From contig NZ_AULZ01000001.1 of assembly GCF_000422545.1 (NCBI RefSeq), positions 372,001 to 436,000 on the forward strand: a stretch of 64,000 bases of DNA, given 5' to 3'. The position numbers were made by a program, and so were the translations under genes. Origin of the DNA: Desulfocurvibacter africanus subsp. africanus DSM 2603. GTDB taxonomy: Bacteria > Desulfobacterota > Desulfovibrionia > Desulfovibrionales > Desulfovibrionaceae. Below are positions 1-64,000 of the stretch, one piece after another (within the stretch, counting starts at the first letter, position 1; each line of letters starts with the position of its first letter). The notes beneath the pieces are model-generated. The model was not told the DNA's origin. It searched no databases and was given only the letters and a program-made list of their open reading frames with translations.

Positions 1-109
1 TTGGCGGTATTGCATTCCTGCGGGGCTGGGACATGGCGCATTCCTCCACTTGCTCGCCATGTTAGCAGAACGCGCGCGGGAAGGCCATCATGGCGGCCGC
101 ATTATGCAT

Positions 110-838
110 TCAATTCAGCAGCGCGGGCACCATGGTTCCCGCCGTGCGCAGGGCTGCGTCCAAACGCTCCATGTCCGGCTCATGGCTGGCCAGCAGGGCC
201 TTGAAGCGCGGGGAATGGTCCATGTGCACCGTGTGACAGAGCTCGTGCAGGATCACGAAGTCGGCCAACTCGCGGGACAGGAACAGCAGCTTGGCGTTGA
301 GATGCAGCACTCCGGCCGCGGTGCAGCTGCCCCAGCGCATACGCTGGGCGCGGAATCGTACGGCCGAGCAGGCGAGCCCCGAACGCAGTGACTGCTCGCG
401 CACCAGTGGCGGCATATCTCGCGCTGCCCTGCGCCGCAGCCAGGACAGCAAAAGCGCGCGCAAACCGGACAAATAGCCGGGAGCTTGCTGGTCGCCGCTT
501 ATCAGCAGCCGATCCGGACCGCTGTCATTCAGACGCAGTTCCTGACCTGTCCGGCGCACGTAATCCAGACGCACGACGCTGTCCACGGCGCGCAGGCTCA
601 GTTCGGCCGGCGGCTGCGCAATCCGACTTCCGGATGCGCCCAGCCTGCGCAGGACCCGCTCGGCCCAGGCCCGGTGGTGGGCCACCAGCCTGCCGGCCAA
701 GGATGGATCGCTGCCCTGGGGCAATACCACGACAAGCCCCTGGCTGGCCGAACAGACCAGCTTGGCCCGCTTGGCCCTGGGGCTTACACGTACGGAGAAA
801 GCCGGAAGATTGTGGTCCACGGGCCGCAGAGTGTCCAT
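110..838 (-). CDS. YgjP/SprT-like zinc metallopeptidase (DUF45 type)
   Basis: The protein of about 242 residues carries HELCHTVHMDHS near its C-terminus. This is the HExxH zinc site of the YgjP-like (M48-related) family, and the sequence KLLFLSRELADFVILHELCH is typical of that family. These are cytosolic predicted metal-dependent hydrolases of poorly defined substrate; I see no signal peptide or membrane segment. An ATG at 838 is used here. An in-frame TTG at 856 would add six residues, and neither has a strong ribosome binding site. The gene is alone on the minus strand and diverges from the DsbA-like gene. The family call is firm from the motif; the physiological role is not known from the sequence. 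Confidence 0.8.
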   Translation of the reverse strand: MDTLRPVDHNLPAFSVRVSPRAKRAKLVCSASQGLVVVLPQGSDPSLAGRLVAHHRAWAERVLRRLGASGSRIAQPPAELSLRAVDSVVRLDYVRRTGQELRLNDSGPDRLLISGDQQAPGYLSGLRALLLSWLRRRAARDMPPLVREQSLRSGLACSAVRFRAQRMRWGSCTAAGVLHLNAKLLFLSRELADFVILHELCHTVHMDHSPRFKALLASHEPDMERLDAALRTAGTMVPALLN

Positions 839-1031
839 TTCAGGTTGATTTGGCAAGGCTTGAAGCTTACCATTGCCGGTCTGGATAGCAGGTTCGCGAG
901 ACGAGCCTCTCCTGTGCGAATTTCCGGCGCCGCATATCGCGGCCGTACACCCAGAAGGTGCCTGCCCGGCGGCAGCCTCTTCCTGCCTAATGGGGCAACA
1001 CCCCTAAAAGAGTCAACCCATGGAGAGACCA

Positions 1032-1826
1032 ATGCCCCGTTTATGCGCCATCCTCTGGGCCATCCTGCTGCTGGCCGCCAGTTTTCCAACCCACGCCCAA
1101 GCGCAGCAGATCCAGGATCAGCAGTTCAAGGAGCAACTGGCCCGAACTCTCAAGCAAAACCCGGAACTCCTCCTGAATGCCATCCGCGAGATAGATGTGG
1201 ATGTATTGGATGTCCTGCAGCAGGCGGCGCTCAAGAAACGGCAGCAGGAGATTCAGCAAGAGCAGGAACGGGAGAAGCAGAATCCGCTCAAGCCGGTGGT
1301 CGATCCATCCCGCATCCTCGTGGGCTCGGCCCAGGCTCCCGTGACCATCGTTGAGTACTCCGATTTCCAATGCCCCTACTGCGAGCGCCTGGCCCTGGAA
1401 TTGGACAAGGCCTTGGCGCGGCTCGGCACTCAAGCCCGCATGGTCTTCAAGCACAACCCCTTGCGCTCGCACGAAAGCGCCATGACGGCCGCCAAACTTT
1501 TCGAAGCCGTGAGCATGCAGGACAAGCAGGCCGCACGCAAACTCTACCACCTGCTCTTCGCGAACCAGGATCGCCTTGACGAGCTTGGGGAAAAGGGTCT
1601 GCTGGACTTGGCCGTCCAAGCCGGCGCAAAGCGCGAAGCGACCCTGAAGGCCATGCAGAGCCCGGAGGTGCAAAAGCGCATCGAGGCGGACATGGCCGAA
1701 TTTCGCTCCTTCGGCTTCTCGGGCGTGCCCGTGCTAGTGATCAACGGAGTATCCGTGCGCGGCGCAGTGCCGGCCGAGGAGATCCTCCAGATCGTGCGCG
1801 ACACGAGCGGCATCCGAGCCAAGTAG
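1032..1826 (+). CDS. DsbA-family thiol:disulfide oxidoreductase, exported
   Basis: The 264-residue protein begins with a Sec-type signal peptide (ALLLAASFPTHAQA region). A charged, Gln/Lys/Glu-rich helical linker follows to about residue 95, and then a thioredoxin/DsbA domain with VEYSDFQCPYCERL, which contains the CPYC redox pair. The cis-Pro loop appears as GFSGVPVLVING near the C-terminus. The architecture matches the DsbA/BdbD-like 'thioredoxin domain-containing' group acting on cysteines in the periplasm. ATG 1032 is preferred over ATG 1020 because GGAGAG at 1022-1027 lies just upstream of 1032 and the signal peptide then starts normally. It probably helps fold exported Cys or heme proteins; that is inference. 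Confidence 0.85.
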   Translation: MPRLCAILWAILLLAASFPTHAQAQQIQDQQFKEQLARTLKQNPELLLNAIREIDVDVLDVLQQAALKKRQQEIQQEQEREKQNPLKPVVDPSRILVGSAQAPVTIVEYSDFQCPYCERLALELDKALARLGTQARMVFKHNPLRSHESAMTAAKLFEAVSMQDKQAARKLYHLLFANQDRLDELGEKGLLDLAVQAGAKREATLKAMQSPEVQKRIEADMAEFRSFGFSGVPVLVINGVSVRGAVPAEEILQIVRDTSGIRAK

Positions 1827-1883
1827 CCGTTGCAACCCGAATGCTGGGGGGCGGGGCCGAATCGAGCGGCTCCGCCCTCTTTT

Positions 1884-2010
1884 TAGAGCAGATCGCTTAT
1901 AAGACGCCCGCTCCGGCGTTGACGGCGCAAATGAATTGCGCCTACGCCTACGCGGCGGCAAGCCATGCCGACGCATGGCTTGCAGAGCATTTTCAAAAGC
2001 AAATGCTCTA
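1884..2010 (+). repeat. Structured intergenic repeat, copy 1 (about 127 bp)
   Basis: This is the first of five related copies in the window (also at 3242, 16271, 22663 and 29637). It starts TAGAGCAGATCGC and ends AAATGCTCTA. It contains three potential stem-loops: GGCGCAA...TTGCGCC, GCAAGCCATGC/GCATGGCTTGC, and AGAGCATTTT with its complement at the end. It sits between the DsbA-like gene and hemC. It carries no credible gene. Confidence 0.85.
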
Positions 2011-2190
2011 CACTCCTCTGTCCCTGATTTGCCTTCAGCTCCGCATCCCCATTCGACAGCCAGGCCGCATCATGCTACCAGACCCGCACCACGCGGCCCC
2101 ACACAAGCCGGGGCGGCCCAGGCGCTTCGTTGCCTCAAGGCCGTTCAAGCCCCAAAACCAAAAAGTTTTGAGGAAGGGATGGGGGGCTCG

Positions 2191-2234
2191 GGGGGAAGGG
2201 GAACCCCTTTCTCAAAAGGGGTTCCCCTTCCCCC
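2191..2234. promoter_or_regulatory. Perfect 20-bp inverted repeat in the hemC leader
   Basis: Two 20-base arms (2191-2210 and 2215-2234) are perfectly complementary and separated by CTCA. The hairpin lies 35 bases upstream of the hemC start. No U-run follows it, so it is not a classical intrinsic terminator. It may separate the upstream transcript, protect mRNA ends, or be a dispersed repeat. Confidence 0.7.
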
Positions 2235-2268
2235 CGATTCTCCCTGCATCTTCTCCTGAAGGATCACC

Positions 2269-3219
2269 ATGCGCACGAAACTCACCATAGCCACGCGCGG
2301 AAGCATGCTGGCCTTGTGGCAGGCCGAGCACGTCAAGAGCATGCTCGTGGAACGCCACCCCGGACTCGAGGTCGAGCTGTTGATGCTCAAGACCCAGGGC
2401 GACAAGATCCTGGACGTGCCGCTAGCCAAGGTGGGCGGCAAGGGACTGTTCGTGAAGGAGATCGAGGAAGCGCTTCTGGACGGCCGTGCCGACCTGGCCG
2501 TGCACAGCATGAAGGACGTGCCCACGGAGCTGCCCGAGGGGCTGATCATCGGCGTTACGCCAAAGCGGGAGGAGCCGGCCGACGCTCTGTTATCCGTGCG
2601 TTACGACAACCTGGCCGCCCTGCCCGAGGGCGCGGTGATAGGCACCAGCAGCTTCCGCCGCCAGGCCCAGTTGCTCATGCGCAGGCCAGACTTCGAAATC
2701 AAGATGCTGCGCGGCAACGTGAACACGCGGCTGCGCAAGCTCATGGACGGCGAGTACGACGCCATCGTGCTGGCCATGGCCGGGCTCAATCGGCTGGGGC
2801 TGTCCGCGCCCAAGATGGAAGTCCTGGGACCGCCGGATTTCCTGCCTGCCGTGTCCCAGGGCGTGCTGGGCGTCGAGTATCGTAGGGACGACGCGGAGCT
2901 GGCGGATATGCTCGCCTTCATGGATCACCCGGAGACGCGCGTGCGCGTGCAGGCGGAACGCGGCTTCCTGACGGCCCTGGAAGGCGGCTGCCAAGTGCCC
3001 ATCGCGGGCTACGCCGAAGTGCGCGGCGATGAGGTGCGCTTGACCGGCCTGGTGGCCGACCTGGAAGGCCGGCGCGTGATCCGCCGCGAGCGCAGCAGCC
3101 CGGCTGGGCAAGCCTGGGAACTGGGCGAGACCCTGGCTAGAGAGGTTCTGGACGCCGGAGGACGCGAGATTCTGGCAGAGATATACGGCCGTCAGGCCGT
3201 GGACCCGCGTCTGACTTAG
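2269..3219 (+). CDS. hemC: Porphobilinogen deaminase (hydroxymethylbilane synthase)
   Basis: This 316-residue cytosolic enzyme polymerises four porphobilinogens into hydroxymethylbilane for heme, siroheme and corrinoid synthesis. It begins [17 protein letters not shown], the HemC N-terminal signature. It then has [30 protein letters not shown] with the catalytic Asp, and [11 protein letters not shown]. The dipyrromethane cofactor cysteine is in the motif [13 protein letters not shown] near residue 240. Length is normal for the family. GAAGGATCACC precedes the ATG. It stands alone here between repeat copies 1 and 2. Heme demand in this organism is high, as shown by the c3 and peroxidase genes in the same window. 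Confidence 0.97.
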
Positions 3220-3241
3220 GCTGCCTGCACCCTGCCGGCAC

Positions 3242-3370
3242 TAAGGCAGATTGCTTTTAAGACGCCCGCTCCGGCGTTGACGGCGCAAGTGAATTGCGCC
3301 TACGCCTACGCGGCGGCAAGCCATGCCGACGCATGGCTTGCAGAGCATTTTCAAAAGCAAAATGCTCTAA
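3242..3370 (+). repeat. Structured intergenic repeat, copy 2
   Basis: This copy lies 23 bases after the hemC stop. It matches copy 1 nearly throughout, with a slightly different left end (TAAGGCAGATTGC) and the intact AAAATGCTCTAA right end. It has the same three stem-loops and the same orientation as copy 1. Confidence 0.85.
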
Positions 3371-3404
3371 GGACCAGATAGAATTTTTTGCGCACGCCGC
3401 ACAA

Positions 3405-3441
3405 CGAGAGGCCGACGGGGACCACCCCCGCCGGCCTCTCG
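3405..3441. terminator. Hairpin between repeat copy 2 and the convergent gene at 3462
   Basis: The arms CGAGAGGCCGACGGGG (3405-3420) and CCCCGCCGGCCTCTCG (3426-3441) pair with one mismatch around a five-base loop. It is placed just after the stop of the minus-strand gene. It lacks a U-run on the minus strand, so a termination role is only likely. Confidence 0.5.
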
Positions 3442-3461
3442 CCGTGTGGAGGGAGCATGGC

Positions 3462-4091
3462 CTAACGAAATACCCAGAAGTCGGCCACGGAAAGGGCGGC
3501 TTCATCGCCATCCCTGCCCAGGCCGGCAAAACGCGCCGCGAAGAAGCCCGGCCTGACTGCGGAATCCTCCGCGGTTTCGGCCAGAAAGAAATAGTCGTCG
3601 ATGAGGTGCAGGTCCCTGCCATGCAGATAGAAGCGAAAGGCCTTGGTCTCGGAGCCGAACTCTGTGCCTACGGCCAGTTCAGGGTCGCCTGCGCCGGAAA
3701 AATCACCATCCAGGGCCGCGCCGAAATCGTAATCACCAAAGCGTTCCGCCTGAACCGCACCTTGCGGCGCATCCGCGCCGAGCACCTGAAAGCCGTCGGG
3801 AAAGTCCGGCGCTGGCGCTATGCGCTCGATGCGGCCTCCAGGGTTGTTCAGGGCAAAACCCGTGATGTGCCCCGCGCCAAGGTCCTGCAGATTGGTCACG
3901 GTGATGGTCAGTTCCGCTTCTTCCGGTGAAAAGGAATGGTAGTGCAGTCCGGCCACGAAGCGCCCAAGGCTGTCAGCCTGCTCTCCGCCGTGGAGGATCG
4001 CCCCGTGGGCCAGGGATGACAGGAGCGTCAGCAGGGACAGAAGCAGCAGGAGCGCGACCGTCGCCAGCAGGCGCTTGAAACCCTTGAACAT
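3462..4091 (-). CDS. Secreted protein of unknown function
   Basis: With the ATG at 4091 the product is 209 residues with a clear signal peptide (FKRLLATVALLLLLSLL, cleavage near AHGA). The mature part is acidic, aromatic-rich and probably all-beta. It includes TITVTNLQDLGAGHITGFAL followed by NNPGG, a pattern like the NTS..ITGFAFNxP stretches seen in many PEP-CTERM-type secreted proteins. No PEP-CTERM tail or membrane anchor is present, since the protein ends in DFWVFR. I do not recognise a specific family. The same frame stays open upstream to 4448, but that part has no signal peptide and looks non-coding or degenerate. The gene is monocistronic and divergent from the sulfotransferase. Confidence 0.6.
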   Translation of the reverse strand: MFKGFKRLLATVALLLLLSLLTLLSSLAHGAILHGGEQADSLGRFVAGLHYHSFSPEEAELTITVTNLQDLGAGHITGFALNNPGGRIERIAPAPDFPDGFQVLGADAPQGAVQAERFGDYDFGAALDGDFSGAGDPELAVGTEFGSETKAFRFYLHGRDLHLIDDYFFLAETAEDSAVRPGFFAARFAGLGRDGDEAALSVADFWVFR

Positions 4092-4687
4092 GGATGTGCA
4101 CCCTTGAGTATATTGTGCCCGAAGGGCCGGCGAGGGCATTGATACTGGAAGCGAGCAGCCGGTCGGCTCGGGATGCAATGATGAAGCAAGCCGGATGCCA
4201 ACTGCAGGGAAGGAATATATTTCAACACATAAAACAATACTGCCCGCCAACTGGCAGCCGGTAGTCCACAAATCGTTGCAGGCGGCATCCACGAATCGAA
4301 CGGAAATGGTGTCCAAGGCTGGCGATTGACCCTTCCTGCCTGCTCTGACGCCAAGCACCTCCATCCCCCGGCCAGGCAAACCCGTGTTCATGACCAGCCG
4401 AAGCGCCACCCTTAAGCTGTCTCCAGTCAGATTTCCATCAGCATCCAAATCGGCTCACGCATAAAGTTGCCGGCTCAGCATGCTTATTGCACGCTTACCT
4501 GAAAAGGCCATCGGGCCCGAGCAGATGAGCAGCTTACCAGCGATCCGCCAGCACCCAGCGCACGGGCTTCGAGCCAGCCCATACGCTACCTTTTTCCATC
4601 TCCCGTTCGGCGCTGCGGCGCCTGGCTCACGCGCTCACGCAGGCCATTTTCCTTGCACCAGTTTCAAGCTCCTTCACGGGGGAGGAT
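4092..4687. other. Intergenic region between divergent genes
   Basis: These 600 bases contain no convincing gene. On the minus strand a frame is open from 4451 and begins with a short stretch reading DLDADGNLTGDSLRVALRL, which resembles a decayed calcium-binding (dockerin/EF-type) loop. The region must hold promoters for both flanking genes, but I cannot place them confidently. Confidence 0.5.
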
Positions 4688-5536
4688 ATGAACATTTTCA
4701 TTGGAGGCAGCGACGCTAGCGCCGCCGCCCTGCTCGGCGAAGCACTTGCTTCCCATCCGCGCATGCTGGCTTTCAGCGAGACCAGCCTCCTGGGAGGCCG
4801 CAGCGGCGTAGCCGACCTGCTGCGCGGCACCTGCGACCTGGCCATGTTCGAGCGCAGATTCTTCCGTGTGCGCCTTTCTGAACTCAACGAGGCCTTTGCC
4901 AAGGCAATTCCGGGCCGTTATGAACTGCTGCCCCGCAAGTCCGCCAAGCGCTTGTTCACCACGGCCTTCGAAGGCCAGGAACTGGCCGTGGGCGCGGGCA
5001 CCTTTGCGCGCGGAGTGAATCTCATCGCCATGAACGAAGCGGCCAAGGCCTACTGGGCCGAGATTCGCACCCTGGCGCGTACCGATGTGCGCATACTGCA
5101 CAGACTCTACCCAGGCATGCGCTACGTGCACCTCTTCCGCTCGCCCGAAGAAAGCTACATGGCCACCGTGGGCGAGAATCGCGGCCCGGATACCCTGGTC
5201 AGCTTCATTTTCGATTACAAGCGCTCCATGCTTCACGCACTCTCGGCACTCAAGACCCTGCCAGCCGAGAATGTCATCGCTCTCAACCTGGACGCCTTGA
5301 TCGACTCGCCCAATGACCTGTTGGCCCGTATCCTGAATTTCTGCGGCGTGAGCTATTCCCAGGATTTCCTGGCGCAGGCGGCTCTCATGTTGGCAAAGCA
5401 GAAAAGGACGCCGGCCGAGCAAGGGGCAAAGGCAGGAGAAATTGATTCCGACGAGCAGCGCCTGCTGCTCAAGCACTGCCAGCACCTGCATAGGGCCTGT
5501 CAGGCCTTGGAACAGGAGCTGTCCGGGGCCTGGTAG
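4688..5536 (+). CDS. Sulfotransferase-family protein
   Basis: The 282-residue protein starts MNIFIGGSDASAAALLGEAL, which resembles the N-terminal PAPS-binding strand-loop-helix of sulfotransferases, although the usual Lys/Arg of the loop is not obvious. YVHLFRSPEESYMATVGENR near residue 155 fits the 3'-phosphate-binding strand and helix (RSPxxxY). A C-terminal helix bundle follows, including ALNLDALIDSPNDLLARILN, a segment typical of these enzymes. The start has a GGGGGAGGAT ribosome binding site. Such enzymes transfer sulfate from PAPS to glycans or small molecules. The acceptor is unknown. A second sulfotransferase of another family is at 21868. Confidence 0.7.
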   Translation: MNIFIGGSDASAAALLGEALASHPRMLAFSETSLLGGRSGVADLLRGTCDLAMFERRFFRVRLSELNEAFAKAIPGRYELLPRKSAKRLFTTAFEGQELAVGAGTFARGVNLIAMNEAAKAYWAEIRTLARTDVRILHRLYPGMRYVHLFRSPEESYMATVGENRGPDTLVSFIFDYKRSMLHALSALKTLPAENVIALNLDALIDSPNDLLARILNFCGVSYSQDFLAQAALMLAKQKRTPAEQGAKAGEIDSDEQRLLLKHCQHLHRACQALEQELSGAW

Positions 5537-5630
5537 GGTTGGGGCCACTGGCCGCCGCAGGCGAGCCGCCCCCGACAGCGAACAGATAGCCCGCCGCCGA
5601 AGAGCGCCGGCTTTCGTCAGATCGTCGAGA

Positions 5631-5659
5631 CCTCCCGTCAGGTACTTGCTGGCGGGAGG
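5631..5659. terminator. Hairpin downstream of the sulfotransferase gene
   Basis: CCTCCCGTCAG (5631-5641) pairs with CTGGCGGGAGG (5649-5659) with one mismatch across a seven-base loop. It lies about 95 bases after the stop. There is no U-run, so it is a candidate only. The remainder of 5537-5856 shows no gene. Confidence 0.4.
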
Positions 5660-5856
5660 AGCTTGCCTGTCTTCCGCTTCAGCTCTTTTCGGCGTGCCGC
5701 GCCACATCAAACAAAACTGAAGCAGGACTCCTTACTCCCCGATATCCAAGCAGGTTTTCCTGCGCCGTGCGACTTTACGCCGTCGCGCGTCGGGTTTATA
5801 TACTCCGGACTGCGCGGCCCGCTTCAAAGTCCGACGCAGCAAAGCGAGCCCCGCGC

Positions 5857-6390
5857 ATGAGCACAGCCGTCCACATCCCGGAGACCATCTGCGTAAGCCT
5901 GATCGGCATGGCCGGAGCGGGCAAGTCCACTCTCGCCCCCTTGCTGGCGCACGCCCTGGGCTGGCCGCACATGGACACTGACCAGCTCGTCGAAGCCTAC
6001 ATGGGCGGCTCGCTGCAGGAGATCTACGACGCCGCCGGCAGCGAGGATTTCCTGGCCCTGGAGGAACGCACCGTGGCCTCGGTGGCCGCCAGCCGCATGG
6101 TCCTGTCCACGGGGGGCAGCGTGGCCTACTCGCCAAGGGCCATGGCCCGGTTGCGCCTGCTGGGACCCGTGATCTGGCTGCGCATCAGCCTGCCGACCTT
6201 CCTGGCGCGCGTGGGCAAGGCCGACAATCGCGGCTTCGTGCGCCGCGCCGGACTGGACCTCGCCGGCATCTACGCCGAGCGCCAGCCCCTGTACGCGCAG
6301 GCCGCGGATTTCGTGGTGGACACGGATCTGCATTCCCCCGAGGAGTGCGTACGAACCGTCATGGATTGGCTGGCCGCGCACTATTCCTAG
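5857..6390 (+). CDS. aroK: Shikimate kinase
   Basis: The 177-residue P-loop kinase phosphorylates shikimate in aromatic amino acid synthesis. Visible motifs are SLIGMAGAGKST (Walker A), HMDTDQLVEAYMGGS (shikimate-binding DxD region), LSTGGSVAY (GGG-type motif) and DNRGF in the lid, with a Walker A-proximal layout typical of AroK. The ATG at 5857 is the only start giving a normal N-terminus; an upstream in-frame extension from 5767 is arginine-rich and not family-like. The Cys-cluster gene follows after 22 bases and probably shares the transcript. Confidence 0.9.
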   Translation: MSTAVHIPETICVSLIGMAGAGKSTLAPLLAHALGWPHMDTDQLVEAYMGGSLQEIYDAAGSEDFLALEERTVASVAASRMVLSTGGSVAYSPRAMARLRLLGPVIWLRISLPTFLARVGKADNRGFVRRAGLDLAGIYAERQPLYAQAADFVVDTDLHSPEECVRTVMDWLAAHYS

Positions 6391-6412
6391 ACGCCATACA
6401 CATCAGGATATC

Positions 6413-7003
6413 ATGAAAAGCTCACGACAGGCCGTATTCCGCAAGCTGGCCATTCTGTATGACCGCATGCAGGCCGAGTATTCCGCCGCCGCCCAGGCCC
6501 TGGGTCTCTCCTGCCAAGGCTGCGAAAAAAACTGCTGCCTGAGCCACTTCCAGCACCACACTTACGTGGAGTGGCTCTACCTGTGGCAGGGCCTCAAGGA
6601 GCTGCCGGAGGAGCGCCGCGCCGAATATGTCCGCCGCGCGCACGAAAACGTGGAAGCCTGCCGAGCATCGCTGACCTTGGGCCGCACACCCGCGGTCATG
6701 TGTCCGCTCAACGACGACGGATTGTGCGGACTGTATGCCCATCGGCTCATGATCTGCCGCCTGCACGGCGTGCCTAATCTCCTGCGCCGACCCGACGGCC
6801 GCGAGATGCGCTTCCCGGGCTGCTGGCAAGCACAGGAGCTGTCCGCCGGAACATCGCAGATCCCGGTCATGGACCGCACACCGCTCTACCGCGAACTGTT
6901 GGGCCTGGAAGCCGCCCTGCTGGGCAAGAAACTCGGCAAGCTGCCCAAGGTCGACCTGACCCTGGCCGAAATGATCGTGGCCGGGCCGCCCGACTTGGTC
7001 TAA
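6413..7003 (+). CDS. YkgJ-family cysteine-cluster protein (putative Zn/Fe chelator)
   Basis: The 196-residue protein has LSCQGCEKNCCLSHF near residue 33 (CxxCxxxCC), then CPLNDDGLCGLYAHRLMICR and CRLHGVPNLL. This cysteine spacing is characteristic of the YkgJ (UPF0153) putative zinc- or iron-chelating domain. The biochemical role of the family is undetermined. There is no signal peptide. It lies between aroK and the glycosyltransferase-methyltransferase gene on the plus strand, with 22- and 18-base gaps, suggesting a three-gene operon. Confidence 0.8.
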   Translation: MKSSRQAVFRKLAILYDRMQAEYSAAAQALGLSCQGCEKNCCLSHFQHHTYVEWLYLWQGLKELPEERRAEYVRRAHENVEACRASLTLGRTPAVMCPLNDDGLCGLYAHRLMICRLHGVPNLLRRPDGREMRFPGCWQAQELSAGTSQIPVMDRTPLYRELLGLEAALLGKKLGKLPKVDLTLAEMIVAGPPDLV

Positions 7004-7021
7004 GGCAGTTCGCCAACAAAA

Positions 7022-8620
7022 ATGCGCATCGCCTTCTTTCTGGGCCGCAACGCCGACACCTTCCTGCGCGACATCCTGGCCCGCGTGCGGCTCCGACATG
7101 ACGTACGCGTCATCGGCGGCTACGAGCAAAGCCAATGGGCCGGCCCCGAGGAAACCACCGAGGCCCTGGCCTGGGCCGAGTTGGCCTGGGTCGAGTGGGC
7201 TGCCGAGCACCTGCCGGCCCTGAGCCGCATGCCGCGCGCCTGCCCCATGGTCGTGCGTCTGCACAGCTTCGAGGCGTTTACAGCCCATCCAGCGCAAACG
7301 GCCTGGGAAAACGTGGACCTGCTCATGGTCGTGGCCGAGCATATCCGCGCCGAACTGGTGGCGCGCGTGCCCGACGTGATCCGCCGCACGCGCGTGGAGA
7401 TTCTGCCCAACGGCATGGACCTTTCGCGCTTTCCGCTCAAACGATCCTTCGAGCCCACGCACCGCTACGCCTTCGTGGCCAGCCTGCGCCACACCAAGTG
7501 CCCGCCGCTCCTGCTGCAATGCTTCGCGGCCATGGCCAAGACCGAGCCCCGGCTGACCCTGCACCTGGCGGGCGAGCTGTTCGGCAACGAGCTTGAGCGC
7601 GGAGAGCTGGATACCTACCTGCGGCACATGACGCAGATTCTTGGATTGGAAAACCGCGTGTTCTTCCACGGCCGCGTGGCCGACGTGAACGGTTTCCTGG
7701 AGGACAAGGATATGCTCCTGTCCACGAGCCTGCGCGAGAGCTTCGGCTACAACATCGTGGAGGCCATGGCCAAGGGCATCCGTCCGCTCATCCACCACTT
7801 CCCCGGAGCCGAGCAGGTATTCCCGCGCGAATGGCTTTTCGCCACGGTGGATGAATGCGCTGCCCTAAGCCGCAAACCGGTCAATCCAGCAGCCCTGCGC
7901 GATTTCGTGGAGCAGCGCTACAGTCTGGAGCGCCACCTGGCGCGCCTGTCCGAACTGCTCGCGCCCCTGGCTCCCGGCATCGTGGAGCCGCAATCGCATA
8001 TCCGGAAGCCCGGCTTTCCCGGCACGGCCGCCTACTGGCAGGCCCGCTACCACGCAGGCCGCACCTCGGGCGCGGGCTCCTATGGCCGGCTGGCGGCCTT
8101 CAAGGCCGACACGCTCAACGCCTTTGTCGCCGAGCACGGCATCCGTTCGGTCGTAGAACTGGGCTGCGGTGATGGCAATCAGCTCGCCCTGGCCGACTAC
8201 CCGGACTACACCGGCCTGGACATCGCACCGGCCGCGGTGGAGCAGTGCCGCCAACGCTTCGCAGGCGACCCAAGCAAACGCTTCCTGGCCTATGATCCAC
8301 AGGCCTTCAGACCGGACAGCGGCCCGCGCGCCGAGCTGGCCCTGTCCCTGGACGTGATCTACCATCTGGTGGAGGACGCGCTCTTCGAAGCCTACATGGA
8401 TCATCTCTTCGGCATGGCCACGCGCTTCGTGGCCATCTACTCCTCGGACCGGGAAGAGCCCGGAGCGCCGCACGTGCGCCACCGGAAATTCACGACCTGG
8501 ATCGAACGCAACCGCCCCGAATGGAAGCTGCTGACAGCAGTGCCCAATCCCTATTCCTACGATCCCGCCGAGCCCGACGACACATCGCATTCAGCATTCT
8601 ACTTTTTCACCAGAAAATAG
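7022..8620 (+). CDS. Glycosyltransferase (GT4-like) fused to SAM-dependent methyltransferase
   Basis: The 532-residue protein has two parts. Residues 1-310 form a GT-B glycosyltransferase: VEILPNGMDLSRFPLK, the interdomain stretch RYAFVASLRHTKCPPLL, and LLSTSLRESFGYNIVEAMAKG, the family 1/4 nucleotide-sugar site (E..GYNIVEAMA). Residues 330-532 form a class I methyltransferase with VVELGCGDGNQLALADY (motif I) and YTGLDIAPAAVEQC (motif II). The second part contains LSLDVIYHLVEDALF, as in the small DUF-type methyltransferases linked to glycans. The protein is cytosolic. The likely job is to add and methylate a sugar on a surface glycan or flagellar glycoform. The acceptor is not evident. Confidence 0.8.
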   Translation: MRIAFFLGRNADTFLRDILARVRLRHDVRVIGGYEQSQWAGPEETTEALAWAELAWVEWAAEHLPALSRMPRACPMVVRLHSFEAFTAHPAQTAWENVDLLMVVAEHIRAELVARVPDVIRRTRVEILPNGMDLSRFPLKRSFEPTHRYAFVASLRHTKCPPLLLQCFAAMAKTEPRLTLHLAGELFGNELERGELDTYLRHMTQILGLENRVFFHGRVADVNGFLEDKDMLLSTSLRESFGYNIVEAMAKGIRPLIHHFPGAEQVFPREWLFATVDECAALSRKPVNPAALRDFVEQRYSLERHLARLSELLAPLAPGIVEPQSHIRKPGFPGTAAYWQARYHAGRTSGAGSYGRLAAFKADTLNAFVAEHGIRSVVELGCGDGNQLALADYPDYTGLDIAPAAVEQCRQRFAGDPSKRFLAYDPQAFRPDSGPRAELALSLDVIYHLVEDALFEAYMDHLFGMATRFVAIYSSDREEPGAPHVRHRKFTTWIERNRPEWKLLTAVPNPYSYDPAEPDDTSHSAFYFFTRK

Positions 8621-8634
8621 GACGACTATGAGAG

Positions 8635-8690
8635 TTGGAGCGGGCTTTGCCCTTCTCAGACCCTCCCACCAGGGCCGACGCGGCCCTGAG
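8635..8690 (+). repeat. Hairpin-bearing repeat (CCCTCCCACCAGGG family)
   Basis: The stretch GGCTTTGCCC followed by CCCTCCCACCAGGGCC recurs with variation at 19424-19480 and 32065-32110. Here CAGGGCC (8670-8676) pairs with GGCCCTG (8682-8688). It separates two convergent genes, so it may help terminate transcription from both sides. Confidence 0.55.
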
Positions 8691-8757
8691 CCCGCGCAAT
8701 TCATTTGCGAATTGTTCAAAGTGCTTCCCTGAACGGGTGGGGCATGGACGAAGCTTA

Positions 8758-9666
8758 TTAAAGCGCTTCGCCCTGAAACAGGGCCTCGGCGCGGGCCACG
8801 TCAAGCAGGCTCATGAGCAGGATGGAATCATGGCTGGGCACAAGGATGCCGGGCTGCTCCTCCATGCGTGAGTGCAAGGCCGCCAAGCCTGCGGCCGTGC
8901 CCAGAGTCAGGCCGTAGTCCAACTCATAAAGCGGCGGGAAATCCTGACGCCGGAACAGCGGTTTTCCCTGAGGATTGATGAACCCGCCGCGCGATGGCGG
9001 GTAGCTGAAGGCTCCTGCATAGGCATAGGCCCTCCAGGCCATGCCTCCGCCTTCCAGGCAACGGCCCAGGCGGTAGACCGACGGATGCGGCTCCACTTCG
9101 CGGCAGGTGGCCACGGCTTCGACGCCGGATGCGAAGCGCTCCAAGGCCGATTCGGCGGCGACGCGGGCATGACCGGCCAGCACGCACCAGGGGCTGGACA
9201 CAGCCAGACGCGCAGCCGAACCCATGCGCCGGCCAGCCTCGCGGGCCAGGGCCTCCAGCAGCGCCAAACCCAAGCCGCCAGGAAGTTCCCAAACCTCTTC
9301 CGCTCCGATCAATGAAGCCAGCTCCCACACGGCCGCTTCGTCCATTATGCCAACCGCGTCGGACGATTCGGCCAGCTCCAGCCGATCCATCCCCTCGCTT
9401 CTCAGGTCCATGGGCGCGCCCGCCGCTGATGGGTGAGGCCTGGGGAAGAGCGAGCCGCTCTGGCAGGCATAGCCCTTCCCGGCTCTTGTGCAGGCCGCGC
9501 CAGTCGGCCTGACGGCGAGCGCCACGCGCGCCGTGGGCCAAGCGTTTCGCAGCAATTCGTAACCGCGAAGGCCGGGACAAGCCAGCGCTTCGGCCAACGG
9601 CACGGCCGGATCCCCGTGCAGGGGCACGGCCGGCACGACAAGCACGTCCGGTGACCACGCGTTCAC
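8758..9666 (-). CDS. Cytidylyltransferase-like protein lacking the N-terminal signature
   Basis: This 302-residue protein has no close family I can name. Its C-terminal half resembles the second half of acylneuraminate cytidylyltransferases: HPSVYRLG, then LFRRQDFPPLYELDYGLTLG (compare the RRQDLP..Y..NGAIY motif), and a closing SHDSILLMSLLDVARAEALF. The N-terminal half lacks the RSGSKGxPxKN nucleotide-binding motif. Its start codon overlaps the stop of the CMP-sugar synthetase-like gene by four bases, so translation is probably coupled. It may be a partner or a decayed paralogue of that enzyme. Function is inferred only. Confidence 0.6.
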   Translation of the reverse strand: MNAWSPDVLVVPAVPLHGDPAVPLAEALACPGLRGYELLRNAWPTARVALAVRPTGAACTRAGKGYACQSGSLFPRPHPSAAGAPMDLRSEGMDRLELAESSDAVGIMDEAAVWELASLIGAEEVWELPGGLGLALLEALAREAGRRMGSAARLAVSSPWCVLAGHARVAAESALERFASGVEAVATCREVEPHPSVYRLGRCLEGGGMAWRAYAYAGAFSYPPSRGGFINPQGKPLFRRQDFPPLYELDYGLTLGTAAGLAALHSRMEEQPGILVPSHDSILLMSLLDVARAEALFQGEAL

Positions 9667-10517
9667 AGCAGCCCTCGCGCCTCAAGCCTGCGCAACACGG
9701 CCAAATCGCACGCGTCGTGGACCTCCAGGCCGGTCAATTCCCCATACTCCACGACTTCGGGCGCATTACGCAGCATGCCCTGCGCCTCGGCCTGGACGAG
9801 CCATTCGCGGCGCAAAGCCAGCATGTCCGCCCAGGATGCGGCCCGGCCATGCACCAGGGACCAGGGCGGCAGACGCAGGAGTGAGAAGCTGCACGGCCGC
9901 AGGTACACGGCTTCGCCCTCGGCCACGCAGCCACCATCCAGATCCTGACGCACAGCCCGCCCCTGATCGTCGCGGAGAAACCAGTGCGCCGAGCGGTCCG
10001 GGCCACGAATGCCGGGCATGCATACGGCAGCCCCGCAATCCTCCGCCCGGTCCATGATCCGTTCCAGGTCGGCGGGAGTACGGAATGGGTAGCAGGGCAG
10101 GAGTACCAGCAGTGCGCCGGGCTGACAGCCGTCGAGGGCGTACAGGCTGTCGAGCATGTGGAAGAAGGTATCCTGCAGGTCGGCGCGGTCTTGGGCCAAA
10201 TCCGCAGGCCGCAGGAACGGGACTTCCGCGCCATGGGCGCGGGCGATATCGGCGTAGCGAGGGCTGTCCGTGGACACGACGACCCGGCTCACGCGGCCGC
10301 AGGCTTTCGCGGCGAGCGCGGCGCGCGCCAGCAGTGGAACTCCGCCCACGGGGGTGATGTTCTTGTCCGGCAACCCTTTGGATCCTGAGCGCGCGGGGAT
10401 GAGCGCCAGGACCTCGCCCAGGGGATAGCGCGGGGTGCGCAAACGTCCGGAAGCATCTTGCTCTTTTTGGTCCGCGAAGCCCTTGGGCAAATCGCCGTTG
10501 CGTAACGCTCGTGTCAT
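9663..10517 (-). CDS. Acylneuraminate cytidylyltransferase-like protein (CMP-sugar synthetase)
   Basis: The 284-residue protein contains LALIPARSGSKGLPDKN, the CTP-binding signature of NeuA/KdsB-type enzymes. It also has VVVSTDSPRYADIARAHGAE and RPADLAQDRADLQDTFFHML (the PxxLAxD motif). Such enzymes activate nonulosonic or related acids as CMP-sugars. The C-terminal part is divergent and lacks the RRQDLP motif, which instead appears in the overlapping next gene. It overlaps both neighbours by four bases (ATGA), giving a tight three-gene operon with a glycosyltransferase. The exact sugar cannot be read from the sequence. Confidence 0.8.
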   Translation of the reverse strand: MTRALRNGDLPKGFADQKEQDASGRLRTPRYPLGEVLALIPARSGSKGLPDKNITPVGGVPLLARAALAAKACGRVSRVVVSTDSPRYADIARAHGAEVPFLRPADLAQDRADLQDTFFHMLDSLYALDGCQPGALLVLLPCYPFRTPADLERIMDRAEDCGAAVCMPGIRGPDRSAHWFLRDDQGRAVRQDLDGGCVAEGEAVYLRPCSFSLLRLPPWSLVHGRAASWADMLALRREWLVQAEAQGMLRNAPEVVEYGELTGLEVHDACDLAVLRRLEARGLL

Positions 10518-11875
10518 GACCGTGCCCCCAATCGCGTGGAGCAGCCAAGTTCTCCGCCGGCCTTGACCGCCAGCGCCTCCTCCAGCACCGCCGCGAACTG
10601 CCCGGCCTGAAAGGGGCGGCTGTAGCGCTCGGCCAGTGGGCTCCGAGCCGGCTCTGGAAGCGGGCCATGGGCCTGCTTTTCCGTAGCCAGTTCCGTAATC
10701 GCCGCGGCAATGGCCTCGCCGTCCTCGGGATCGACCACCCGGCCCAGACCCAGCTCGCGCACGATCCCAGAGGCTGGCGAGTCGGCCGGAACCACTGCCA
10801 GCACGGGCCGACGCGCGGCTACGTACTCAAGGAGCTTGCCAGGTATGGGGTCGCGGTGGCTGGGGCCGTAATCGAGCACGGACAGGAGCACGTCGGCACG
10901 CAAGTGAGCCAGGGCCTGATGGTGCGGCAGGAAGGGCGTGAGGCGCACCACGCTCTCCAGGCCCAGCTCGCGCACGGCCTGTTCGCTCCCCGCATCAAGG
11001 CCGCCGGCCATGGTCACGCGCACGGGCGGGCATCCGCGATCCAGGGCCAGACGCAAGCCGCGCAGGAAGCGGTTCGGCCTATGGAAGGCCGTGAATTTGC
11101 CCACGTAGCTGATTGACAGCGGGCCGCCTGGTTCCGGGTTGGTGTCCAGGCCCGCGAAGTCCGCCGGGTCATATCCATTGTAGATGACGGCCGTCTTGGC
11201 TTCGGCCTGGGGATAATGTGCGCAGAGGCTCCGAGCCATTGGCTCCGAGGTGGTGGTGACGCGCTGGGCCGAGGCCAGGCACACGGGCTCGAACAGTCGA
11301 CGCTCCAGCCAGGCCGGCAGCGCGCCGCGCCGGCGGCGGTAGCCGCACCAGGACCAGCCGTCGCGGTAGTCGAGCACCAGGGGCAGGCTGGTCAGCGCAG
11401 CCAGGGTGGTCGCGGCCTGGAAAGAGCAAAACGGGTTGCCGCTGGCCAGGATGACCTGGGGCCGGAAGGCGCGCACGGCACGCAGGCCGCCGGCAACGGC
11501 CCACGGCAGCCAGTATTTGAAATCGTCGTATACGCGCAGTTGATAGCCGAGGGCCTTGTACGGCCAGCCCAGACCAAGATGCCCAAAGACGGACTTTAAG
11601 GCCCGATGCGCCACGCGCAGACTGGTCGGCACATCGGCTCGGTAGATGGGCAGATCGGGACATTGCGCCAGCAGATCCGGGTCCTGCAGGCCGTATTCGT
11701 GGGCAGAGCCCGTGAGCACCGCCGGACACCAGCCATGTTCCGGCAGGTAGCGGCAGAGCTTGAGCATGCGCATGACGCCCACGCCACCCGCGGGCGGAAA
11801 CTGATGGGCCACGATGAGCACACGGCGCTCGGCCGATGCATTAGAGTACGCCGGAAGACCCTGGGAGATGTCCAT
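10514..11875 (-). CDS. Glycosyltransferase family 4 protein
   Basis: The roughly 453-residue GT-B protein starts with RRVLIVAHQFPPAGGVGVMR, the usual N-terminal donor/acceptor fold with a GGxG loop. It continues with LPLVLDYRDGWSW and AVIYNGYDPADF. The C-terminal nucleotide-sugar domain shows YVGKFTAFHRPNRFLRGL and GKLLEYVAARRPVLAVVPADS (E..A...PV). The ATG at 11875 is preferred; a GTG at 11905 would add ten residues. GAGGAA lies directly before 11875 with short spacing. It is first in the operon with the two cytidylyltransferase-like genes, so it probably uses or accompanies the CMP-sugar. No signal peptide is seen. Confidence 0.85.
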   Translation of the reverse strand: MDISQGLPAYSNASAERRVLIVAHQFPPAGGVGVMRMLKLCRYLPEHGWCPAVLTGSAHEYGLQDPDLLAQCPDLPIYRADVPTSLRVAHRALKSVFGHLGLGWPYKALGYQLRVYDDFKYWLPWAVAGGLRAVRAFRPQVILASGNPFCSFQAATTLAALTSLPLVLDYRDGWSWCGYRRRRGALPAWLERRLFEPVCLASAQRVTTTSEPMARSLCAHYPQAEAKTAVIYNGYDPADFAGLDTNPEPGGPLSISYVGKFTAFHRPNRFLRGLRLALDRGCPPVRVTMAGGLDAGSEQAVRELGLESVVRLTPFLPHHQALAHLRADVLLSVLDYGPSHRDPIPGKLLEYVAARRPVLAVVPADSPASGIVRELGLGRVVDPEDGEAIAAAITELATEKQAHGPLPEPARSPLAERYSRPFQAGQFAAVLEEALAVKAGGELGCSTRLGARS

Positions 11876-12033
11876 TTCCTCAAGTAAGCAAAAACCGTGC
11901 GACACGAGCTAGACGCCCGCACGCATAATACCGCGCCGTTCGACCTGTCAAATGCCGTCCCGAAGACATCCAGCTGATGCGCTGCTTGCGCTCTCGCCCC
12001 GCATGCCGGCGCAATCTGGCCAGACTCCTGAAT

Positions 12034-12071
12034 GAAAAAAAAGAGAGGGTCTCTTGGGGAGACCCTCTCTT
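12034..12071 (-). terminator. Intrinsic terminator after the EF-hand gene cluster
   Basis: AAGAGAGGGTCTC (12041-12053) and GAGACCCTCTCTT (12059-12071) pair perfectly over 13 bp. On the minus strand the hairpin is followed by a run of U (A-run at 12034-12042). It lies about 120 bases past the stop of the last EF-hand gene. Confidence 0.88.
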
Positions 12072-12194
12072 GCGACACATGTGCGCTGTCGATGAACGGC
12101 TACTTCACTACCACGGAACTCCCAGGCACATCTTACGACCGCTGTTCGTTCCAGACGCTCATTGGCAATTTTTCCGCCAACAAGCCGACTCGGA

Positions 12195-12626
12195 TTATTC
12201 CGCCATGCTCTTGTCCTCGGGCTCAATCTTGCGCGGGTCGTTCACGTCGTAGGTCTGCTCGTCCCATACGTCGGCGCCGGAGCCCCGTTTCTCCTGCACA
12301 GGCTCCTCGGTCGCCATGGGCTCTTCGGTGGCCATCGGCTGCTCTGCCGCGGCGCCTGTCTCGCCCGCCTCATAGGCGCGCCATTCGCTCTCGCTTATGG
12401 AGCCGTCAGCGTTCTGATCGATGACGCCGAAGAGCTGTGTCTTGTCGCCCTCCTCCAGGCTATACTCATCGAACTCACCCTGGGAGACGACGCCGTCGCC
12501 GTCCTGATCCATCTGCTCGAACAGGGTGACGCCTTCCTGTTGCGTCCCGGCCGGGACATCTGCGTAAGCGCTGCCCGCGAGAAGCAGTGCAGCCACAGCC
12601 GCAGTCGCAATGACGGATACCTTCAT
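12195..12626 (-). CDS. Secreted EF-hand protein 1
   Basis: The 143-residue protein has a Sec signal peptide (VIATAAVAALLLAGSAYA) and two canonical EF-hand loops: DQDGDGVVSQGEF and DQNADGSISESEW. They are joined by EYSLEEGDKTQLFGVI. The tail is acidic, with MATEEP repeats, and ends GADVWDEQTYDVNDPRKIEP. This tail is almost identical in the next gene. Ca2+ ligands (D1, D3/N3, D5, G6, E12) are intact in both loops. CAAGGGAGGTCCGA precedes the ATG. It is most similar to EF-hand protein 2, so these two are a recent duplication. Its location should be periplasmic or extracellular. The partner and process are unknown. Confidence 0.88.
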   Translation of the reverse strand: MKVSVIATAAVAALLLAGSAYADVPAGTQQEGVTLFEQMDQDGDGVVSQGEFDEYSLEEGDKTQLFGVIDQNADGSISESEWRAYEAGETGAAAEQPMATEEPMATEEPVQEKRGSGADVWDEQTYDVNDPRKIEPEDKSMAE

Positions 12627-12749
12627 TCGGACCTCCCTTGTTGAGTGTTTGCAACGCCCTGCCCCTCCCCTGGGGCCGAACGTATCTATTGACTGCCTGC
12701 CCGCCAGCGAGGCGAACCGGCTTGCCGATTACCAGACAGACCGCCGCCG

Positions 12750-13175
12750 TTATTCGGATTGTCCCTTCATGCTCTTGTCCTTGGGCTCGATCTTGCGCGG
12801 GTCGTTCACGTCATAGACCTGCTCGTCCCACACGTCGGCTCTGGAGCCCCGCTTCTCCTTCACGGGCTCCTCGACCGCCATGGGTTCCTCGGTAGCCATC
12901 GGCTGCTCGGCCTCCTGATAGGCGATCCACTCGTTCTCGCTGATGACGCCGTCGCCATTCTGGTCGATTACGGCGAAGAGTTGGGTTTTATCCTGCTCTT
13001 TCAGGCTATACTCCTGGAATTCGCTCTCGCTGACGATGCCGTCGCCATTCTGGTCCATCTGCTCGAACAGGCTGTACTCCTGCTGCTGCACGCCAGGCCC
13101 AATGTCGGCGAAGGCCAGGCCGGCACCGAGAAGCGATATCGCTACCGACGCCATGATGATAGTGAGCTTCCTCAT
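12750..13175 (-). CDS. Secreted EF-hand protein 2
   Basis: The 141-residue product starts at the ATG at 13175, which has GGGAGGT seven bases upstream. It has a signal peptide (IIMASVAISLLGAGLAFA), then EF loops DQNGDGIVSESEF and DQNGDGVISENEW linked by EYSLKEQDKTQLFAVI. An acidic tail MATEEPMAVEEPVKEKRGS leads into the shared DVWDEQVYDVNDPRKIEP ending. The gene is 66 bases after EF-hand 3 and 123 bases before EF-hand 1. With no promoter-like element of its own visible, it is probably cotranscribed with both. Function beyond Ca2+ binding is not apparent. Confidence 0.88.
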   Translation of the reverse strand: MRKLTIIMASVAISLLGAGLAFADIGPGVQQQEYSLFEQMDQNGDGIVSESEFQEYSLKEQDKTQLFAVIDQNGDGVISENEWIAYQEAEQPMATEEPMAVEEPVKEKRGSRADVWDEQVYDVNDPRKIEPKDKSMKGQSE

Positions 13176-13241
13176 ACGCTGACCTCCCTTGGATCGAGTA
13201 GTTTCTTGAACCGTCAATGAGCCATGGCGCACCGTCTACCG

Positions 13242-13673
13242 CTACTCGGGTTGTCCGGACATCTTTTCGTCCAGCATCCTGCGCTGCTTGTTCTCCACTC
13301 CGGGGCCGTAGGCGCGCTCGCTGGTCTCTTCGTCCTCCATGACACTTTTCTCTTCTGGGCTCATGGGCTGCTCCATGGCCGGCTCTTCGGCAGCCCTGGG
13401 CTGCACGGCTCCGCCTTCCTTGTAACTCTGCCACTCGCTCTCGCTGATCATGCCGTCGCCATTCTGATCTATGATGGCGAAGAGTTGGGTCTTATCCTGT
13501 TCCTCCAGACTATACCGCTCGAACTCGCCCTGGCTGACGGTGCCGTCCGCATTCTCGTCCATTTGCTCGAACAGGCCTGCTCCTTCCTGCTGCATGCCTG
13601 GAGCGACATCCGCATGGCCGATTCCGGCGCTGAGGAGCAGGGTCAAAATTGAAAAAGCGATGATGTTCTTCAT
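13242..13673 (-). CDS. Secreted EF-hand protein 3
   Basis: The ATG at 13673 gives 143 residues, with GGAG six bases upstream and a signal peptide (FSILTLLLSAGIGHA). EF loops are DENADGTVSQGEF and DQNGDGMISESEW with the same ERYSLEEQDKTQLFAII linker. The C-terminal tail differs from proteins 1 and 2: it is rich in Glu, Pro and Met and ends in NKQRRMLDEKMSGQPE. A promoter-like element at 13741-13768 lies upstream. It probably heads a 3-2-1 transcript ending at the terminator at 12034-12071. Confidence 0.88.
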   Translation of the reverse strand: MKNIIAFSILTLLLSAGIGHADVAPGMQQEGAGLFEQMDENADGTVSQGEFERYSLEEQDKTQLFAIIDQNGDGMISESEWQSYKEGGAVQPRAAEEPAMEQPMSPEEKSVMEDEETSERAYGPGVENKQRRMLDEKMSGQPE

Positions 13674-13740
13674 GGACAACTCCATTTTGTTAAATGAGTG
13701 GAGCCCCCCTGCATGGCCTGCGCTATCCATGCTCTTCAAA

Positions 13741-13768
13741 TTTAGCAGCTTCGCTGTTTCTGCCACTG
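13741..13768 (-). promoter_or_regulatory. Shared promoter-like element upstream of EF-hand 3
   Basis: On the minus strand it reads CAGTGGCA, then a 16-base gap measured from CAGTGG, then GCTAAATT. The same arrangement, with AA(G/A)TGG and an AT-rich hexamer at the same distance, is found before EF-hand genes 4, 5 and 6. It looks like a -35/-10 pair or an activator site plus -10. Confidence 0.45.
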
Positions 13769-13947
13769 ATTTTCCCTGCACTATTCTCTCAACCACGTGG
13801 CCCCCACATGGGCGATAGTTTCCGCCGGTTCTAACGTTCAAGGGCTCCGGGTCTCCCCGAAGCCCTTGCCCTGCCCCTGTCGAGAGTGCGCGGTGTCAAT
13901 CAATCAGGACTCGTAGTCCATGCGGGCTTCCCAAGCCTGTGCGGAGG

Positions 13948-14715
13948 CTACTGGGCAGTGCTCCCGCTCTGCATCTTTTCCTGCCATTCCTGCTGGGTAA
14001 CCTGGCCATCCTGATCGGCGTCCAGAGTCGAAAAATCGTGCGTCATGGACGTATCCTGGGCCTTGTACTCATCGAACTCGCTTTGAGTGACCTGGCCGTC
14101 GGCATCCTTGTCCACCATCGAGAAATCGGCCTGCGCTTCACCGGCCGCGCCAGTATCAGTAGATCCCATCTCTTGGGTTCCGGTATCGCTGCTCATGGCA
14201 CCACCCGCCGCACCGCCAGCCGCTCCGCCGGCCGCCGCTCCGCCTTCGGTAGCGCCCATTTCTTGGGTGTCTGTTTCACCGGCGGGAGCTTCCATGCCTT
14301 CCTGGGTGCCCATCTCCTGCGTACCGGCATCACCGCCTTCGGTAGCGCCCATTTCCTGGGTGCCTGTCTCACCGGCGGGAGCCTCCATGCTCTCCTGAGT
14401 GCCCATCTCCTGCGTGCTTTCGCCTGCAGCGCCGCCTTCAAGACTACCGCTGCTGGATTCATAGGAGGTCAACTCTTCCTGAGTGATCTGGCCGTCCTGG
14501 TTCTGGTCAACGGTCGAGAACAGCTTGGACTTCTCCTGGTCTTCAAAGGAGTAGCCCTCGAACTCTTCCTGAGTGACCTGGCCGTCCTGGTTTTCGTCGA
14601 TCTTCTGGAAAAGACCCTGGTCCTGCTGCTCGCCACCGCCGCCGAAAATGCCCGCCTGGGCCACGCCGGCGAAGAGGAGGCCTGCCGTGCATGTAACAAA
14701 AAGAAGCTTTTTCAT
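13948..14715 (-). CDS. Secreted four-EF-hand protein 4 with internal repeats
   Basis: The 255-residue protein has a signal peptide (KKLLFVTCTAGLLFAGVAQA), then a first pair of loops DENQDGQVTQEEF and DQNQDGQITQEEL. A central low-complexity segment of about 100 residues follows, built on the repeated unit TQEMGTQE.MEAPAGET. A Gly/Ala-rich hinge comes next, then a second pair of loops DKDADGQVTQSEF and DADQDGQVTQQEW. All four loops keep their Ca2+ ligands. The mature start GIFGGGGEQQDQ is shared with protein 5. AAGGGATG precedes the ATG and a promoter-like element is at 14817-14844. The repeats make it a likely flexible tether between two Ca2+-binding lobes. Confidence 0.88.
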   Translation of the reverse strand: MKKLLFVTCTAGLLFAGVAQAGIFGGGGEQQDQGLFQKIDENQDGQVTQEEFEGYSFEDQEKSKLFSTVDQNQDGQITQEELTSYESSSGSLEGGAAGESTQEMGTQESMEAPAGETGTQEMGATEGGDAGTQEMGTQEGMEAPAGETDTQEMGATEGGAAAGGAAGGAAGGAMSSDTGTQEMGSTDTGAAGEAQADFSMVDKDADGQVTQSEFDEYKAQDTSMTHDFSTLDADQDGQVTQQEWQEKMQSGSTAQ

Positions 14716-14816
14716 CGGTACATCCCTTTGGTTGCAGGTTCCTATTCCGACGACCGCGCACCCCCGATAGCGCAGTATCCCGGAGCGACCTTGTAGCCGA
14801 TCCAGAGTATGCCGAG

Positions 14817-14844
14817 ATTATCAGCTTCCTTCCGGCATCCACTT
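14817..14844 (-). promoter_or_regulatory. Shared promoter-like element upstream of EF-hand 4
   Basis: The minus strand reads ACAAGTGG, 16 bases, then GATAAT, a good -10 hexamer. The AAGTGG box matches those before genes 5 and 6 in sequence and spacing. The putative start site is about 95 bases before the ATG. Confidence 0.5.
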
Positions 14845-15019
14845 GTTTTTTCAGCGTGGGAACTCTAAGCCATTGAATGTAGGACTTTGGACTATAGTCA
14901 GTCGGATAGCTGATCGCGTGGGTCCGTCGGCAGGCAAAATAAGCAGGCCCCCGAAGGAGCCTGCTTTGGAATTGTGTACGATCCAGACGCTCAGCCAAGC
15001 ACCTGGGGATGTGCCAATC

Positions 15020-15502
15020 CTACTGTCCAGAACCGGTTCCACTGGTCGAACCACCAGTGGTCATGCCGCCGGTTTCCCCTTCGGTCGTGCCATATTCCGG
15101 GGTACTACCTTGCGGAGAGCCCGGAGTGTCGCCTGTCATGGCCGGTGCATCGGAAGTGCCGTATTCCTGGGTATCGCCGGTGGTGGCGCCCGTCTCTTCC
15201 TGCGTGCCCATCTCCTGCATGGAACCGCTCGTCCCACCCTGCTTCTTCATCTGCCACTGTTGCTGGTCGATCTGGCCCTGGCCCTGCTCATCGAGCATGT
15301 TGAACAACTGAGTCTTGTCCTGTTCCTCGAAGTCGTAGTCGCTGAACTCTTGCTGGCTGATCTGGCCATCCTGGTTCTCATCGACCTTCTGGAAGAGGTT
15401 CTGGTCCTGCTGCTCGCCACCGCCGCCGAAGATGCCAGCCTGGGCAAATCCCGCGATGGAAAGGCCAGCCATGCATGTCAAAACGATAAGAATTCTTTTC
15501 AT
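15020..15502 (-). CDS. Secreted EF-hand protein 5 (second loop degenerate)
   Basis: The 160-residue protein has a signal peptide (RILIVLTCMAGLSIAGFAQA) and mature start GIFGGGGEQQDQNLFQKV, like protein 4. The first loop DENQDGQISQQEF is intact. The second, DEQGQGQIDQQQW, has Gln at positions 3, 5 and 12 and should not bind Ca2+ well. The last 70 residues are low complexity (Gly, Thr, Ser, Glu, with QEMGTQEE and TQEYGT units) and probably disordered. GGGACGGAG precedes the ATG. It is related to protein 4 by duplication followed by loss of the second lobe. Confidence 0.86.
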   Translation of the reverse strand: MKRILIVLTCMAGLSIAGFAQAGIFGGGGEQQDQNLFQKVDENQDGQISQQEFSDYDFEEQDKTQLFNMLDEQGQGQIDQQQWQMKKQGGTSGSMQEMGTQEETGATTGDTQEYGTSDAPAMTGDTPGSPQGSTPEYGTTEGETGGMTTGGSTSGTGSGQ

Positions 15503-15594
15503 TTGGCTCCGTCCCTTTGGTTAAGGTTGGAACTAAGCCGAGTGCGCTATCTGTCGCTCTCTCAACCATTCAGGCTTAGTTAGTGTAGTCTGAG

Positions 15595-15622
15595 TCTAAT
15601 GATCCTCGCCGGACTGCCACTT
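15595..15622 (-). promoter_or_regulatory. Shared promoter-like element upstream of EF-hand 5
   Basis: The minus strand reads AAAAACAAGTGGCAG, with ATTAGA sixteen bases after AAGTGG. The ACAAGTGG core is identical to that before gene 4. Confidence 0.45.
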
Positions 15623-15796
15623 GTTTTTAGAGCCTAGGACTTCTAATCCCTTCAGCGTAATTCTTGCGCCTACGACGTGTAGGCCGAGCGATCGAGTACT
15701 TTGTGGAGAGCCAAAAGATAGGCCTCACGCCAAGGCGAGAAGCCTGCTTATTTCGTTCTGGCAAGACGTTTGGTCGCGTCTGCATTCCGCCCGACA

Positions 15797-16141
15797 TCAT
15801 TCGGGCCTCGAGCCGTCTCCATTCGGGATCAAATCCGTGGAGGCTTGCGATTCCGGATTGTCCGTCTCGGACTCTTCGGCCCCGGAAAACGCCCACTCCT
15901 GCCAGCTTACCGTGCCGTTCTGGTCCGTGTCGATATCCGCGAACGGCGGTTGCGCTTCCGGATTATCCAGACAGTAGCCCTGGAACTCCAGTTGAGAGAT
16001 CCAGCCGTTCCGGTCGGCATCCATGCTCTCGAAAAGGCTCCAGTCGGCAATCCCCTCTTCGCCAGCGACATCGGCGGAATGAGCGGCGCCGACGAGAGAG
16101 AGCATCATGGCGCACGTTGCGGCGAAAGGCAGCCTGTACAT
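15797..16141 (-). CDS. Secreted EF-hand protein 6
   Basis: Starting at the ATG at 16141 (GGAAGGAA upstream) the protein is 114 residues. A signal peptide (LPFAATCAMMLSLVGAAHS) precedes loops DADRNGWISQLEF and DTDQNGTVSWQEW. Asn replaces Asp at position 5 in both loops, which is tolerated. It has a single cysteine (QGYCLDN). It is the most divergent of the six, but keeps the WSLFESMD lead-in (compare LFEQMD in proteins 1-3) and the final EW. It is the first gene of the array in transcription order. Confidence 0.85.
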   Translation of the reverse strand: MYRLPFAATCAMMLSLVGAAHSADVAGEEGIADWSLFESMDADRNGWISQLEFQGYCLDNPEAQPPFADIDTDQNGTVSWQEWAFSGAEESETDNPESQASTDLIPNGDGSRPE

Positions 16142-16221
16142 GGGTTCCTTCCCTCTGTTTCGGATTGCCGCACTCCATGCACAGCCCAAAACAAGTACGC
16201 GCAGCATCCAATGAGATCGAA

Positions 16222-16250
16222 TCTATCCGAGTCCGGTCTCATTGCCATTT
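16222..16250 (-). promoter_or_regulatory. Shared promoter-like element upstream of EF-hand 6
   Basis: The minus strand reads ACAAATGGCAA, then 16-17 bases, then GGATAGAT. It matches the elements before EF-hand genes 3, 4 and 5 in box sequence and spacing. It lies about 80 bases upstream of the ATG at 16141. Confidence 0.45.
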
Positions 16251-16270
16251 GTATTAAGACCCGATTCTTC

Positions 16271-16399
16271 TAAAACATTTTGCATTTCAGACGCTCCCTT
16301 CGGCGTTGACGGCGGAATTACATTCCGCCTACGCCTGCGGGGCGGCAAGCCATGCCGACGCATGGCTTGCAGAGCATTTTAAAAAGCAAAATGCTCTAA
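16271..16399 (+). repeat. Structured intergenic repeat, copy 3 (divergent)
   Basis: This copy keeps the GCAAGCCATGC/GCATGGCTTGC stem-loop and the AAAATGCTCTAA end but has changes on the left (TAAAACATTTTGCATTTCAG, and GGCGGAATTACATTCCGCC for the first stem). The stem is conserved by compensatory changes (GGCGGAAT/ATTCCGCC against GGCGCAA/TTGCGCC), which points to selection for RNA or DNA structure. Confidence 0.8.
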
Positions 16400-16545
16400 G
16401 CCGTCCGCAGTCGTGAAGCGCGCAACCGTCATCCATGAAGCAGCCTCGATTCCAATGCAAACCAGTCAAGGAAGCGCCTTGGCCAGCACAACAACCCGAC
16501 TTTTGAGCAAACATTTCTGGATGGACCCAACGCGTATCCGTGCGC

Positions 16546-16584
16546 AAAAAAAGAGCAAGCCCCTGTCGAGACAGGGGCTTGCTC
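16546..16584 (-). terminator. Intrinsic terminator of the DegP-like lipoprotein gene
   Basis: GAGCAAGCCCCTGTC (16553-16567) pairs perfectly with GACAGGGGCTTGCTC (16570-16584). On the minus strand it is followed by seven U (A-run 16546-16552). It lies about 40 bases after the stop of the gene at 16621. Confidence 0.9.
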
Positions 16585-16620
16585 CTTCCGCACGGGCGGG
16601 AGGCGGGATAAGCTATATGG

Positions 16621-18237
16621 CTAGCCCTTGGGCAGGGTCTTGGAGCGGATCATGACTACGTAGGGCGAGTAATCCTGGACCAGCTGCTCCAGGTTGGCCG
16701 GCGCATGAACCTTGGCAGGCCGGAGCTTGCACTGCCCGGCATCCGGGATGAGGTCCACCATGCTGTGCAGATAGCCGATCTTGACGGCGAAGTTCACGTT
16801 CTGGGGCACGAAGCCTTTCTTCTGCAGGTAGTATTCGTCATCCAGGGCGCCCACGACCACGCCGACCACTTGTCCCTTATGGTTGAACACCGGGCCGCCG
16901 CTGTTGCCGGGCTGGATGGAATTGCTGATCTGCATGCGGCCCGGTTCGCCGCGCACGCCGTTGAGCGAGCTGACCACGCCGGTGGTGATCTTGTGGCTCT
17001 CGCCCAGCTCGGAGCCCAGGGGGAAGCCCATGGTCACGATATCTTGACCAAGCTTCACCTCGTTGGGCCGCGCCAGGTGATAAGGCAGAGGGCCCAGCTT
17101 ACCAAGGAACTCCTCGGCTCCGCGCAACCTGAGGATGGCCAAGTCGTTACGCTCGTCCTTCATGAGAATCTCGGCCTCGAAGCGCTTACCCAGCGCGGGA
17201 AAACTCACGCTGACATCAACGGCGTTGCGGATGACGTGGTGGTTGGTGGCTATAAGGCCCATGTTGCTGAGCAGGAAGCCGCTGCCCACGGTGGAACCGA
17301 GAGACGGCTTGGGCTTGGTCGGCTGGGCCGAGGCCGGGTACTCGCGCACGAAGGCCATCTTAAGCTCTTTGCCCTCGGAGTCCTTGAACATGCCCACCAG
17401 TTCGCCCGACTTAAGGCTGAAGCTGCCCTTGAACTCGCTGCCGCTGGGGCCGCGAAACATGGCCGGGTAAGCCTGGCCGGCCTTGGCCGCTATATCCAGC
17501 ACCACATCGCCCGTCTTGAAATTCTTGTCGCCGCCCTTGAGGTACATGCCGGCGAACTCGCGCTTGCCTTCCTGCTTATCCAGAAAAATAGCCAAGCTGT
17601 AGCCGAGCTTCTGGTTGGCCCAGATGCCCTCGACCTCGGCCAAGTCCTTACCGCGTTCATCGAAATATTTCTTAAGTTCCTGCTCATTGCGGGTCATGCG
17701 CTCAAGCCCCTGAGCGTCCTTGTCCGCGTCGCTGGATACGGTCACGGCCGGCGCGGAATCCTCGAGCGGCGCGGGCTTGGTCGATCCGACCACCTTTTCG
17801 GCCACCAGCAGACCCATATCCGGCGAAGGAGCCTTGTACTGTTCATAGAAGCCCAGAAGCGCGGCGCGCGCGGCCTTGAGCACGCTTTCAGGGTAAGCCT
17901 CGCCCTCGGTGGAAGCCTGACCCACATAGATCTCGCGGCCCGATGCCAGTTCGTACAGGCGCACCTTGGCTCTGGTCTTGCCCGAGGCCGTGATATGCTG
18001 CAGACTGAGTACCAGGGTCTGCGCCTTGTCCTCGGGCGCGCTGGCCTGGCGAACATCGAAGCCCAGGCCGCTGAAAGTGGAGCCGAGTTCACTGCCGAGG
18101 TCGCCTGCCTCGTGCAGGATCACAAACTTGTATTCGCCCAGGTCCGCTTGTGTCTCCGGCTGGCGCATGCCCGCCGCGCAGGCTGCGAGAACCGCCAGGC
18201 CGGTCAGGACTATAATGAGTAGGATGGATTTGCGCAT
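16621..18237 (-). CDS. Trypsin-like (DegP/HtrA-type) serine protease lipoprotein
   Basis: The 538-residue protein begins with a lipoprotein signal (LTGLAVLAAC; the lipobox Cys is at about residue 20). The N-terminal half has no domain I recognise; it includes a stretch like small lipid-binding or DUF modules (FAGMYLKGGDKNFKTGDVVL). The C-terminal half is a chymotrypsin-fold protease: VGSGFLLSNMGLIATNHHVI (His), DERNDLAILRLRG (Asp) and SIQPGNSGGPVFNHKGQVVG (Ser). No PDZ domain is visible after the protease, unlike classical DegP. A GGGAG site precedes the ATG. It should be anchored in the outer or inner membrane facing the periplasm, for protein quality control. Confidence 0.85.
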   Translation of the reverse strand: MRKSILLIIVLTGLAVLAACAAGMRQPETQADLGEYKFVILHEAGDLGSELGSTFSGLGFDVRQASAPEDKAQTLVLSLQHITASGKTRAKVRLYELASGREIYVGQASTEGEAYPESVLKAARAALLGFYEQYKAPSPDMGLLVAEKVVGSTKPAPLEDSAPAVTVSSDADKDAQGLERMTRNEQELKKYFDERGKDLAEVEGIWANQKLGYSLAIFLDKQEGKREFAGMYLKGGDKNFKTGDVVLDIAAKAGQAYPAMFRGPSGSEFKGSFSLKSGELVGMFKDSEGKELKMAFVREYPASAQPTKPKPSLGSTVGSGFLLSNMGLIATNHHVIRNAVDVSVSFPALGKRFEAEILMKDERNDLAILRLRGAEEFLGKLGPLPYHLARPNEVKLGQDIVTMGFPLGSELGESHKITTGVVSSLNGVRGEPGRMQISNSIQPGNSGGPVFNHKGQVVGVVVGALDDEYYLQKKGFVPQNVNFAVKIGYLHSMVDLIPDAGQCKLRPAKVHAPANLEQLVQDYSPYVVMIRSKTLPKG

Positions 18238-18564
18238 GATTCTCCCGTGTGTCGTTTGGTCTGGAAGCGGCCATCCCCCCCGAGACAGCCGCGCGCCAGG
18301 CGCTTTCGCTTAGGCACGACCGTCTGGAGCAAGCACCGTGCCGTAAGCAATAGGGCTTTAATTTCAGCTACAAACAACACAACTAAAGACCACGACGGAA
18401 ATTTTCCGGACCAGAAGAGCAAATGTCGTAATCGCCAAGCGAAATCAAATTCAAAAATGGTCTGGCGATACAGAGCAACACACATACTCTCGCCAGACAG
18501 AAGCTCTATTCAATTCCCACCTTAAAGCTTTTCAATATGCACAAAGCATTCAGTACAACTGACA

Positions 18565-18582
18565 TGCAATATTAATATTGCA
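18565..18582. promoter_or_regulatory. Perfect 18-bp palindrome, candidate operator
   Basis: TGCAATATTAATATTGCA is an exact palindrome in the AT-rich region, about 100 bases upstream of the -35 box of the cytochrome c3 gene. This size and symmetry suit a dimeric transcription factor. The regulator is unknown. Confidence 0.5.
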
Positions 18583-18681
18583 GTTCGCATGCGTATTCAG
18601 CACGCTATTTCGGAATTAGCCCCGCGACTGCGTTCGCGCATGATATGCCCCAGTCATCATTACCAAAGCAATCACGGTCGG

Positions 18682-18710
18682 TTGACATACTTGCTTCTCC
18701 TTGGTAGAGA
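18682..18710 (+). promoter_or_regulatory. Sigma-70-type promoter of the cytochrome c3 gene
   Basis: A perfect TTGACA (18682-18687) is followed after 17 bases by TAGAGA (18705-18710). This would give a leader of about 40 bases before the ATG at 18760. Confidence 0.6.
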
Positions 18711-18759
18711 GCGCCTTTGTGAAAATCGTCACGTCGCACGCACAAAAGAGGGGAACGGA

Positions 18760-19251
18760 ATGAAATCAGCGATGTATTTCGTCGGCGCAGGCGTCGTGTT
18801 CGTCCTGCTTGTGGCCCTGTTTGTTTCGCAGATCTCCAGAACACCCGAGGCCCTCGCCTCCGAGACAGAGACTAAGGCCGCGAGCATCGAAGCAGAAACC
18901 GTTCTGCAATTCCCCGTCTCGTTCAAGTTCAATCGGCCCGAAGGACGGCCCACGGCCCTGTTCGCTGAGGTCAAGTTCAGCCACTACGACCATCAGGCCG
19001 TGGCCTGCGCCACCTGCCACCACACCTGGGACGGCTCCGGCGAAGTCGAGAGCTGCTCCACCGAAGGCTGCCACGACGACCTGACCAGCCGCGGCGAGGT
19101 CAATTCCTATTTCCACGCCTTCCATACCAAGGCCAGCGAGACGAGCTGCCGTGGCTGTCACCTCAAGATGACCCTGGAGGGCGAAGCCAATCTGCCCACC
19201 TCTCCTTGCGGCAACAATGCCTGCCATCCCAAGGAACGCCGCGCCCAGTAG
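18760..19251 (+). CDS. Tetraheme cytochrome c3 (class III cytochrome c)
   Basis: The 163-residue product starts at the ATG at 18760, with GAGGGGAACGG directly upstream. A hydrophobic N-terminal segment ([14 protein letters not shown]) is a signal peptide or anchor, with possible cleavage near EALA. Four heme sites occur in the order CATCH, CSTEGCH, CRGCH and CGNNACH. This CXXCH/CX4CH/CXXCH/CX4CH pattern is diagnostic of cytochrome c3. Axial histidines are visible in FSHYDHQ and FHAFHTK. It shuttles electrons in the periplasm between hydrogenases and membrane complexes in sulfate reducers. It is monocistronic, with a strong terminator. A partial copy lies at 31847-32032. Confidence 0.93.
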
Positions 19252-19276
19252 CCTTTCGCGCCATGCACATGAATTC

Positions 19277-19307
19277 AAGGCCGCTCCGCAAGGAGCGGCC
19301 TTTTTTT
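19277..19307 (+). terminator. Intrinsic terminator of the cytochrome c3 gene
   Basis: AAGGCCGCTCC (19277-19287) pairs with GGAGCGGCCTT (19292-19302) over a GCAA loop and is followed by seven T. It lies 26 bases after the stop codon. Confidence 0.93.
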
Positions 19308-19423
19308 GTTGCCCGAAGACCAGCGAGGCGTCCTGTAGCGAACTTCCGCATCCGCGCACATTTCGTCGCCGCGTTACGCATTCTGACCTAGCGCGGGCAA
19401 TTCCCTGATCCTGAAGCATAAGA

Positions 19424-19480
19424 GCCGGGAAGGTCTTTGCCCTCCCCAGCCCCCTCCCACCAGGGAGCGAGGCTCCCTGG
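19424..19480 (+). repeat. Hairpin-bearing repeat (CCCTCCCACCAGGG family)
   Basis: It shares AGAGCCGGGAAGG and CCCTCCCACCAGGG with the stretch at 32065-32110 and, more loosely, with 8635-8690. CCAGGGAGC (19460-19468) pairs with GCTCCCTGG (19472-19480). Confidence 0.55.
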
Positions 19481-19552
19481 ACCCTATTTTCCGAGGCTGC
19501 CGGAGGAGCCGGCCGCCTCTGGCAATCCACCGGCAGCCCTGCCGCCATAGCA

Positions 19553-19598
19553 CGTAAGCGGAGTTTCCGACGCTCCTGCGTCGAAAACTCCGCTTACG
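19553..19598. terminator. Long hairpin between convergent genes
   Basis: Two 21-base arms (19553-19573 and 19578-19598) pair with one mismatch around TCCT. Convergent transcription from cytochrome c3 and the permease pair meets here. There is no clear U-run, so the role could be mRNA-end protection or termination. Confidence 0.5.
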
Positions 19599-19612
19599 CA
19601 AATGCAGGGGGT

Positions 19613-19637
19613 CCGGGGGGGAATGATTCCCCCCCGG
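19613..19637. terminator. G/C-block hairpin after the permease genes
   Basis: CCGGGGGGGAAT (19613-19624) pairs with ATTCCCCCCCGG (19626-19637) with a single unpaired base between. It is about 40 bases past the stop of the minus-strand permease gene. Confidence 0.45.
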
Positions 19638-19678
19638 CCGCCGGAGGCATATTCTTCTTTGCTCTTTGCCGGACGACG

Positions 19679-20554
19679 CTACTGGCGAAGCCGCGGGTCG
19701 AACAGGTCGCGCAAGGATTCGCCCAGCAGGTTGTAGCCGAGCACGGTGAACAGGATGGTCAAGCCGGGCAGGATGGATAGCCAGGGTGCGATCTCCAGGA
19801 CTTCCTTGCCCTCCAGAAGCATGTTTCCCCAACTCGGGGTAGGCGGCTGTACGCCAAGCCCCAGAAATGACAGGGAGGATTCCACGAGGATGGCCCCGGC
19901 CACGCCCAGGGTGGCGGACACCAGCACGGGCGCCAGGGCGTTGGGCAGGATATGGATGAACAGGATGCGCAGCGGCCCGGCTCCGGACACGCGCGCGGCC
20001 TGCACGTAGTCGCGGCGCTTGAGGGTCAGCGTCTCGGCGCGCACCAGGCGCGCCACGCCCATCCAGGAGGTCAGGCCGATGACGACCATGATGTTGAACA
20101 GGCTGGGCTCCAGGAAGGCGATGACGGCCAGGATGAGGAAGAAGGACGGGAAGCAGAGCATGACGTCCACGCCGCGCATGACGATCTCGTCGGTCAGCCC
20201 GCCCTTGTAGCCGGCGATGAGCCCCAGCACCAGACCGATGGAAACGGACAGGCCCACGGCCACGAAGCCTACCCACAACGAGATGCGCCCGCCCCACAGC
20301 AGGCGCGAGAGCACGTCGCGACCCAGGGCGTCGGTGCCCAACAGATGATCGGGCGACAGCGGCGGCAGCAGGATGGCGTCCACGTCCAGCAGCGAAGGGT
20401 CATGCGGCGCGAGCCAGGGCGCCAGGATGGCGGCCAGCGACATGCCGCCCACCAGCACGAGTCCTATGACGAGCATTCCGTAGCGCGAGAAAAGGTATGT
20501 GACGCGCGAAGGCTGCTTGTACACGCCCTCGATATAGATCCGCTTACCCAGCAC
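19679..20554 (-). CDS. ABC transporter permease, DppC/OppC type
   Basis: The 291-residue inner-membrane protein begins with a GTG preceded by GGAGGCGGCC. Features are an OppC-type N-terminus (LVGGMSLAAILAPWLAPHDP), HLLGTDALGRDVLSRLLWGG (the conserved GTD..GRDV..R motif), and the EAA loop near RAETLTLKRRDYVQAARVSG. It ends with the family signature LGYNLLGESLRDLFDPRLR. About five further membrane segments are apparent. It overlaps the upstream partner by eleven bases. Together they form the pore of a dipeptide/oligopeptide or nickel-type importer. The binding protein and ATPases are not adjacent. Confidence 0.9.
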   Translation of the reverse strand: MLGKRIYIEGVYKQPSRVTYLFSRYGMLVIGLVLVGGMSLAAILAPWLAPHDPSLLDVDAILLPPLSPDHLLGTDALGRDVLSRLLWGGRISLWVGFVAVGLSVSIGLVLGLIAGYKGGLTDEIVMRGVDVMLCFPSFFLILAVIAFLEPSLFNIMVVIGLTSWMGVARLVRAETLTLKRRDYVQAARVSGAGPLRILFIHILPNALAPVLVSATLGVAGAILVESSLSFLGLGVQPPTPSWGNMLLEGKEVLEIAPWLSILPGLTILFTVLGYNLLGESLRDLFDPRLRQ

Positions 20555-21542
20555 GGCCGCCTCCGGAACGGATGCGCGGGTCGGCCAGGCCGTAGGCCAG
20601 GTCGGCCAGCAGGTTGCCGGCCAGGGTCAGCACCGCGCCGAGCACTAGGTTGCCCATGATGAGCGGATAGTCGCGGGACATGACGCCCTGGTAGAAGAGC
20701 TGCCCCAGCCCCGGCAGGGCGAAAATGGACTCGATGATCACGCTGCCGCCGATGAGGCCGGGAATCGACAGGCCCAGGATGGTGATGACCGGCAGGAGCG
20801 CGTTGCGCAGGGCGTGTTTGAAAACCACCGTGCGCGTGGGCAACCCCTTGGCCTTGGCCGTGAGGATGTAGTCCTGGCGCAGCACCTCCAGCATGCTGGA
20901 GCGCATGAAGCGCGACATGCCGGCCAGGCTGCCGAAGGTGTAGATGAAAATCGGCATGGCCAGGTGGCTGGCCAGGTCCATGAGCTTTTCCCAGGTCGAC
21001 AGGTAGGCGAAGTCGAGCGAGGTCAGGCCGGAGATCGGCAGCACCTGCCAGTGCACGCCGAACAGCAGCATGAGCAGCAGCGCCAGCCAGAAGCCGGGCA
21101 TGGCGAACCCGAGGAAGACGAAGATCGTCATGGATCGGTCGAACCAGCCGCCCTGCCAATACGCCGAGGCCACGCCGATGGGGATGGTGATGGCCAGGGT
21201 CAGGACCAGGGCCAGTATGTTCATGCCGAAGGTCAGCGGCAGCCGTTCCTTGATCTTGTCCCACACGGGCCGGTGGTCGCCGGACATGGAGCGGCCGAAG
21301 TCGAAGGTGGCCATGCGCGCGACCCAGCTCGCGTATTGCACGTACAGCGGCTTGTCCAGGCCGTACAACTCCTGCAGCCTGCGGCGCGACTCGGCCGAGA
21401 CCTCGGGATTCAGCGTGGTCTGCAAGTCCGTGGGAGAGCCCGGAGCCAAGTGGATGACCCAGAAGCTGATGACCGTGATGCCGAAGAAGACCACGGCCAC
21501 CCACAAGAGCTTGCCCAAAATGCGGGTCAGTATGCCGATCAT
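20544..21542 (-). CDS. ABC transporter permease, DppB/OppB type
   Basis: The 332-residue protein has the OppB N-terminus (ILGKLLWVAVVFFGITVISF, then HLAPGSP). It has the EAA-type loop around SMLEVLRQDYILTAKAKGLP and the closing LVLGAVLTLAGNLLADLAYG, followed by LADPRIR. Six membrane segments are expected. A GGAGG site precedes the ATG at 21542. It is the first gene of a two-gene operon with the DppC-like gene. The other transporter parts must be encoded elsewhere, because the tRNA-Ala gene follows on the other side. Confidence 0.9.
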   Translation of the reverse strand: MIGILTRILGKLLWVAVVFFGITVISFWVIHLAPGSPTDLQTTLNPEVSAESRRRLQELYGLDKPLYVQYASWVARMATFDFGRSMSGDHRPVWDKIKERLPLTFGMNILALVLTLAITIPIGVASAYWQGGWFDRSMTIFVFLGFAMPGFWLALLLMLLFGVHWQVLPISGLTSLDFAYLSTWEKLMDLASHLAMPIFIYTFGSLAGMSRFMRSSMLEVLRQDYILTAKAKGLPTRTVVFKHALRNALLPVITILGLSIPGLIGGSVIIESIFALPGLGQLFYQGVMSRDYPLIMGNLVLGAVLTLAGNLLADLAYGLADPRIRSGGGRAG

Positions 21543-21658
21543 CGCGCCTCCGGACGACTAGAGCTTCCAGCGTTGTAGGATAAGACGAGGCGCGAGGCAA
21601 CGCACGGCTGCCCTCCCCGGCCTTGGAAACAAAATTTTAAGCGCCGCATTATTCTCGA

Positions 21659-21686
21659 TTGACTTTCGGACAGTTTTGGCTATTTT
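21659..21686 (+). promoter_or_regulatory. Promoter of tRNA-Ala
   Basis: TTGACT (21659-21664), a 16-base spacer and TATTTT (21681-21686) lie at the right distance before the tRNA at 21705. Confidence 0.6.
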
Positions 21687-21704
21687 CGCTTCCTCCAACA
21701 GCGT

Positions 21705-21780
<76 letters not shown>

Positions 21781-21867
21781 CAGATGATTTTTCAAGGGTT
21801 AGTCGAGTGATCGGCTAACCCTTTCTTGTTTGTATCACTTGTTAGAGATACCTAGGCACTTCAAATC

Positions 21868-22665
21868 ATGGCTACTCTCAATAAAGACATTTTTTTCTAC
21901 CATGTCATGAAGACGGCCGGCACAACGGTCGTGCGGCTTTTGGAACAAGCTTATGGAACGGATGCGTCATGCCCGCTGCCCACTCACGAGAACGCTGATC
22001 CTCATCCCTTCCTCGGCAAAGTATCCTCTCCAACTCCGCTCATCATTTCAGGCCACCCGGATCAATTGTTCGACCTATGGAAGCTTGCGGAGCAGCGGAG
22101 TCTTCCCCGGGCGAAGATGACCTTCCTGCGGCACCCGGTGGATCGCTACCTCTCGTGCTACTACTTCATACGCCGCAGCCACTACGTGCAAAAACACGTG
22201 GGATCTTTCGATCTCGATCTCGAGGAAGCCTTGTCGTGCGATGACCGCAGGCTGGCCGGGAACATGATGACAAAGGTGCTCTCATCCCTCGGCACAGCGC
22301 GGGACTACAGGGAACCGGCCACAAAACAGGACCTGCTTCAAGCTGTAAAGAATCTCAAGGCCATGGATTTCATCGGAGTGGTCGAGGAATTCGACCTGAG
22401 CTATGCCCTGCTGGCGCACGAATTCGGCTTTGTCCCGCCTTGCGTTACCAAGTGGAATGTAAATGCCAAGTATGAAGGCAGGAATGAGATCTCGCCCAAG
22501 CTGGAGAGACAGATAAGGATCATGAACCTGTTCGACTACGAACTTTATCAATTCGCGGTCGAGCTGTTTCGGGCCAGGGTTGTTGAAGCTGGTGAACGTC
22601 TGACCTCGATGCTTGCACAGATTACGACGTCAGACCTCGTGTATATGGTGAAACAGCAGACTTAG
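21868..22665 (+). CDS. Sulfotransferase family 2 domain protein
   Basis: The 265-residue cytosolic protein starts DIFFYHVMKTAGTTVVRLLE. This is the 5'-phosphosulfate-binding motif (K-T-A-G-T-T) of family 2 sulfotransferases, the heparan 2-O-sulfotransferase-like group. TFLRHPVDRYLSCYYFIRRS gives the 3'-phosphate-binding RxPxxRxxS strand and helix. The rest is helical with no further motif. It probably uses PAPS to sulfate a glycan or small molecule; the acceptor is not known. The gene directly follows tRNA-Ala (87-base gap), and its stop codon TAG is the first three bases of repeat copy 4. Confidence 0.8.
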   Translation: MATLNKDIFFYHVMKTAGTTVVRLLEQAYGTDASCPLPTHENADPHPFLGKVSSPTPLIISGHPDQLFDLWKLAEQRSLPRAKMTFLRHPVDRYLSCYYFIRRSHYVQKHVGSFDLDLEEALSCDDRRLAGNMMTKVLSSLGTARDYREPATKQDLLQAVKNLKAMDFIGVVEEFDLSYALLAHEFGFVPPCVTKWNVNAKYEGRNEISPKLERQIRIMNLFDYELYQFAVELFRARVVEAGERLTSMLAQITTSDLVYMVKQQT

Positions 22666-22789
22666 AGCAGATCGCTTTTAGACGCCCGCTCCGGCGTTGA
22701 CGGCGCAAGTGAATTGCGCCTACGCCTATGCGGCGGCAAGCCATGCCGACGCATGGCTTGCAGAGCATTTTCAAAAGCAAAATGCTCTA
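22663..22789 (+). repeat. Structured intergenic repeat, copy 4
   Basis: This copy begins at the stop codon of the sulfotransferase gene, so the TAG of TAGAGCAG is shared. It has the same three stem-loops and AAAATGCTCTAA end as copy 1. The rest of 22790-22939 shows no gene. Confidence 0.85.
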
Positions 22790-22939
22790 AACAACATATC
22801 TCAGCTATGAAAATGTGCTTTCACCTCCTCATTGACAGCATCCGCAGGACCGACCCTGCCGGCTCAGGCGCTCGCAAGGAATGACGCGCCTGGCTAGGGT
22901 GCGACCATCTCATCTTTGCGAATAGCCCACAATACCACG

Positions 22940-23800
22940 TCAGTATATCTTCCGCTTCGAAAATGAAGCACCCAGCACGTTGAACGTGTTCTCCACGATG
23001 AACAGCGCGTGATCGTCATTAGTGAAGACGATCTCCTCCAGCTTCTTGAGCTGCACATTGTTGACCACGGTCATGAGGATGTCCTTCTCGCGGCCCGAAT
23101 ACGCGCCGTAGCCCTTTATATACGTCGCGCCCTGGCGCAGCTTATCCATGATGTCGCGGGCGATCTCGCGGTTCTTGTCCGAAACGATGAACACGCTCTT
23201 GCGCTGGGAGAACATGGACAGCACGTACTCCACGCCCACGCTGGTGATGAAGACCATGATGAGCGAGGCGATGACCAGGTCCACGGGCAGAGCCGTCAGG
23301 GCGAAGGCGAACAGGATCAGGTTGTAGGCGAAATAGAGCTTGCCGATGCCGATGTTGTAGCGCTGGAAGAGCAGCACGGCGATGACGTCCAGGCCGCCGT
23401 TGGAACCGAGCGAGCGCAGCACCAGGCCCGCGCCCATGCCGACCAGTGCGCCGGAGGCTACGGCTGCATAAAGCTGGTCCTGGATGCCCGAGCTGGAGGG
23501 CATGACCTCGTAGAGCCCCGTGATGACGGCCATGGCGAAGGCGCTGTACAACAAGAAGCGTCGGCTCACGAACAGCCAGCCGACAACGAACAGGGGCAGG
23601 TTGAGAAGGAAATAGAGGATGCCGGGCGTGAGCCAGCCCGTGGCGTAGTTTATAAGCATGCCGGCGCCGAACACGCCGCTGGCCACGAAGCCGTGTTGCA
23701 CGGCGATGGCTTTGAGGCCGAAGGCCTGGACGGCGCTGCCCACGATGATGAGCAGCAGGTTCCACCAGACCGAATACGTGTAGTCGAATCGCTTCGTCAC
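22940..23800 (-). CDS. YitT-family membrane protein (DUF161 and DUF2179)
   Basis: A GTG at 23800 with AGGAGGGG just upstream gives 286 residues, the normal YitT length. About five membrane segments follow (WWNLLLIIVGSAVQAFGLKA, the GVFGAGMLI region, and others). Then comes the cytoplasmic DUF2179 domain with VFIVSDKNREIARDIMDKL and ATYIKGYGAYSGREKDILMT. The GLVLRSLGSNGGLDVIAVLL stretch is diagnostic of the family. The function is uncharacterised; a transport role is often proposed. The upstream in-frame extension to 24091 is Arg/Cys-rich and not family-like. Confidence 0.88.
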   Translation of the reverse strand: MTKRFDYTYSVWWNLLLIIVGSAVQAFGLKAIAVQHGFVASGVFGAGMLINYATGWLTPGILYFLLNLPLFVVGWLFVSRRFLLYSAFAMAVITGLYEVMPSSSGIQDQLYAAVASGALVGMGAGLVLRSLGSNGGLDVIAVLLFQRYNIGIGKLYFAYNLILFAFALTALPVDLVIASLIMVFITSVGVEYVLSMFSQRKSVFIVSDKNREIARDIMDKLRQGATYIKGYGAYSGREKDILMTVVNNVQLKKLEEIVFTNDDHALFIVENTFNVLGASFSKRKIY

Positions 23801-24105
23801 TTCCCCTCCTGTAGCAATTGTTTTCCGCGCCCCGCATAGGATAATCGCGAAGCCCTGACAACCCGCGCGGACAGGGCAAACAGCCAAGTCGCGCAACAGG
23901 AGCGCTTTGCAAAAGGCAGGCTGAAAGCGCCCTCCGGACTGTCTTCGCTCGGGTCCTGGAACCCCTTTACAGGGCGCAGGCACAAGTTGGTCCGATTTTC
24001 GCTTGCAAATCAAAGCCTTGCTTTCAAGGCCAATAGAGTCAACAAGTTGCCGAATTCGTGCAAGCCACGCCCTGAAATGTCGAGTTCGCAAAGGAGGGAT
24101 GAATC

Positions 24106-24558
24106 ATGCGGGCGTATGTGATCTGGTTCCTGATCGGAGCTGTATTTCTTTTCCTGGAAATGCAGCTTCCCGGGTTCATATTGTTCTTTTTTGCCATTGG
24201 CGCCTGGGTTGCAGCCTTGGCCGTCGCCTTTTTCGATATCAGCCTCAGCCAGCAGATACTGATCTTCACCGTCTCTGCAGTGGTCTCGCTCATCATTCTC
24301 CGCGCCTATCTCAAGCGTGTCTTCCACGGGCACCTGGTCGGGTCCGCACCTGATGGGGAGTTCGACGACGGAGTCATGGGCTCCATCGTCAGCGTGGTTG
24401 AACCTATCCAGCCCAATACGCCCGGAAAGGTCAAATACCGGGGGTCTTACTGGAAGGCCTATTCGGATGAAGTGCTTCAGGCAGGCGATTCCGCCCGCAT
24501 CGTATCCTATGCCGAGGAGGGCCATGGAGCCTTCCGCGTGCGCAAAGTCGAGGAGTAA
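24106..24558 (+). CDS. NfeD-like membrane protein (short form)
   Basis: The 150-residue protein has two or three N-terminal membrane helices (VIWFLIGAVFLFLEMQLPGF, AIGAWVAALAVAFF). It ends with a small beta-barrel (OB-fold) region: GVMGSIVSVVEPIQPNTPGK, VKYRGSYWKAYS and RIVSYAEEG. It lacks the protease domain of long NfeD proteins. AAAGGAGGGATGAATC precedes the ATG. It sits five bases before the SPFH gene, the usual NfeD/stomatin pairing that organises membrane microdomains. Confidence 0.88.
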   Translation: MRAYVIWFLIGAVFLFLEMQLPGFILFFFAIGAWVAALAVAFFDISLSQQILIFTVSAVVSLIILRAYLKRVFHGHLVGSAPDGEFDDGVMGSIVSVVEPIQPNTPGKVKYRGSYWKAYSDEVLQAGDSARIVSYAEEGHGAFRVRKVEE

Positions 24559-24563
24559 ACTAT

Positions 24564-25502
24564 ATGGAAGGATTAATAGTAGCGATTGTTCTCGCGGTCC
24601 TGGCCCTCGTCATTCTGGTCAAGACAGCGGTCATCGTCCCGCAGATGAACCGTTATGTGGTGGAGCGTCTCGGCAAGTACAAAACCTCGATGGACGCGGG
24701 CTTCCACATCCTGGTCCCGTTTATCGACAAGGTCGGCTACAAGTTCTCGCTGAAGGAAACCGTGATCGATACCCCCAAGCAGTCCTGCGTGACCAGGGAC
24801 AACGTGGTGGTGGACATCGATGGCGTGATCTACATCCAGGTCATGGACGCCAAGCAGGCCGCCTACGGAATCGACAATTACCTGATCGCGGCAACCCAGT
24901 TGGCGCAGACCACGCTGCGCTCGGTCATCGGCACCTACGAGTTGGACAAGACCTTCGAGGAGCGTGAGGAGATCAACCGGAAGGTTGTGGACGCCGTGGA
25001 TCAGGCCGCCTCCAGCTGGGGCATCAAGGTGCTGCGGTACGAGATCAAGGACATAACAATGCCTCAGCCGATCCTGGAGTCCATGCAGAAGCAGATGCAA
25101 GCCGAACGCGAGAAGCGCGCGGCGGTCCTCAAATCCGAAGGCGAGCGGGAAGCCGCGATCAACCAATCCCTGGGCGAGAAGGAAAAGGCGATCAACGAAT
25201 CCCTAGGCTATCGCGAGCGCCTCAAGAACGAAGCCGCAGGCGAGGCTGCCCAGATCGAGGCGGTCGCCACGGCCACGGCCGAGGGTATCCGCAGGGTAGC
25301 CTTGGCCCTTCAGGAGAACGGCGGGCATGGCGCGGCGTCACTGCGTCTTGCCGAGCAGTACATCGAGCAGTTCGGCAAACTGGCCAAGGAAACGAACACC
25401 ATGATCCTGCCAACCAACCTGGCGGACATCGGCGGCACCGTGGCCGGTCTGACCAAGGTGCTGGACGAAGTCAGGAACAAAGGCTCCTTCAAGCTTAGCT
25501 GA
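24564..25502 (+). CDS. Stomatin/prohibitin-like SPFH domain protein (QmcA-like)
   Basis: The 312-residue protein has an N-terminal membrane anchor (IVAIVLAVLALVILVKTAVI). The SPFH domain follows, with VVERLGKYKTSMDAGFHILV, FIDKVGYKFSLKETVIDTP and QSCVTRDNVVVDIDGVIY. A Glu/Ala-rich coiled coil comes next (SMQKQMQAEREKRAAVLKSE, then repeated EKEKAINESLGYRERLKNEA). The C-terminus is LADIGGTVAGLTKVLDEV. This matches the paraslipin/QmcA group that oligomerises on the membrane. It is cotranscribed with the NfeD-like gene. Confidence 0.92.
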   Translation: MEGLIVAIVLAVLALVILVKTAVIVPQMNRYVVERLGKYKTSMDAGFHILVPFIDKVGYKFSLKETVIDTPKQSCVTRDNVVVDIDGVIYIQVMDAKQAAYGIDNYLIAATQLAQTTLRSVIGTYELDKTFEEREEINRKVVDAVDQAASSWGIKVLRYEIKDITMPQPILESMQKQMQAEREKRAAVLKSEGEREAAINQSLGEKEKAINESLGYRERLKNEAAGEAAQIEAVATATAEGIRRVALALQENGGHGAASLRLAEQYIEQFGKLAKETNTMILPTNLADIGGTVAGLTKVLDEVRNKGSFKLS

Positions 25503-25707
25503 GCAAGCTCCACGTCGCCTTCCTGCCCGGGGGATCGTCCTCCGGGCGGGACGCGACCGAGGAAATCGTGGCGCGGACCGAAGACGGACGCGTCTTAAGA
25601 TCATGGATGGCTGCGAAAGAGGCTGGCGGCTCCGCACTACTGGGAGCCAGATGGGGGAAAGAACGCTCTGTCCTGACAGGGGTCAGAATAGGAAGTATCG
25701 TGTCTAC

Positions 25708-25784
25708 TGGTGCGCCCGGAGAGATTCGAACTCCCGACCGTCGGATTCGAAGTCCGATGCTCTATCCAGCTGAGCTACGGGCGC
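25708..25784 (-). tRNA. tRNA-Arg (anticodon TCG)
   Basis: Read on the minus strand, the gene starts GCGCCCGTAGCTCAGC. The anticodon stem is TCGGA/TCCGA with loop CTTCGAA (TCG), the T arm is GGGAGTTCGAATCTC, and the 3' end GGGCGCACCA encodes CCA. A possible promoter lies at 25794-25822 (TTGACC, 17 bases, TAGCAG). Confidence 0.94.
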
Positions 25785-25835
25785 GGTTCCGGACTGCTAG
25801 CCTTGTCGCCGAGAAAGGTCAACCCAAACCAGAGC

Positions 25836-26579
25836 CTAACCCGCCCGAATGGTCTTGCCGTGGTAGCGACTCGGGTCCGCGTCCAGGATGCGGGCCAGGA
25901 AGGCCGCCGACTCCTCGGGCGTGATGAGCTCCCCGCGCTCCTTTATCTCCCAGAACACCTGACGCACCTCCTCGGCCGCGCCGCCTTCGGCTTCGCGTGC
26001 CTGCCGCTGCATGCTCGTCTCCACGACTCCGGGCCTGTAGACGATGACCGCCACGTCCGGGGCCTCGGCCGCCAGTTGGCGGGCCATGTGTTCCTCGGCG
26101 GCCTTGGCAGCGCAATAGGCCGCGATGCCCGGCTGCACAAGCTCGGCAGCGCCCGAACCAAAGAACACGGCGAAGGCCCCTTCCTTGCCTCGCATGTCCG
26201 GGACCGCCTGGCGCGCGAGCTGCCAGCCGGCCTTGACGCTGGCGGCGAAAACCTCATCGAACCGCTCCTCGGACAGCTCCCATAGATGCGGTCCGGGAAA
26301 CAGCAGCCCGGCCGCATGCACGAAGCCGTGCGGCCCGCCGGACTCGCGGGCCTCCTCCACCAGCTTGGCCGCCACGTCGGCGTCGCTGGCGTCGCCGACC
26401 ACGGCCGTGCAGCGCCTGCCCTTGGCCGTGCAGTCTTTGGCGATTTCGCCCAGCGGGCCTGCGGAGCGTGAGTTGAGCACCAGGGTCGCGCCTCGACCGG
26501 CCAGGTCCAGGGCCAGGGCTCGGCCTATGCCCCTGGATGCGCCCGTGACGATGACGGTTTTATTTTCCAGGCTTCCCAT
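25836..26579 (-). CDS. Short-chain dehydrogenase/reductase
   Basis: The ATG at 26579, preceded by GAGGAGG, gives 247 residues. Features are KTVIVTGASRGIGRALAL (the TGxxxGIG dinucleotide-binding motif), NSRSAGP and VVGDASDAD. FVHAAGLLFPG stands in place of the usual NNAG. The catalytic region shows VFFGSGAAELVQPGIAAYCA with AAKAAEEHMARQLA (YxxxK). It is a classical cytosolic SDR. The substrate cannot be told. It diverges from the M16 peptidase gene. Confidence 0.88.
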   Translation of the reverse strand: MGSLENKTVIVTGASRGIGRALALDLAGRGATLVLNSRSAGPLGEIAKDCTAKGRRCTAVVGDASDADVAAKLVEEARESGGPHGFVHAAGLLFPGPHLWELSEERFDEVFAASVKAGWQLARQAVPDMRGKEGAFAVFFGSGAAELVQPGIAAYCAAKAAEEHMARQLAAEAPDVAVIVYRPGVVETSMQRQAREAEGGAAEEVRQVFWEIKERGELITPEESAAFLARILDADPSRYHGKTIRAG

Positions 26580-26620
26580 GTATCCTCCTCGTTTGGACAA
26601 TAGGCTAAAAGGAGCCCCTC

Positions 26621-29527
26621 ATGGTTGCTGATACGTTACACGGATTCAGACTCGAAAGGGAAGCCGAGGTCGCGGAAATCTCCTCCACCGTACGGCTGTA
26701 CCGTCACGATAAGACCGGTGCGCGACTCATGAGCGTCATCGCGCCCGACGAGAACAAGGTCTTCGGCATCAGCTTCCGCACGCCGCCCAAGGACTCCACG
26801 GGCGTGGCGCACATCCTGGAGCATTCCGTGCTGTGCGGCTCGGACAAGTATCCGGTCAAGGAGCCCTTCGTTGAGCTGCTCAAGGGCTCGCTGCAGACCT
26901 TCCTGAACGCCTTCACCTACCCGGACAAGACCTGCTACCCCGTGGCATCCACCAACGTGCGCGACTTCTACAACCTCGTGGACGTATACCTGGACGCGGT
27001 ATTCCATCCGCGGCTCACGCCCGAGGTCCTGCAGCAGGAAGGCTGGCATCACGAACTGGACGACTCGGCCGGACCCATGACCTACAAGGGCGTGGTCTTC
27101 AACGAGATGAAGGGAGCCTACTCCTCACCCGACGGGCTCATATCCGAGTACTCGCAGCAGGTCCTGTTCCCGGACACGACCTATGGCCTTGATTCAGGCG
27201 GCGACCCGGAGGTTATCCCGCAGCTGACTTTCGAAGCCTTCATGGACTTCCACCGCCGCTACTACCACCCGTCAAACGCCTGGATATACTTCTACGGCGA
27301 CGACGACCCCGAGGAGCGGCTGCGCATCCTGGACCGCGAGCTTTCCGGCTACGAGCGCATCGAGACCGACTCGGCCGTGGCCCTGCAGCGGCGCAAGAGC
27401 GCGCCCGAGCGCGTGGAGAAGAAGTATGCCGCCGGCGGGGACGAGAGCCGCAGCATGGTCACGATCAACTGGCTGCTCTGCCCCACGGATAACGCCGAGT
27501 TGAACCTGTCCCTGAACATCCTGGAGCACATCCTCATCGGCATGCCCTCCTCGCCTCTGCGCAAGGCGCTCATCGATTCTGGGCTGGGCGAGGATCTGGC
27601 CGGAGTGGGCCTGGAGGGCGACCTGCGCCAGATGTATTTCTCCGTGGGACTCAAGGGCCTCAAGCAGGCCGGCCCGGAGCAGGTCGAAACCATCGTGCTG
27701 GACACCCTGCGAGAGCTGGCCGACGGCGGCATCGGCGCGGACATGATCGAGGCCGCGGTCAACAGCGTGGAGTTCGACCTGCGTGAGCTGAATACGGGCC
27801 GCTTCCCGCGAGGCCTGGCCCTCATGGTGCGCAGCCTGAGCACCTGGCTCTACGAGGCCGATCCCCTGGCGCTCATCGCCTTCGAGCGGCCCCTGCTGGC
27901 CATCAAGGAGCGCCTGGCCGACCGCGAGCCCGTCTTCGAGTCGCTGCTGCGCAGCCGTTTTCTGGACAACCCGCACCGCGTGACCGTGCTGCTTTCGCCC
28001 GATGCCAAGCTGGGCCAGGAGCGCGAGGATCGCGAGAAGCGCCGCCTGGACAACGCCCTGTCGGCCATGGGCGAAACCGAGCGCCAGGCCGTTGTGCGCG
28101 CCAACGAGGAATTGCACGCCCGCCAGGAAGCCCAGGACTCGCCCGAGGCCCTGGCCACCATTCCGCGCCTGGCCATCGCGGATTTGCCGCGCGAGAACAC
28201 GCGCATCCCCTGCGACAAGGAAACCCTGGCCGGCATCCCGACCCTGCTGCACGACCTGCCCACCAACTCCATCGCCTACGTGGACGTGGGCCTGAACCTG
28301 GCCGCGCTGCCGCAGGCCTACTTGCCCTGCGTGCCGCTCTTTGGCCGAGCCCTGCTGGAGATGGGCACCAACCGGCGCGACTTCGTTGCCCTGACCCGGC
28401 GCATCGCCAGCCGCACGGGCGGCATCGATCCCGCGCCCTTTGCCGGCAGCATGGAAGGCTCGCCCCTGGCCGTGCCCTGGCTGTTCCTGCGCGGCAAGGC
28501 CATGGTCGACAAAACGCAGGACCTTATGGACCTTCTGGCCGAGGTGCTCCTGGAGGTCCGCCTGGACGACCAGCAGCGCTTCCGCAAGATGGTTCTGGAA
28601 GAGAAGGCCAGGGCCGAGCAGCGCGTGGTGCCCTCGGGACACATGGTGGTGGCGACGCGCCTCAAGGCTGGGCTCACGCCCTCGGGCTGGGTCGCGGAGC
28701 AGTTCTCGGGCGCGGAAAACCTGTTCTTCCTGCGCCGCCTGGCCGAAGCCGTGGACAACGACTGGCCGCGCGTGCTGGCGACCCTGGAAGAAATGCGCTC
28801 GCTGCTCGTGCGCCGGGACAACATGATCCTCAACGCGACCATGGACGCCGCGAGCTGGGCCAAGGCGCGCAAGGCCGTGGGCAGCTTCGCCTCGGCCATG
28901 CCCCAGGGCCGCGCCGAGGCCGCGCCGCTTGAGCCCAAGCCGCTCCTGCCGACCGAGGGGCTGACCATCCCGGCCCAGGTCAACTACGTGGGACGCGGCG
29001 CAAGCCTGACCGAAGCGGGATACGACATCACCGGCGGCGATATCGTGGTGGCGCGCTGGCTGCGCACGGCCTATCTGTGGGACCGCGTGCGCGTGCAGGG
29101 CGGGGCCTACGGCGCTTTCTGCCTGCTGGACCGGCTGAACGGCACCATGGTCATGGCCTCCTACCGCGATCCGAACTTGGAGCGCACTCTGCGCGTGTTC
29201 TCCGAGGCCGCCGACTTCCTGCGAGACCTGAAACTGGACAAGGACGAGCTGACCAAGGCCGTGGTGGGAGCCATCGGCGACTTCGACGCCTACCAGCTCC
29301 CGGACGCCAAGGGCTTCACATCCCTGTCCCGTCATCTCCAGGGCATCACCGAAGAACGCCTGCAAGAGGTGCGCGAGGAAATCCTTGCCTCCACGGCTGG
29401 CAGCTTCAAGCGCTTCGCCGATGCCGCCGCCATCCTGCGCGACGCCGGCCGCACCGTGGTGTTGGGTCGCGAAGACGTCCTGACTGCGCTGAAAGAGCCT
29501 GAGTTGACGCTGACAAAGGTGCTTTAG
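26621..29527 (+). CDS. M16C zinc peptidase, presequence protease (PreP/Cym1)-like
   Basis: The 968-residue protein has the inverted zinc motif HILEHSVLCGSDKYP (HxxEH) near residue 65. FVELLKGSLQTFLNAFTYPD and KTCYPVAS follow. NEMKGAYSSPDG carries the distal Glu typical of PreP. Two M16 halves and the hinge region give the full family length (about 970). The family makes closed clam-shell peptidasomes that degrade short peptides. There is no signal peptide, so it is cytosolic. AAAGGAGCCCCTC precedes the ATG. The stop codon is the edge of a small repeat element (29525-29638). Confidence 0.93.
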   Translation: MVADTLHGFRLEREAEVAEISSTVRLYRHDKTGARLMSVIAPDENKVFGISFRTPPKDSTGVAHILEHSVLCGSDKYPVKEPFVELLKGSLQTFLNAFTYPDKTCYPVASTNVRDFYNLVDVYLDAVFHPRLTPEVLQQEGWHHELDDSAGPMTYKGVVFNEMKGAYSSPDGLISEYSQQVLFPDTTYGLDSGGDPEVIPQLTFEAFMDFHRRYYHPSNAWIYFYGDDDPEERLRILDRELSGYERIETDSAVALQRRKSAPERVEKKYAAGGDESRSMVTINWLLCPTDNAELNLSLNILEHILIGMPSSPLRKALIDSGLGEDLAGVGLEGDLRQMYFSVGLKGLKQAGPEQVETIVLDTLRELADGGIGADMIEAAVNSVEFDLRELNTGRFPRGLALMVRSLSTWLYEADPLALIAFERPLLAIKERLADREPVFESLLRSRFLDNPHRVTVLLSPDAKLGQEREDREKRRLDNALSAMGETERQAVVRANEELHARQEAQDSPEALATIPRLAIADLPRENTRIPCDKETLAGIPTLLHDLPTNSIAYVDVGLNLAALPQAYLPCVPLFGRALLEMGTNRRDFVALTRRIASRTGGIDPAPFAGSMEGSPLAVPWLFLRGKAMVDKTQDLMDLLAEVLLEVRLDDQQRFRKMVLEEKARAEQRVVPSGHMVVATRLKAGLTPSGWVAEQFSGAENLFFLRRLAEAVDNDWPRVLATLEEMRSLLVRRDNMILNATMDAASWAKARKAVGSFASAMPQGRAEAAPLEPKPLLPTEGLTIPAQVNYVGRGASLTEAGYDITGGDIVVARWLRTAYLWDRVRVQGGAYGAFCLLDRLNGTMVMASYRDPNLERTLRVFSEAADFLRDLKLDKDELTKAVVGAIGDFDAYQLPDAKGFTSLSRHLQGITEERLQEVREEILASTAGSFKRFADAAAILRDAGRTVVLGREDVLTALKEPELTLTKVL

Positions 29528-29638
29528 GGCCTGTTAACGCTATATAAGAACAAAAGCTATTATAGCGCGTTACGTTTGAAGCAATTTCCCTGGGCCCTTA
29601 TCTTCATTCATAAACTGCTTTAGTGTGAACAGGCCCTA
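29525..29638. mobile_element. MITE-like element with 11-bp terminal inverted repeats
   Basis: TAGGGCCTGTT (29525-29535) and AACAGGCCCTA (29628-29638) are perfect inverted ends of a 114-base, AT-rich segment. Between them the sequence has another inverted pair (AACGCTATA and TATAGCGCGTT). It is non-coding. The outer TA on both sides could be a TA target duplication. Its left end coincides with the stop codon of the peptidase gene. Confidence 0.5.
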
Positions 29639-29764
29639 GAGCATTTTGCTTTTGAAAATGCTCTGCAAGCCATGCGTCGGCATGGCTTGCCGCCGCGTAG
29701 GCGTAGGCGCAATTCACTTGCGCCGTCAACGCCGGAGCGGGCGTCTTAAAAGCAATCTGCTCTA
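29637..29764 (-). repeat. Structured intergenic repeat, copy 5 (inverted)
   Basis: This is the same unit as copies 1-4 but in the opposite orientation, ending TCTTAAAAGCAATCTGCTCTA on the plus strand at 29764. It abuts the MITE-like element, sharing its terminal TA. Confidence 0.85.
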
Positions 29765-29769
29765 GGATA

Positions 29770-29792
29770 GCGGGAGGGCGCCGCCCTCCCGC
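29770..29792. repeat. Short GC hairpin after repeat copy 5
   Basis: GCGGGAGGGCG pairs with CGCCCTCCCGC around the centre of this stretch. A second hairpin-prone block, AAAGGGGCTCGGCCCCTTT, follows at about 29804-29823. No coding potential is seen. Confidence 0.4.
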
Positions 29793-29854
29793 ACCCACCC
29801 GCCAAAGGGGCTCGGCCCCTTTGGAAACCCGCTTTTTTGTATTGGAAATAGGCA

Positions 29855-29887
29855 GGGGGCCGGTGATGCCGGCCCCCCTTTATTTTT
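29855..29887 (+). terminator. Intrinsic terminator
   Basis: GGGGGCCGG (29855-29863) pairs with CCGGCCCCC (29869-29877) and is followed by a T-rich run (TTTATTTTTT). It ends transcription from the peptidase gene side before the peroxidase gene. Confidence 0.8.
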
Positions 29888-29992
29888 TGCCTGATCCGTG
29901 CCGCGTGGCATCGACAACGTTGCGGAACAGTGTTGAGTCGAGCGCTCAACCAGGATATTCTGGGACGAAGCAAACCTGAGCGGAGGTTATCC

Positions 29993-31108
29993 ATGAAACT
30001 CCTATTCCTTGCACTTCCCTCCGTATATAGGCTAGCCGCCTTTGTCGGCGTCGGCATTGTCCTGGGCGCTGTTCTCGCACCCGGCACGGGTTTGGCTCAA
30101 AAGACAATGCAACAGGAAGCCGCGGCTATCTTCCGGCCCATCCCCGAAAATCCGCCCAAGCTGCCCGGAAATATCGTCACGCCCGTAAAGGTCGAGCTTG
30201 GCCGGCTGCTCTATTTCGACCCGCGCCTGTCGGCCTCCCAACTCATAAGCTGCCAGACCTGCCACAACGTAGGCCTGGGCGGAGCGGATCTCCAGGAGAC
30301 CTCCATCGGACACGGCTGGCAAAAAGGACCGCGCAACGCCCCCACGACCTTCAATTCCGTTTTCAACGTGGCCCAGTTCTGGGACGGTCGTGCCAAGGAC
30401 TTGGCCGAACAGTCCAAAGGTCCGGTTCAGGCTGCCGTGGAGATGAACAATACCCCCGATCGAGTGGTGGCGACTCTGGCCAGCATCCCCCAATATGTGG
30501 ACCTCTTCGCCAAGGCCTTTCCCGGACAGAGGAACCCCGTGAGCTTCGAAAACATGGCCCAGGCCATCGAGGCCTTTGAGGCTACTCTGCTCACCCCCGG
30601 CTCACCGCTGGACGCCTTCATCACCGGCGACGAGTCAGCCTTGACGCCCACCCAGCAGGAAGGGCTGCGCCTGTTCATCGACAGCGGCTGCTCCGACTGC
30701 CATTACGGCATCAACCTGGGAGGCATGGGCTATTATCCTTTCGGCGTGGCGGAGGCCCCAAGTGAGGATGTCCGCCCCACCAACGATACCGGCCGCTTCG
30801 TGGTCACCAACACAGCCAGCGACAAGTACGTATTCAAGTCGCCCATTCTGCGCAATGTGGCCATCACCCAGCCCTACTTCCACTCGGGAAAGGTCTGGCG
30901 GCTTCGGGACGCGGTGCAGATCATGGGCTCCAGCCAGCTTGGTTTCGAGCTTGAGGGCAAGGATGCCGATATCATCACAGAATTCCTGAAAGCGCTAACC
31001 GGCAAACAACCGGAGGTGGCCCATCCCATCCTGCCGCCCTCCACCGAAAGCACGCCCAAGCCGATGACGCAACTGCTTCCCGAAAAGGAATCCGGCAAAA
31101 AGGGTTAG
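29993..31108 (+). CDS. Di-heme cytochrome c peroxidase (CcpA/MauG family)
   Basis: The ATG at 29993 (GGAGG ten bases upstream) gives 371 residues with a signal peptide (FVGVGIVLGAVLAPGTGLAQ). Two c-type heme sites are present: ISCQTCHNVGLGG and CSDCHYGINLGGM. Other family motifs are GRLLYFDPRLSASQLISC, GQRNPVSFENMAQAIEAFEA, and the C-terminal KSPILRNVAITQPYFHSGKV. It reduces hydrogen peroxide in the periplasm with electrons from small cytochromes. Length is normal for the family. It is monocistronic. Confidence 0.92.
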   Translation: MKLLFLALPSVYRLAAFVGVGIVLGAVLAPGTGLAQKTMQQEAAAIFRPIPENPPKLPGNIVTPVKVELGRLLYFDPRLSASQLISCQTCHNVGLGGADLQETSIGHGWQKGPRNAPTTFNSVFNVAQFWDGRAKDLAEQSKGPVQAAVEMNNTPDRVVATLASIPQYVDLFAKAFPGQRNPVSFENMAQAIEAFEATLLTPGSPLDAFITGDESALTPTQQEGLRLFIDSGCSDCHYGINLGGMGYYPFGVAEAPSEDVRPTNDTGRFVVTNTASDKYVFKSPILRNVAITQPYFHSGKVWRLRDAVQIMGSSQLGFELEGKDADIITEFLKALTGKQPEVAHPILPPSTESTPKPMTQLLPEKESGKKG

Positions 31109-31846
31109 ATATCACGCGTGCTAAAGGGCGGGCCAGTGCCGGCTTGTGGAGCAGCCCTGCTGGCCATCTCGTCACTCCCCAGGGGACACGCCAGGACTCA
31201 CTCGATTGTCACCCGCTCATTTTGGAGCGCACTCGAATTAACGAGAACCGCTTGCGGATTTTCCTGCATTGAGCATTGCCATTCACTGTTTGATGTCTGA
31301 CTCGAGGTGGTAGACCATCTTGTCTTCGGTCGAGGCTTCTTCGTAGTTGACCCACTTGAAGTCGGTCTGACGAATGAGCCATTGGATGACTTCCGCATGG
31401 CTTTTCGGAGTACCGGGATAGTCCACGACCTCAGAGAAAACATGTCCGAAAATCGTTATCTCAACAGCGATCTTCATCAAGCCCCCTTACTTTCTTATTA
31501 ACCTTCCTCAGCAGCACTGCATTTTGCGCGGAATAGGCCGTTGATTTCAATCTAAGCCATAATAATCTTGCAGCATATATCACCGCACAATTTGGCCAAT
31601 AAGCTTGTCTGCTCATTAACTATTAGCGAGATTGATTTCGTATTCTCTTAGCTTAAAATATATAGCCATGTTCATCTGCCGGAGAGCCTACCATTTTTAT
31701 GTAATGCTTACCCCTACAAATGCTATCTGTATCCCGCATGCGCGCTGTCCTCGCCTGCCTGCGCACGCTTCTCTCCCAGCAGGGGAGCGCCGAGCGAGCA
31801 ATACAAGGAGGCCAGCTGCGAGGCTTACTTGGGGGTCGTGGGGTGA
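31109..31846. other. Intergenic region, mostly without genes
   Basis: Apart from a small possible gene at 31283-31477 I see nothing coding in this 740-base stretch. It is AT-rich from 31500 to 31720. From 31847 it runs into the cytochrome c3 remnant. Confidence 0.5.
31283..31477 (-). CDS. Small conserved-looking protein of unknown function
   Basis: This 64-residue frame starts at an ATG with AAGGGGG four bases upstream. It reads MKIAVEITIFGHVFSEVVDY, then HAEVIQWLIRQTDFKWVNYE. It has balanced composition, predicted beta-beta-alpha character, no signal peptide and a codon use like a real gene. I do not recognise the family. It lies alone after the peroxidase gene. Confidence 0.5.
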   Translation of the reverse strand: MKIAVEITIFGHVFSEVVDYPGTPKSHAEVIQWLIRQTDFKWVNYEEASTEDKMVYHLESDIKQ

Positions 31847-32032
31847 GCCTGCACCGCCTGCCACCACATCTGGGACGGCTCCGGCGAAGTCGAGGGATGC
31901 TCCACCGAAGGCTGCCACGACGATCTGGCCAGCCGCGGCGAGGTCAATTTCTATGTCCACGCTTTCCACACCAAGGCCAGCGAGATGAGCTGCGTATCCG
32001 CGCACTTTTCGTCACCGCGATACGCATCCTGA
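31847..32032 (+). pseudogene. Truncated cytochrome c3 remnant
   Basis: The frame from 31847 encodes [20 protein letters not shown], then EGCHDDLASRGEVNFYVHAF, nearly identical to the intact protein encoded at 19003-19149. A TGA lies immediately before (31844-31846), so there is no start or signal peptide. After the Cys codon at 31991-31993 the sequence jumps to the part of the parental locus beginning near 19348. This removes hemes 3 and 4, the stop and the terminator. The frame ends at TGA 32030-32032. Only the first two heme motifs (CTACH, CSTEGCH) survive. Confidence 0.85.
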
Positions 32033-32120
32033 CTTAAAGCGTGGGCAATTCCCTGATCCTGGAGCATAAGAGCCGGGAAGGGCTTCGCCCTCTACAGATC
32101 CCTCCCATCAGGGAACACAG
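32033..32120 (+). repeat. Duplicated flank of the cytochrome c3 locus
   Basis: The stretch GGGCAATTCCCTGATCCTG and AGAGCCGGGAAGG follows the same order as at 19385-19440. So the duplication runs beyond the gene into the 3' flank and the CCCTCCCAC hairpin repeat. Confidence 0.7.
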
Positions 32121-32139
32121 TCCCCTCCCTGCCTGACAG

Positions 32140-33117
32140 CTAAGCCTGGAGCATGCGTCTAGCCCAGGCCCGGCCAGTGGATTGGCCTACCTCGATTTGT
32201 ACGCGTTCAAGCGGCAGGTGGATGGTGAAGGCCGCGCCCAGGCCCGGTTCGCTGTTCACGCTGATGGCGCCGCCCAGCTCGTTCATTATGCGCAGAGAGA
32301 TGGACAGACCTAGGCCCGTGCCCTGGCCAGCCGGCTTGGTGGTGAAGAATGGGCTGAAAAGCTTGTCGCGGTGCTCGGGAGCGATGCCAGCCCCTGTATC
32401 GCGAATCTCGATAAGCACATGATCCTCGCGCAGGGCAGTGGTGACGAAGATCTTGCCGCCGTCCCTGACGGCCTGGGCCGCGTTGGAGAGCAGGTTGAGC
32501 ACTACCTGGCGCAAGCTGGGGCCGTCGGTGATCACCTGCGGGATCCCCGCGCAGTACATGCGCACCAGGCTCACGCCAGCCATGGCCGTCTCGCGCTCCA
32601 CGAGCACGACCATGTCCTCCACGAGCCGGTTGATGTCCACAGGCTGGTCCACGGTGCCGCGCTTGCGCGCGGCCTGGAGCATGCCCTGGGTAATGCCGCC
32701 GCAGCGGCCCACCTGGATTTTGATCTGCTCCACGCTCTCGCGGATCTCCTCGGCCTGGGGCGTGCCGGCCAGAGCCGAGCGGTCCACGAGCAACCCGATG
32801 ATCTCGGCCTCCTGGCCGATGATCATCATGGGGGTATTGATCTCGTGGGCCACGCCCGCGGCCAGCTCGCCGAGCACGGCGAGTTTCTGGGCCTGGAAGA
32901 GCTGCTCGCCCATGTCCCTGCGGTCGGCGCTCATGCTCCGCCAGGCGCGCAACAGCCTGCGTGTGGAAAGGATCACCAGCAGGGCTGCGAAAATTGCCAC
33001 TGGCAAGGCCAGCTCCGGCTCCAGCCAGGCCGCGAGCAGGCAGCAGCCCAGGACCGCCAAGGGAAGGGCCTTCCCGTGCAGGAGAATCGAGGGATGTGCG
33101 TTGTCGCCGCTGCCCAT
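32140..33117 (-). CDS. Sensor histidine kinase (short, membrane-bound)
   Basis: The 325-residue protein has two N-terminal membrane helices (LPLAVLGCCLLAAWL and LALPVAIFAALLVIL) with almost no periplasmic loop. The dimerisation domain has LAAGVAHEINTPMMIIGQEA (phosphorylatable His) and the HATPase domain has NLLSNAAQAVRDGG (N box), IRDTGAGIAPEH (G1) and [20 protein letters not shown] (G2). With no sensory domain it probably works with other signalling proteins in the cluster. It is third in a minus-strand operon after the kinase at 33550 and the receiver at 33141 (gaps of 23 bases). Confidence 0.92.
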   Translation of the reverse strand: MGSGDNAHPSILLHGKALPLAVLGCCLLAAWLEPELALPVAIFAALLVILSTRRLLRAWRSMSADRRDMGEQLFQAQKLAVLGELAAGVAHEINTPMMIIGQEAEIIGLLVDRSALAGTPQAEEIRESVEQIKIQVGRCGGITQGMLQAARKRGTVDQPVDINRLVEDMVVLVERETAMAGVSLVRMYCAGIPQVITDGPSLRQVVLNLLSNAAQAVRDGGKIFVTTALREDHVLIEIRDTGAGIAPEHRDKLFSPFFTTKPAGQGTGLGLSISLRIMNELGGAISVNSEPGLGAAFTIHLPLERVQIEVGQSTGRAWARRMLQA

Positions 33118-33140
33118 GACCGCCTCTCTGATTCCGAACG

Positions 33141-33527
33141 CTAGCCGCCGCGCGACAGGACGCGGCGCTCGTGGGCCTTGAGGATGCGCTCCAGCAGGTC
33201 GTCGATCTTGAATGGCTTGAGCACATAGTCAAAAGCGCCGTGGCTCATGCCCTCGATGCCCGACTTCACCGAGCCGTGGCCCGTGAGCATGATGACTTCG
33301 GAGGATGGATGATGCTTCTTGATCTCCTTGAGCGTCTCGATGCCATCCATGCCCGGCATGCGCACGTCGAGCACCACCACGTCATATTCCTTGCGGTCCA
33401 GGGCCTTCAGGGCCTCGCGGCCGCTACCCACGCCGTCCACATCGAGATTGCGCAAGGTGAAGCGTTTGATGAAGAGTTGGCGAAAGTCATGTTCGTCGTC
33501 CACAATAAGCACTTTGACCCGTTCCAT
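33141..33527 (-). CDS. Single-domain response regulator (CheY-like)
   Basis: The 128-residue receiver has VKVLIVDDEHDFRQLFIKRF (acidic pocket), VVVLDVRMPGMDGIETLKEI (phospho-acceptor Asp in LDV), IMLTGHGS and YVLKPFKIDDLLERI (Lys). It has no output domain. It sits between two histidine kinases, so it may relay phosphate between them or to the AAA+ regulator. An AGGAGG site precedes the ATG. Confidence 0.93.
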   Translation of the reverse strand: MERVKVLIVDDEHDFRQLFIKRFTLRNLDVDGVGSGREALKALDRKEYDVVVLDVRMPGMDGIETLKEIKKHHPSSEVIMLTGHGSVKSGIEGMSHGAFDYVLKPFKIDDLLERILKAHERRVLSRGG

Positions 33528-33549
33528 GCTGTGCCTCCTGCGGACCGGC

Positions 33550-35202
33550 CTAGCAGACCGGCAGGGTTAAGGTGAACGTGGCGCCCTTGCCTTCCTCGCT
33601 CTCCACGGCGATGCCCCCGCCAAGCCGCTCCATGATGCCATAACTGATGGACAGGCCCAGGCCCGTGCCCTCGCCCACTCCCTTGGTGGTGAAGAATGGG
33701 TCGAAGATACGGCCTTGCATTTCCTTGGGGATGCCCTTGCCCGTATCGATGACGCTCAACTGAATCTTCTTGCCGGATTCCTCCGTGCGGGTACGGATGG
33801 TCACCGTGCCGTTGTGGTCCACGGCGTCGATGGCGTTCTCCAGCAGGTTGAGCAGGACCTGCTGGAGCTGAGCCGTGTCCGTAGCCGTGTGCGGCAGGTC
33901 TGGCGCCAACTCGGCGCGCAGCTCGATGTTACGGTGCAGGGCCTCGTTCTGCAGGAAAGCCATGGTCTGCTTGGCTACTTGGTTCAGGTCCACGTTTTCC
34001 TGCATGGGCTCCATGCGCCGGGCGAAGCCGAGCATGCGGTGTGTTACGCCCTTGGCCCGCTCCACGTTCTGGTCGATTTTGTCCACGGCCTCGGCAATTT
34101 CCTCGTAGTTCTTGATGGCCTCGGGGTCCTCCTCGGTGAGCAGGTCCTTGATCCAGCCCGCGCTCTCGCGGATGAGCGTGAGCGGATTGTTGACCTCGTG
34201 GGCCACGCCCGCGGCCATCTTGCCCAGGGCGGCCATCTTGTTGGACTGAACGATGCGCGCATCCAGCTCGGCTCTATGACGGTCGGTCCGGGCCAGGGCC
34301 TCGACGATGCCCCGTGTGGCTATTGCCGCGCCGGCCATGATGAGCAGCAAACCTCCACCGACCATGGAAATGACGATGGCCTGCGTCCTGAAGAGCGGCG
34401 AAAGGGACTCTCCCGGCGCCTCGGAGATGACCAGCAGCCAGTCGACATTGTTCAGCCAGGCCATGCCGTAAAGCACTGTACGGCCGTGGACTGAGTGCTC
34501 CTCCACGCGCGCGCCGGTGAAGCGCGAAGGGCCGGCGAGTTGGTCCATCTTGCCCAGCACGGCCCCATTGAGGCCTGAGGAGGTCTGCAGCACATGGGCG
34601 CTGTTGACCAGGAAGGCGTCGCCCCGCTGGCCCGTCTGGTAATTTCGCACGAGGGCGTTCAGCACCTCGGAGTCGAGGGTTGCGCGCAGGATCCAGTACC
34701 TGTTGCCCTCCCGGCGCATGACGGCCAGGATGATATGCGGAAACTGCCGGAAGCCCATGAACACGTCGCTCACGTACACGCCCTTGAGCATGGTCTTCTC
34801 GAACCAGTCCTGCCCCCGGTAGTTCACATCGCCGAGCTCGTACGGTCCGACGTAGGCCGCGTGGCGGCCGTCGCCGTCGATAACGCCCAGGTCGATGAAG
34901 GCCTTGTTGCCGCTCTGCATGGTGCTGAACACGTGCTGGAGATAGGCCTGGTCGCTCATCTGCTCGAAGTCGTGTGTCCAGGCCATGTTGCGCAGTTGCA
35001 GGATGTTCTCCTCCAAAAACATGTCAATGGCCGCCTTGCGGTTCTCCACCGAGCGCTGGAGCGAATGAGAAATGCGTTCGCGGTAGCCCTGGCTGAACTG
35101 CAGGTGCATGAACGAGCCCAGTGCCACGAGCGGAATGAGCGAAAAGGCCGTGATGGCCCCCATGATCTTGAGACGGAGCAGTTTGTACTGTTTGCTGTCC
35201 AC
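33550..35202 (-). CDS. Histidine kinase with extracytoplasmic dCache sensor domain
   Basis: The 550-residue protein starts with GTG (GGAGGG upstream). One membrane helix ([20 protein letters not shown]) precedes a periplasmic domain of about 250 residues. This domain has dCache features: [40 protein letters not shown] and [21 protein letters not shown] second helix ([20 protein letters not shown]) follows, then [20 protein letters not shown] (His), [14 protein letters not shown] and [20 protein letters not shown]. It senses an extracellular small molecule, unidentified. It heads the operon with the receiver and the short kinase. Confidence 0.92.
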
Positions 35203-35592
35203 TTATCCCTCCGGTCCAAACGGCCGAGTACGCCGACATACAACCGGGCAAAGCAAGGAGCGAGCCAGCCTCTGCCGTGACATTCCACCGCAGTTGGTTG
35301 AAATAGCAGTAAATAATTACGCAATGAAATTGCCCAAGCCCACCTGGATCGCGCAACGGCTTTGGGTTCGTCTTGCCATTCTCGCCACGCGCTGCATAAG
35401 TTCGGATCCTGGATTCAGGCCACAAAAGCTCATCATGGATGAACACCAACCCTCAAGGAGTCAGGGCAGGCTTTGGCCCTCATATTGCTTTTCCGTGGCC
35501 AGGAGGCCGCCAAAGCTTTTCCCGCAAGGCTGGATGCGACTTGGCCCGGCCGACGCGAAGACGGGCAGGCCCATTAAGCGAAGGAGGCTGCC
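35203..35592. other. Intergenic region between divergent signalling genes
   Basis: These 390 bases separate the kinase at 33550 and the receiver at 35593. I see no gene or clear hairpin. Divergent promoters must lie here. Confidence 0.4.
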
Positions 35593-36006
35593 ATGACCGG
35601 TGATCCCTTGATTCTGGTGGTGGATGACGAGGTACGTTTCAGGGCCAACATGCTCAGGCTGCTTGGCCTGAGCGGCCTGCGCGCCCTGGCCGCGGCGGAC
35701 GGCCGCGAGGCATTGGGCATCGTGGACAGCCTGCCCGTGGATGTGTTGCTCCTGGACATGAAGATGCCGGGCATGAACGGGGCCGAGGTCATGGCCGAAC
35801 TGGCCAAGCGGCCGACGAGGCCAGAGGTCATTTTCCTCTCGGGCCACGCCTCGCTGGACCTGCCCCTGGATGCGGCTTGCCAGGGAGCCTGCGATTACCT
35901 CATCAAGCCCTGCACCATGGATGTGCTGCTGGCCAAGATAGAGTCCGCCATGGAACGCAGGCGCGCCCGTCGAACAGGGTTGGGCAGGCCAGGATCGGGA
36001 ACGTAA
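35593..36006 (+). CDS. Response regulator receiver protein
   Basis: The 137-residue receiver has LILVVDDEVRFRANMLRLLG, VLLLDMKMPGMNGAEVMAEL (Asp) and VIFLSGHAS (the usual Thr replaced by Ser), with YLIKPCTMDVLLAKIESAME (Lys). There is no output domain apart from a short basic C-terminal tail. GAAGGAGGCTGCC precedes the ATG. It is divergent from the kinase operon and convergent with the PEP-synthase-like gene. Confidence 0.92.
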   Translation: MTGDPLILVVDDEVRFRANMLRLLGLSGLRALAAADGREALGIVDSLPVDVLLLDMKMPGMNGAEVMAELAKRPTRPEVIFLSGHASLDLPLDAACQGACDYLIKPCTMDVLLAKIESAMERRRARRTGLGRPGSGT

Positions 36007-36051
36007 AGGCGGCACAGCCAGAGCCGTGGCCGACTCCAGCCGAGTGTAGGC

Positions 36052-36090
36052 ATGTTGTGCGCCCTTGGCCTGCTCCAGGGCGCACAACAT
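36052..36090. terminator. Hairpin between convergent genes
   Basis: ATGTTGTGCGCCCTTGG (36052-36068) pairs with CCAGGGCGCACAACAT (36075-36090), with one bulged base. It serves both converging transcripts. There is no strong U-run. Confidence 0.6.
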
Positions 36091-36165
36091 AGCACCTGCC
36101 GGAGCGCCCGACGCGAGAATTGAAAGAATGGGGGATATGGGCAGAGGTCCCGCCTCTGGTCGCCG

Positions 36166-38742
36166 CTACTTCTCCGGCATACCCGCGCAGCTGAAGTCGC
36201 CGCGAATGAAGCAGTCGGCCATGTGCTGCACGCTCGCATCGCTGTGCATGAGCATGTCCATTTGGCGGGTGAAGATGAGCAGACGGCCCATTGCTTCCAG
36301 ACGGGGCTCGATATCGCGGGCTTCGAGCTTCTGGATGCGCGCGGAGACGCGGTCGGCTATGACCTCCACCGTGAAGCCCAACCGCTGGAGAATGAGCGCG
36401 ATGGCGCGCACGCGGCGGTTTCGGCGTACCTCGTCGGCCGCGCCGCCCGTGAACTTGAAGCTCACGTAGTTCTTGTTCACGGTGTTGCCGCAGTAGCTGT
36501 CCAGAATGGAGTAGTGGTAACCCACGCGCGAGCTGAAATTGAGGTACTTGTCCGAAATGATGGCGTAGCTCTTGTCGCCGAAACGCTCCACGGTCAGGTT
36601 CGGCGGGGTGAGCATCTGCTGGCTCATGACCGACAGGAAGCCGCCAATGTTCACGGGCTTGGGTACGCGGGAACTCAAGCGCTCGTCGGTCATGCCGCGC
36701 AGGACCGACGTGAACGGGCGGGAGGTGACTTCCTCGGGGCCGACGACGAACATGTCCGATACGGCCAGCCCGCCGCCAAGGTCCAGCAGGTAGAGGTCCA
36801 GGGGGATGGGCGCGCGGAGTTTCACGGCCATGCCCTCGTGGTCCGAGGCGCTGTCGCCCACCGAGAACATCTCGGAGTAGGACAGCTCGTGCGCCAGCCG
36901 GGTGATGTCGTGGATGGTGCTGCAGCCCTGCGGCCCGAACTCGGGCGCTGCCGGGTCGGTAAGGTGCAGGGGCACGATGTGCTTGGCCAGTCGCGATAGG
37001 GCGTCGTGCACCGGAGTGCCTTGCATGAGCACCGTGCGCTCGCGGGACAGGGCCAGTAGTTCGTCCACCCTGCCGCGATAAACCCGGCGCGAGATGGCGT
37101 CCACGGTGACGAGCTCGCCAGATTGGAGCGTCTCGACGGCGCTGCGCAAGTTGAGGATCGACGGCACGCCAAACTCGCGGCAGAGCGAAGCCATGTGGCC
37201 GGTGACGCTGCCCGTGTCCGTGAGAATGGCCCTGGCCTTGGGCATGGCCAGCACATAGTTGGGCGAGGAGTGCGCGGCCACGAGCACTCCGCCATCGGGG
37301 AAACCAAGCAGGTCCTCCTTGTCGCGCACATGCACGACTGGTCCGAAGCCCACGCCGGGAAAGGCGGTCTCGCCTCCCGACAGGAGCACCTCGCGGCCGG
37401 AAACAGGCGGCAGCGGTTCGGATTTCTCCGGCCCTTCGCGCCGGAGCGGACGCGATTGGACAATGAACAGGCGGTCCGCCTGGTCCAGGGCGAACTCGAC
37501 GTCCTGCGGTCCGCCGAAGTGCTCCTCCAGACGCAAGGCCAAGGCTGCCAGCTCGGTGGCTTGCGCGTCGTTCAAGCTGGGCTGTTCGCGTAGCGCCTCC
37601 TCCACATCCATGCACGCGAGCTTGCCGTCTTCGGCGAGGGCCAGGCGGATGTCCTTGCGGCTCACCTGGCGTTCCACCAGGCGCGGACCAGATGGCGAGC
37701 GCTCGAAGACGAAGGTGTCCGGAGGCACGACGCCGTCCACGGCATAGGGCCCAAGGCCCCAGATCGATTGCACGAGCACGCGGTCATCGGTCAGGGACAG
37801 GGGGCTGCGCGTGAAGACCACGCCGGCCGAGCGGGCGTCGACCATCTCCAAACAGGCCACGCTCATGGCCGAGTCCTCGAAGGGCACGCCCTTGTGCAAC
37901 CGGTAGGTGATGGCCCTGGAGGTGAACAGGCTGGCCACCACGCGCTTGTATCCGGCTATCAGGTCCTCTGGCCCGACGCCGAGCAGTGTCAGGTACTGGC
38001 CGGCATAGGTCAGGGCGCTGTCCTCGCCCACGGCGCTGGAGCGCAAGGCCACGCGGGGCTTGCCCCCGGACGGGCGGGCTATGTATTGCTCGTAGGCAGC
38101 GTGGACCGCCTCGACCAGCTCTGCTGGCGTATCGGCCGCCTCGAAAAGCTCCTGGATTTCCTGGCCGGCTATCTCCAGGCTGCGCGGATCGTCGGGCTGG
38201 ATGGCCATGAGTCGCTTGCGCATCTCGTCCTCCAGGTCCTGATGGCGCAGAAAACGGCGGTAGGCGCTCGTTGAAATGGCGAAGCCTCGCGGCGCGGGCA
38301 CGCCGGCCCGACTGGAGAGCTCGCCAAGGTGGGCGTTCTTGCCGCCCACGGCATCGACCATGTCACGGCTGATGCGCTCGTACGGCAGCACGAGCTCGCT
38401 AACCTCCATGACAACCTGCTCGCGCAGCTCCTGGCGCAGCCGCTCCAGTATTTCCTCCAGCGCCCTGCCAATGGCCGGATGCCTGCCTCCGGAGAGTGCG
38501 TCGAGGCTGCCGACCATGCGCCGGGCGTGGAACATGGCCCGCGTGCCCATGGCGCGCACAAAGGACATGCCGAACAGCTCACGCCCCAGCAGTTTGTCCT
38601 CGATCTCGGCCATGATGCGCAACAGCTCGGAATTCGATTCCAGAAGCTCCAGGAAGTTCACGTAACGCTGACGGAACGCGTGCAGCGACTCGGCTGTAAC
38701 CGGCTTACGACGGCGCCTGAACAGAGAACTCAGGAAACCCAT
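36166..38742 (-). CDS. PEP-synthase-like protein with a non-canonical C-terminal domain
   Basis: The ATG at 38742 gives 858 residues. Residues 1-120 are helical. Residues 130-435 match the ATP-grasp (PPDK_N) domain: DAVGGKNAHLGELSSRAGVP, RVALRSSAVGEDSALTYAGQ, and FGGPQDVEFALDQADRLFIV, followed by QSRPL. Residues 480-560 are the swivelling phosphohistidine domain, TDTGSVTGHMASLCREFGVP with His 516. The PEP/pyruvate-binding barrel of true PEP synthases is missing. Residues 570-858 are instead unlike any domain I know. It may phosphorylate itself and a partner rather than make PEP. It follows the AAA+ regulator gene by 13 bases, so it is probably cotranscribed with it. Confidence 0.85.
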   Translation of the reverse strand: MGFLSSLFRRRRKPVTAESLHAFRQRYVNFLELLESNSELLRIMAEIEDKLLGRELFGMSFVRAMGTRAMFHARRMVGSLDALSGGRHPAIGRALEEILERLRQELREQVVMEVSELVLPYERISRDMVDAVGGKNAHLGELSSRAGVPAPRGFAISTSAYRRFLRHQDLEDEMRKRLMAIQPDDPRSLEIAGQEIQELFEAADTPAELVEAVHAAYEQYIARPSGGKPRVALRSSAVGEDSALTYAGQYLTLLGVGPEDLIAGYKRVVASLFTSRAITYRLHKGVPFEDSAMSVACLEMVDARSAGVVFTRSPLSLTDDRVLVQSIWGLGPYAVDGVVPPDTFVFERSPSGPRLVERQVSRKDIRLALAEDGKLACMDVEEALREQPSLNDAQATELAALALRLEEHFGGPQDVEFALDQADRLFIVQSRPLRREGPEKSEPLPPVSGREVLLSGGETAFPGVGFGPVVHVRDKEDLLGFPDGGVLVAAHSSPNYVLAMPKARAILTDTGSVTGHMASLCREFGVPSILNLRSAVETLQSGELVTVDAISRRVYRGRVDELLALSRERTVLMQGTPVHDALSRLAKHIVPLHLTDPAAPEFGPQGCSTIHDITRLAHELSYSEMFSVGDSASDHEGMAVKLRAPIPLDLYLLDLGGGLAVSDMFVVGPEEVTSRPFTSVLRGMTDERLSSRVPKPVNIGGFLSVMSQQMLTPPNLTVERFGDKSYAIISDKYLNFSSRVGYHYSILDSYCGNTVNKNYVSFKFTGGAADEVRRNRRVRAIALILQRLGFTVEVIADRVSARIQKLEARDIEPRLEAMGRLLIFTRQMDMLMHSDASVQHMADCFIRGDFSCAGMPEK

Positions 38743-38755
38743 TGCATGTCTCCGG

Positions 38756-41338
38756 CTAGCCGCCAGCCTTGGGGCGGCGCACTTCGTAGCGTGTGGCCGG
38801 ACCGCGACCGATCTTGATAAGCAGCCCGCGCAGGACCAGCTCTCCAAGATCATAGTTGGCGGTGCGGGCCGATAGGTTGCCGCCCACGATCTCCTGGTAG
38901 CGGTTGCGGGTCACGCCGCCTTCCTGGAGGATGAATGGGTACACCTTTGCCTGTCGCTGATTGAGCCCCATTGGCAGATCTTCCGCGGGAGCGGCAAGCA
39001 CGCCGCCTTCCGACACGGATCCTTCACCGGGTTTATCGACCATGGATCCGCCTTTGGACGGCCTGGGCTCCCAAGGCTGCCGAGGCTCCTCGGGCAGCCG
39101 TGGCTCTTCGGGGGATCGCTGGGTCGAGGCACGCGCCGCTACAAGCGGCAGCGCCGGACCTTGGCGGCCGTTGTCGTCCAGGCGCAGGTCGCTGGCCTGT
39201 ATGAGGTTGCCCTCGACCATGACCGCGGCCATGGTCATGCAGTTTTGAAGCTCGCGGATGTTTCCCGGCCAGTCGTAGGCCATCAGATTTTCCAACGCGC
39301 CCTTGGACAGGCCGAGGTCCTTCTTGCCGGACACGGGCTCGGCCTGTTTGAGGAAGCGATCCGCCAGCACCGGGATATTGCTCTTCTGCTGACGCAGGGG
39401 AATCGTCTCGATGGTTAGCACCTTGAGTCGATAATAGAGGTCCTGGCGGAAGCCGCCCTCGTCGATCTCCTGGCGCAGATCCACGTTCGTGGCCGCGATG
39501 AGCCGCACGTCCACGTCCACCTCCTTGTCGCTGCCCAGGGGCCGGAAGCGGCGCATGGCGATGGCGCGCAGAAGGGCCTGCTGGACCTTGGGCGAAGCGG
39601 TCTGGATCTCGTCCAGAAACAGCGTTCCGCCGTCGGCTTCCTGGAAGGCGCCCTTGCGCTCGGCCTTAGCCTCTGTATACGCGCCCCTCACATGTCCGAA
39701 GAGCGTATCCAGGAGCAGATTCTCGTCCAAGGCGCCGCAGTTGATGGACACGAAAGGCTTGGCGCTGCGCCGGCTCAAGCGATGCACCGCTTCCGCCGCG
39801 AGCTGCTTGCCCGTGCCCGTCTCACCGGTGATGAGCACGTCCGCGTCCACCTGGGCGGCCTTGGCGATATCGGCCTTGAGCCGCTCGACCTGCGGCCCGA
39901 AGCCCACGATCTCCGCGATTTCCACCTCCTGCGCCGCGGCAGCCTTGATGATGCTCTCAAGCTCGGCGCGCTCCTTGAGACTGGCTGTCTGGATGGTCAG
40001 ATCCATGTGCCTGATTTCATCCATCTGACGCTGAACCGTGGAAATGAGATTGTTGATGGCCTCGGTCAGACCGCCGGTCTCGTAGTCACGGAACTTGAGT
40101 TCGATCGGCCGGATAAGGCCGGTCTCCTGGATGGTATTGACCTCACGGGACAGCTCGATGATGGGCCGGGTCAGCCTGCGGCTGATGAAAAAGATGATGA
40201 TGGAGATGAGCAGGATGGTGGACAGGGTAACGAGGAAGATGATGTCCACCTGCTTGTAGCCGGCAGTGAGCGTCATGCGCGTCCTGTCGACGTAGGCCAG
40301 GCCGCAGTAGATTTGTGCGGGCTTGCCGCCGCCAGGCAAAAAGCGCACAGGCGAATAGGACAGGTAGTAATCGTTGATGTACTGGGAAAGGTCCGCACCT
40401 TCGCGGGACACGATAAGGTCATGCTTGCCCTGGCCTACTTCGTCGACCATGCGCCAGTAGTCGCCGTAGGCCGCGCCGGGCCGGAAGGCCGCGGGAAGAC
40501 CTGGCCGCCCAAGAGTGCCGCTCAGCCCGGCTCGCGCCAGGTAGGTACCCATCTCCGGGGAGGCCTGCTCAGTCTCCTCGGACTGGAAGAGCATCCAGCC
40601 CCGGGTGTCAAACAGAAAAGCATAGCGCACCTCGGGCGTGCGCGGATAGGCCCACAAGGGCGATTTCGGGGACGTGTACACGCTCAGGATGTCGCGCACG
40701 CTCGCCGCGTCCATGGAGAGGACGAAATAGCCGCCGTCAGCCCCGCGCGTAAGCAGTCGGACAACCTGGGCCTGAACGGTTTTCGGCTCTTCGTTGGCCT
40801 GGGCGGGCAGTGTGTATTCGGCTGTTTCCACTGATCCGATGCGAACCTCGCCGGGTTCCAAGGGGGCCGCTCCGCCACTCCTGACATCAGCAAGCAGTTG
40901 GATGGAGGATGCGGGCGGCACATCCACCTCAAAGACTCCTTCATCATTCATCAGCAGCAGAAAGCCCTGCTGTTGATCCGGCCCGAAGTAGCCAACCTCG
41001 CGCGGGGTGGGCATGCCGGCCCGTTGCGCACGGGCCATGGTCTCGCGAATCGCTTCAGTGCTCGCAGGGCCATGCGCGATGAACAGCAGATCCCTCTTAC
41101 GTTCCCGCAGGTATTCCTCAACGGCATGGGCCATGGCCCTGGACTGGACCCTGGCGACACGTTGCAGGGCCGTATTCAGATAATTCCGCGAAAAGGAGTA
41201 GGTGATGTAACCCGTAGCCAGGAGCACCAGGATGATGGGAGGAATGAGCGCCATGAGCAGCTTGTTCCTGACTCGGCTGCCTTCCCTGAACCCTCCGGAG
41301 CGCCCCCAGAAGGGCAGGCTTCCTCTGAATAAACGCAT
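38756..41338 (-). CDS. Membrane-bound sigma-54-type AAA+ regulator with a winged-helix C-terminus
   Basis: The 860-residue protein has membrane helices at about 27-47 and 366-385 flanking an extracytoplasmic Cache-like sensor of about 320 residues. A HAMP-like linker (390-440) and an AAA+ domain follow. The AAA+ domain has GETGTGKQ (Walker A, 505-512), GAYTEA at 552-557 where GAFTGA is expected, GGTLFLDEI (Walker B, 570-578) and FRQDLYYRLKV. The C-terminus is not a Fis-type HTH but a winged-helix-like stretch (LNQRQAKVYPFILQEGGVTR, then YDLGELVLRGLLIKIGRG). It resembles a one-component sensor and activator. It is divergent from the permease operon, which has a sigma-54 promoter. Confidence 0.87.
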   Translation of the reverse strand: MRLFRGSLPFWGRSGGFREGSRVRNKLLMALIPPIILVLLATGYITYSFSRNYLNTALQRVARVQSRAMAHAVEEYLRERKRDLLFIAHGPASTEAIRETMARAQRAGMPTPREVGYFGPDQQQGFLLLMNDEGVFEVDVPPASSIQLLADVRSGGAAPLEPGEVRIGSVETAEYTLPAQANEEPKTVQAQVVRLLTRGADGGYFVLSMDAASVRDILSVYTSPKSPLWAYPRTPEVRYAFLFDTRGWMLFQSEETEQASPEMGTYLARAGLSGTLGRPGLPAAFRPGAAYGDYWRMVDEVGQGKHDLIVSREGADLSQYINDYYLSYSPVRFLPGGGKPAQIYCGLAYVDRTRMTLTAGYKQVDIIFLVTLSTILLISIIIFFISRRLTRPIIELSREVNTIQETGLIRPIELKFRDYETGGLTEAINNLISTVQRQMDEIRHMDLTIQTASLKERAELESIIKAAAAQEVEIAEIVGFGPQVERLKADIAKAAQVDADVLITGETGTGKQLAAEAVHRLSRRSAKPFVSINCGALDENLLLDTLFGHVRGAYTEAKAERKGAFQEADGGTLFLDEIQTASPKVQQALLRAIAMRRFRPLGSDKEVDVDVRLIAATNVDLRQEIDEGGFRQDLYYRLKVLTIETIPLRQQKSNIPVLADRFLKQAEPVSGKKDLGLSKGALENLMAYDWPGNIRELQNCMTMAAVMVEGNLIQASDLRLDDNGRQGPALPLVAARASTQRSPEEPRLPEEPRQPWEPRPSKGGSMVDKPGEGSVSEGGVLAAPAEDLPMGLNQRQAKVYPFILQEGGVTRNRYQEIVGGNLSARTANYDLGELVLRGLLIKIGRGPATRYEVRRPKAGG

Positions 41339-41484
41339 TTGCGGTCCCCCCGCAGTTTTTCGCGCAATGCGCGATATCGCAAACGAGCATCTCGCAAAAG
41401 CTGTGCTGGCTTGATAGCTTTGCTACCCCAGACCTTGTGAATTCCTACACATTCGGGCGAAGCCCCGTCAAACGGTATTTCGCA

Positions 41485-41500
41485 TGGCATGCCGGTTGCT
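41485..41500 (+). promoter_or_regulatory. Sigma-54 promoter of the TauE/SafE operon
   Basis: TGGCATGCCGGTTGCT matches TGGCACG-N4-TTGCW at all but one position, with correct spacing between GG (-24) and GC (-12). It lies about 105 bases before the ATG at 41607 and about 150 bases from the divergent AAA+ regulator gene. Confidence 0.75.
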
Positions 41501-41606
41501 CTTAGGAACACGTAAAGAATGTGTGCGAGGAAGGCAGCCTAGACCTCGAAAGGGCAGGCATAATGTAACAAGGATAATGAAGACTGGGGAAAACAAGGAG
41601 AAGGCA

Positions 41607-41903
41607 ATGAAGAACATTCGTAGAGCGATTCCGATTCTCATGGCAATGCTTCTTTTGCCGGCTCTTGCGCATGCCGCCGGCGGCGGAGGCGCTTCGGAGC
41701 TGGTTGTCGTGGCCGATACTCGTGTACTTACGGTCGGCTACATGCGTTATTTCGCCGATCTGTACAACAACAACGTTGTTCTGTTTGCAGTATGGGCCAC
41801 GGTGCTGACCGCCATTTACGGGGCATTCCTTGGCTTTCTCATGGACTTCTTCATGTCCAGGACTGGCCTGGACCTCTCGAAGCGTAAGATCATCGAACAT
41901 TAA
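41607..41903 (+). CDS. Small membrane protein, first gene of the TauE/SafE operon
   Basis: The ATG at 41607 (AAGGAGAAGGCA upstream) gives 98 residues. A signal peptide (PILMAMLLLPALAHA) is followed by ELVVVADTRVLTVGYMRYFA and a membrane helix (VVLFAVWATVLTAIYGAFLG), then a charged end (DLSKRKIIEH). I recognise no named family. Its fixed place before the permease suggests an accessory subunit. Confidence 0.75.
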   Translation: MKNIRRAIPILMAMLLLPALAHAAGGGGASELVVVADTRVLTVGYMRYFADLYNNNVVLFAVWATVLTAIYGAFLGFLMDFFMSRTGLDLSKRKIIEH

Positions 41904-41938
41904 CCTTGTAAGCAACAGAATATCATAAGGAGAGAGCC

Positions 41939-42967
41939 ATGGACTGGTTATACATGTGGATGCCCATTGCTGGCATGCAAATATTCTGGCCCGGCCTGGT
42001 GCTCATCGGCTTCTCCGTTGGCACCATTGGCGGCTTCTTCGGCATGGGCGGCGCGTGGATGGTCACGCCCGGCCTGAACATCCTCGGCTTCCCAATGGCT
42101 TTCGCCATCGGCACGGACATGGCCCACATCGCGGGCAAGTCCATGATCTCCACCGTGCGCCATTCGAAGTTCGGCAACGTCGATTATAAACTCGGCATAG
42201 TCATGCTTGCCGGCACCATGATCGGCATCGAATGCGGCGCGCAGATCATCATGTACCTGGAACGCCTGGGCCTCGTCGGCTCAGTGGTGCGTTGGGTGTA
42301 TGTTTTCTTCCTGGGCCTGATCGCCGCCATGGTCTTCTATGATTATTTCAAGGCAGTGCAGAACAAGAAGCGCGGCGTGGTCGGCGAGCACGGCACTGAA
42401 GGCATCACCTGGTACAAGACCCTGCACAAGATCAACATCCCGCCCATGGTGCACTTCAAGCATGCCGGCTTCACCTGCTCCGCCTGGCTGCCCATCCTCG
42501 TCAGCTACGCCACCGGCGTGCTGGCCGGCTTCCTGGGTATCGGCGGCGGCCTGCTGCGCATGCCCGCCCTGGTCTACCTTATCGGCACCCCGACCCACAT
42601 CGCAGTCGGCACCGACCTGTTCGAAGTCATGATCTCCGGCCTCTACGGTGCGTTCACCTACGCCATGAAGGGCCGTATCGAACTCGTGGCTGTGTTCGTC
42701 ATGCTCACCGGCGCGGCCATCGGCGCCCAGATCGGCACCATCGCCACCAAGTACGCCAAGGGCTACGGCATTCGCGTGGCTTTCGGCATCGCCGTGCTCT
42801 GCTGCATGATCTCCATCATCCTCAAGCAATACGGCTTCAATAATTCCTCGGCCGTAATCATCCTTGGAACCATCAGCCTGATTTGCCTCTACATCATCAA
42901 GATCATGTTTACGGGCGCCGCGCAGGAACTGCGTGACAAGAAGGCCAATGCCGCCAGAGTCATCTAA
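41939..42967 (+). CDS. TauE/SafE-family anion permease
   Basis: The 342-residue inner-membrane protein has about eight helices in two repeats. Each repeat carries the family's Gly-rich motif: SVGTIGGFFGMGGAWMVTPG and GVLAGFLGIGGGLLRMPALV. Each is followed by a matching GTD motif (AIGTDMAHI and AVGTDLFEV). TauE/SafE proteins move sulfite, sulfonates or other organic and sulfur anions. In sulfate-reducer genomes such genes have been annotated as putative sulfate permeases; direction and substrate are unproven here. AAGGAGAGAGCC precedes the ATG. Confidence 0.92.
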   Translation: MDWLYMWMPIAGMQIFWPGLVLIGFSVGTIGGFFGMGGAWMVTPGLNILGFPMAFAIGTDMAHIAGKSMISTVRHSKFGNVDYKLGIVMLAGTMIGIECGAQIIMYLERLGLVGSVVRWVYVFFLGLIAAMVFYDYFKAVQNKKRGVVGEHGTEGITWYKTLHKINIPPMVHFKHAGFTCSAWLPILVSYATGVLAGFLGIGGGLLRMPALVYLIGTPTHIAVGTDLFEVMISGLYGAFTYAMKGRIELVAVFVMLTGAAIGAQIGTIATKYAKGYGIRVAFGIAVLCCMISIILKQYGFNNSSAVIILGTISLICLYIIKIMFTGAAQELRDKKANAARVI

Positions 42968-43007
42968 TCGGCCGCCAACGTATAGGGAAACAGATAGGAG
43001 ATATGGT

Positions 43008-43343
43008 ATGATCCGCAAATTCGCCGCTGGTTCCGCCTTTCTCGCCCTGGGGATCCTGCTCTTCGCAGCCAGCGCTTACGCAGGCGAAGTGGCCCAAGGC
43101 AAGTGCCTGAGCTATTCCAAGGGTGGAACCTTGGTCATCGAGGAATACGATACGAACTTCACTCCAGAGATGAAATACGGTCATCCGACCAGTATCGAGT
43201 CGAGCTTCGACGTAAGCAAGGCCAAGATCGGCATCATCCCGGAGGAGGGTGATATCCTGCGCATTGCTTACAGCGTCGTCGATTCGAACAAGAAGGCCAC
43301 AAAAGTCATGAACGTGTCCAAGCAGGACCTGCGCAAGAAGTAA
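43008..43343 (+). CDS. Small exported protein of unknown function
   Basis: The ATG at 43008 has AGGAGATATGGT upstream. The 111-residue protein has a signal peptide (AAGSAFLALGILLFAASAYA) and a small beta-rich domain (GTLVIEEYDTNFTPEMKYGH, GIIPEEGDILRIAYSVVD). It has one cysteine (KCLSY). I do not recognise the family. It lies 40 bases after the permease gene and is followed by a 17-bp hairpin. Confidence 0.75.
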   Translation: MIRKFAAGSAFLALGILLFAASAYAGEVAQGKCLSYSKGGTLVIEEYDTNFTPEMKYGHPTSIESSFDVSKAKIGIIPEEGDILRIAYSVVDSNKKATKVMNVSKQDLRKK

Positions 43344-43349
43344 CCCCTA

Positions 43350-43387
43350 TTTCACTGAGGTGCGCCGTGCGGCGCACCTCAGTGAAA
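43350..43387. promoter_or_regulatory. Perfect 17-bp inverted repeat inside the operon
   Basis: TTTCACTGAGGTGCGCC (43350-43366) and GGCGCACCTCAGTGAAA (43371-43387) flank a GTGC loop. The A-run after it gives U on the minus strand only, so for the plus-strand operon it looks more like an mRNA-stabilising or attenuating hairpin than a full terminator. Confidence 0.7.
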
Positions 43388-43406
43388 AAAATAGAGAGGC
43401 AAGGTC

Positions 43407-43700
43407 ATGTCTATATTCGGACCAGTCGTGGCGAACTACGGGGATAGGAAGAAGAGCTTCAACTTTCATCAAAAGATAATTCTGCTCGTCATGGACATCA
43501 CGCTGCTCGCGGAGCTCTGTTATACAATGCACGCCGCCTACCCCGCCGGCGAAGCTTTTTCCGCCGTATTCCTGCGCACCTACGCACCACTGTTTTTCCC
43601 GACGGTAATTCTGGGCATCTGGCTGTGCAGGCGTTTCCGCGATCGGCAGGTAGCATCAGAAAGTATGGGCCAGGCCAAAGCAGCCGCACCGGAAGCATGA
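43407..43700 (+). CDS. Small two-helix membrane protein
   Basis: The 97-residue protein has a hydrophobic helix (IILLVMDITLLAELCYTMHA) and a second (FLRTYAPLFFPTVILGIWLC), then a basic tail (RRFRDRQ). GAGAGGCAAGGTC precedes the ATG. No named family is apparent. Gene order puts it in the TauE/SafE operon. Confidence 0.7.
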   Translation: MSIFGPVVANYGDRKKSFNFHQKIILLVMDITLLAELCYTMHAAYPAGEAFSAVFLRTYAPLFFPTVILGIWLCRRFRDRQVASESMGQAKAAAPEA

Positions 43701-43729
43701 AATGGGCATTGTTGGGATCGTCAGCGGCT

Positions 43730-43780
43730 GGATGATGTGAGCGAGCACGGCGGGAATGCCTGCACCGCTAAACATCATCC
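43730..43780. promoter_or_regulatory. Inverted repeat between operon genes
   Basis: GGATGATGT (43730-43738) and ACATCATCC (43772-43780) can pair, enclosing a further GC-rich stem-loop. It is a possible processing or attenuation site. Confidence 0.4.
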
Positions 43781-43851
43781 GGCTCGATAATAGATAATCA
43801 AAACCCGTGAATATTCAAGCTGATAACCGCGAATTTTAAAAGGGCACTCTC

Positions 43852-44652
43852 GTGAAACGGTACTTCAATGGCATAGCCATCCTGACGCTGGTCATCCTGA
43901 CGCTCGCCTTCTTGGACGCCAGCATCTCGGGTTTCCTGGAACCGGATACCCTGTTTCGCGCAATGCCTGGCGATATCATCCCCGTCAACGGATTGCTGGA
44001 AAAGGACGTCGACGGCGCACAAAAGACGAGCGGATTCCCCGAGGAGCGCTTCGACCCGAATACGCTTCTAAAGGTCACGCTGTCGAACCAGACTGTCCGC
44101 ATCCATTTCGAGGAACTCAAGGGCAGAATGTGGCGGGGGACTCTGACCATTCCAGATGCCACCAAGCCCGGCGAGCAACAGTTTTGGGTCCATGGCCGTT
44201 ACAACTCCCCCAGCACTGACGATGAAGTCTATGTTCTGCGCGTCTTCGCCGACGAGGCAAGCTACCGTGCCGATTTCAAGTCCCTTTCTATGCGCTGGTT
44301 GGGTGTGAGGCCATGGATTGCGGCGGCAAGTCTCTTCCCGGTGGGCATCCTCTTGCTCGGAGGCTCCTTCTTCATGACGGGCCGTGCCGAAGCTCAACGA
44401 CAAACCCTTGGCATCGGCTCCATCTACAAGCTGGCCAAGCACGACGAACACTGGGAGGTCATTTTCGGGTTGGGCAGCAAGCATGGCGTCAGGGAAGGCG
44501 ACCGCCTGCTGGTGCTGAACGCAAGCCGCTCGCCCGTGGCCGACCTCGTGGCCCAGAAGGTCCGCGCCGACTTCAGCATAGCCCAGTTGAGTCTGGATGC
44601 GAAGATTGAGCCGGGATACTTCGTCGCGCGAAAGGATTCGACGCAGGCATAA
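43852..44652 (+). CDS. Membrane-anchored protein of unknown function
   Basis: The 266-residue protein starts with GTG. It has an N-terminal membrane helix (IAILTLVILTLAFLDASIS), an extracytoplasmic beta-rich domain with PGDIIPVNGLLEKDVDG and HFEELKGRMWRGTLTIPD, and a second helix (WIAAASLFPVGILLLGGSFF). It ends in a cytoplasmic domain with VIFGLGSKHGVREGDRLLVL (a beta-barrel-like turn motif). I do not recognise the family. It is the last gene of the TauE/SafE group. Confidence 0.75.
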   Translation: MKRYFNGIAILTLVILTLAFLDASISGFLEPDTLFRAMPGDIIPVNGLLEKDVDGAQKTSGFPEERFDPNTLLKVTLSNQTVRIHFEELKGRMWRGTLTIPDATKPGEQQFWVHGRYNSPSTDDEVYVLRVFADEASYRADFKSLSMRWLGVRPWIAAASLFPVGILLLGGSFFMTGRAEAQRQTLGIGSIYKLAKHDEHWEVIFGLGSKHGVREGDRLLVLNASRSPVADLVAQKVRADFSIAQLSLDAKIEPGYFVARKDSTQA

Positions 44653-44838
44653 GAGAGGTCAGCATCAGGCGTTACCGGTGGGTTGCCGACGGATAAGCCA
44701 CTCACGGGCGCATTCACTTCCATCCCATGACGGCGTCCGCGCCTGCCAACTGTCTGGCGGCGTTCAAATGTGGCCGGGCCACGGGACCTTGACCCCGAGA
44801 CAAGGCATTTTGTTTCGATTCTTCATCATGGAGTCGCC

Positions 44839-46890
44839 ATGTCGGTCAAATCAAGACTACTACTCGTGCTGTGCGTCAGCGTGCTCGGCTTCGCGCTCAT
44901 TTTCGCCGCCGGGCTGATTTCAAGCAAGGCTATCTCGCGCGTCAACACGCTCAGAGACCACGCCGTGGAATCCCACGCTCTGATCTTGCAGGCCCGGCGT
45001 CAGGAGAAGAACTTCTTTCTGCGCCGCAAGGATGAGTACATCGCCTCCACCCAAAAGCATATGGATGAGGTGCAAGCCCACATCGAAGCTGTTGCGGCCC
45101 TGGATCTGGACGCCAAGGACATGTGCGACCAGGCCCTGCGGCTGCTCCAGTCCTACCGCCAGCGCTTCGCGGCCATGGCCGAGGCCGAGCAGACCATGGG
45201 CCTGGAGTGGAATCAGGGATTGCAGGGCGTGTTCGTCACGGCCGCTCGCGCCTTGGAAAAGGCCTTCGACAGCCATAAGGACACGGACATGGTCATTGCC
45301 GTGCTCCAGTTGCGCCGCCAGGAGAAAAACTATCTGACCCGGGACGAGGAGAAGCCGCTTGGGATGGTGCGCGACTACGTGGCCTCCATGCGCCGTTCCA
45401 TCTTGAGCTCCGGCATGGCCCCGGATGCCGTTAGGGCCGAGAGCAAGGCGCTAGCCGATTATTCGGACGCTTTCGAGGGTCTCGTGCGCAAGCGCGGGGA
45501 ACTTCAGGCTAACGAGACGGCCATGGCCGCTGCTGCTCGTGACCTGGAGCCGGCAATCCTCGCCCTGCGCGACCACTACCAGATGAGGGCCCAATCCTTG
45601 GCGAACCGGTTCTCCAAGCTGACCCTCCTCGTGGAGGCTATAGCGGCCGGAGCGGCCATCCTGCTCTGCCTGTGGACGCTCATGGCCGTGACGCGCCCCC
45701 TGCGCGCGTTGCAGGCCTACTCGCGGGCCGTGGCTTCGGGCCGGCTGGACGTCAAGCCCGAGGGCGTCACCGGTCACGAATTCAAGACCCTGAGCGCGGA
45801 TCTCTCGGCCATGGTCGGCGAACTTCGGACGCGCATGGACGAGGCCAAACGCAAGGGTGAGGAGGCCGCCAGCCAGGCCCACAGGGCCGAGAAGGCCATG
45901 CATGAGGCCCAGCGCCAGGAGATCAAGGCCAAGGAGTTGTGGCAGCGCATGGTCGAGCTGGCCCACAGAGCCGAGGCCTTCTCGGAACAGTTGGCTTCGT
46001 CCGCCGAGCAGTTCGCGGCCATGGTGGCCCAGGTCAAGCAGGGCGCCTTTGCCCAGAGCGAGCGCATGGCGGAGACGGCGTCGGCCATGCACCAGATGAG
46101 CGCGGCTATCGTCGAAGTGGCCAGGGGCGCATCCAGCGCCTCGGACAGCGCGCGCGAGGTGCGCGCCAGGGCGCGCACTGGCGCGGACATGGTCTATCTG
46201 GCTGTGGAGTCCATCGGCGGCGTGCGCGGGAGGACCCTAGAGATGCACAGTGGCATGGAGACCCTGAACAAGCAGGTCGAAGCAATCGGCCAAGTCATGG
46301 ACGTCATCAGCGAGATCGCCGATCAGACCAATCTGCTGGCCCTCAACGCGGCCATCGAGGCGGCCCGCGCCGGCGATGCCGGCCGAGGCTTCGCCGTGGT
46401 GGCCGACGAGGTGCGCAAGCTGGCCGAGAAGACCATGACCGCCACCAAGGAAGTCGGACAACGCATCAAGGCCATTCAGGAGTCGGCACGCATGAGCATG
46501 GAACGCATGCACGAGTCCGTGCAGGCCGTGGAGAAGAGCACGGATCTGGCCAAGGCATCGGGCGCATCGCAGGAGGAGATCGTCGGCCTAGTCGAAACCA
46601 ACAGCGGTCAGGTCGAGGCGATCGCCTCGGCTTCCGAGGAGCAGTCCACGACAAGCGAGCAGATCAGCCACGCGGTGGTCGAGGTCAACCGCATCGCCGA
46701 GGAGCTGGCGGGCGGCATGGCGGCCTCGCATGAGGCCGTGAAGGGTCTGAGCGACATGGCCGCGAACCTGCGGACCATGATGCGCGAGATGCTGGCGCTA
46801 GAGGGCGGCCCTGCTGGTCTGGCAACCGGCCAGGCTGTTCGCCAGCCGACCATCAAGGCATCCCCCACTCATCCGCAGCGCAGGCAGTAG
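44839..46890 (+). CDS. Methyl-accepting chemotaxis protein with an HBM-type sensor
   Basis: The ATG at 44839 (GGAG upstream) gives 683 residues. An N-terminal helix ([20 protein letters not shown]) is followed by a periplasmic all-helical domain containing [17 protein letters not shown] and [15 protein letters not shown]. These paired RRQEKNF motifs mark the helical bimodular (HBM) sensor, known to bind organic acids in other bacteria. A second helix ([19 protein letters not shown]), a HAMP region and the signalling tip [20 protein letters not shown], then [20 protein letters not shown], complete it. No CheR-docking pentapeptide is seen at the end. Confidence 0.93.
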
Positions 46891-46939
46891 GCAATCCCGG
46901 ACCTTCAGGCAGGCCCGTTTACATACAGCCCCCTTACCC

Positions 46940-46973
46940 GCGAAACGCCGGGCTCCCTCGCCCGGCGTTTCGC
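46940..46973 (+). terminator. Terminator hairpin of the chemoreceptor gene
   Basis: GCGAAACGCCGGGC (46940-46953) pairs perfectly with GCCCGGCGTTTCGC (46960-46973). Only a weak T-run follows. It lies 50 bases after the stop. Confidence 0.75.
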
Positions 46974-47362
46974 TTATCAGCGTAGATTCTACGGCTAAGT
47001 GGCCCACGGTCTCATTATCATCCTGTGCGGATTGGCCGTAGATGCGGACACCCTTTGTGTCAGGCTGAGGAATGCGGTCTGCCTCCAGTGACCTGGATGG
47101 GACAAGGAAGGCTGCTCCGAGACTGGTCACAAATAGCAAGCAAGCGTCCCTGGCATTGACCAAGTGCAGACTAAACGGCTCGCCCCGAAGGGCAGACCGT
47201 TTGCTTTAGACTGACCTTCGAGGGCTGGGAAGCATTGCCGGCCCCTCCCTATTTCACCAGACTTCACAAGCCATAGGCGCAAATCCTTGTACTATCCTTG
47301 TACCAATGGAGAATATTGGGAGAGTGCGAAAACATGCAACAAAGGAGAATCTTCGTCATTCC
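46974..47362. other. Intergenic region before tRNA-Leu
   Basis: No gene is visible. An imperfect hairpin (AAACGG...CCGTTT enclosing GCCC/GGGC) lies at about 47173-47202 and could be a further terminator. Confidence 0.4.
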
Positions 47363-47449
47363 TGGTACCCGGGACCGGACTTGAACCGGTACGGCCTTGC
47401 GGCCGAGGGATTTTAAGTCCCTTGCGTCTACCACTTCCGCCACCCGGGC
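47363..47449 (-). tRNA. tRNA-Leu (anticodon TAA)
   Basis: The 87-base class II tRNA starts GCCCGGGTGGCGGAAGTGG on the minus strand. The anticodon loop is CTTAAAA, with a long variable arm (CGGCCGCAAGGCCG). The T arm is ACCGGTTCAAGTCCGGT and it ends CCCGGGTACCA. Confidence 0.94.
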
Positions 47450-47468
47450 AAGGATTTGGGGACCAAGA

Positions 47469-47495
47469 ATTATACTCGGCTTGGGATTGCGTCAA
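47469..47495 (-). promoter_or_regulatory. Promoter of tRNA-Leu
   Basis: The minus strand reads TTGACG, 15 bases, then a consensus TATAAT (47469-47474), about 20 bases before the tRNA. Confidence 0.65.
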
Positions 47496-47670
47496 TTCCT
47501 AAGCCGCGCCATTTTCTCACCCCCTGCGGACGATCATATGGATGGTCGAGACTCAGGGGCTTCGGAGTATATTCGCTTGCTTGTAAGCGAACCCAAAGTG
47601 GCTATCCTCGGTCGCGGCTATCCATTTTATATGCCTCCGGTGGGCCTTTCCAGACATTACACGGTAGGCC

Positions 47671-48444
47671 TCAAGGTGTTGCCGTGGTCGTGAGCTTGAC
47701 CACCGCCTTGCGCATGAAGAAACCCACGCTGCGCAGTGGAAAGTAGCGGACGTTGAGCAGCCAGTTCTCCCAGCGTTTGCGCTGCTTGCTGCGCGCATTG
47801 GAGCTTAACCCGCCGCCGTCGAAGACGCAGACGGGTACATCGGTGTAGGCCAGCCGGAATCCGTGCCTGAGCACTGAGCGCAGAAGCCACTCGCGGTCCG
47901 CGCAAATCGCGTAGCGCATGTCGAAACCGCCGATGGCCTCGAACACTCGCCGCGAGGCGAACATGGCCTGGTGGCACACGGTGTCGTAGAGCAGATCCCG
48001 AGGGTCGAGGATGCGCGTCCTAACCAAGCGTTCCTCGGCCAACCAGGCGTTGTACACGTTGCCGTACACGATGTCGGCACGCCCGGCCGCGAGCTGCGCG
48101 GCCACGCGCGAGAGTATGTCCGGCGCGGCCAGCCAATCCCCGCAGTTGAGAAAATAGACGTACTCGCCCCGGCACAGGCTCAAGGCCTTGTTCATGCCAT
48201 CATAGACGCCCTTGTCCGGCTCGCTCCTGAACATGGTCACGTGCGCCGCATTGCGCTCGACGATCTGCATGGTGCCGTCGGTGGAGGCCCCATCCAGGAT
48301 CAGGTACTCGTACCCGCTGAAATCCTGTATGGCCATGGAGCGGATGGTCCGCTCCAGGCTGTCGGCCCCGTTCCTCACGACGGTCACAATGCTGAAGAGT
48401 GGGCCGGAGTTGCCTTTTTCGGCCCATTGCCGCGCTCTGTGCAT
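47671..48444 (-). CDS. Glycosyltransferase family 2 protein
   Basis: The 257-residue GT-A protein begins FSIVTVVRNGADSLERTIRS, followed by YLILDGASTDGTMQIVERNA (the DGxSTDGT nucleotide-sugar site). It has YDGMNKALSLCRGEYVYFLN with CGD (DxD-like). This layout is that of the WcaA-like subgroup. Cytosolic, with no membrane segment. GGAGTAAGTGC precedes the ATG. It is the last gene of the polysaccharide locus. Confidence 0.9.
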   Translation of the reverse strand: MHRARQWAEKGNSGPLFSIVTVVRNGADSLERTIRSMAIQDFSGYEYLILDGASTDGTMQIVERNAAHVTMFRSEPDKGVYDGMNKALSLCRGEYVYFLNCGDWLAAPDILSRVAAQLAAGRADIVYGNVYNAWLAEERLVRTRILDPRDLLYDTVCHQAMFASRRVFEAIGGFDMRYAICADREWLLRSVLRHGFRLAYTDVPVCVFDGGGLSSNARSKQRKRWENWLLNVRYFPLRSVGFFMRKAVVKLTTTATP

Positions 48445-48483
48445 GCACTTACTCCATAATCCGGCGGACAGGCTCCGCCTTGG

Positions 48484-49377
48484 TTAGCGCCGAGTTCCCC
48501 GAAGGGTCCGCATCCGCCAGGTGTCGGTCTCCCGGCAGTATGTCACGGCCGGGGCTGTCAGTCCGCACAGACTGATGCGATCCAAGCCTCGCACGCGGGA
48601 CATGGCCCGGCTGGCGAGCATGCGCGCCTTGTCCAGATGACTGCCGGTCACCATGGCGTCCATTTCGCGCTCATAGCGCTCGAACGTCGCTGTTTTCTGG
48701 TTCCCATGCCTGCGGAAGGCCGCCAGCAAGGTGTCCACGAGCACAAGGTCGGTCTCGCGGGCGAAACGGGTCCATAGATCGAAGTCGGCTGCATAGCGAT
48801 AGCGAGTGTCGAGCCCGCCGGCCTTGTCCCACAATGAGCGCCGCCAGAAGGTGGACTCCTGCTGGATGAACCTGTTGTCGCGGCCGTTGTAAAGCCCACG
48901 CTGGACCATGCGCCTGGGAAACGGCCCGACCATGTCCAGCTCCACGAGCATGCCCCGGCCGTTAAGTTTGATCTGATTGGAGGTCAGCCATTCCACCTGC
49001 GGGAACCGGCCGAACACCGTGGCCACGGTGGCCAGCGCGCCTGGCAGGTACATGTCATCGCTGTTGAGCCAGGCCATGACGCCGCCCGACGTCTCGGCGA
49101 AGCCCGCGTTGATGGCCTCGTATTGGCCGCCGTCCCGGCCCGAATCGTAACGGAAGGACACGCCCTGGCAGCGACAAGGCAGCTCCCCGCTGTCCACCAT
49201 GCTCTTGAAGCGCGCCAGGATCTCTACGGAGCCGTCCGAGGAGCCGCCGTCCTTGACCAGATAGTCGATGCGGAAATCGCCCTCCTGGGTCAGCACGCTC
49301 TCCAACGTCTTGGGCAGGAAAGCAGCCTGGTTGTAGGAAGGCGTGACTATGGCGAAAACAGGCTCGAACACGCTCAT
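48484..49377 (-). CDS. Glycosyltransferase family 2 protein
   Basis: The 297-residue protein has FAIVTPSYNQAAFLPKTLES, VKDGGSSDGSVEILARFKS and GGVMAWLNSDDMYLPGALAT (the NSDD metal-binding motif). The acceptor part is WRRSLWDKAGGLDTRYRYAA. This is the typical family 2 order. It overlaps the upstream gene by four bases (ATGA). Confidence 0.9.
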   Translation of the reverse strand: MSVFEPVFAIVTPSYNQAAFLPKTLESVLTQEGDFRIDYLVKDGGSSDGSVEILARFKSMVDSGELPCRCQGVSFRYDSGRDGGQYEAINAGFAETSGGVMAWLNSDDMYLPGALATVATVFGRFPQVEWLTSNQIKLNGRGMLVELDMVGPFPRRMVQRGLYNGRDNRFIQQESTFWRRSLWDKAGGLDTRYRYAADFDLWTRFARETDLVLVDTLLAAFRRHGNQKTATFERYEREMDAMVTGSHLDKARMLASRAMSRVRGLDRISLCGLTAPAVTYCRETDTWRMRTLRGTRR

Positions 49378-51017
49378 GGCCGAGCCTGCCCGTGTGCGGA
49401 TTCATCCAGCAGCTCGGAGTACCAGTCCAGGTACTCGCGGGCCATGCGCTCCAGACCGTGACGCTCCTGGGCCGTGCGCGCCGCGCGCTCGCCCATGGCT
49501 CTGCGCCGATCTGCATCATGCAACAGTCTGCAAATACCGGCAGCCATGGCATCGGCATTGCCAGCCGGCACGAGGTAGCCGCTACGGCCGTCATCGATCT
49601 GCTCGGGCACGCCGCCCACGGCCGTGGCCACCACGGGCGTGCCGCAGGCCTGAGCCTCCAGCACCGTGTTCGGGTAATTGTCCTGCAAGGCAGCGTGCAG
49701 GAACACGTCCGCCGCTTGGTAATGCCGGGCGACCTGGGCCATGTCGGACACGAACCCCGCCGAGCGTATGGACCAGTTCTCGCCGCGTTCCTCGGCCATG
49801 TCGCCGCCCAGGCAAAGCAGGACGTGCTTGTCCGCAGTGCCCCGGCCCACGTCGGCGGCCGCCTTGAGAAAGGCTTGTCTGGCCGTGCCGAAGCCCTTGC
49901 GTGCGTTGTCCTTGCCGCCATGAGCCATGTACAGCACAACCTTGTCGCTGGCCGTCAGGCCCAGGGCGGCCCTCACGTCCTGCCGGTTACCGGATCGGTT
50001 ATCGGACCGGCCATCCAGTCGATAGCTCGGCCGGAAAACGTGCAGATCAATGCCGTTGCGCACCACCCTGGCCTGCGGCTCAAAGGGTGGGTAGGCCTGT
50101 AGCAGCCGATCCAGGAGCCAACGGCTCGGCGCTGCCACGTGCAGCTTGGCCCGGCGCAGAATGTTGCGCTTGCGCTTCCAGTTGAAGCCTGTTGCGTCAC
50201 GCTTCACTGACGGGTAGGCCTGCAGGTCGGGACAGTTTCCGCAGCCGAAGCGGAAACGCTCGCAGCCCATGGCATAGGCGCAGTGACCGGTCACGATCCA
50301 TTCGTCGTGCATGGTCACGACAGTCGGCAGCGACTGACTCAGGACCGGCAACTCGCGCAGGTCGAACCAGCCGCTGTGCAGCACGTGCGCGTGCAGGATG
50401 CCGGGCCTGAGCGGAGGCATTTCCAGCATTTCCCGCGTGGCCGGATAGTGGAAATCCTCGCGGCCCGCGTGCGCGTCAAGGAAGCGGCTCGGCTCGGCCA
50501 GGTAGGACAGCCCGCGCGCCACGCCCGGCAGATAGCGCACCCGGCGCCGGATAAGCTCGTGCTCTAGCCTGCGCAGAGGCCCGGCCCATGAACCTCGCCT
50601 GCCGTCGTTGGGCAGGGCCATAACCCGCGGGTCGTCGCTGAACTTGACACCCACGGCCATGAACGCCTCAAGGCCGGCCGCGAGATATGCCTGGTGCAGT
50701 TGCCAGGCTATGCGCGCCGCGCCGCCGCGCGTGTCGAAGACATTGGCCTGCAGGATGGCCGGCAGGCGGGGTGTCTGATCATTGGACACTATACGCCTCT
50801 TGGATGCCCTGGAAGCCGGGAACGTTTCCGGTTCTTTGGTTGCTCTGGCCGCCTTGGACGCTGTGGCCGCCTTGGCGGCCTTGGGCTGTCTGGGCGTTTT
50901 TGCTTCCTTGGAAGTCTTGGTAGCTTTCGACGCCTTGGCTCCCTTGGGAGCCTTGGACGACTTAGGCCCTTTGGAAACCCTGGCGGCTTTGTTGGAATCC
51001 TTGCCTGCCGTGCTCAT
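49374..51017 (-). CDS. Glycosyltransferase family 4 protein with a histone-H1-like Lys/Ala/Ser N-terminal tail
   Basis: The ATG at 51017 (GGGAGGCAGCC upstream) overlaps the flippase stop by four bases and gives 547 residues. Residues 1-80 are low complexity, made of KASKA/KAAKA/TKTSKEAK-type repeats with very high Lys, Ala and Ser. Then the GT-B fold begins at LPAILQANVFDTRGGAARIA (the GGAA-type N-terminal motif). It has VVTMHDEWIVTGHC, then CERFRFGCGNCPDLQ, a Cys-rich insert as in a known GT4 subgroup. The donor site is LEAQACGTPVVATAVGGVPE. The tail is unusual for this family. Confidence 0.85.
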   Translation of the reverse strand: MSTAGKDSNKAARVSKGPKSSKAPKGAKASKATKTSKEAKTPRQPKAAKAATASKAARATKEPETFPASRASKRRIVSNDQTPRLPAILQANVFDTRGGAARIAWQLHQAYLAAGLEAFMAVGVKFSDDPRVMALPNDGRRGSWAGPLRRLEHELIRRRVRYLPGVARGLSYLAEPSRFLDAHAGREDFHYPATREMLEMPPLRPGILHAHVLHSGWFDLRELPVLSQSLPTVVTMHDEWIVTGHCAYAMGCERFRFGCGNCPDLQAYPSVKRDATGFNWKRKRNILRRAKLHVAAPSRWLLDRLLQAYPPFEPQARVVRNGIDLHVFRPSYRLDGRSDNRSGNRQDVRAALGLTASDKVVLYMAHGGKDNARKGFGTARQAFLKAAADVGRGTADKHVLLCLGGDMAEERGENWSIRSAGFVSDMAQVARHYQAADVFLHAALQDNYPNTVLEAQACGTPVVATAVGGVPEQIDDGRSGYLVPAGNADAMAAGICRLLHDADRRRAMGERAARTAQERHGLERMAREYLDWYSELLDESAHGQARP

Positions 51018-52558
51018 GGCTGCCTCCCGGAGAGAAGCCTGAAGCGGGCGAACAAAGGCGAGGCATATTCCACGGCCTGGCCCAGTTCGTCGCGGTTTAT
51101 GGCCCCCGTGAAGCAGGCCAGGAGCAGGAAGAGGGTCGAAGTGGCGGCCATGACCGCCAGCAGGGACAGCATGCCCGTGGCCAAGGGCGCCAGGAGCAGA
51201 TAGGCCAGCACTGCGGCCGCGGCCCCGGCGGACAGCGGCGGCAGGTAGGAACGCCTGACAAGGGAAAGCAGATCGTAGCCCAGCACGCGGTTGTTCGCGT
51301 ACCAGACGAACACCGGCCCCACCAACAGGTTGCTGCCCAGGAAGGCCAGGGCCACGCCGCTCACGCCCAGGGCCTTGCCCAGAGGATAGACCAGGGCCAG
51401 GTTGATCAGGGCCGTGCAGATCGAGAACAGGCCCGTGACCTTGGGCCTGCCCATCCCGTCTACCACGATGGACGGGATGTTGGTGAAGGCGTCCACCAGC
51501 AGCGCGGCGGTGATGATCGTGACCACCAGGCCGGCCTGGGCCGCGAACTCCTCGCCCATCCAGAAGCCCAGGAAGCGGTTGCCGAAGAGCATGAGCGGCA
51601 GGCAGACGCATATGGCGATGGTGGTGATGAGCCGGGAGGCCTTGAGGTACAGGGCCACGATGGCCTTGTGGTCCTGCTTGCCCTGGAACCCGCTGACCAC
51701 CGGCAGGATGACCGAGCCCACGAGATAGGTCACCGTCATAAGCTTGCGCACGAGACTGAAGGGCACCACGTAGTAGGTCACCCAGGACAGGCCGAGAATG
51801 GCGCCCGTGAGCAGGCGGTCGGCCTGGAAACGCAGCACGCCCGACAGGCGGCTAAGGGATGAGTACAGGCCGAAGCGCAGGATGGTCTTGAGCGGCCCGG
51901 GCCGAAAGACCGGCCGCAGGCGGATGCCGGGCAGGAGCCGCCGGCAGATGACCATGTAAGTCAAAACACCCAGCAGGGGCACGGCCACGTTGACCAGCAC
52001 GACCTCCAGCAGGCCGTAACCCAGGATCAGCAGGCCGACCATGGACAGGGTCGTCAGCAGGTTCATGGCCATGGTCACCCTGCTGCTCACGTCGTAACGG
52101 TTGAGGCCCCAAGGTATGGACTGCATGGCCGTGACGAGCATGGTCAGCACGAAGCCCACCGAGCCGACCCGGAAGGCGGCCATGGCTGTTTCCTGCAGCT
52201 CCGGGGGCACCTTGAGGAAGCGCGTGGCCAGCACGTCGGCCAGGCCGAAGATGACCGCGCCGCCGGCCAGGCCCAGCAGCAGGTAAAGCAGCATGGTCGA
52301 ACCTATGATGTCGTTGACCTGCGCCAGGTCGCCCTTGGCGCGGTACTCGGCCACGTACTTGGTCATTGCCTGGCCCAGGTTCAACTCCAGCATGGCGAAA
52401 TAGCCGATTACGGCCAGGATGAGCACAAGGATGCCGTAGGATTCGGTGCCCAGCCTGGCCACGATGTAAGGCAGAAAAACAAAATTGATGCCGATGGAAA
52501 AGACCCAGCTCGCGGTGTTGAACAGGGCGTTGTGCAAGGTCTGATGTTTTTTGGCCAT
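51014..52558 (-). CDS. Polysaccharide flippase (Wzx-like, MOP/PST family)
   Basis: The 514-residue inner-membrane protein has about 12-14 helices. It opens LFNTASWVFSIGINFVFLPY, then LGTESYGILVLILAVIGYFA, the MATE/PST-type start. Further helices include MVGLLILGYGLLEVVLVNVA. It should move lipid-linked repeat units across the membrane. AAGGAGCTTGA precedes the ATG. It follows the O-antigen ligase-like gene by 14 bases. Confidence 0.88.
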   Translation of the reverse strand: MAKKHQTLHNALFNTASWVFSIGINFVFLPYIVARLGTESYGILVLILAVIGYFAMLELNLGQAMTKYVAEYRAKGDLAQVNDIIGSTMLLYLLLGLAGGAVIFGLADVLATRFLKVPPELQETAMAAFRVGSVGFVLTMLVTAMQSIPWGLNRYDVSSRVTMAMNLLTTLSMVGLLILGYGLLEVVLVNVAVPLLGVLTYMVICRRLLPGIRLRPVFRPGPLKTILRFGLYSSLSRLSGVLRFQADRLLTGAILGLSWVTYYVVPFSLVRKLMTVTYLVGSVILPVVSGFQGKQDHKAIVALYLKASRLITTIAICVCLPLMLFGNRFLGFWMGEEFAAQAGLVVTIITAALLVDAFTNIPSIVVDGMGRPKVTGLFSICTALINLALVYPLGKALGVSGVALAFLGSNLLVGPVFVWYANNRVLGYDLLSLVRRSYLPPLSAGAAAAVLAYLLLAPLATGMLSLLAVMAATSTLFLLLACFTGAINRDELGQAVEYASPLFARFRLLSGRQP

Positions 52559-52572
52559 TCAAGCTCCTTGGG

Positions 52573-54078
52573 CTAGGTGGTGCGCGCTCCGGAGAGGCTT
52601 TCGGCCCTCTCCGGCATGGGTTCGCTGAACGCCTGACCCTCCAGGGCGGCCCTGCGCAGCTCCAAAGCCACCAGGTTCCTGATGAGCACGAGGAACAGCA
52701 CCAGCATGTAGGACTGGTGCCGGTACGAAAAAACCGGGCCGGTCAGGAGCATGGGCAGCCAGACCCCGAACACCGCGGCGAGGCCGGCCACCAGCGGCCG
52801 CGCTGGACTGTCCGGCATGTCACGCCAGTAGCGACCGAGCCGGCGCATCGTATCGAAACCCAGCCAGAGAATGAACAGCAGTCCGGGCAGGCCCAGCTTC
52901 ATCCAGATATATAGGAAACCGTTATGCACGACCTCCGTGGGCTGGTTCTCCTCAAGCCAGCCTCCCACCAATTCGCTCGGCACCGGAGAATGCTTTGAAC
53001 CTATGCCCAGCCCTCGCACCGGCTGCTCCAGAAGGTCCTGCAACGTGTACCAAGCCTCCAGCTTGTGGTGCAGGTTGGAGTGCTGGCGCGTGTCGAAGAA
53101 GGTGGTGAAGCGCGCGCCGATACGCGCCAGCTCCCCGGACAAACCTCGTTCGCCATAAACCGCGCCCATGATGGCCAAGGGCACTGCCAGGGCCAGGCCC
53201 AGCAAGGCGTAGCGCACGAAACGCGCTCGCGCGATGCGGTCCGACCAGCGCCAGAGCAGCAGCCCGCCCAGGACCAGGCCGAGCCAGTGCGCGCGGCGGA
53301 AGGCGAACAATAGCGCGCCCAGCAAGGGCAGCGCGCCCAGCACAAGGAAGGCGTGCTGGCGTCCGCGCATTCTGCCGGTGGCCAGCAGTGCGGCCGCCAG
53401 GAACAACATGACCGAAAAGGCCATTAGTTCAGCCGAGTCGCGGCTGACGATGGTGTAGCTCTCGTAGATGAAGCCGCGTCCAGCAGCGAAGTAGGCCAAC
53501 AGCAGGGCCGCTTTGACCGCACAGGCAGCGAAGAAAATGGCCAGGAATCGCCCGATGTGCTGGTAGGAGTCCAGGATGTTGGCGCAGATGAAGAAGCACA
53601 GCAGCGGGTAGATCCAGCGTGTGGAGTCCGTCTGCAGGTCTTCCAGGGGCCAGCCGCCGGCTTGGCCCGTCAGCCAGCCAAGAGCGATAATCCCGGCGAA
53701 AGCCACGATCCCCCAGGTCGAGACCAGGGATTTGCGCCGTTCCAGCAGAACCCTGCGAAAAAAGGTCAGCAGGGCCAGAAACAACAGGAAGCTGACCGTG
53801 GCCGGCGGAAATCCCGGCGGGTCCGGGTCGAGGATGGTCAGTGTCCTGCCGGGAATGCCATCGACCGTATCGGTGATGAACACGATCATGGCGAAAAAGA
53901 TGCCCAGGCCGTACTCCGGCCTGAACATGGCCACGGCCGCCGCGGCTATGCCGATGGCCCCGCCCAGTGCGGCCTTGAGCGGCAGGAAGGCCAAGCCCGC
54001 CGCCGTCATCAGGCCGAGAAAGGAGATTGCCGCCAAGCCCAGCCCCTGGCGCGCGGCCGTCGCCTCGCGTGTAGTCAT
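52573..54078 (-). CDS. O-antigen ligase/polymerase-like membrane protein (WaaL-type)
   Basis: The 501-residue protein has about 11 helices and a large periplasmic loop typical of the Wzy/WaaL superfamily. RRAHWLGLVLGGLLLW is the conserved R-x-x-W/G region before the loop. The loop contains WYTLQDLLEQPVRGLGIGSK and NQPTEVVHNGFLYIWMKLGL with the conserved H (E..HNxFL). It polymerises or ligates the glycan at the outer face of the inner membrane. AAGGGAGGATTGCGGTC precedes the ATG. Confidence 0.85.
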   Translation of the reverse strand: MTTREATAARQGLGLAAISFLGLMTAAGLAFLPLKAALGGAIGIAAAAVAMFRPEYGLGIFFAMIVFITDTVDGIPGRTLTILDPDPPGFPPATVSFLLFLALLTFFRRVLLERRKSLVSTWGIVAFAGIIALGWLTGQAGGWPLEDLQTDSTRWIYPLLCFFICANILDSYQHIGRFLAIFFAACAVKAALLLAYFAAGRGFIYESYTIVSRDSAELMAFSVMLFLAAALLATGRMRGRQHAFLVLGALPLLGALLFAFRRAHWLGLVLGGLLLWRWSDRIARARFVRYALLGLALAVPLAIMGAVYGERGLSGELARIGARFTTFFDTRQHSNLHHKLEAWYTLQDLLEQPVRGLGIGSKHSPVPSELVGGWLEENQPTEVVHNGFLYIWMKLGLPGLLFILWLGFDTMRRLGRYWRDMPDSPARPLVAGLAAVFGVWLPMLLTGPVFSYRHQSYMLVLFLVLIRNLVALELRRAALEGQAFSEPMPERAESLSGARTT

Positions 54079-54123
54079 GACCGCAATCCTCCCTTGTGCG
54101 AGCCGCTGTTCAAAGCAGTGAAC

Positions 54124-55353
54124 CTATTCACGGACATTCTGCGTGGCATGCATGACTCCTCGCGCGACCAGCAGGTCGCGATAGATGGCCACGAGCTTTT
54201 CCTGCTCGCTGGCCCAAGCGTGCCGCAGCGCCACTACCCGTCCCAGCCCAAGGATGGACTGGCGCTCGGCCGGGTCGTCCATGGCCCGGCGGATGGTTTG
54301 CGTCAGGCTGCTGACGTTGCCAGGCTCGAAGAAGAACAGCGTGCCGTCGTTGAAGTAGTCCCGCACGCCGCGCGTGTCTGGAGCTACCGCGGGCACGCCC
54401 TTGGATAAGTATTCGAGAATGCGCGTGGGCAGGTTCAACTCCGTGAACCTGTAGCGCTTGTTGGGAATCACGCCGAGATCCGCCTCGGGAATGACCCGCG
54501 CGATCTCCTCCAGGGCCACGCGGCCGCGATAGTCGACGCTTTCCTCCAGGCCCAGCTCGTCGCGCCTGCGCAGGAACTCCTGCACGAAATCACCCTCGCC
54601 GTAGACCACCAGCTCCACGGCCCGGCCTTCGGCGCGTAGCGCGGCCACGGCTTGCAGCAACGAATCCAGTCCGTGCCGTTCCACGATGGTGCCGTGGTAC
54701 ATGAGCCTGAAAGGCCCTTCTCCCACGGGCCGCATCCGCGGTTCGGGCCAATCCCCGAACACGCTCTCGTCAGGCGAATTCAGGACCACGCCCATGCGTT
54801 CGACCGGGCAGCCGCGCGAGACGAACAGCACCCGGAAGGCCTCGTTGGCCGTTATGCAATGGTCGGCGTAGTTCATGGCCCAGCGCTCGATGCCGAGCAG
54901 ACCGCGTATGGCCGGATGGTTTTCCGCCAAGCCGTATTTGCTCATGTAGACCTCGGGCATGGGATCGTGCAGGTCCAGGACGACCTTGGCGCCCATGAGC
55001 TTCGGCACGGCTGCGGCGGCCACGATGAAGTCTGGCATGTTGTGCGCGTGCACCACGTCCCAACGCCTGGACGGCGCGTGGCGGGCCAGGTGCGCCGCGG
55101 CCAGGCCGATGAAGCTCGCGTATTGATAGATGTAGCGCAGCTTGCCGGTGCGCTTGCGGCGCACGGGCAGTCGGTGCACGTTAACGCCTTTGACCACCTC
55201 GCGGGCGGGTTCCCCTGGCTCGCGCAGGCAGACGATATCCACCTCCATGCCCCGGCGTTCCAGGGCCTCGGCGTCCCGGCGCACGCGCGGGTCGTCTGGG
55301 TAATTGGAGAACACGACCATGCAGACCTTGCCCTGCAGCAGGCCGGCGGTCAT
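54124..55353 (-). CDS. Glycosyltransferase family 4 protein
   Basis: The ATG at 55353 overlaps the upstream stop (ATGA) and gives 409 residues. It has VCMVVFSNYPDDPRVRRDAE, WDVVHAHNMPDFIVAAAAVP, VVLDLHDPMPEVYMSKYG and RLMYHGTIVERHGLDSLLQA. The donor domain ends NLPTRILEYLSKGVPAVAPD (ExxxxG.P). This fits the GT4 subgroup common in exopolysaccharide loci. It is cytosolic and peripheral. Confidence 0.9.
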   Translation of the reverse strand: MTAGLLQGKVCMVVFSNYPDDPRVRRDAEALERRGMEVDIVCLREPGEPAREVVKGVNVHRLPVRRKRTGKLRYIYQYASFIGLAAAHLARHAPSRRWDVVHAHNMPDFIVAAAAVPKLMGAKVVLDLHDPMPEVYMSKYGLAENHPAIRGLLGIERWAMNYADHCITANEAFRVLFVSRGCPVERMGVVLNSPDESVFGDWPEPRMRPVGEGPFRLMYHGTIVERHGLDSLLQAVAALRAEGRAVELVVYGEGDFVQEFLRRRDELGLEESVDYRGRVALEEIARVIPEADLGVIPNKRYRFTELNLPTRILEYLSKGVPAVAPDTRGVRDYFNDGTLFFFEPGNVSSLTQTIRRAMDDPAERQSILGLGRVVALRHAWASEQEKLVAIYRDLLVARGVMHATQNVRE

Positions 55354-56270
55354 CTCTGCACCCCCATGCCGCGCCAAAAGAGCGCGCGCAGCCGCGTAAG
55401 CTGTTCGCGGCGGTGGTATGCGGCCACATTCTCGGGGATGCGCTCCTCGGGGTTGCCCGCGCAGTAGCCAGCCAGCCTGGTCAGGCTGCCCACGACGTAA
55501 GGCTTCTCGGCCAGTCGATAGAGGATCTTGACCGCCTCGTAGGCCGGATGGGTGCGCAGGGCGCTGTCGGCTTGGCCCTGGCGGAAGCGCGCCGCGAGGA
55601 TGCCCTTGTTGCCGCCCGTGCGCTTGTGGTGGTGCACGACGAGATCCGGGAATGCCCTCACCTGCCAGCCTTTCATGCGCGCCACGATCTCGGCCAGGGC
55701 GTCCTCGCTGCCGCACTTGAGCGGCATGAGCCCGCCGATTTCCTCGAAGCACTCGCGGCGGAAGAACTGCACGGCGCCGCACACGCTCCAGGGCTTGGAC
55801 AGCACCCGGTAACGCCGCTTGCCGTCATGGTCGTAGCGCCGCACGCCGCCGGCCAGCCCCAACTTCGGCTCCCGCAGCATGCGCCGCATGACCGTCTCGT
55901 AGTAGGTCTGGCCCAGGGTGATGTCCGCGTCCAGGTTGCCGATGAACTCGTAGTCCACGCCCGCCAACTCCCGCACTCCCGCGCTGAAGGCCCGCACCTT
56001 GGAGCCGAAGTTGTATGTCGCGTCGGACGATCGCGAGACAAGGCGCAGGAACGGCAGCCGCTTGGCCATATCGCGCACCACTCCCGCCGTATTATCCGTG
56101 CTCCCGTCGTCCACCACGACCCAACGTTCGGGCAGCCGCGTCTGGCGCGCCACGGCCGCGATGGTCCGGCCGATGGTGCTTTCTTCGTTACGGGCCGGCG
56201 TGACCAGCGCGTAGCGCATTGGCGTTTCCATATCCGTCTCGTTATCCATGAGCATTGCCAAAGCCAGCAT
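55350..56270 (-). CDS. Glycosyltransferase family 2 protein
   Basis: The ATG at 56270, with GGGAAGGAGAC upstream, gives 306 residues. A later ATG at 56219 would give MRYALVTPARNEE. The GT-A motifs are YALVTPARNEESTIGRTIAA, VVVDDGSTDNTAGVVRDMA and FIGNLDADITLGQTYYETVM (DxD). The acceptor end has CFEEIGGLMPLKCGSEDALA. This is a typical exopolysaccharide family 2 enzyme. It precedes the family 4 gene with a four-base overlap. Confidence 0.9.
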   Translation of the reverse strand: MLALAMLMDNETDMETPMRYALVTPARNEESTIGRTIAAVARQTRLPERWVVVDDGSTDNTAGVVRDMAKRLPFLRLVSRSSDATYNFGSKVRAFSAGVRELAGVDYEFIGNLDADITLGQTYYETVMRRMLREPKLGLAGGVRRYDHDGKRRYRVLSKPWSVCGAVQFFRRECFEEIGGLMPLKCGSEDALAEIVARMKGWQVRAFPDLVVHHHKRTGGNKGILAARFRQGQADSALRTHPAYEAVKILYRLAEKPYVVGSLTRLAGYCAGNPEERIPENVAAYHRREQLTRLRALFWRGMGVQR

Positions 56271-56413
56271 GTCTCCTTCCCTCCTCCATGTGCGGTGCTC
56301 GACGCGCCGCTTGCGTTGCGCGCTTGCGGCCGGGCGCAAGCGCCGGGCGGCGCACAAAGGCAAATGAGGCGCGTCAGGCCGATCCCGGCAGGCCACGCGC
56401 GAACTTCGCGGCC
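56271..56413. other. Spacer within the polysaccharide locus
   Basis: This GC-rich 143-base gap contains several short inverted repeats (around 56300-56355) and no gene. It is the longest gap in the locus and could hold a processing site. Confidence 0.35.
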
Positions 56414-57670
56414 TCAGGCATTTCCGGCCGACCCCTTGGCCCGCTGATCCTTGCCGAGTCCGTCCAGCAACTGCCGGACAATGGCCAGGGGCGTGCGCAG
56501 GATGATCATCAGGTCGAACCACAGGGAGAAATTGTTGGCGTAGAAGATGTCCAGGCGGGCCATCTCCTTGAAGGTCAGCCTGTTCTTGCCGCTGACCTGC
56601 CACAGGCCGGTCATCCCCGGCGTGCAGTCCAGCCTGCCCCGGCACCATCGATGGTATTTGGCCACTTCATAGCCGATGGGCGGCCTCGGCCCCACGAGAC
56701 TCATGTCGCCGCGCATCACATTCAGGAGTTGGGGTAGTTCGTCGATGCATAGCTTGCGCAGCAGCCTGCCGCCGCGGATGATGCGCGGGTCCCTGGCGTC
56801 CAGCTTGGTCATGGGCGCCTCGCCGTCGGTGATGACGCGCGTCATGTAGTCCTGGTGACGTGATTCGCCCAGATCCACGGCCATTGTCCGGAATTTGAGC
56901 ATGGTGAACGGCCTGCCCCCCCGGCCTATGCGCTCCTGGCGGAAGAACACCGATCCGGGAGATACGCTCCGTATCCATAGGCCCGCGAGGAGCATGAAGG
57001 GCGAGGCCACGAGCAACGCGAGGCCCGAGCCTGCGATATCCAACAGTCGTTTCCAGGCCGGATGCGGCTTGGCGAACAGGCCTTGGCAGGCGTCAATGCG
57101 CTTCGCGCCGATGCTTTCGGTCTCGCTTGCGGCCTCAGGGGCCTTGTCTTTTTGCCCGCTTTCCTGGCTTTTGGGACGGCCGGAACCTTCTCCGCCATCG
57201 CGGCCGGGGTAGGCGAACACGACATAGCGAAAGCGCTCCCGCTGACCATTGCCCAACACGGATTCGGCGAAGATGCGCGCCGAGGCCCCCGAAGCACCGT
57301 AGAGGATCACCCCGAGACGGCCGCCTTCGCACCAGCCGGCCTCGTCCGAAAGCCTGGCCCGGTCGACGACCACGCGGGCCAGCTTGCCCAGGCCGTTGAC
57401 CGAGTTATTGGAAGGCGAACCCGGCTCCTCGCCAAGCTTGACGTCGGACTCGCCTTCAGGCTCGCCGTCGAGCTCGCCCTCGGATTCAAAGGTCACCAGG
57501 GCGAAGGGATGGCCGCACCGCTCGGCCCGTTGCCGACTCTTGTCCAATGCCCGCTTGAAGTTCCGCAAGTCGAGAAGGCCGGGCACCATTGGGAGTGCGC
57601 CCGCCTTTCCGTGAGTGATTCGCCTGAACATGTCGGTAATTAGCACTATGAAGCCCTCGCCTCGTTGCAT
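56414..57670 (-). CDS. Polyprenyl-phosphate sugar-phosphotransferase (bacterial sugar transferase)
   Basis: The 418-residue protein has a divergent acidic N-terminal half, with GEPEGESDVKLGEEPG. Its C-terminal half is a bacterial sugar transferase (PF02397-type): WKRLLDIAGSGLALLVASPF (membrane re-entrant helix), FFRQERIGRGGRPFTMLKFR and TMAVD. LRKLCIDELPQLLNVMRGDM, then SLVGPRPP, and CTPGMTGLWQVSGKNRLTF follow. It starts glycan assembly by placing a sugar-1-phosphate on undecaprenyl phosphate. The N-terminal half lacks the usual four-helix block. The ATG at 57670 has no ribosome site; a GTG at 57646 has GAGGG upstream and is an alternative start. Confidence 0.88.
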   Translation of the reverse strand: MQRGEGFIVLITDMFRRITHGKAGALPMVPGLLDLRNFKRALDKSRQRAERCGHPFALVTFESEGELDGEPEGESDVKLGEEPGSPSNNSVNGLGKLARVVVDRARLSDEAGWCEGGRLGVILYGASGASARIFAESVLGNGQRERFRYVVFAYPGRDGGEGSGRPKSQESGQKDKAPEAASETESIGAKRIDACQGLFAKPHPAWKRLLDIAGSGLALLVASPFMLLAGLWIRSVSPGSVFFRQERIGRGGRPFTMLKFRTMAVDLGESRHQDYMTRVITDGEAPMTKLDARDPRIIRGGRLLRKLCIDELPQLLNVMRGDMSLVGPRPPIGYEVAKYHRWCRGRLDCTPGMTGLWQVSGKNRLTFKEMARLDIFYANNFSLWFDLMIILRTPLAIVRQLLDGLGKDQRAKGSAGNA

Positions 57671-57691
57671 GCGTTGCCGCCAAATGCGTGC

Positions 57692-58444
57692 TCAAATCCG
57701 TTCATAAATGAACTGCGGGATGGGATAATCCCGCTTGTTGAGCAGCACGCCGAGGATGTTCCCGCCCGTGGCGCGGATGCGGTTGGCCACGGTGTCCGCC
57801 ACCTGCCAGCGGGTTCTGCCTGCCTCCACCACAAGCACCACTCCGTCGCTCAGGCCGGACAGGGACAAGCCGGCTGGGCTTTCCGCCGCCGCAGGCGAAT
57901 CCACCAGCACAAGGTCGAAGGTGGAGCGCACGGAATCGAAGAAGTCCTTGGCCTTACCCTGGTTGTGCATGAGCTGGTGGGGACGCCCACGGCCCTTGAC
58001 CTTGGTTACGTAGAGCGAGGTGTCCGCGATGCGGAAGAAGGACGCCGGAGCCAGCTCGCCCTTGCCATCTCCCGAGCCGTTGCCGTCCTCGGAATCCACG
58101 CTTTTCTCGGGCCGTATGTCGAAATGGTCGGCCTGCGCCGAGCGCTCATGGTTCGAATCCAGCAGGAGCACCTTGCGCCCCAGCACCAACGTGGTCACTT
58201 TGGCGAATTCCCGGCACAACTCCGTTGATCCCTCGCCAGGCAAGGCGCTGACGAACTGCACTACATGGCCGCCCTTGCCGGGCAGGAGCGTGGTGATGTT
58301 CTGGTGCAGGCCGAGCAGCGTCTCCTTGAGCGACTCGCTCAACCTGCCGAGTTTGAGGTTCTGCCGGCCAGGGCCGGTCAGGGCAGGCCTGCCCTCTTGC
58401 GCTATCTTTTCCGACCGCTCCAGGGCTTCATAGATTCTGGTCAT
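57692..58444 (-). CDS. CpsD/BY-kinase-like protein lacking the Walker A lysine
   Basis: The 250-residue protein aligns with the cytoplasmic domain of bacterial tyrosine kinases. It has the N-terminal MTRIYEALERSEKIA signature, VVQFVSALPGEGSTELCREF where PGEGKST is expected (residues 66-76), KVLLLDSNHE (Walker A') and FDLVLVDSPA (Walker B). The invariant Lys of Walker A is missing, and there is no Tyr-rich C-terminal cluster (it ends PQFIYERI). It probably regulates export through protein contacts rather than as a kinase. GAGAGG precedes the ATG. Confidence 0.85.
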   Translation of the reverse strand: MTRIYEALERSEKIAQEGRPALTGPGRQNLKLGRLSESLKETLLGLHQNITTLLPGKGGHVVQFVSALPGEGSTELCREFAKVTTLVLGRKVLLLDSNHERSAQADHFDIRPEKSVDSEDGNGSGDGKGELAPASFFRIADTSLYVTKVKGRGRPHQLMHNQGKAKDFFDSVRSTFDLVLVDSPAAAESPAGLSLSGLSDGVVLVVEAGRTRWQVADTVANRIRATGGNILGVLLNKRDYPIPQFIYERI

Positions 58445-58467
58445 GGCGTCCTCTCAGCTTCCAAGGT

Positions 58468-59958
58468 TCAATTGCCGCCCAGGGGCGGGATGATCAGGAC
58501 TTGCCCCACGGCGATGTAATCCGGGTCCACGATGGACGGGTTTGCCGCCAGTATGGCGGTCAGCTCCCGCTGTCCGCAGAAGCCGTAAGCCTCGATGCAC
58601 AGCTTGGTCAGGTAGTCTCCCGGCTGAGCCGTGACCCGCGCGGCGTCTGACCAGGCAAGGTTCGCCCAGGCAAGGCCCGTCTGTGTCGCCAAGCCTTGGG
58701 CCGGGGATGCCGGAGCCGGCTCCTCACGCGTCGAGGGCTCCTCCGGCATCCCTGCCCGTGGGCTGAAGGCCGCCGGCCGCTCTGCCACGGCCGGCTCCCG
58801 CGACTCGGTGCGACCGGCCCCCGGGGCCGGCTGGGGCGACGGTTTAGGAGCTTCAACCGTCGTCGCCATGGGGACCGAAGCCTGCGGGGCATCTCCCTGG
58901 CCTCCAGGCCGGGTCGGAGCTGTCCGCATCTCCTGCCCGGCTTGAGGTGCTGGCCTGGACGCTTGCCCGGGAGGCGAGGCCTGCCATGCCGTTCCCTCCC
59001 CTTGAGGCGGCATGGCCTGGGTCGCTGCGGGTATGATTGCGCTCAGGCGTTGGTGCAGCACCTCGCGATACGTATAGGTAGGCAGGAGCAGGGCGCCGGT
59101 GAGACACAAGGCCGCCAGCACCGGCTTCCAGAACGGCTCCCTCGTCCTGGCCTCGCCGTGGTGGTCGCGGATGACCTGGTCCACGATGTTCTTTGTCACC
59201 GGCTTGCACTGCAGCCCGTAACTCGCGATAAGCGCATTATCGGCGATGATGTTGATGGTGCGCGGGATGCCTTTGGCATAGCGCACGATCTTGCTCTCGG
59301 CGCCCCGGGTGAAGATCGTCTCGGGCCGCGAGGAGGCGTGGGACAAGCGGTGGCGGATGTACTCCCGGCTCTCCTGCTCGGTGAGCGGAAAAACGGTCGT
59401 GCGCACCACCACGCGCTGCTTGAGCTGCCGAAGCTCGGGCCGGTCCAGCTTGTCCCTCAACTCGGGCTGGCCGATGAGCACGACCTGGATGAGCTTGCGT
59501 TTGGTCGTCTCCAGGTTGGAGAGCATGCGCAGGTTCTCCAGGGTGTCCAGGGGCACGTTCTGGGCCTCGTCGATGAGCAGCACCACGTTGCGGCCCGTGT
59601 TGTACTCGTTGATGAGCTCCCGGTAGAGCTGCTGGAGCATGGAGTGCACGCTGTCGCCCTCGGGCTTGAGCCCCCACTCCTGAAAGATGGTCTCCAGCAG
59701 CTCCTTGAAGGTCACCTTGGAGTTGAACACATAGATGGGCCGAATCTCGTCGCGGTCGGCCAGCTCCAGGTAGGAGCGCACTATGGTGGTCTTGCCCAGG
59801 CCGACCTCGCCCAGAATGCACACGAAGCCCTTGCGATTCTCGATGCCGTAGATGATGGACGCCAGAGCCTCCTTGTGGCTTGGGCTGAGGTAAAGGAACT
59901 TGGGATCGGGAGTGATGTGGAACGGCTCCCGATCGAAGCGGTAATAGTCTAGATACAT
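58468..59958 (-). CDS. ExeA-like AAA ATPase with membrane helix and LysM domain
   Basis: The 496-residue protein starts YRFDREPFHITPDPKFLYLS, the ExeA/GspA-type N-terminus. FVCILGEVGLGKTTIVRSYL (Walker A) and NVVLLIDEAQNVPLDTLENL (Walker B) follow, then QPELRDKLDRPELRQLKQRV. A membrane helix is at about 280-300 (VLAALCLTGALLLPTYTY). A Pro/Ala/Gln-rich linker precedes a C-terminal LysM-like domain (TAQPGDYLTKLCIEAYGF, and IVDPDYIAVGQVLIIPPL). Such proteins appear in exosortase-associated polysaccharide loci. It overlaps the Wzz-like gene by ten bases. Confidence 0.88.
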   Translation of the reverse strand: MYLDYYRFDREPFHITPDPKFLYLSPSHKEALASIIYGIENRKGFVCILGEVGLGKTTIVRSYLELADRDEIRPIYVFNSKVTFKELLETIFQEWGLKPEGDSVHSMLQQLYRELINEYNTGRNVVLLIDEAQNVPLDTLENLRMLSNLETTKRKLIQVVLIGQPELRDKLDRPELRQLKQRVVVRTTVFPLTEQESREYIRHRLSHASSRPETIFTRGAESKIVRYAKGIPRTINIIADNALIASYGLQCKPVTKNIVDQVIRDHHGEARTREPFWKPVLAALCLTGALLLPTYTYREVLHQRLSAIIPAATQAMPPQGEGTAWQASPPGQASRPAPQAGQEMRTAPTRPGGQGDAPQASVPMATTVEAPKPSPQPAPGAGRTESREPAVAERPAAFSPRAGMPEEPSTREEPAPASPAQGLATQTGLAWANLAWSDAARVTAQPGDYLTKLCIEAYGFCGQRELTAILAANPSIVDPDYIAVGQVLIIPPLGGN

Positions 59959-61562
59959 TGGACGAAGTCCCTTTTGGAAACCGAGGCCAGCACGGGCAGG
60001 CCGATCCGGTTGCGCACATGGTCGGGTGTGTGCAGACTCTGGTCGAAGTATTCCAGCAGGAAGGCCAGGGCGATGCCGCCCAGGATGCCCAGGAACATGC
60101 CCAGCACGAGGTTGACCAGCGTCCTCGGCCCCAGGGGCAGCATGGGCAGAGTGGCCGGCTCGATGACGCTCACGTTGGACACGAGGCTCTTGTCCATGGC
60201 GTTGGAGATGGCCGACCGGCGCATGGTGTCGTAGAAGTTGGCGTAGTCCTGTTTGAGCAGCTCCACTTCGCGCTCCATGCTGTCCACTTCGCGCTCCTTG
60301 CTGACCAGGAAGCTCAGACGGTCCTGCAGCCCGGCCTGCTGCCCCTCGAGGGCGGTCTTGCGCGCCCGCGCTGCCGACAACTCGGCCTCCTCGGTGCGCA
60401 TGGCCAGTTGCAGCGCCTGCACATTGGGGTCGATACCCGTGGTGATCTCTCCGCCCACCTTCTGCTCGTCTGCCAGGGCTTCCCGGGCAACGCGGATTTG
60501 CTCGCGCACCTGCACGAGGGGCCGGTAGCTGTCGGCGTAGCGCGAGGAGAGATCGATCTCCCGCAGGCGCAGTTCCAGGAGCTGCTGTTTGATGCCCTCG
60601 GCCGCGGTATTGGCGCGCCCTTCCACCCGGTTGAGCACGATGGTCTCGGAGCGGCCCTGCAGGGCCCTGCGCTGGGCATCGATGCGGGCCTGTGAGGCTT
60701 CGATGCTCGCATTGGTATCATCGATACGGCCTTGCAGGCCTTCGAGGCTCTCGATGAGCAGTTGGGTCTGACTTTGGATGGCGGCCAGCTTGAAACGCGT
60801 CTTGAAGGCTTCCAGCTCCTGCTGCTTGGCCTTCAGCCGAGCCCCGATGTCCGCGAGCTGGCTTTCGAAAAAGGCGGGCTGGGCCTGGGAGCTGTACACG
60901 TCCACGTGCTGGCGCTGGTATTGGTCCACCAGCGTGCTCAGGATCTTGTTGGCCGTGTCCGGATCACTGGATTTATAGCCCAACCAGATCACATTGGAGA
61001 GATCCTCGGGCGAAACCTGCAGGTTCTCCATGAGCGTGACGACCGCTTCCTCGCGCAGCTCGGCCTGCGCATCCGCCCCCCCCGGCCCGTCCCCGGACCA
61101 GTTCAGGCTACCGGCCAAACCAGCCAGGCCGGTGACTGCCGCGTGAAAGCCCCGGCGCACGCCGAAGAGCCCTTCATCGCGTATGGGGGCGTTCAGCACG
61201 AACTCGGGACCGAGAACGTCCACGGTTTTCTCGGCCAGGGTCTTGCTGGTCAGCAGTTGGACCTCGGAATTGATCTCGTTGCGCATGTCGCGGGTCACGG
61301 CCATGGTCGGACCGACCACGGCCGGGTCCACGGCCACGCTTTCGCGGCCCACCTTGACCAGCAGCTTGGTGTCCGAGCGATAGGTCTTGGGCATGAAGTA
61401 AGTGAACAGCCCAACGGCGAAGGTCACGCTAAGGAAGAAAGCCAGCGCGGCCTTTCTGCGCCGGAAGAGCACCGCCAGCATCTCGCGCAGGGAGCTGCCG
61501 GGCCGGGATTCGGGCTCCAGGATCAGGGCCGAACCGAGCTGAAGTGGTTGTCTAGTCTGCAT
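59949..61562 (-). CDS. Wzz-family polysaccharide chain-length determinant protein
   Basis: The 537-residue protein has membrane helices near residues 38-58 (AALAFFLSVTFAVGLFTYF) and 480-505 (VNLVLGMFLGILGGIALAFL). The periplasmic part is long coiled coil (ARLKAKQQELEAFKTRFKLA). RSDTKLLVKVGRESVAVDP and SDPDTANKILSTLVDQYQRQ fit the Wzz/GumC group. There is no fused kinase; a separate CpsD-like gene follows. It controls chain length and export together with the Wza-like lipoprotein. GGAGAAACAAC precedes the ATG. Confidence 0.92.
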   Translation of the reverse strand: MQTRQPLQLGSALILEPESRPGSSLREMLAVLFRRRKAALAFFLSVTFAVGLFTYFMPKTYRSDTKLLVKVGRESVAVDPAVVGPTMAVTRDMRNEINSEVQLLTSKTLAEKTVDVLGPEFVLNAPIRDEGLFGVRRGFHAAVTGLAGLAGSLNWSGDGPGGADAQAELREEAVVTLMENLQVSPEDLSNVIWLGYKSSDPDTANKILSTLVDQYQRQHVDVYSSQAQPAFFESQLADIGARLKAKQQELEAFKTRFKLAAIQSQTQLLIESLEGLQGRIDDTNASIEASQARIDAQRRALQGRSETIVLNRVEGRANTAAEGIKQQLLELRLREIDLSSRYADSYRPLVQVREQIRVAREALADEQKVGGEITTGIDPNVQALQLAMRTEEAELSAARARKTALEGQQAGLQDRLSFLVSKEREVDSMEREVELLKQDYANFYDTMRRSAISNAMDKSLVSNVSVIEPATLPMLPLGPRTLVNLVLGMFLGILGGIALAFLLEYFDQSLHTPDHVRNRIGLPVLASVSKRDFVQCI

Positions 61563-61585
61563 GTTGTTTCTCCATTATCCGTGGC

Positions 61586-62209
61586 CTAATATGAGGGCGG
61601 TACGTAGATGACGTCGTTGGGCTTGAGGAAGAAAGGCGCCTGATCCGGGTTCATGAGATCGACGCTCGTGGCCAGGCGTCTGCCTTCCATTTGGCGGAAG
61701 ACCACGACCTTGCTGATGTCGGCCGAGAGCCGCTTGAAGCCTCCGGCGGCCATGATGGCCTCCAGGGGCGTCATGCTGCCAGCCAGCTCGATGGCTCCGG
61801 GCTGCTCCACCTCGCCGCCGACCATGATCTGCCTGGCCGCCCGCTCGCGCAGGATGACCTTGATGGCCGGATCCTTGAGCTTGTCCTTGTGCAGGTCCTC
61901 CAGCTTCCGGCACAACTCCTCGGGCGTAAGGCCGGCAGCCTGGATGTTTTCCACGAGTTGCAGGGATATACGCCCATCACGACGAATCCGCTGGGTATCA
62001 TCCAGCTCGGGCCAGTAAAGAAACTGAACCTCGATCTCGTCACCCGGCTCCAGCTGGTCGCCGGCCTCGTTGGTCCAGGCCATGGGTTCCTTGGTCACCA
62101 CGCCGGCGGGCTTCTGGGCACAGGCGAACAACCCCGCTAGAAGCAGCAGCGACAGCGCCGCCAGCAACGTCATTTGGGCACGCATGCCGTTTCCTCCGTA
62201 TTTCAACAT
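61586..62209 (-). CDS. Wza-like polysaccharide export lipoprotein
   Basis: With the ATG at 62209 (AGGAGGAGAAGAAC upstream) the product is 207 residues; an ATG at 62185 also has GGAGGAA and gives a cleaner signal. The lipoprotein signal is ALSLLLLAGLFAC (lipobox Cys). The polysaccharide export domain includes LEPGDEIEVQFLYWPELDDT, GLTPEELCRKLEDLHKDKLK and the SLBB-like VGGEVEQPGAIELAGSMTPL. It is shorter than Wza and should form the outer-membrane channel with partners. It overlaps the deacetylase stop by seven bases. Confidence 0.9.
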   Translation of the reverse strand: MLKYGGNGMRAQMTLLAALSLLLLAGLFACAQKPAGVVTKEPMAWTNEAGDQLEPGDEIEVQFLYWPELDDTQRIRRDGRISLQLVENIQAAGLTPEELCRKLEDLHKDKLKDPAIKVILRERAARQIMVGGEVEQPGAIELAGSMTPLEAIMAAGGFKRLSADISKVVVFRQMEGRRLATSVDLMNPDQAPFFLKPNDVIYVPPSY

Positions 62210-63273
62210 GTTCTTCTCCTCCTGCCTGCCTCGAACATCTCCATGGCCTCGGGCAACAACCTGCGCGCGTGGTCGCGCAATGCCGCGGATTTGATCTTGG
62301 CCAGCAAACTCCCCACATCGTCGTTGCCATGCACCGAAACCCGCTGCAGCCGATAGCGGTCCGAGGCGCAGTGGTTGAGGCCCGGGGTCGTGGTCACGGC
62401 CAACCGGAAACCCTGGCGGGCCAACTGTTCCTCGACGTCGCCCGGGATGTGCGCCGGGCCTCCGAAAGGATAGGCGAACAAGGTCACGGGACTCTGCAGC
62501 TCGGATTCGAGACGCGCCTTGGAGGCCGCAAGCTCCACGCTGCCCCAGTCCGCACAAGCCGAGAGCACTGGATGATTCACGGTGTGCGAGCCGATGGTCA
62601 GCAGACCATCATCGCTGGCTCGGCGCAGCTCGTCCCAGGTGCTGAATCCGTTGCGCTCCGGACGTGCCATTTCCGGGAAAAGCTCCTCGGCCACGGAGCT
62701 GGCCCGTCCGCCGTTCTCCATGCAGCGCCGCAAGGTCACGGCGTTCATGGCCCACAGCAGCCTGTGCCGCCCACGCAGGGAGCGCGTGTCGAAACACCAG
62801 GAAAAGCCGTTGTCCCGAAAACGAACCATGCTTGCCACGGCAGCCCGAGCCGCCTGGAAGTTCATGTCCCACCAGGGCACGATCGCCGGATCGTCCACGA
62901 AGCCCGTGGATACGAACAGCGTGGCAGGGACGCCTGTGTCGCGCAGCACAGGCAGCCCCAGACGCAGGTTGTCGGCATAGCCGTCGTCGAAGGTCACGGA
63001 TACGCACAGTCCGCGAGGTTCGTGCCCCTGGCTCATCCGCTCGTGCAACTCGGCCAGGCTGATGACCTCGGCATGGCGGCGCAGGCCGAGCAACTGTTCG
63101 CGCATGCGCCCCACATGGGTGTAAAGGCTCGGCAGGAGCCGGCAGTCCATCCAGTCGGTGGTCAGGCGGTGGTAGTACAGAATGGCGTAGCCTTGCGGCG
63201 TGCCGCACAGGCGCATGGCCATGTTGATCCCCGCCAGCATCGTGGTCTTGAGTGTGGGCGCGAGCGGGCTCAT
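62203..63273 (-). CDS. Polysaccharide deacetylase (NodB-type)
   Basis: The ATG at 63273 (AAAGGAGGGTAGC upstream) gives 356 residues. It has the NodB fold motifs YAILYYHRL, VSVTFDDGYADNLRLGLPVL (catalytic TFDDG) and VPATLFVSTGFVDDP. Then come TIGSHTVNHPVLSA (HxxxH-type metal site) and VTLFAYPFGGPAHIPGDVEE. Such enzymes remove acetyl groups from amino sugars of the exported polymer. No signal peptide is evident, so the location is uncertain. It is a standard member of exosortase-type polysaccharide loci. It overlaps the neighbour upstream by four bases. Confidence 0.9.
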   Translation of the reverse strand: MSPLAPTLKTTMLAGINMAMRLCGTPQGYAILYYHRLTTDWMDCRLLPSLYTHVGRMREQLLGLRRHAEVISLAELHERMSQGHEPRGLCVSVTFDDGYADNLRLGLPVLRDTGVPATLFVSTGFVDDPAIVPWWDMNFQAARAAVASMVRFRDNGFSWCFDTRSLRGRHRLLWAMNAVTLRRCMENGGRASSVAEELFPEMARPERNGFSTWDELRRASDDGLLTIGSHTVNHPVLSACADWGSVELAASKARLESELQSPVTLFAYPFGGPAHIPGDVEEQLARQGFRLAVTTTPGLNHCASDRYRLQRVSVHGNDDVGSLLAKIKSAALRDHARRLLPEAMEMFEAGRRRRTC

Positions 63274-64000
63274 GCTACCCTCCTTTGCCTCATGCGCTTG
63301 AGGGTATTCACCGCGGAGCCCAAGGTCGCTTTGGCTTGGCCGCGCCAATACGCGTGCCAGGAAAACTTGAGGCCGCCGCCGCCCACGCCGGCCACCAGGT
63401 TCAGACAGCGAATGTGCTGCTTCGTCCAACTGAGCTTGTAGGGTTCGTCGCCCTGCAGAAAGTCGAAGCCCTGCCAGCCGCTCGCACAGCCCAGCTCCAT
63501 GAGCATGCTCACGTGCAGCTTGGTGGGCGACATATAGGAGTATTCCTTGTGGTAGGCTGTCTTGTAGTAATAGAGCCAGCCCTCCGAGAGGAAACCCAAG
63601 TGGTAGGATACGCGCCGTCCATCGATGCACAGGCTGGACAGGTGCAGACCCTTGCCCCACAACGATCGCGCCATGCCCCGGTAGTATTTCTGGTGGGAAA
63701 GGTTCGCGAACTCGCTGGGTTGCGACTCGGCATGCCATTTGTTTCGGTGGGTGGCGAACAGCTCCTCCAGCCAGCCGGATACGTCCTGCCGCCTTTCGAT
63801 CACCTCCAGGGACAGGCGACCGTCGAGCTGGCGCCTGCGCCTGCGAATGTCCTGGCGCAGCTTGGCGCTCCAAAGCTCCTCGGCCTTTGCGTAACTGTCG
63901 GGCAGGCGCAGATAGGGGCAGACGCTTTCTTTCGCGACCATGGGCCAGCCGCGCGCCGAGATATAGCGCTGCACGGTCTGTGCGGCCGGATGCGTTAGCG
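63270..64000 (-). CDS. CelD/FemAB-like N-acyltransferase domain protein (5' end beyond window)
   Basis: The frame remains open to the window edge, so only the C-terminal 240 or so residues are visible. It contains IRRRRRQLDGRLSLEVIERR, WHAESQPSEFANLSHQKYYR, SYHLGFLSEGWLYYYKTAYH and GCASGWQGFDFLQGDEPYKL. This is the GNAT-type Acetyltransf_6 (CelD/BcsL, FemAB-like) fold. Family members are 350-400 residues long. The domain is common in exopolysaccharide loci next to polysaccharide deacetylases. It probably transfers an acyl or aminoacyl group; the substrate is unknown. Confidence 0.8.
   Translation of the reverse strand, partial: LTHPAAQTVQRYISARGWPMVAKESVCPYLRLPDSYAKAEELWSAKLRQDIRRRRRQLDGRLSLEVIERRQDVSGWLEELFATHRNKWHAESQPSEFANLSHQKYYRGMARSLWGKGLHLSSLCIDGRRVSYHLGFLSEGWLYYYKTAYHKEYSYMSPTKLHVSMLMELGCASGWQGFDFLQGDEPYKLSWTKQHIRCLNLVAGVGGGGLKFSWHAYWRGQAKATLGSAVNTLKRMRQRRVA

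Follow-up and report, generated by a model that had tools for sequence, protein, structure and literature searches.

A six-gene array of putatively exported EF-hand proteins within a wider EF-hand expansion in Desulfocurvibacter africanus

Characterised exported EF-hand proteins

The role of extracytoplasmic EF-hand proteins in bacteria is mostly open. The nearest characterised proteins to those considered here, by architecture, are EfhP (PA4107) of Pseudomonas aeruginosa and CaBP of Caulobacter vibrioides, both of which have been described as sensors (PMC9132961, PMC13171946). EfhP has two canonical EF-hands, is predicted to be periplasmic, binds Ca2+ with a Kd of 13.7 uM, and increases in hydrophobicity with Ca2+ (PMC9132961, PMC4053335). 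CaBP is a small (133 aa), Sec-exported periplasmic protein with three EF-hands that is tied to SigV, and its gene overlaps the sigV promoter (PMC13171946). Calsymin (CasA) of Rhizobium etli is secreted and carries repeated EF-hand domains, as cited in PMC10574481 and PMC9132961; according to the same citations, these repeats lie inside one protein, which is expressed during symbiosis.

The Desulfocurvibacter africanus subsp. africanus DSM 2603 locus described here encodes six such proteins (E1 to E6) side by side in the window (the whole 64,000-nucleotide stretch of DNA that was analysed). Similar to EfhP and CaBP, these are EF-hand proteins of an exported type, and they share with calsymin the repetition of EF-hand domains, although in the array the repetition is spread over several genes. 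In contrast to the array proteins, Ca2+ binding and a regulatory role have been measured for EfhP; a tandem array has not been described for EfhP, nor a tandem array or tail family for CaBP. The array is composed of a known kind of protein, at an uncommon scale of expansion.

Two named families were considered and rejected as identities for these proteins. Lanmodulin (LanM) is likewise a small exported EF-hand protein, and E4 matches its model weakly, at 28.1 bits against a cut-off of 135 bits (NCBIfam NF053806; the other five proteins are unlisted). In LanM, adjacent EF-hands are 12-13 residues apart (PMC11845868), and at least one EF-hand must have Pro as the second loop residue; in the array, 18 residues separate the loops of every pair (a start-to-start spacing of 30), and the second residue of every loop is Q, E, K, A, or T. 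For the XopAW calcium-binding effector family (NCBIfam NF041410, cut-off 120 bits), the array proteins score 28-63 bits.

The array and its proteins

The array (12195-16141, minus strand) comprises six intact, adjacent ORFs with undisrupted frames, most of them with a GGAG/GGGA-type ribosome-binding site in front. Each of the six translations exceeds a gathering cut-off for Pfam EF-hand models; the best E-values run from 1e-18 (E4, the strongest) to 3e-7. The initial annotation of six consecutive minus-strand EF-hand genes with signal peptides is borne out. The features of the locus are as follows:

12041..12071, minus strand: strong intrinsic terminator 3' of E1, 13-bp stem and T run (-24.4 kcal/mol, z -5.3)
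12195..12626, minus strand: E1, signal peptide, EF-hand pair (DQDGDGVVSQGE, DQNADGSISESE), acidic tail
12750..13175, minus strand: E2, signal peptide, EF-hand pair (DQNGDGIVSESE, DQNGDGVISENE), tail 86% identical to that of E1
13242..13673, minus strand: E3, signal peptide, EF-hand pair (DENADGTVSQGE, DQNGDGMISESE), acidic tail of a different kind
13840..13870, minus strand: stable hairpin without T run, between E4 and E3 (-33.8 kcal/mol, z -5.1)
13948..14715, minus strand: E4, signal peptide, two EF-hand pairs (4 loops) with a ~110-aa low-complexity linker between them
14941..14966, minus strand: terminator-like hairpin with short T run, between E5 and E4 (-21 kcal/mol, z -3.0)
15020..15502, minus strand: E5, signal peptide, canonical loop DENQDGQISQQE, degenerate loop DEQGQGQIDQQQ, EMGTQE motif in tail
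15797..16141, minus strand: E6, signal peptide, EF-hand pair (DADRNGWISQLE, DTDQNGTVSWQE), short acidic tail; the most divergent member
16545..16589, minus strand: strong terminator of the upstream protease-like gene, array boundary (-32.8 kcal/mol, z -6.3)

The locus is bounded and isolated by strong terminators. Gaps of 66 and 123 nt separate E3, E2, and E1, which may form a single transcription unit, and E4 and E5 share upstream sequence (78% over 36 nt). No sigma-70 promoter was recognized by consensus at the array, and an Rfam search returned no match. Neighboring genes encode a class III cytochrome c, a trypsin-like protease whose N-terminus is lipoprotein-like, and, downstream of the array, a glycosyltransferase and a cytidylyltransferase; none is a clear partner, and no sigma factor, kinase, or transporter is encoded within the array. 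Upstream of E6 (~16268-16398) lies a ~130-bp hairpin-rich intergenic repeat (z -7.1), which looks like a REP/MITE-type element. With 40 of 366 first-look candidates scored, it has at least some 40 other occurrences genome-wide, almost all of them 88-99% identical.

The six proteins contain 13 canonical loops (four in E4, one in E5, and two in each of the other proteins), all of which carry D1, D/N3, D/N5, G6, I/V8, and E12. The second loop of E5, DEQGQGQIDQQQ, has no Asp/Asn at positions 3 and 5 and no Glu at position 12, and Pfam counts one EF-hand stretch in this protein; the loop is a degenerate relic with its ligands lost. Loop features of the EF-hand superfamily were otherwise found in all six proteins, and the earlier counts of two, two, two, four, two, and two hold except for E5, which has one canonical and one degenerate loop, for a total of 13 canonical loops and not 14. 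The lead-in previously given as LFxxMD is present in the array proteins in the wider form LFxx[MIV]D. The linker reported for proteins 1-3 is likewise present (YSLEEGDKTQLF, YSLKEQDKTQLF, and YSLEEQDKTQLF), with the exact string in protein 3 only.

At the N-terminus of each protein is a hydrophobic segment that runs up to an A-x-A-like site (AYA/D, AFA/D, GHA/D, AQA/G, AQA/G, and AHS/A), read by eye as a Sec-type signal peptide; no lipobox Cys was found at this segment in any of the six. With a pI of about 4.1 and a net charge of -18 to -44, the mature proteins are acidic, and neither a catalytic domain nor a surface anchor was seen in them. In an AlphaFold2 model of E2, residues 34-92 are predicted to form an EF-hand pair (helix-loop-helix, with short loop strands at residues 47-49 and 77-79; block pLDDT 73-91), followed by a disordered tail (pLDDT <50). 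In the E4 model, the N-terminal pair is predicted with fair confidence and the C-terminal pair weakly, with a disordered linker of ~110 residues; both models were built on a six-row alignment of related sequences only. The best Foldseek matches in the PDB are EF-hand domains, with modest E-values (6.5e-3 at best), and phmmer matched EF-hand proteins in the PDB with E-values down to 5e-7.

Expansion in the genome and the histories of cores and tails

The host genome has 25 matches to PF13202 (EF-hand_5), nine in the array and 16 elsewhere, vs. a maximum of 10, and mostly 0-6, in 198 other genomes of the family. About eleven further EF-hand genes occur outside of the array; ten have signal-like N-termini, and several are adjacent to one another. 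At one of these loci (contig C40; L029, 5009-7710), three adjacent genes encode EF-hand proteins of 529, 111, and 195 aa; the 529-aa protein carries the EMG[AT]xE motif. A 326-aa protein (contig C39; L030, 4391-5371) has six EF-hand loops and is without a signal peptide, and long EF-hand frames of similar size occur in many relatives.

With an array model as query, many family genomes, chiefly those of genus g52, yielded a related secreted EF-hand protein, about one apiece, and almost nothing was recovered outside of the family. These proteins (e.g., L059, L066, and L068) resemble those of the array in having a signal-like N-terminus and one EF-hand pair, and match the model at E-values down to 3e-14, but they number about one array-like match per genome, and their loop spacing is mostly 28 rather than 30. 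The neighborhoods of these single genes revealed no clear functional link (gene calls there were often antisense ORFs). In the synteny check proposed with the initial annotation, neither 58 relatives (E2 as query) nor 296 other class-level genomes (array model) yielded a comparable array; this collection contains no other species of the host's genus. Adjacent EF-hand pairs are present in relatives (G010, G009, and G015; L036, L037, and L040), and these pairs, together with the additional genes in the host genome, contradict the earlier statement that EF-hand proteins occur singly in bacteria. Given these pairs and the 25 matches vs. at most 10 in the family, the array is a large local case of a genome-wide EF-hand expansion, unusual but not unprecedented. 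That the array is an expansion of exported EF-hand paralogues is almost certain, in a lineage that has multiplied such proteins well beyond its family.

Cores and tails seem to have separate histories. Core identities are similar among the first three proteins (E1-E2 67%, E2-E3 68%, and E1-E3 70%), and tail identities at the amino acid level are not (86, 40, and 29%, respectively); tails diverge faster than cores for E2-E3, E1-E3, and E4-E5. A tree of the short cores groups E1 with E2 (97/96); it has too few columns to place E4-E6 firmly, and it is compatible with a single origin of the array (74/80). Between E1 and E2 the synonymous distance falls from 1.09 for the cores to 0.46 for the tails, a contrast that is suggestive only (Fisher p 0.08), and the simplest reading, not proven, is that tail conversion or exchange has occurred between E1 and E2. 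The earlier view of proteins 1 and 2 as the closest pair is therefore correct for the tails and the core-tree pairing, and not for core identity, where the three pairs are nearly equal. Tandem duplication with tail diversification is likewise upheld, whereas simple stepwise duplication is not, because the tails and cores of E1 to E3 disagree. The cores have dN/dS values of 0.13-0.35 at a dS of about 0.9-1.6, and so the array genes are under purifying selection; these values and the undisrupted frames rule out a decaying locus.

The low-complexity linker of E4 contains four EMG[AT]xE motifs, including a 93-bp tandem repeat. Searched as a DNA pattern, the codons for E-M-G-[AT]-x-E occur 10 times in the genome (reversed control, 1): four times in E4, once in E5, twice in a 268-aa EF-hand protein on contig C19, twice in the 529-aa protein on C40, and once elsewhere. 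Nine of the 10 lie within EF-hand proteins, and the C19 and C40 loci are unlinked to the array; as the motif was picked after reading the tails, this count describes exclusivity to EF-hand proteins and is no independent test. The highest count in 198 relatives is five, and the pattern is not enriched in the genomes with family two-EF-hand proteins; among the genomes searched, enrichment is found only in the host. The C19 protein resembles E5 at its mature start (ALFGIG vs. AGIFGGG) and near its end (GMTTGGS), and as a query it gave two weak matches only in 148 relatives. It is conceivable, although we consider it a long shot, that exported EF-hand modules across the genome share an interchangeable disordered tail of this type, swapped between paralogues by recombination, which would target or assemble them into one extracytoplasmic Ca2+-dependent structure.

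Possible roles of the array

Our preferred reading, held tentatively and at somewhat less than even confidence, combines a lineage-specific tandem expansion of soluble, Sec-exported EF-hand proteins with a joint role outside of the cytoplasm, either as a Ca2+ sink or as a binder of the envelope or matrix. Each mature protein consists of a compact EF-hand pair (two in E4) followed by an acidic disordered tail, would be released to the periplasm or outside of the cell, and would bind two Ca2+ per canonical pair; duplication would raise capacity, and the tails would set where, or to what, each protein attaches. Multiplication without partner genes favors a sink or structural role, and the variety of tails keeps sensing and matrix bridging in play. 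Pure buffering, however, needs neither tail diversification nor a common tail motif, and a periplasm open to the medium would gain little from a buffer: in E. coli, periplasmic Ca2+ mirrors or exceeds external Ca2+ (quoted in PMC9132961). Codon usage gives no sign of high expression (CAI percentiles 11-73), and is uninformative on this point because the ribosomal reference genes themselves do not stand out. Of the "dedicated extracytoplasmic calcium-binding system" first proposed, the secreted EF-hand paralogues stand, while a dedicated system is unproven, with no partner gene inside the array.

The main rival to the sink or binder reading is sensing, in which the EF-hand pair would change shape on Ca2+ and signal via a membrane partner, with different tails fitting different partners. 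The architectural similarity to EfhP and CaBP and the faster divergence of tails than cores are consistent with such a role, but the array has no adjoining gene for a sensor kinase, a sigma factor, or an anti-sigma factor, six similar sensors would be unexpected, and one site is lost in protein 5; we regard sensing as rather unlikely. Adhesion of the acidic proteins, via Ca2+ bridges, to exopolysaccharide or carbonate minerals is suggested by the acidic low-complexity tails, the downstream glycosyltransferase and cytidylyltransferase, and, for E2 and E4, a match to the SPARC Ca-binding domain that exceeds the gathering cut-off. The ~47000-64000 region of the window, with ORFs for a flippase, glycosyltransferases, export and chain-length proteins, and a deacetylase, all read by eye, also looks like an exopolysaccharide locus. 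This region is 30 kb away, though, the SPARC match is limited to the EF-hand part, the proteins have no visible anchor, and a literature search found no direct precedent, so that a role as matrix or mineral modulators is unlikely. Recurrent tandem duplication and tail conversion could also have amplified the genes neutrally or nearly so, without added function, as the E1/E2 tail-conversion signature, the internal repeat in E4, and the degenerate loop in E5 might indicate; purifying selection on the cores over such large synonymous distances, with all six frames intact, makes this highly improbable. Together with the same tail motif on several unlinked proteins, the array offers a natural gene-dosage case for proteins that may hold, sense, or bridge Ca2+.

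Other EF-hand genes in the host genome (L033, 4105-4410, on C2, and L034, 3911-4399, on C5) adjoin genes for a heavy-metal P-type ATPase and a CusA-like RND pump, and in one relative (G144; L074) an EF-hand gene lies near homologues of both (pump names from sequence reading).
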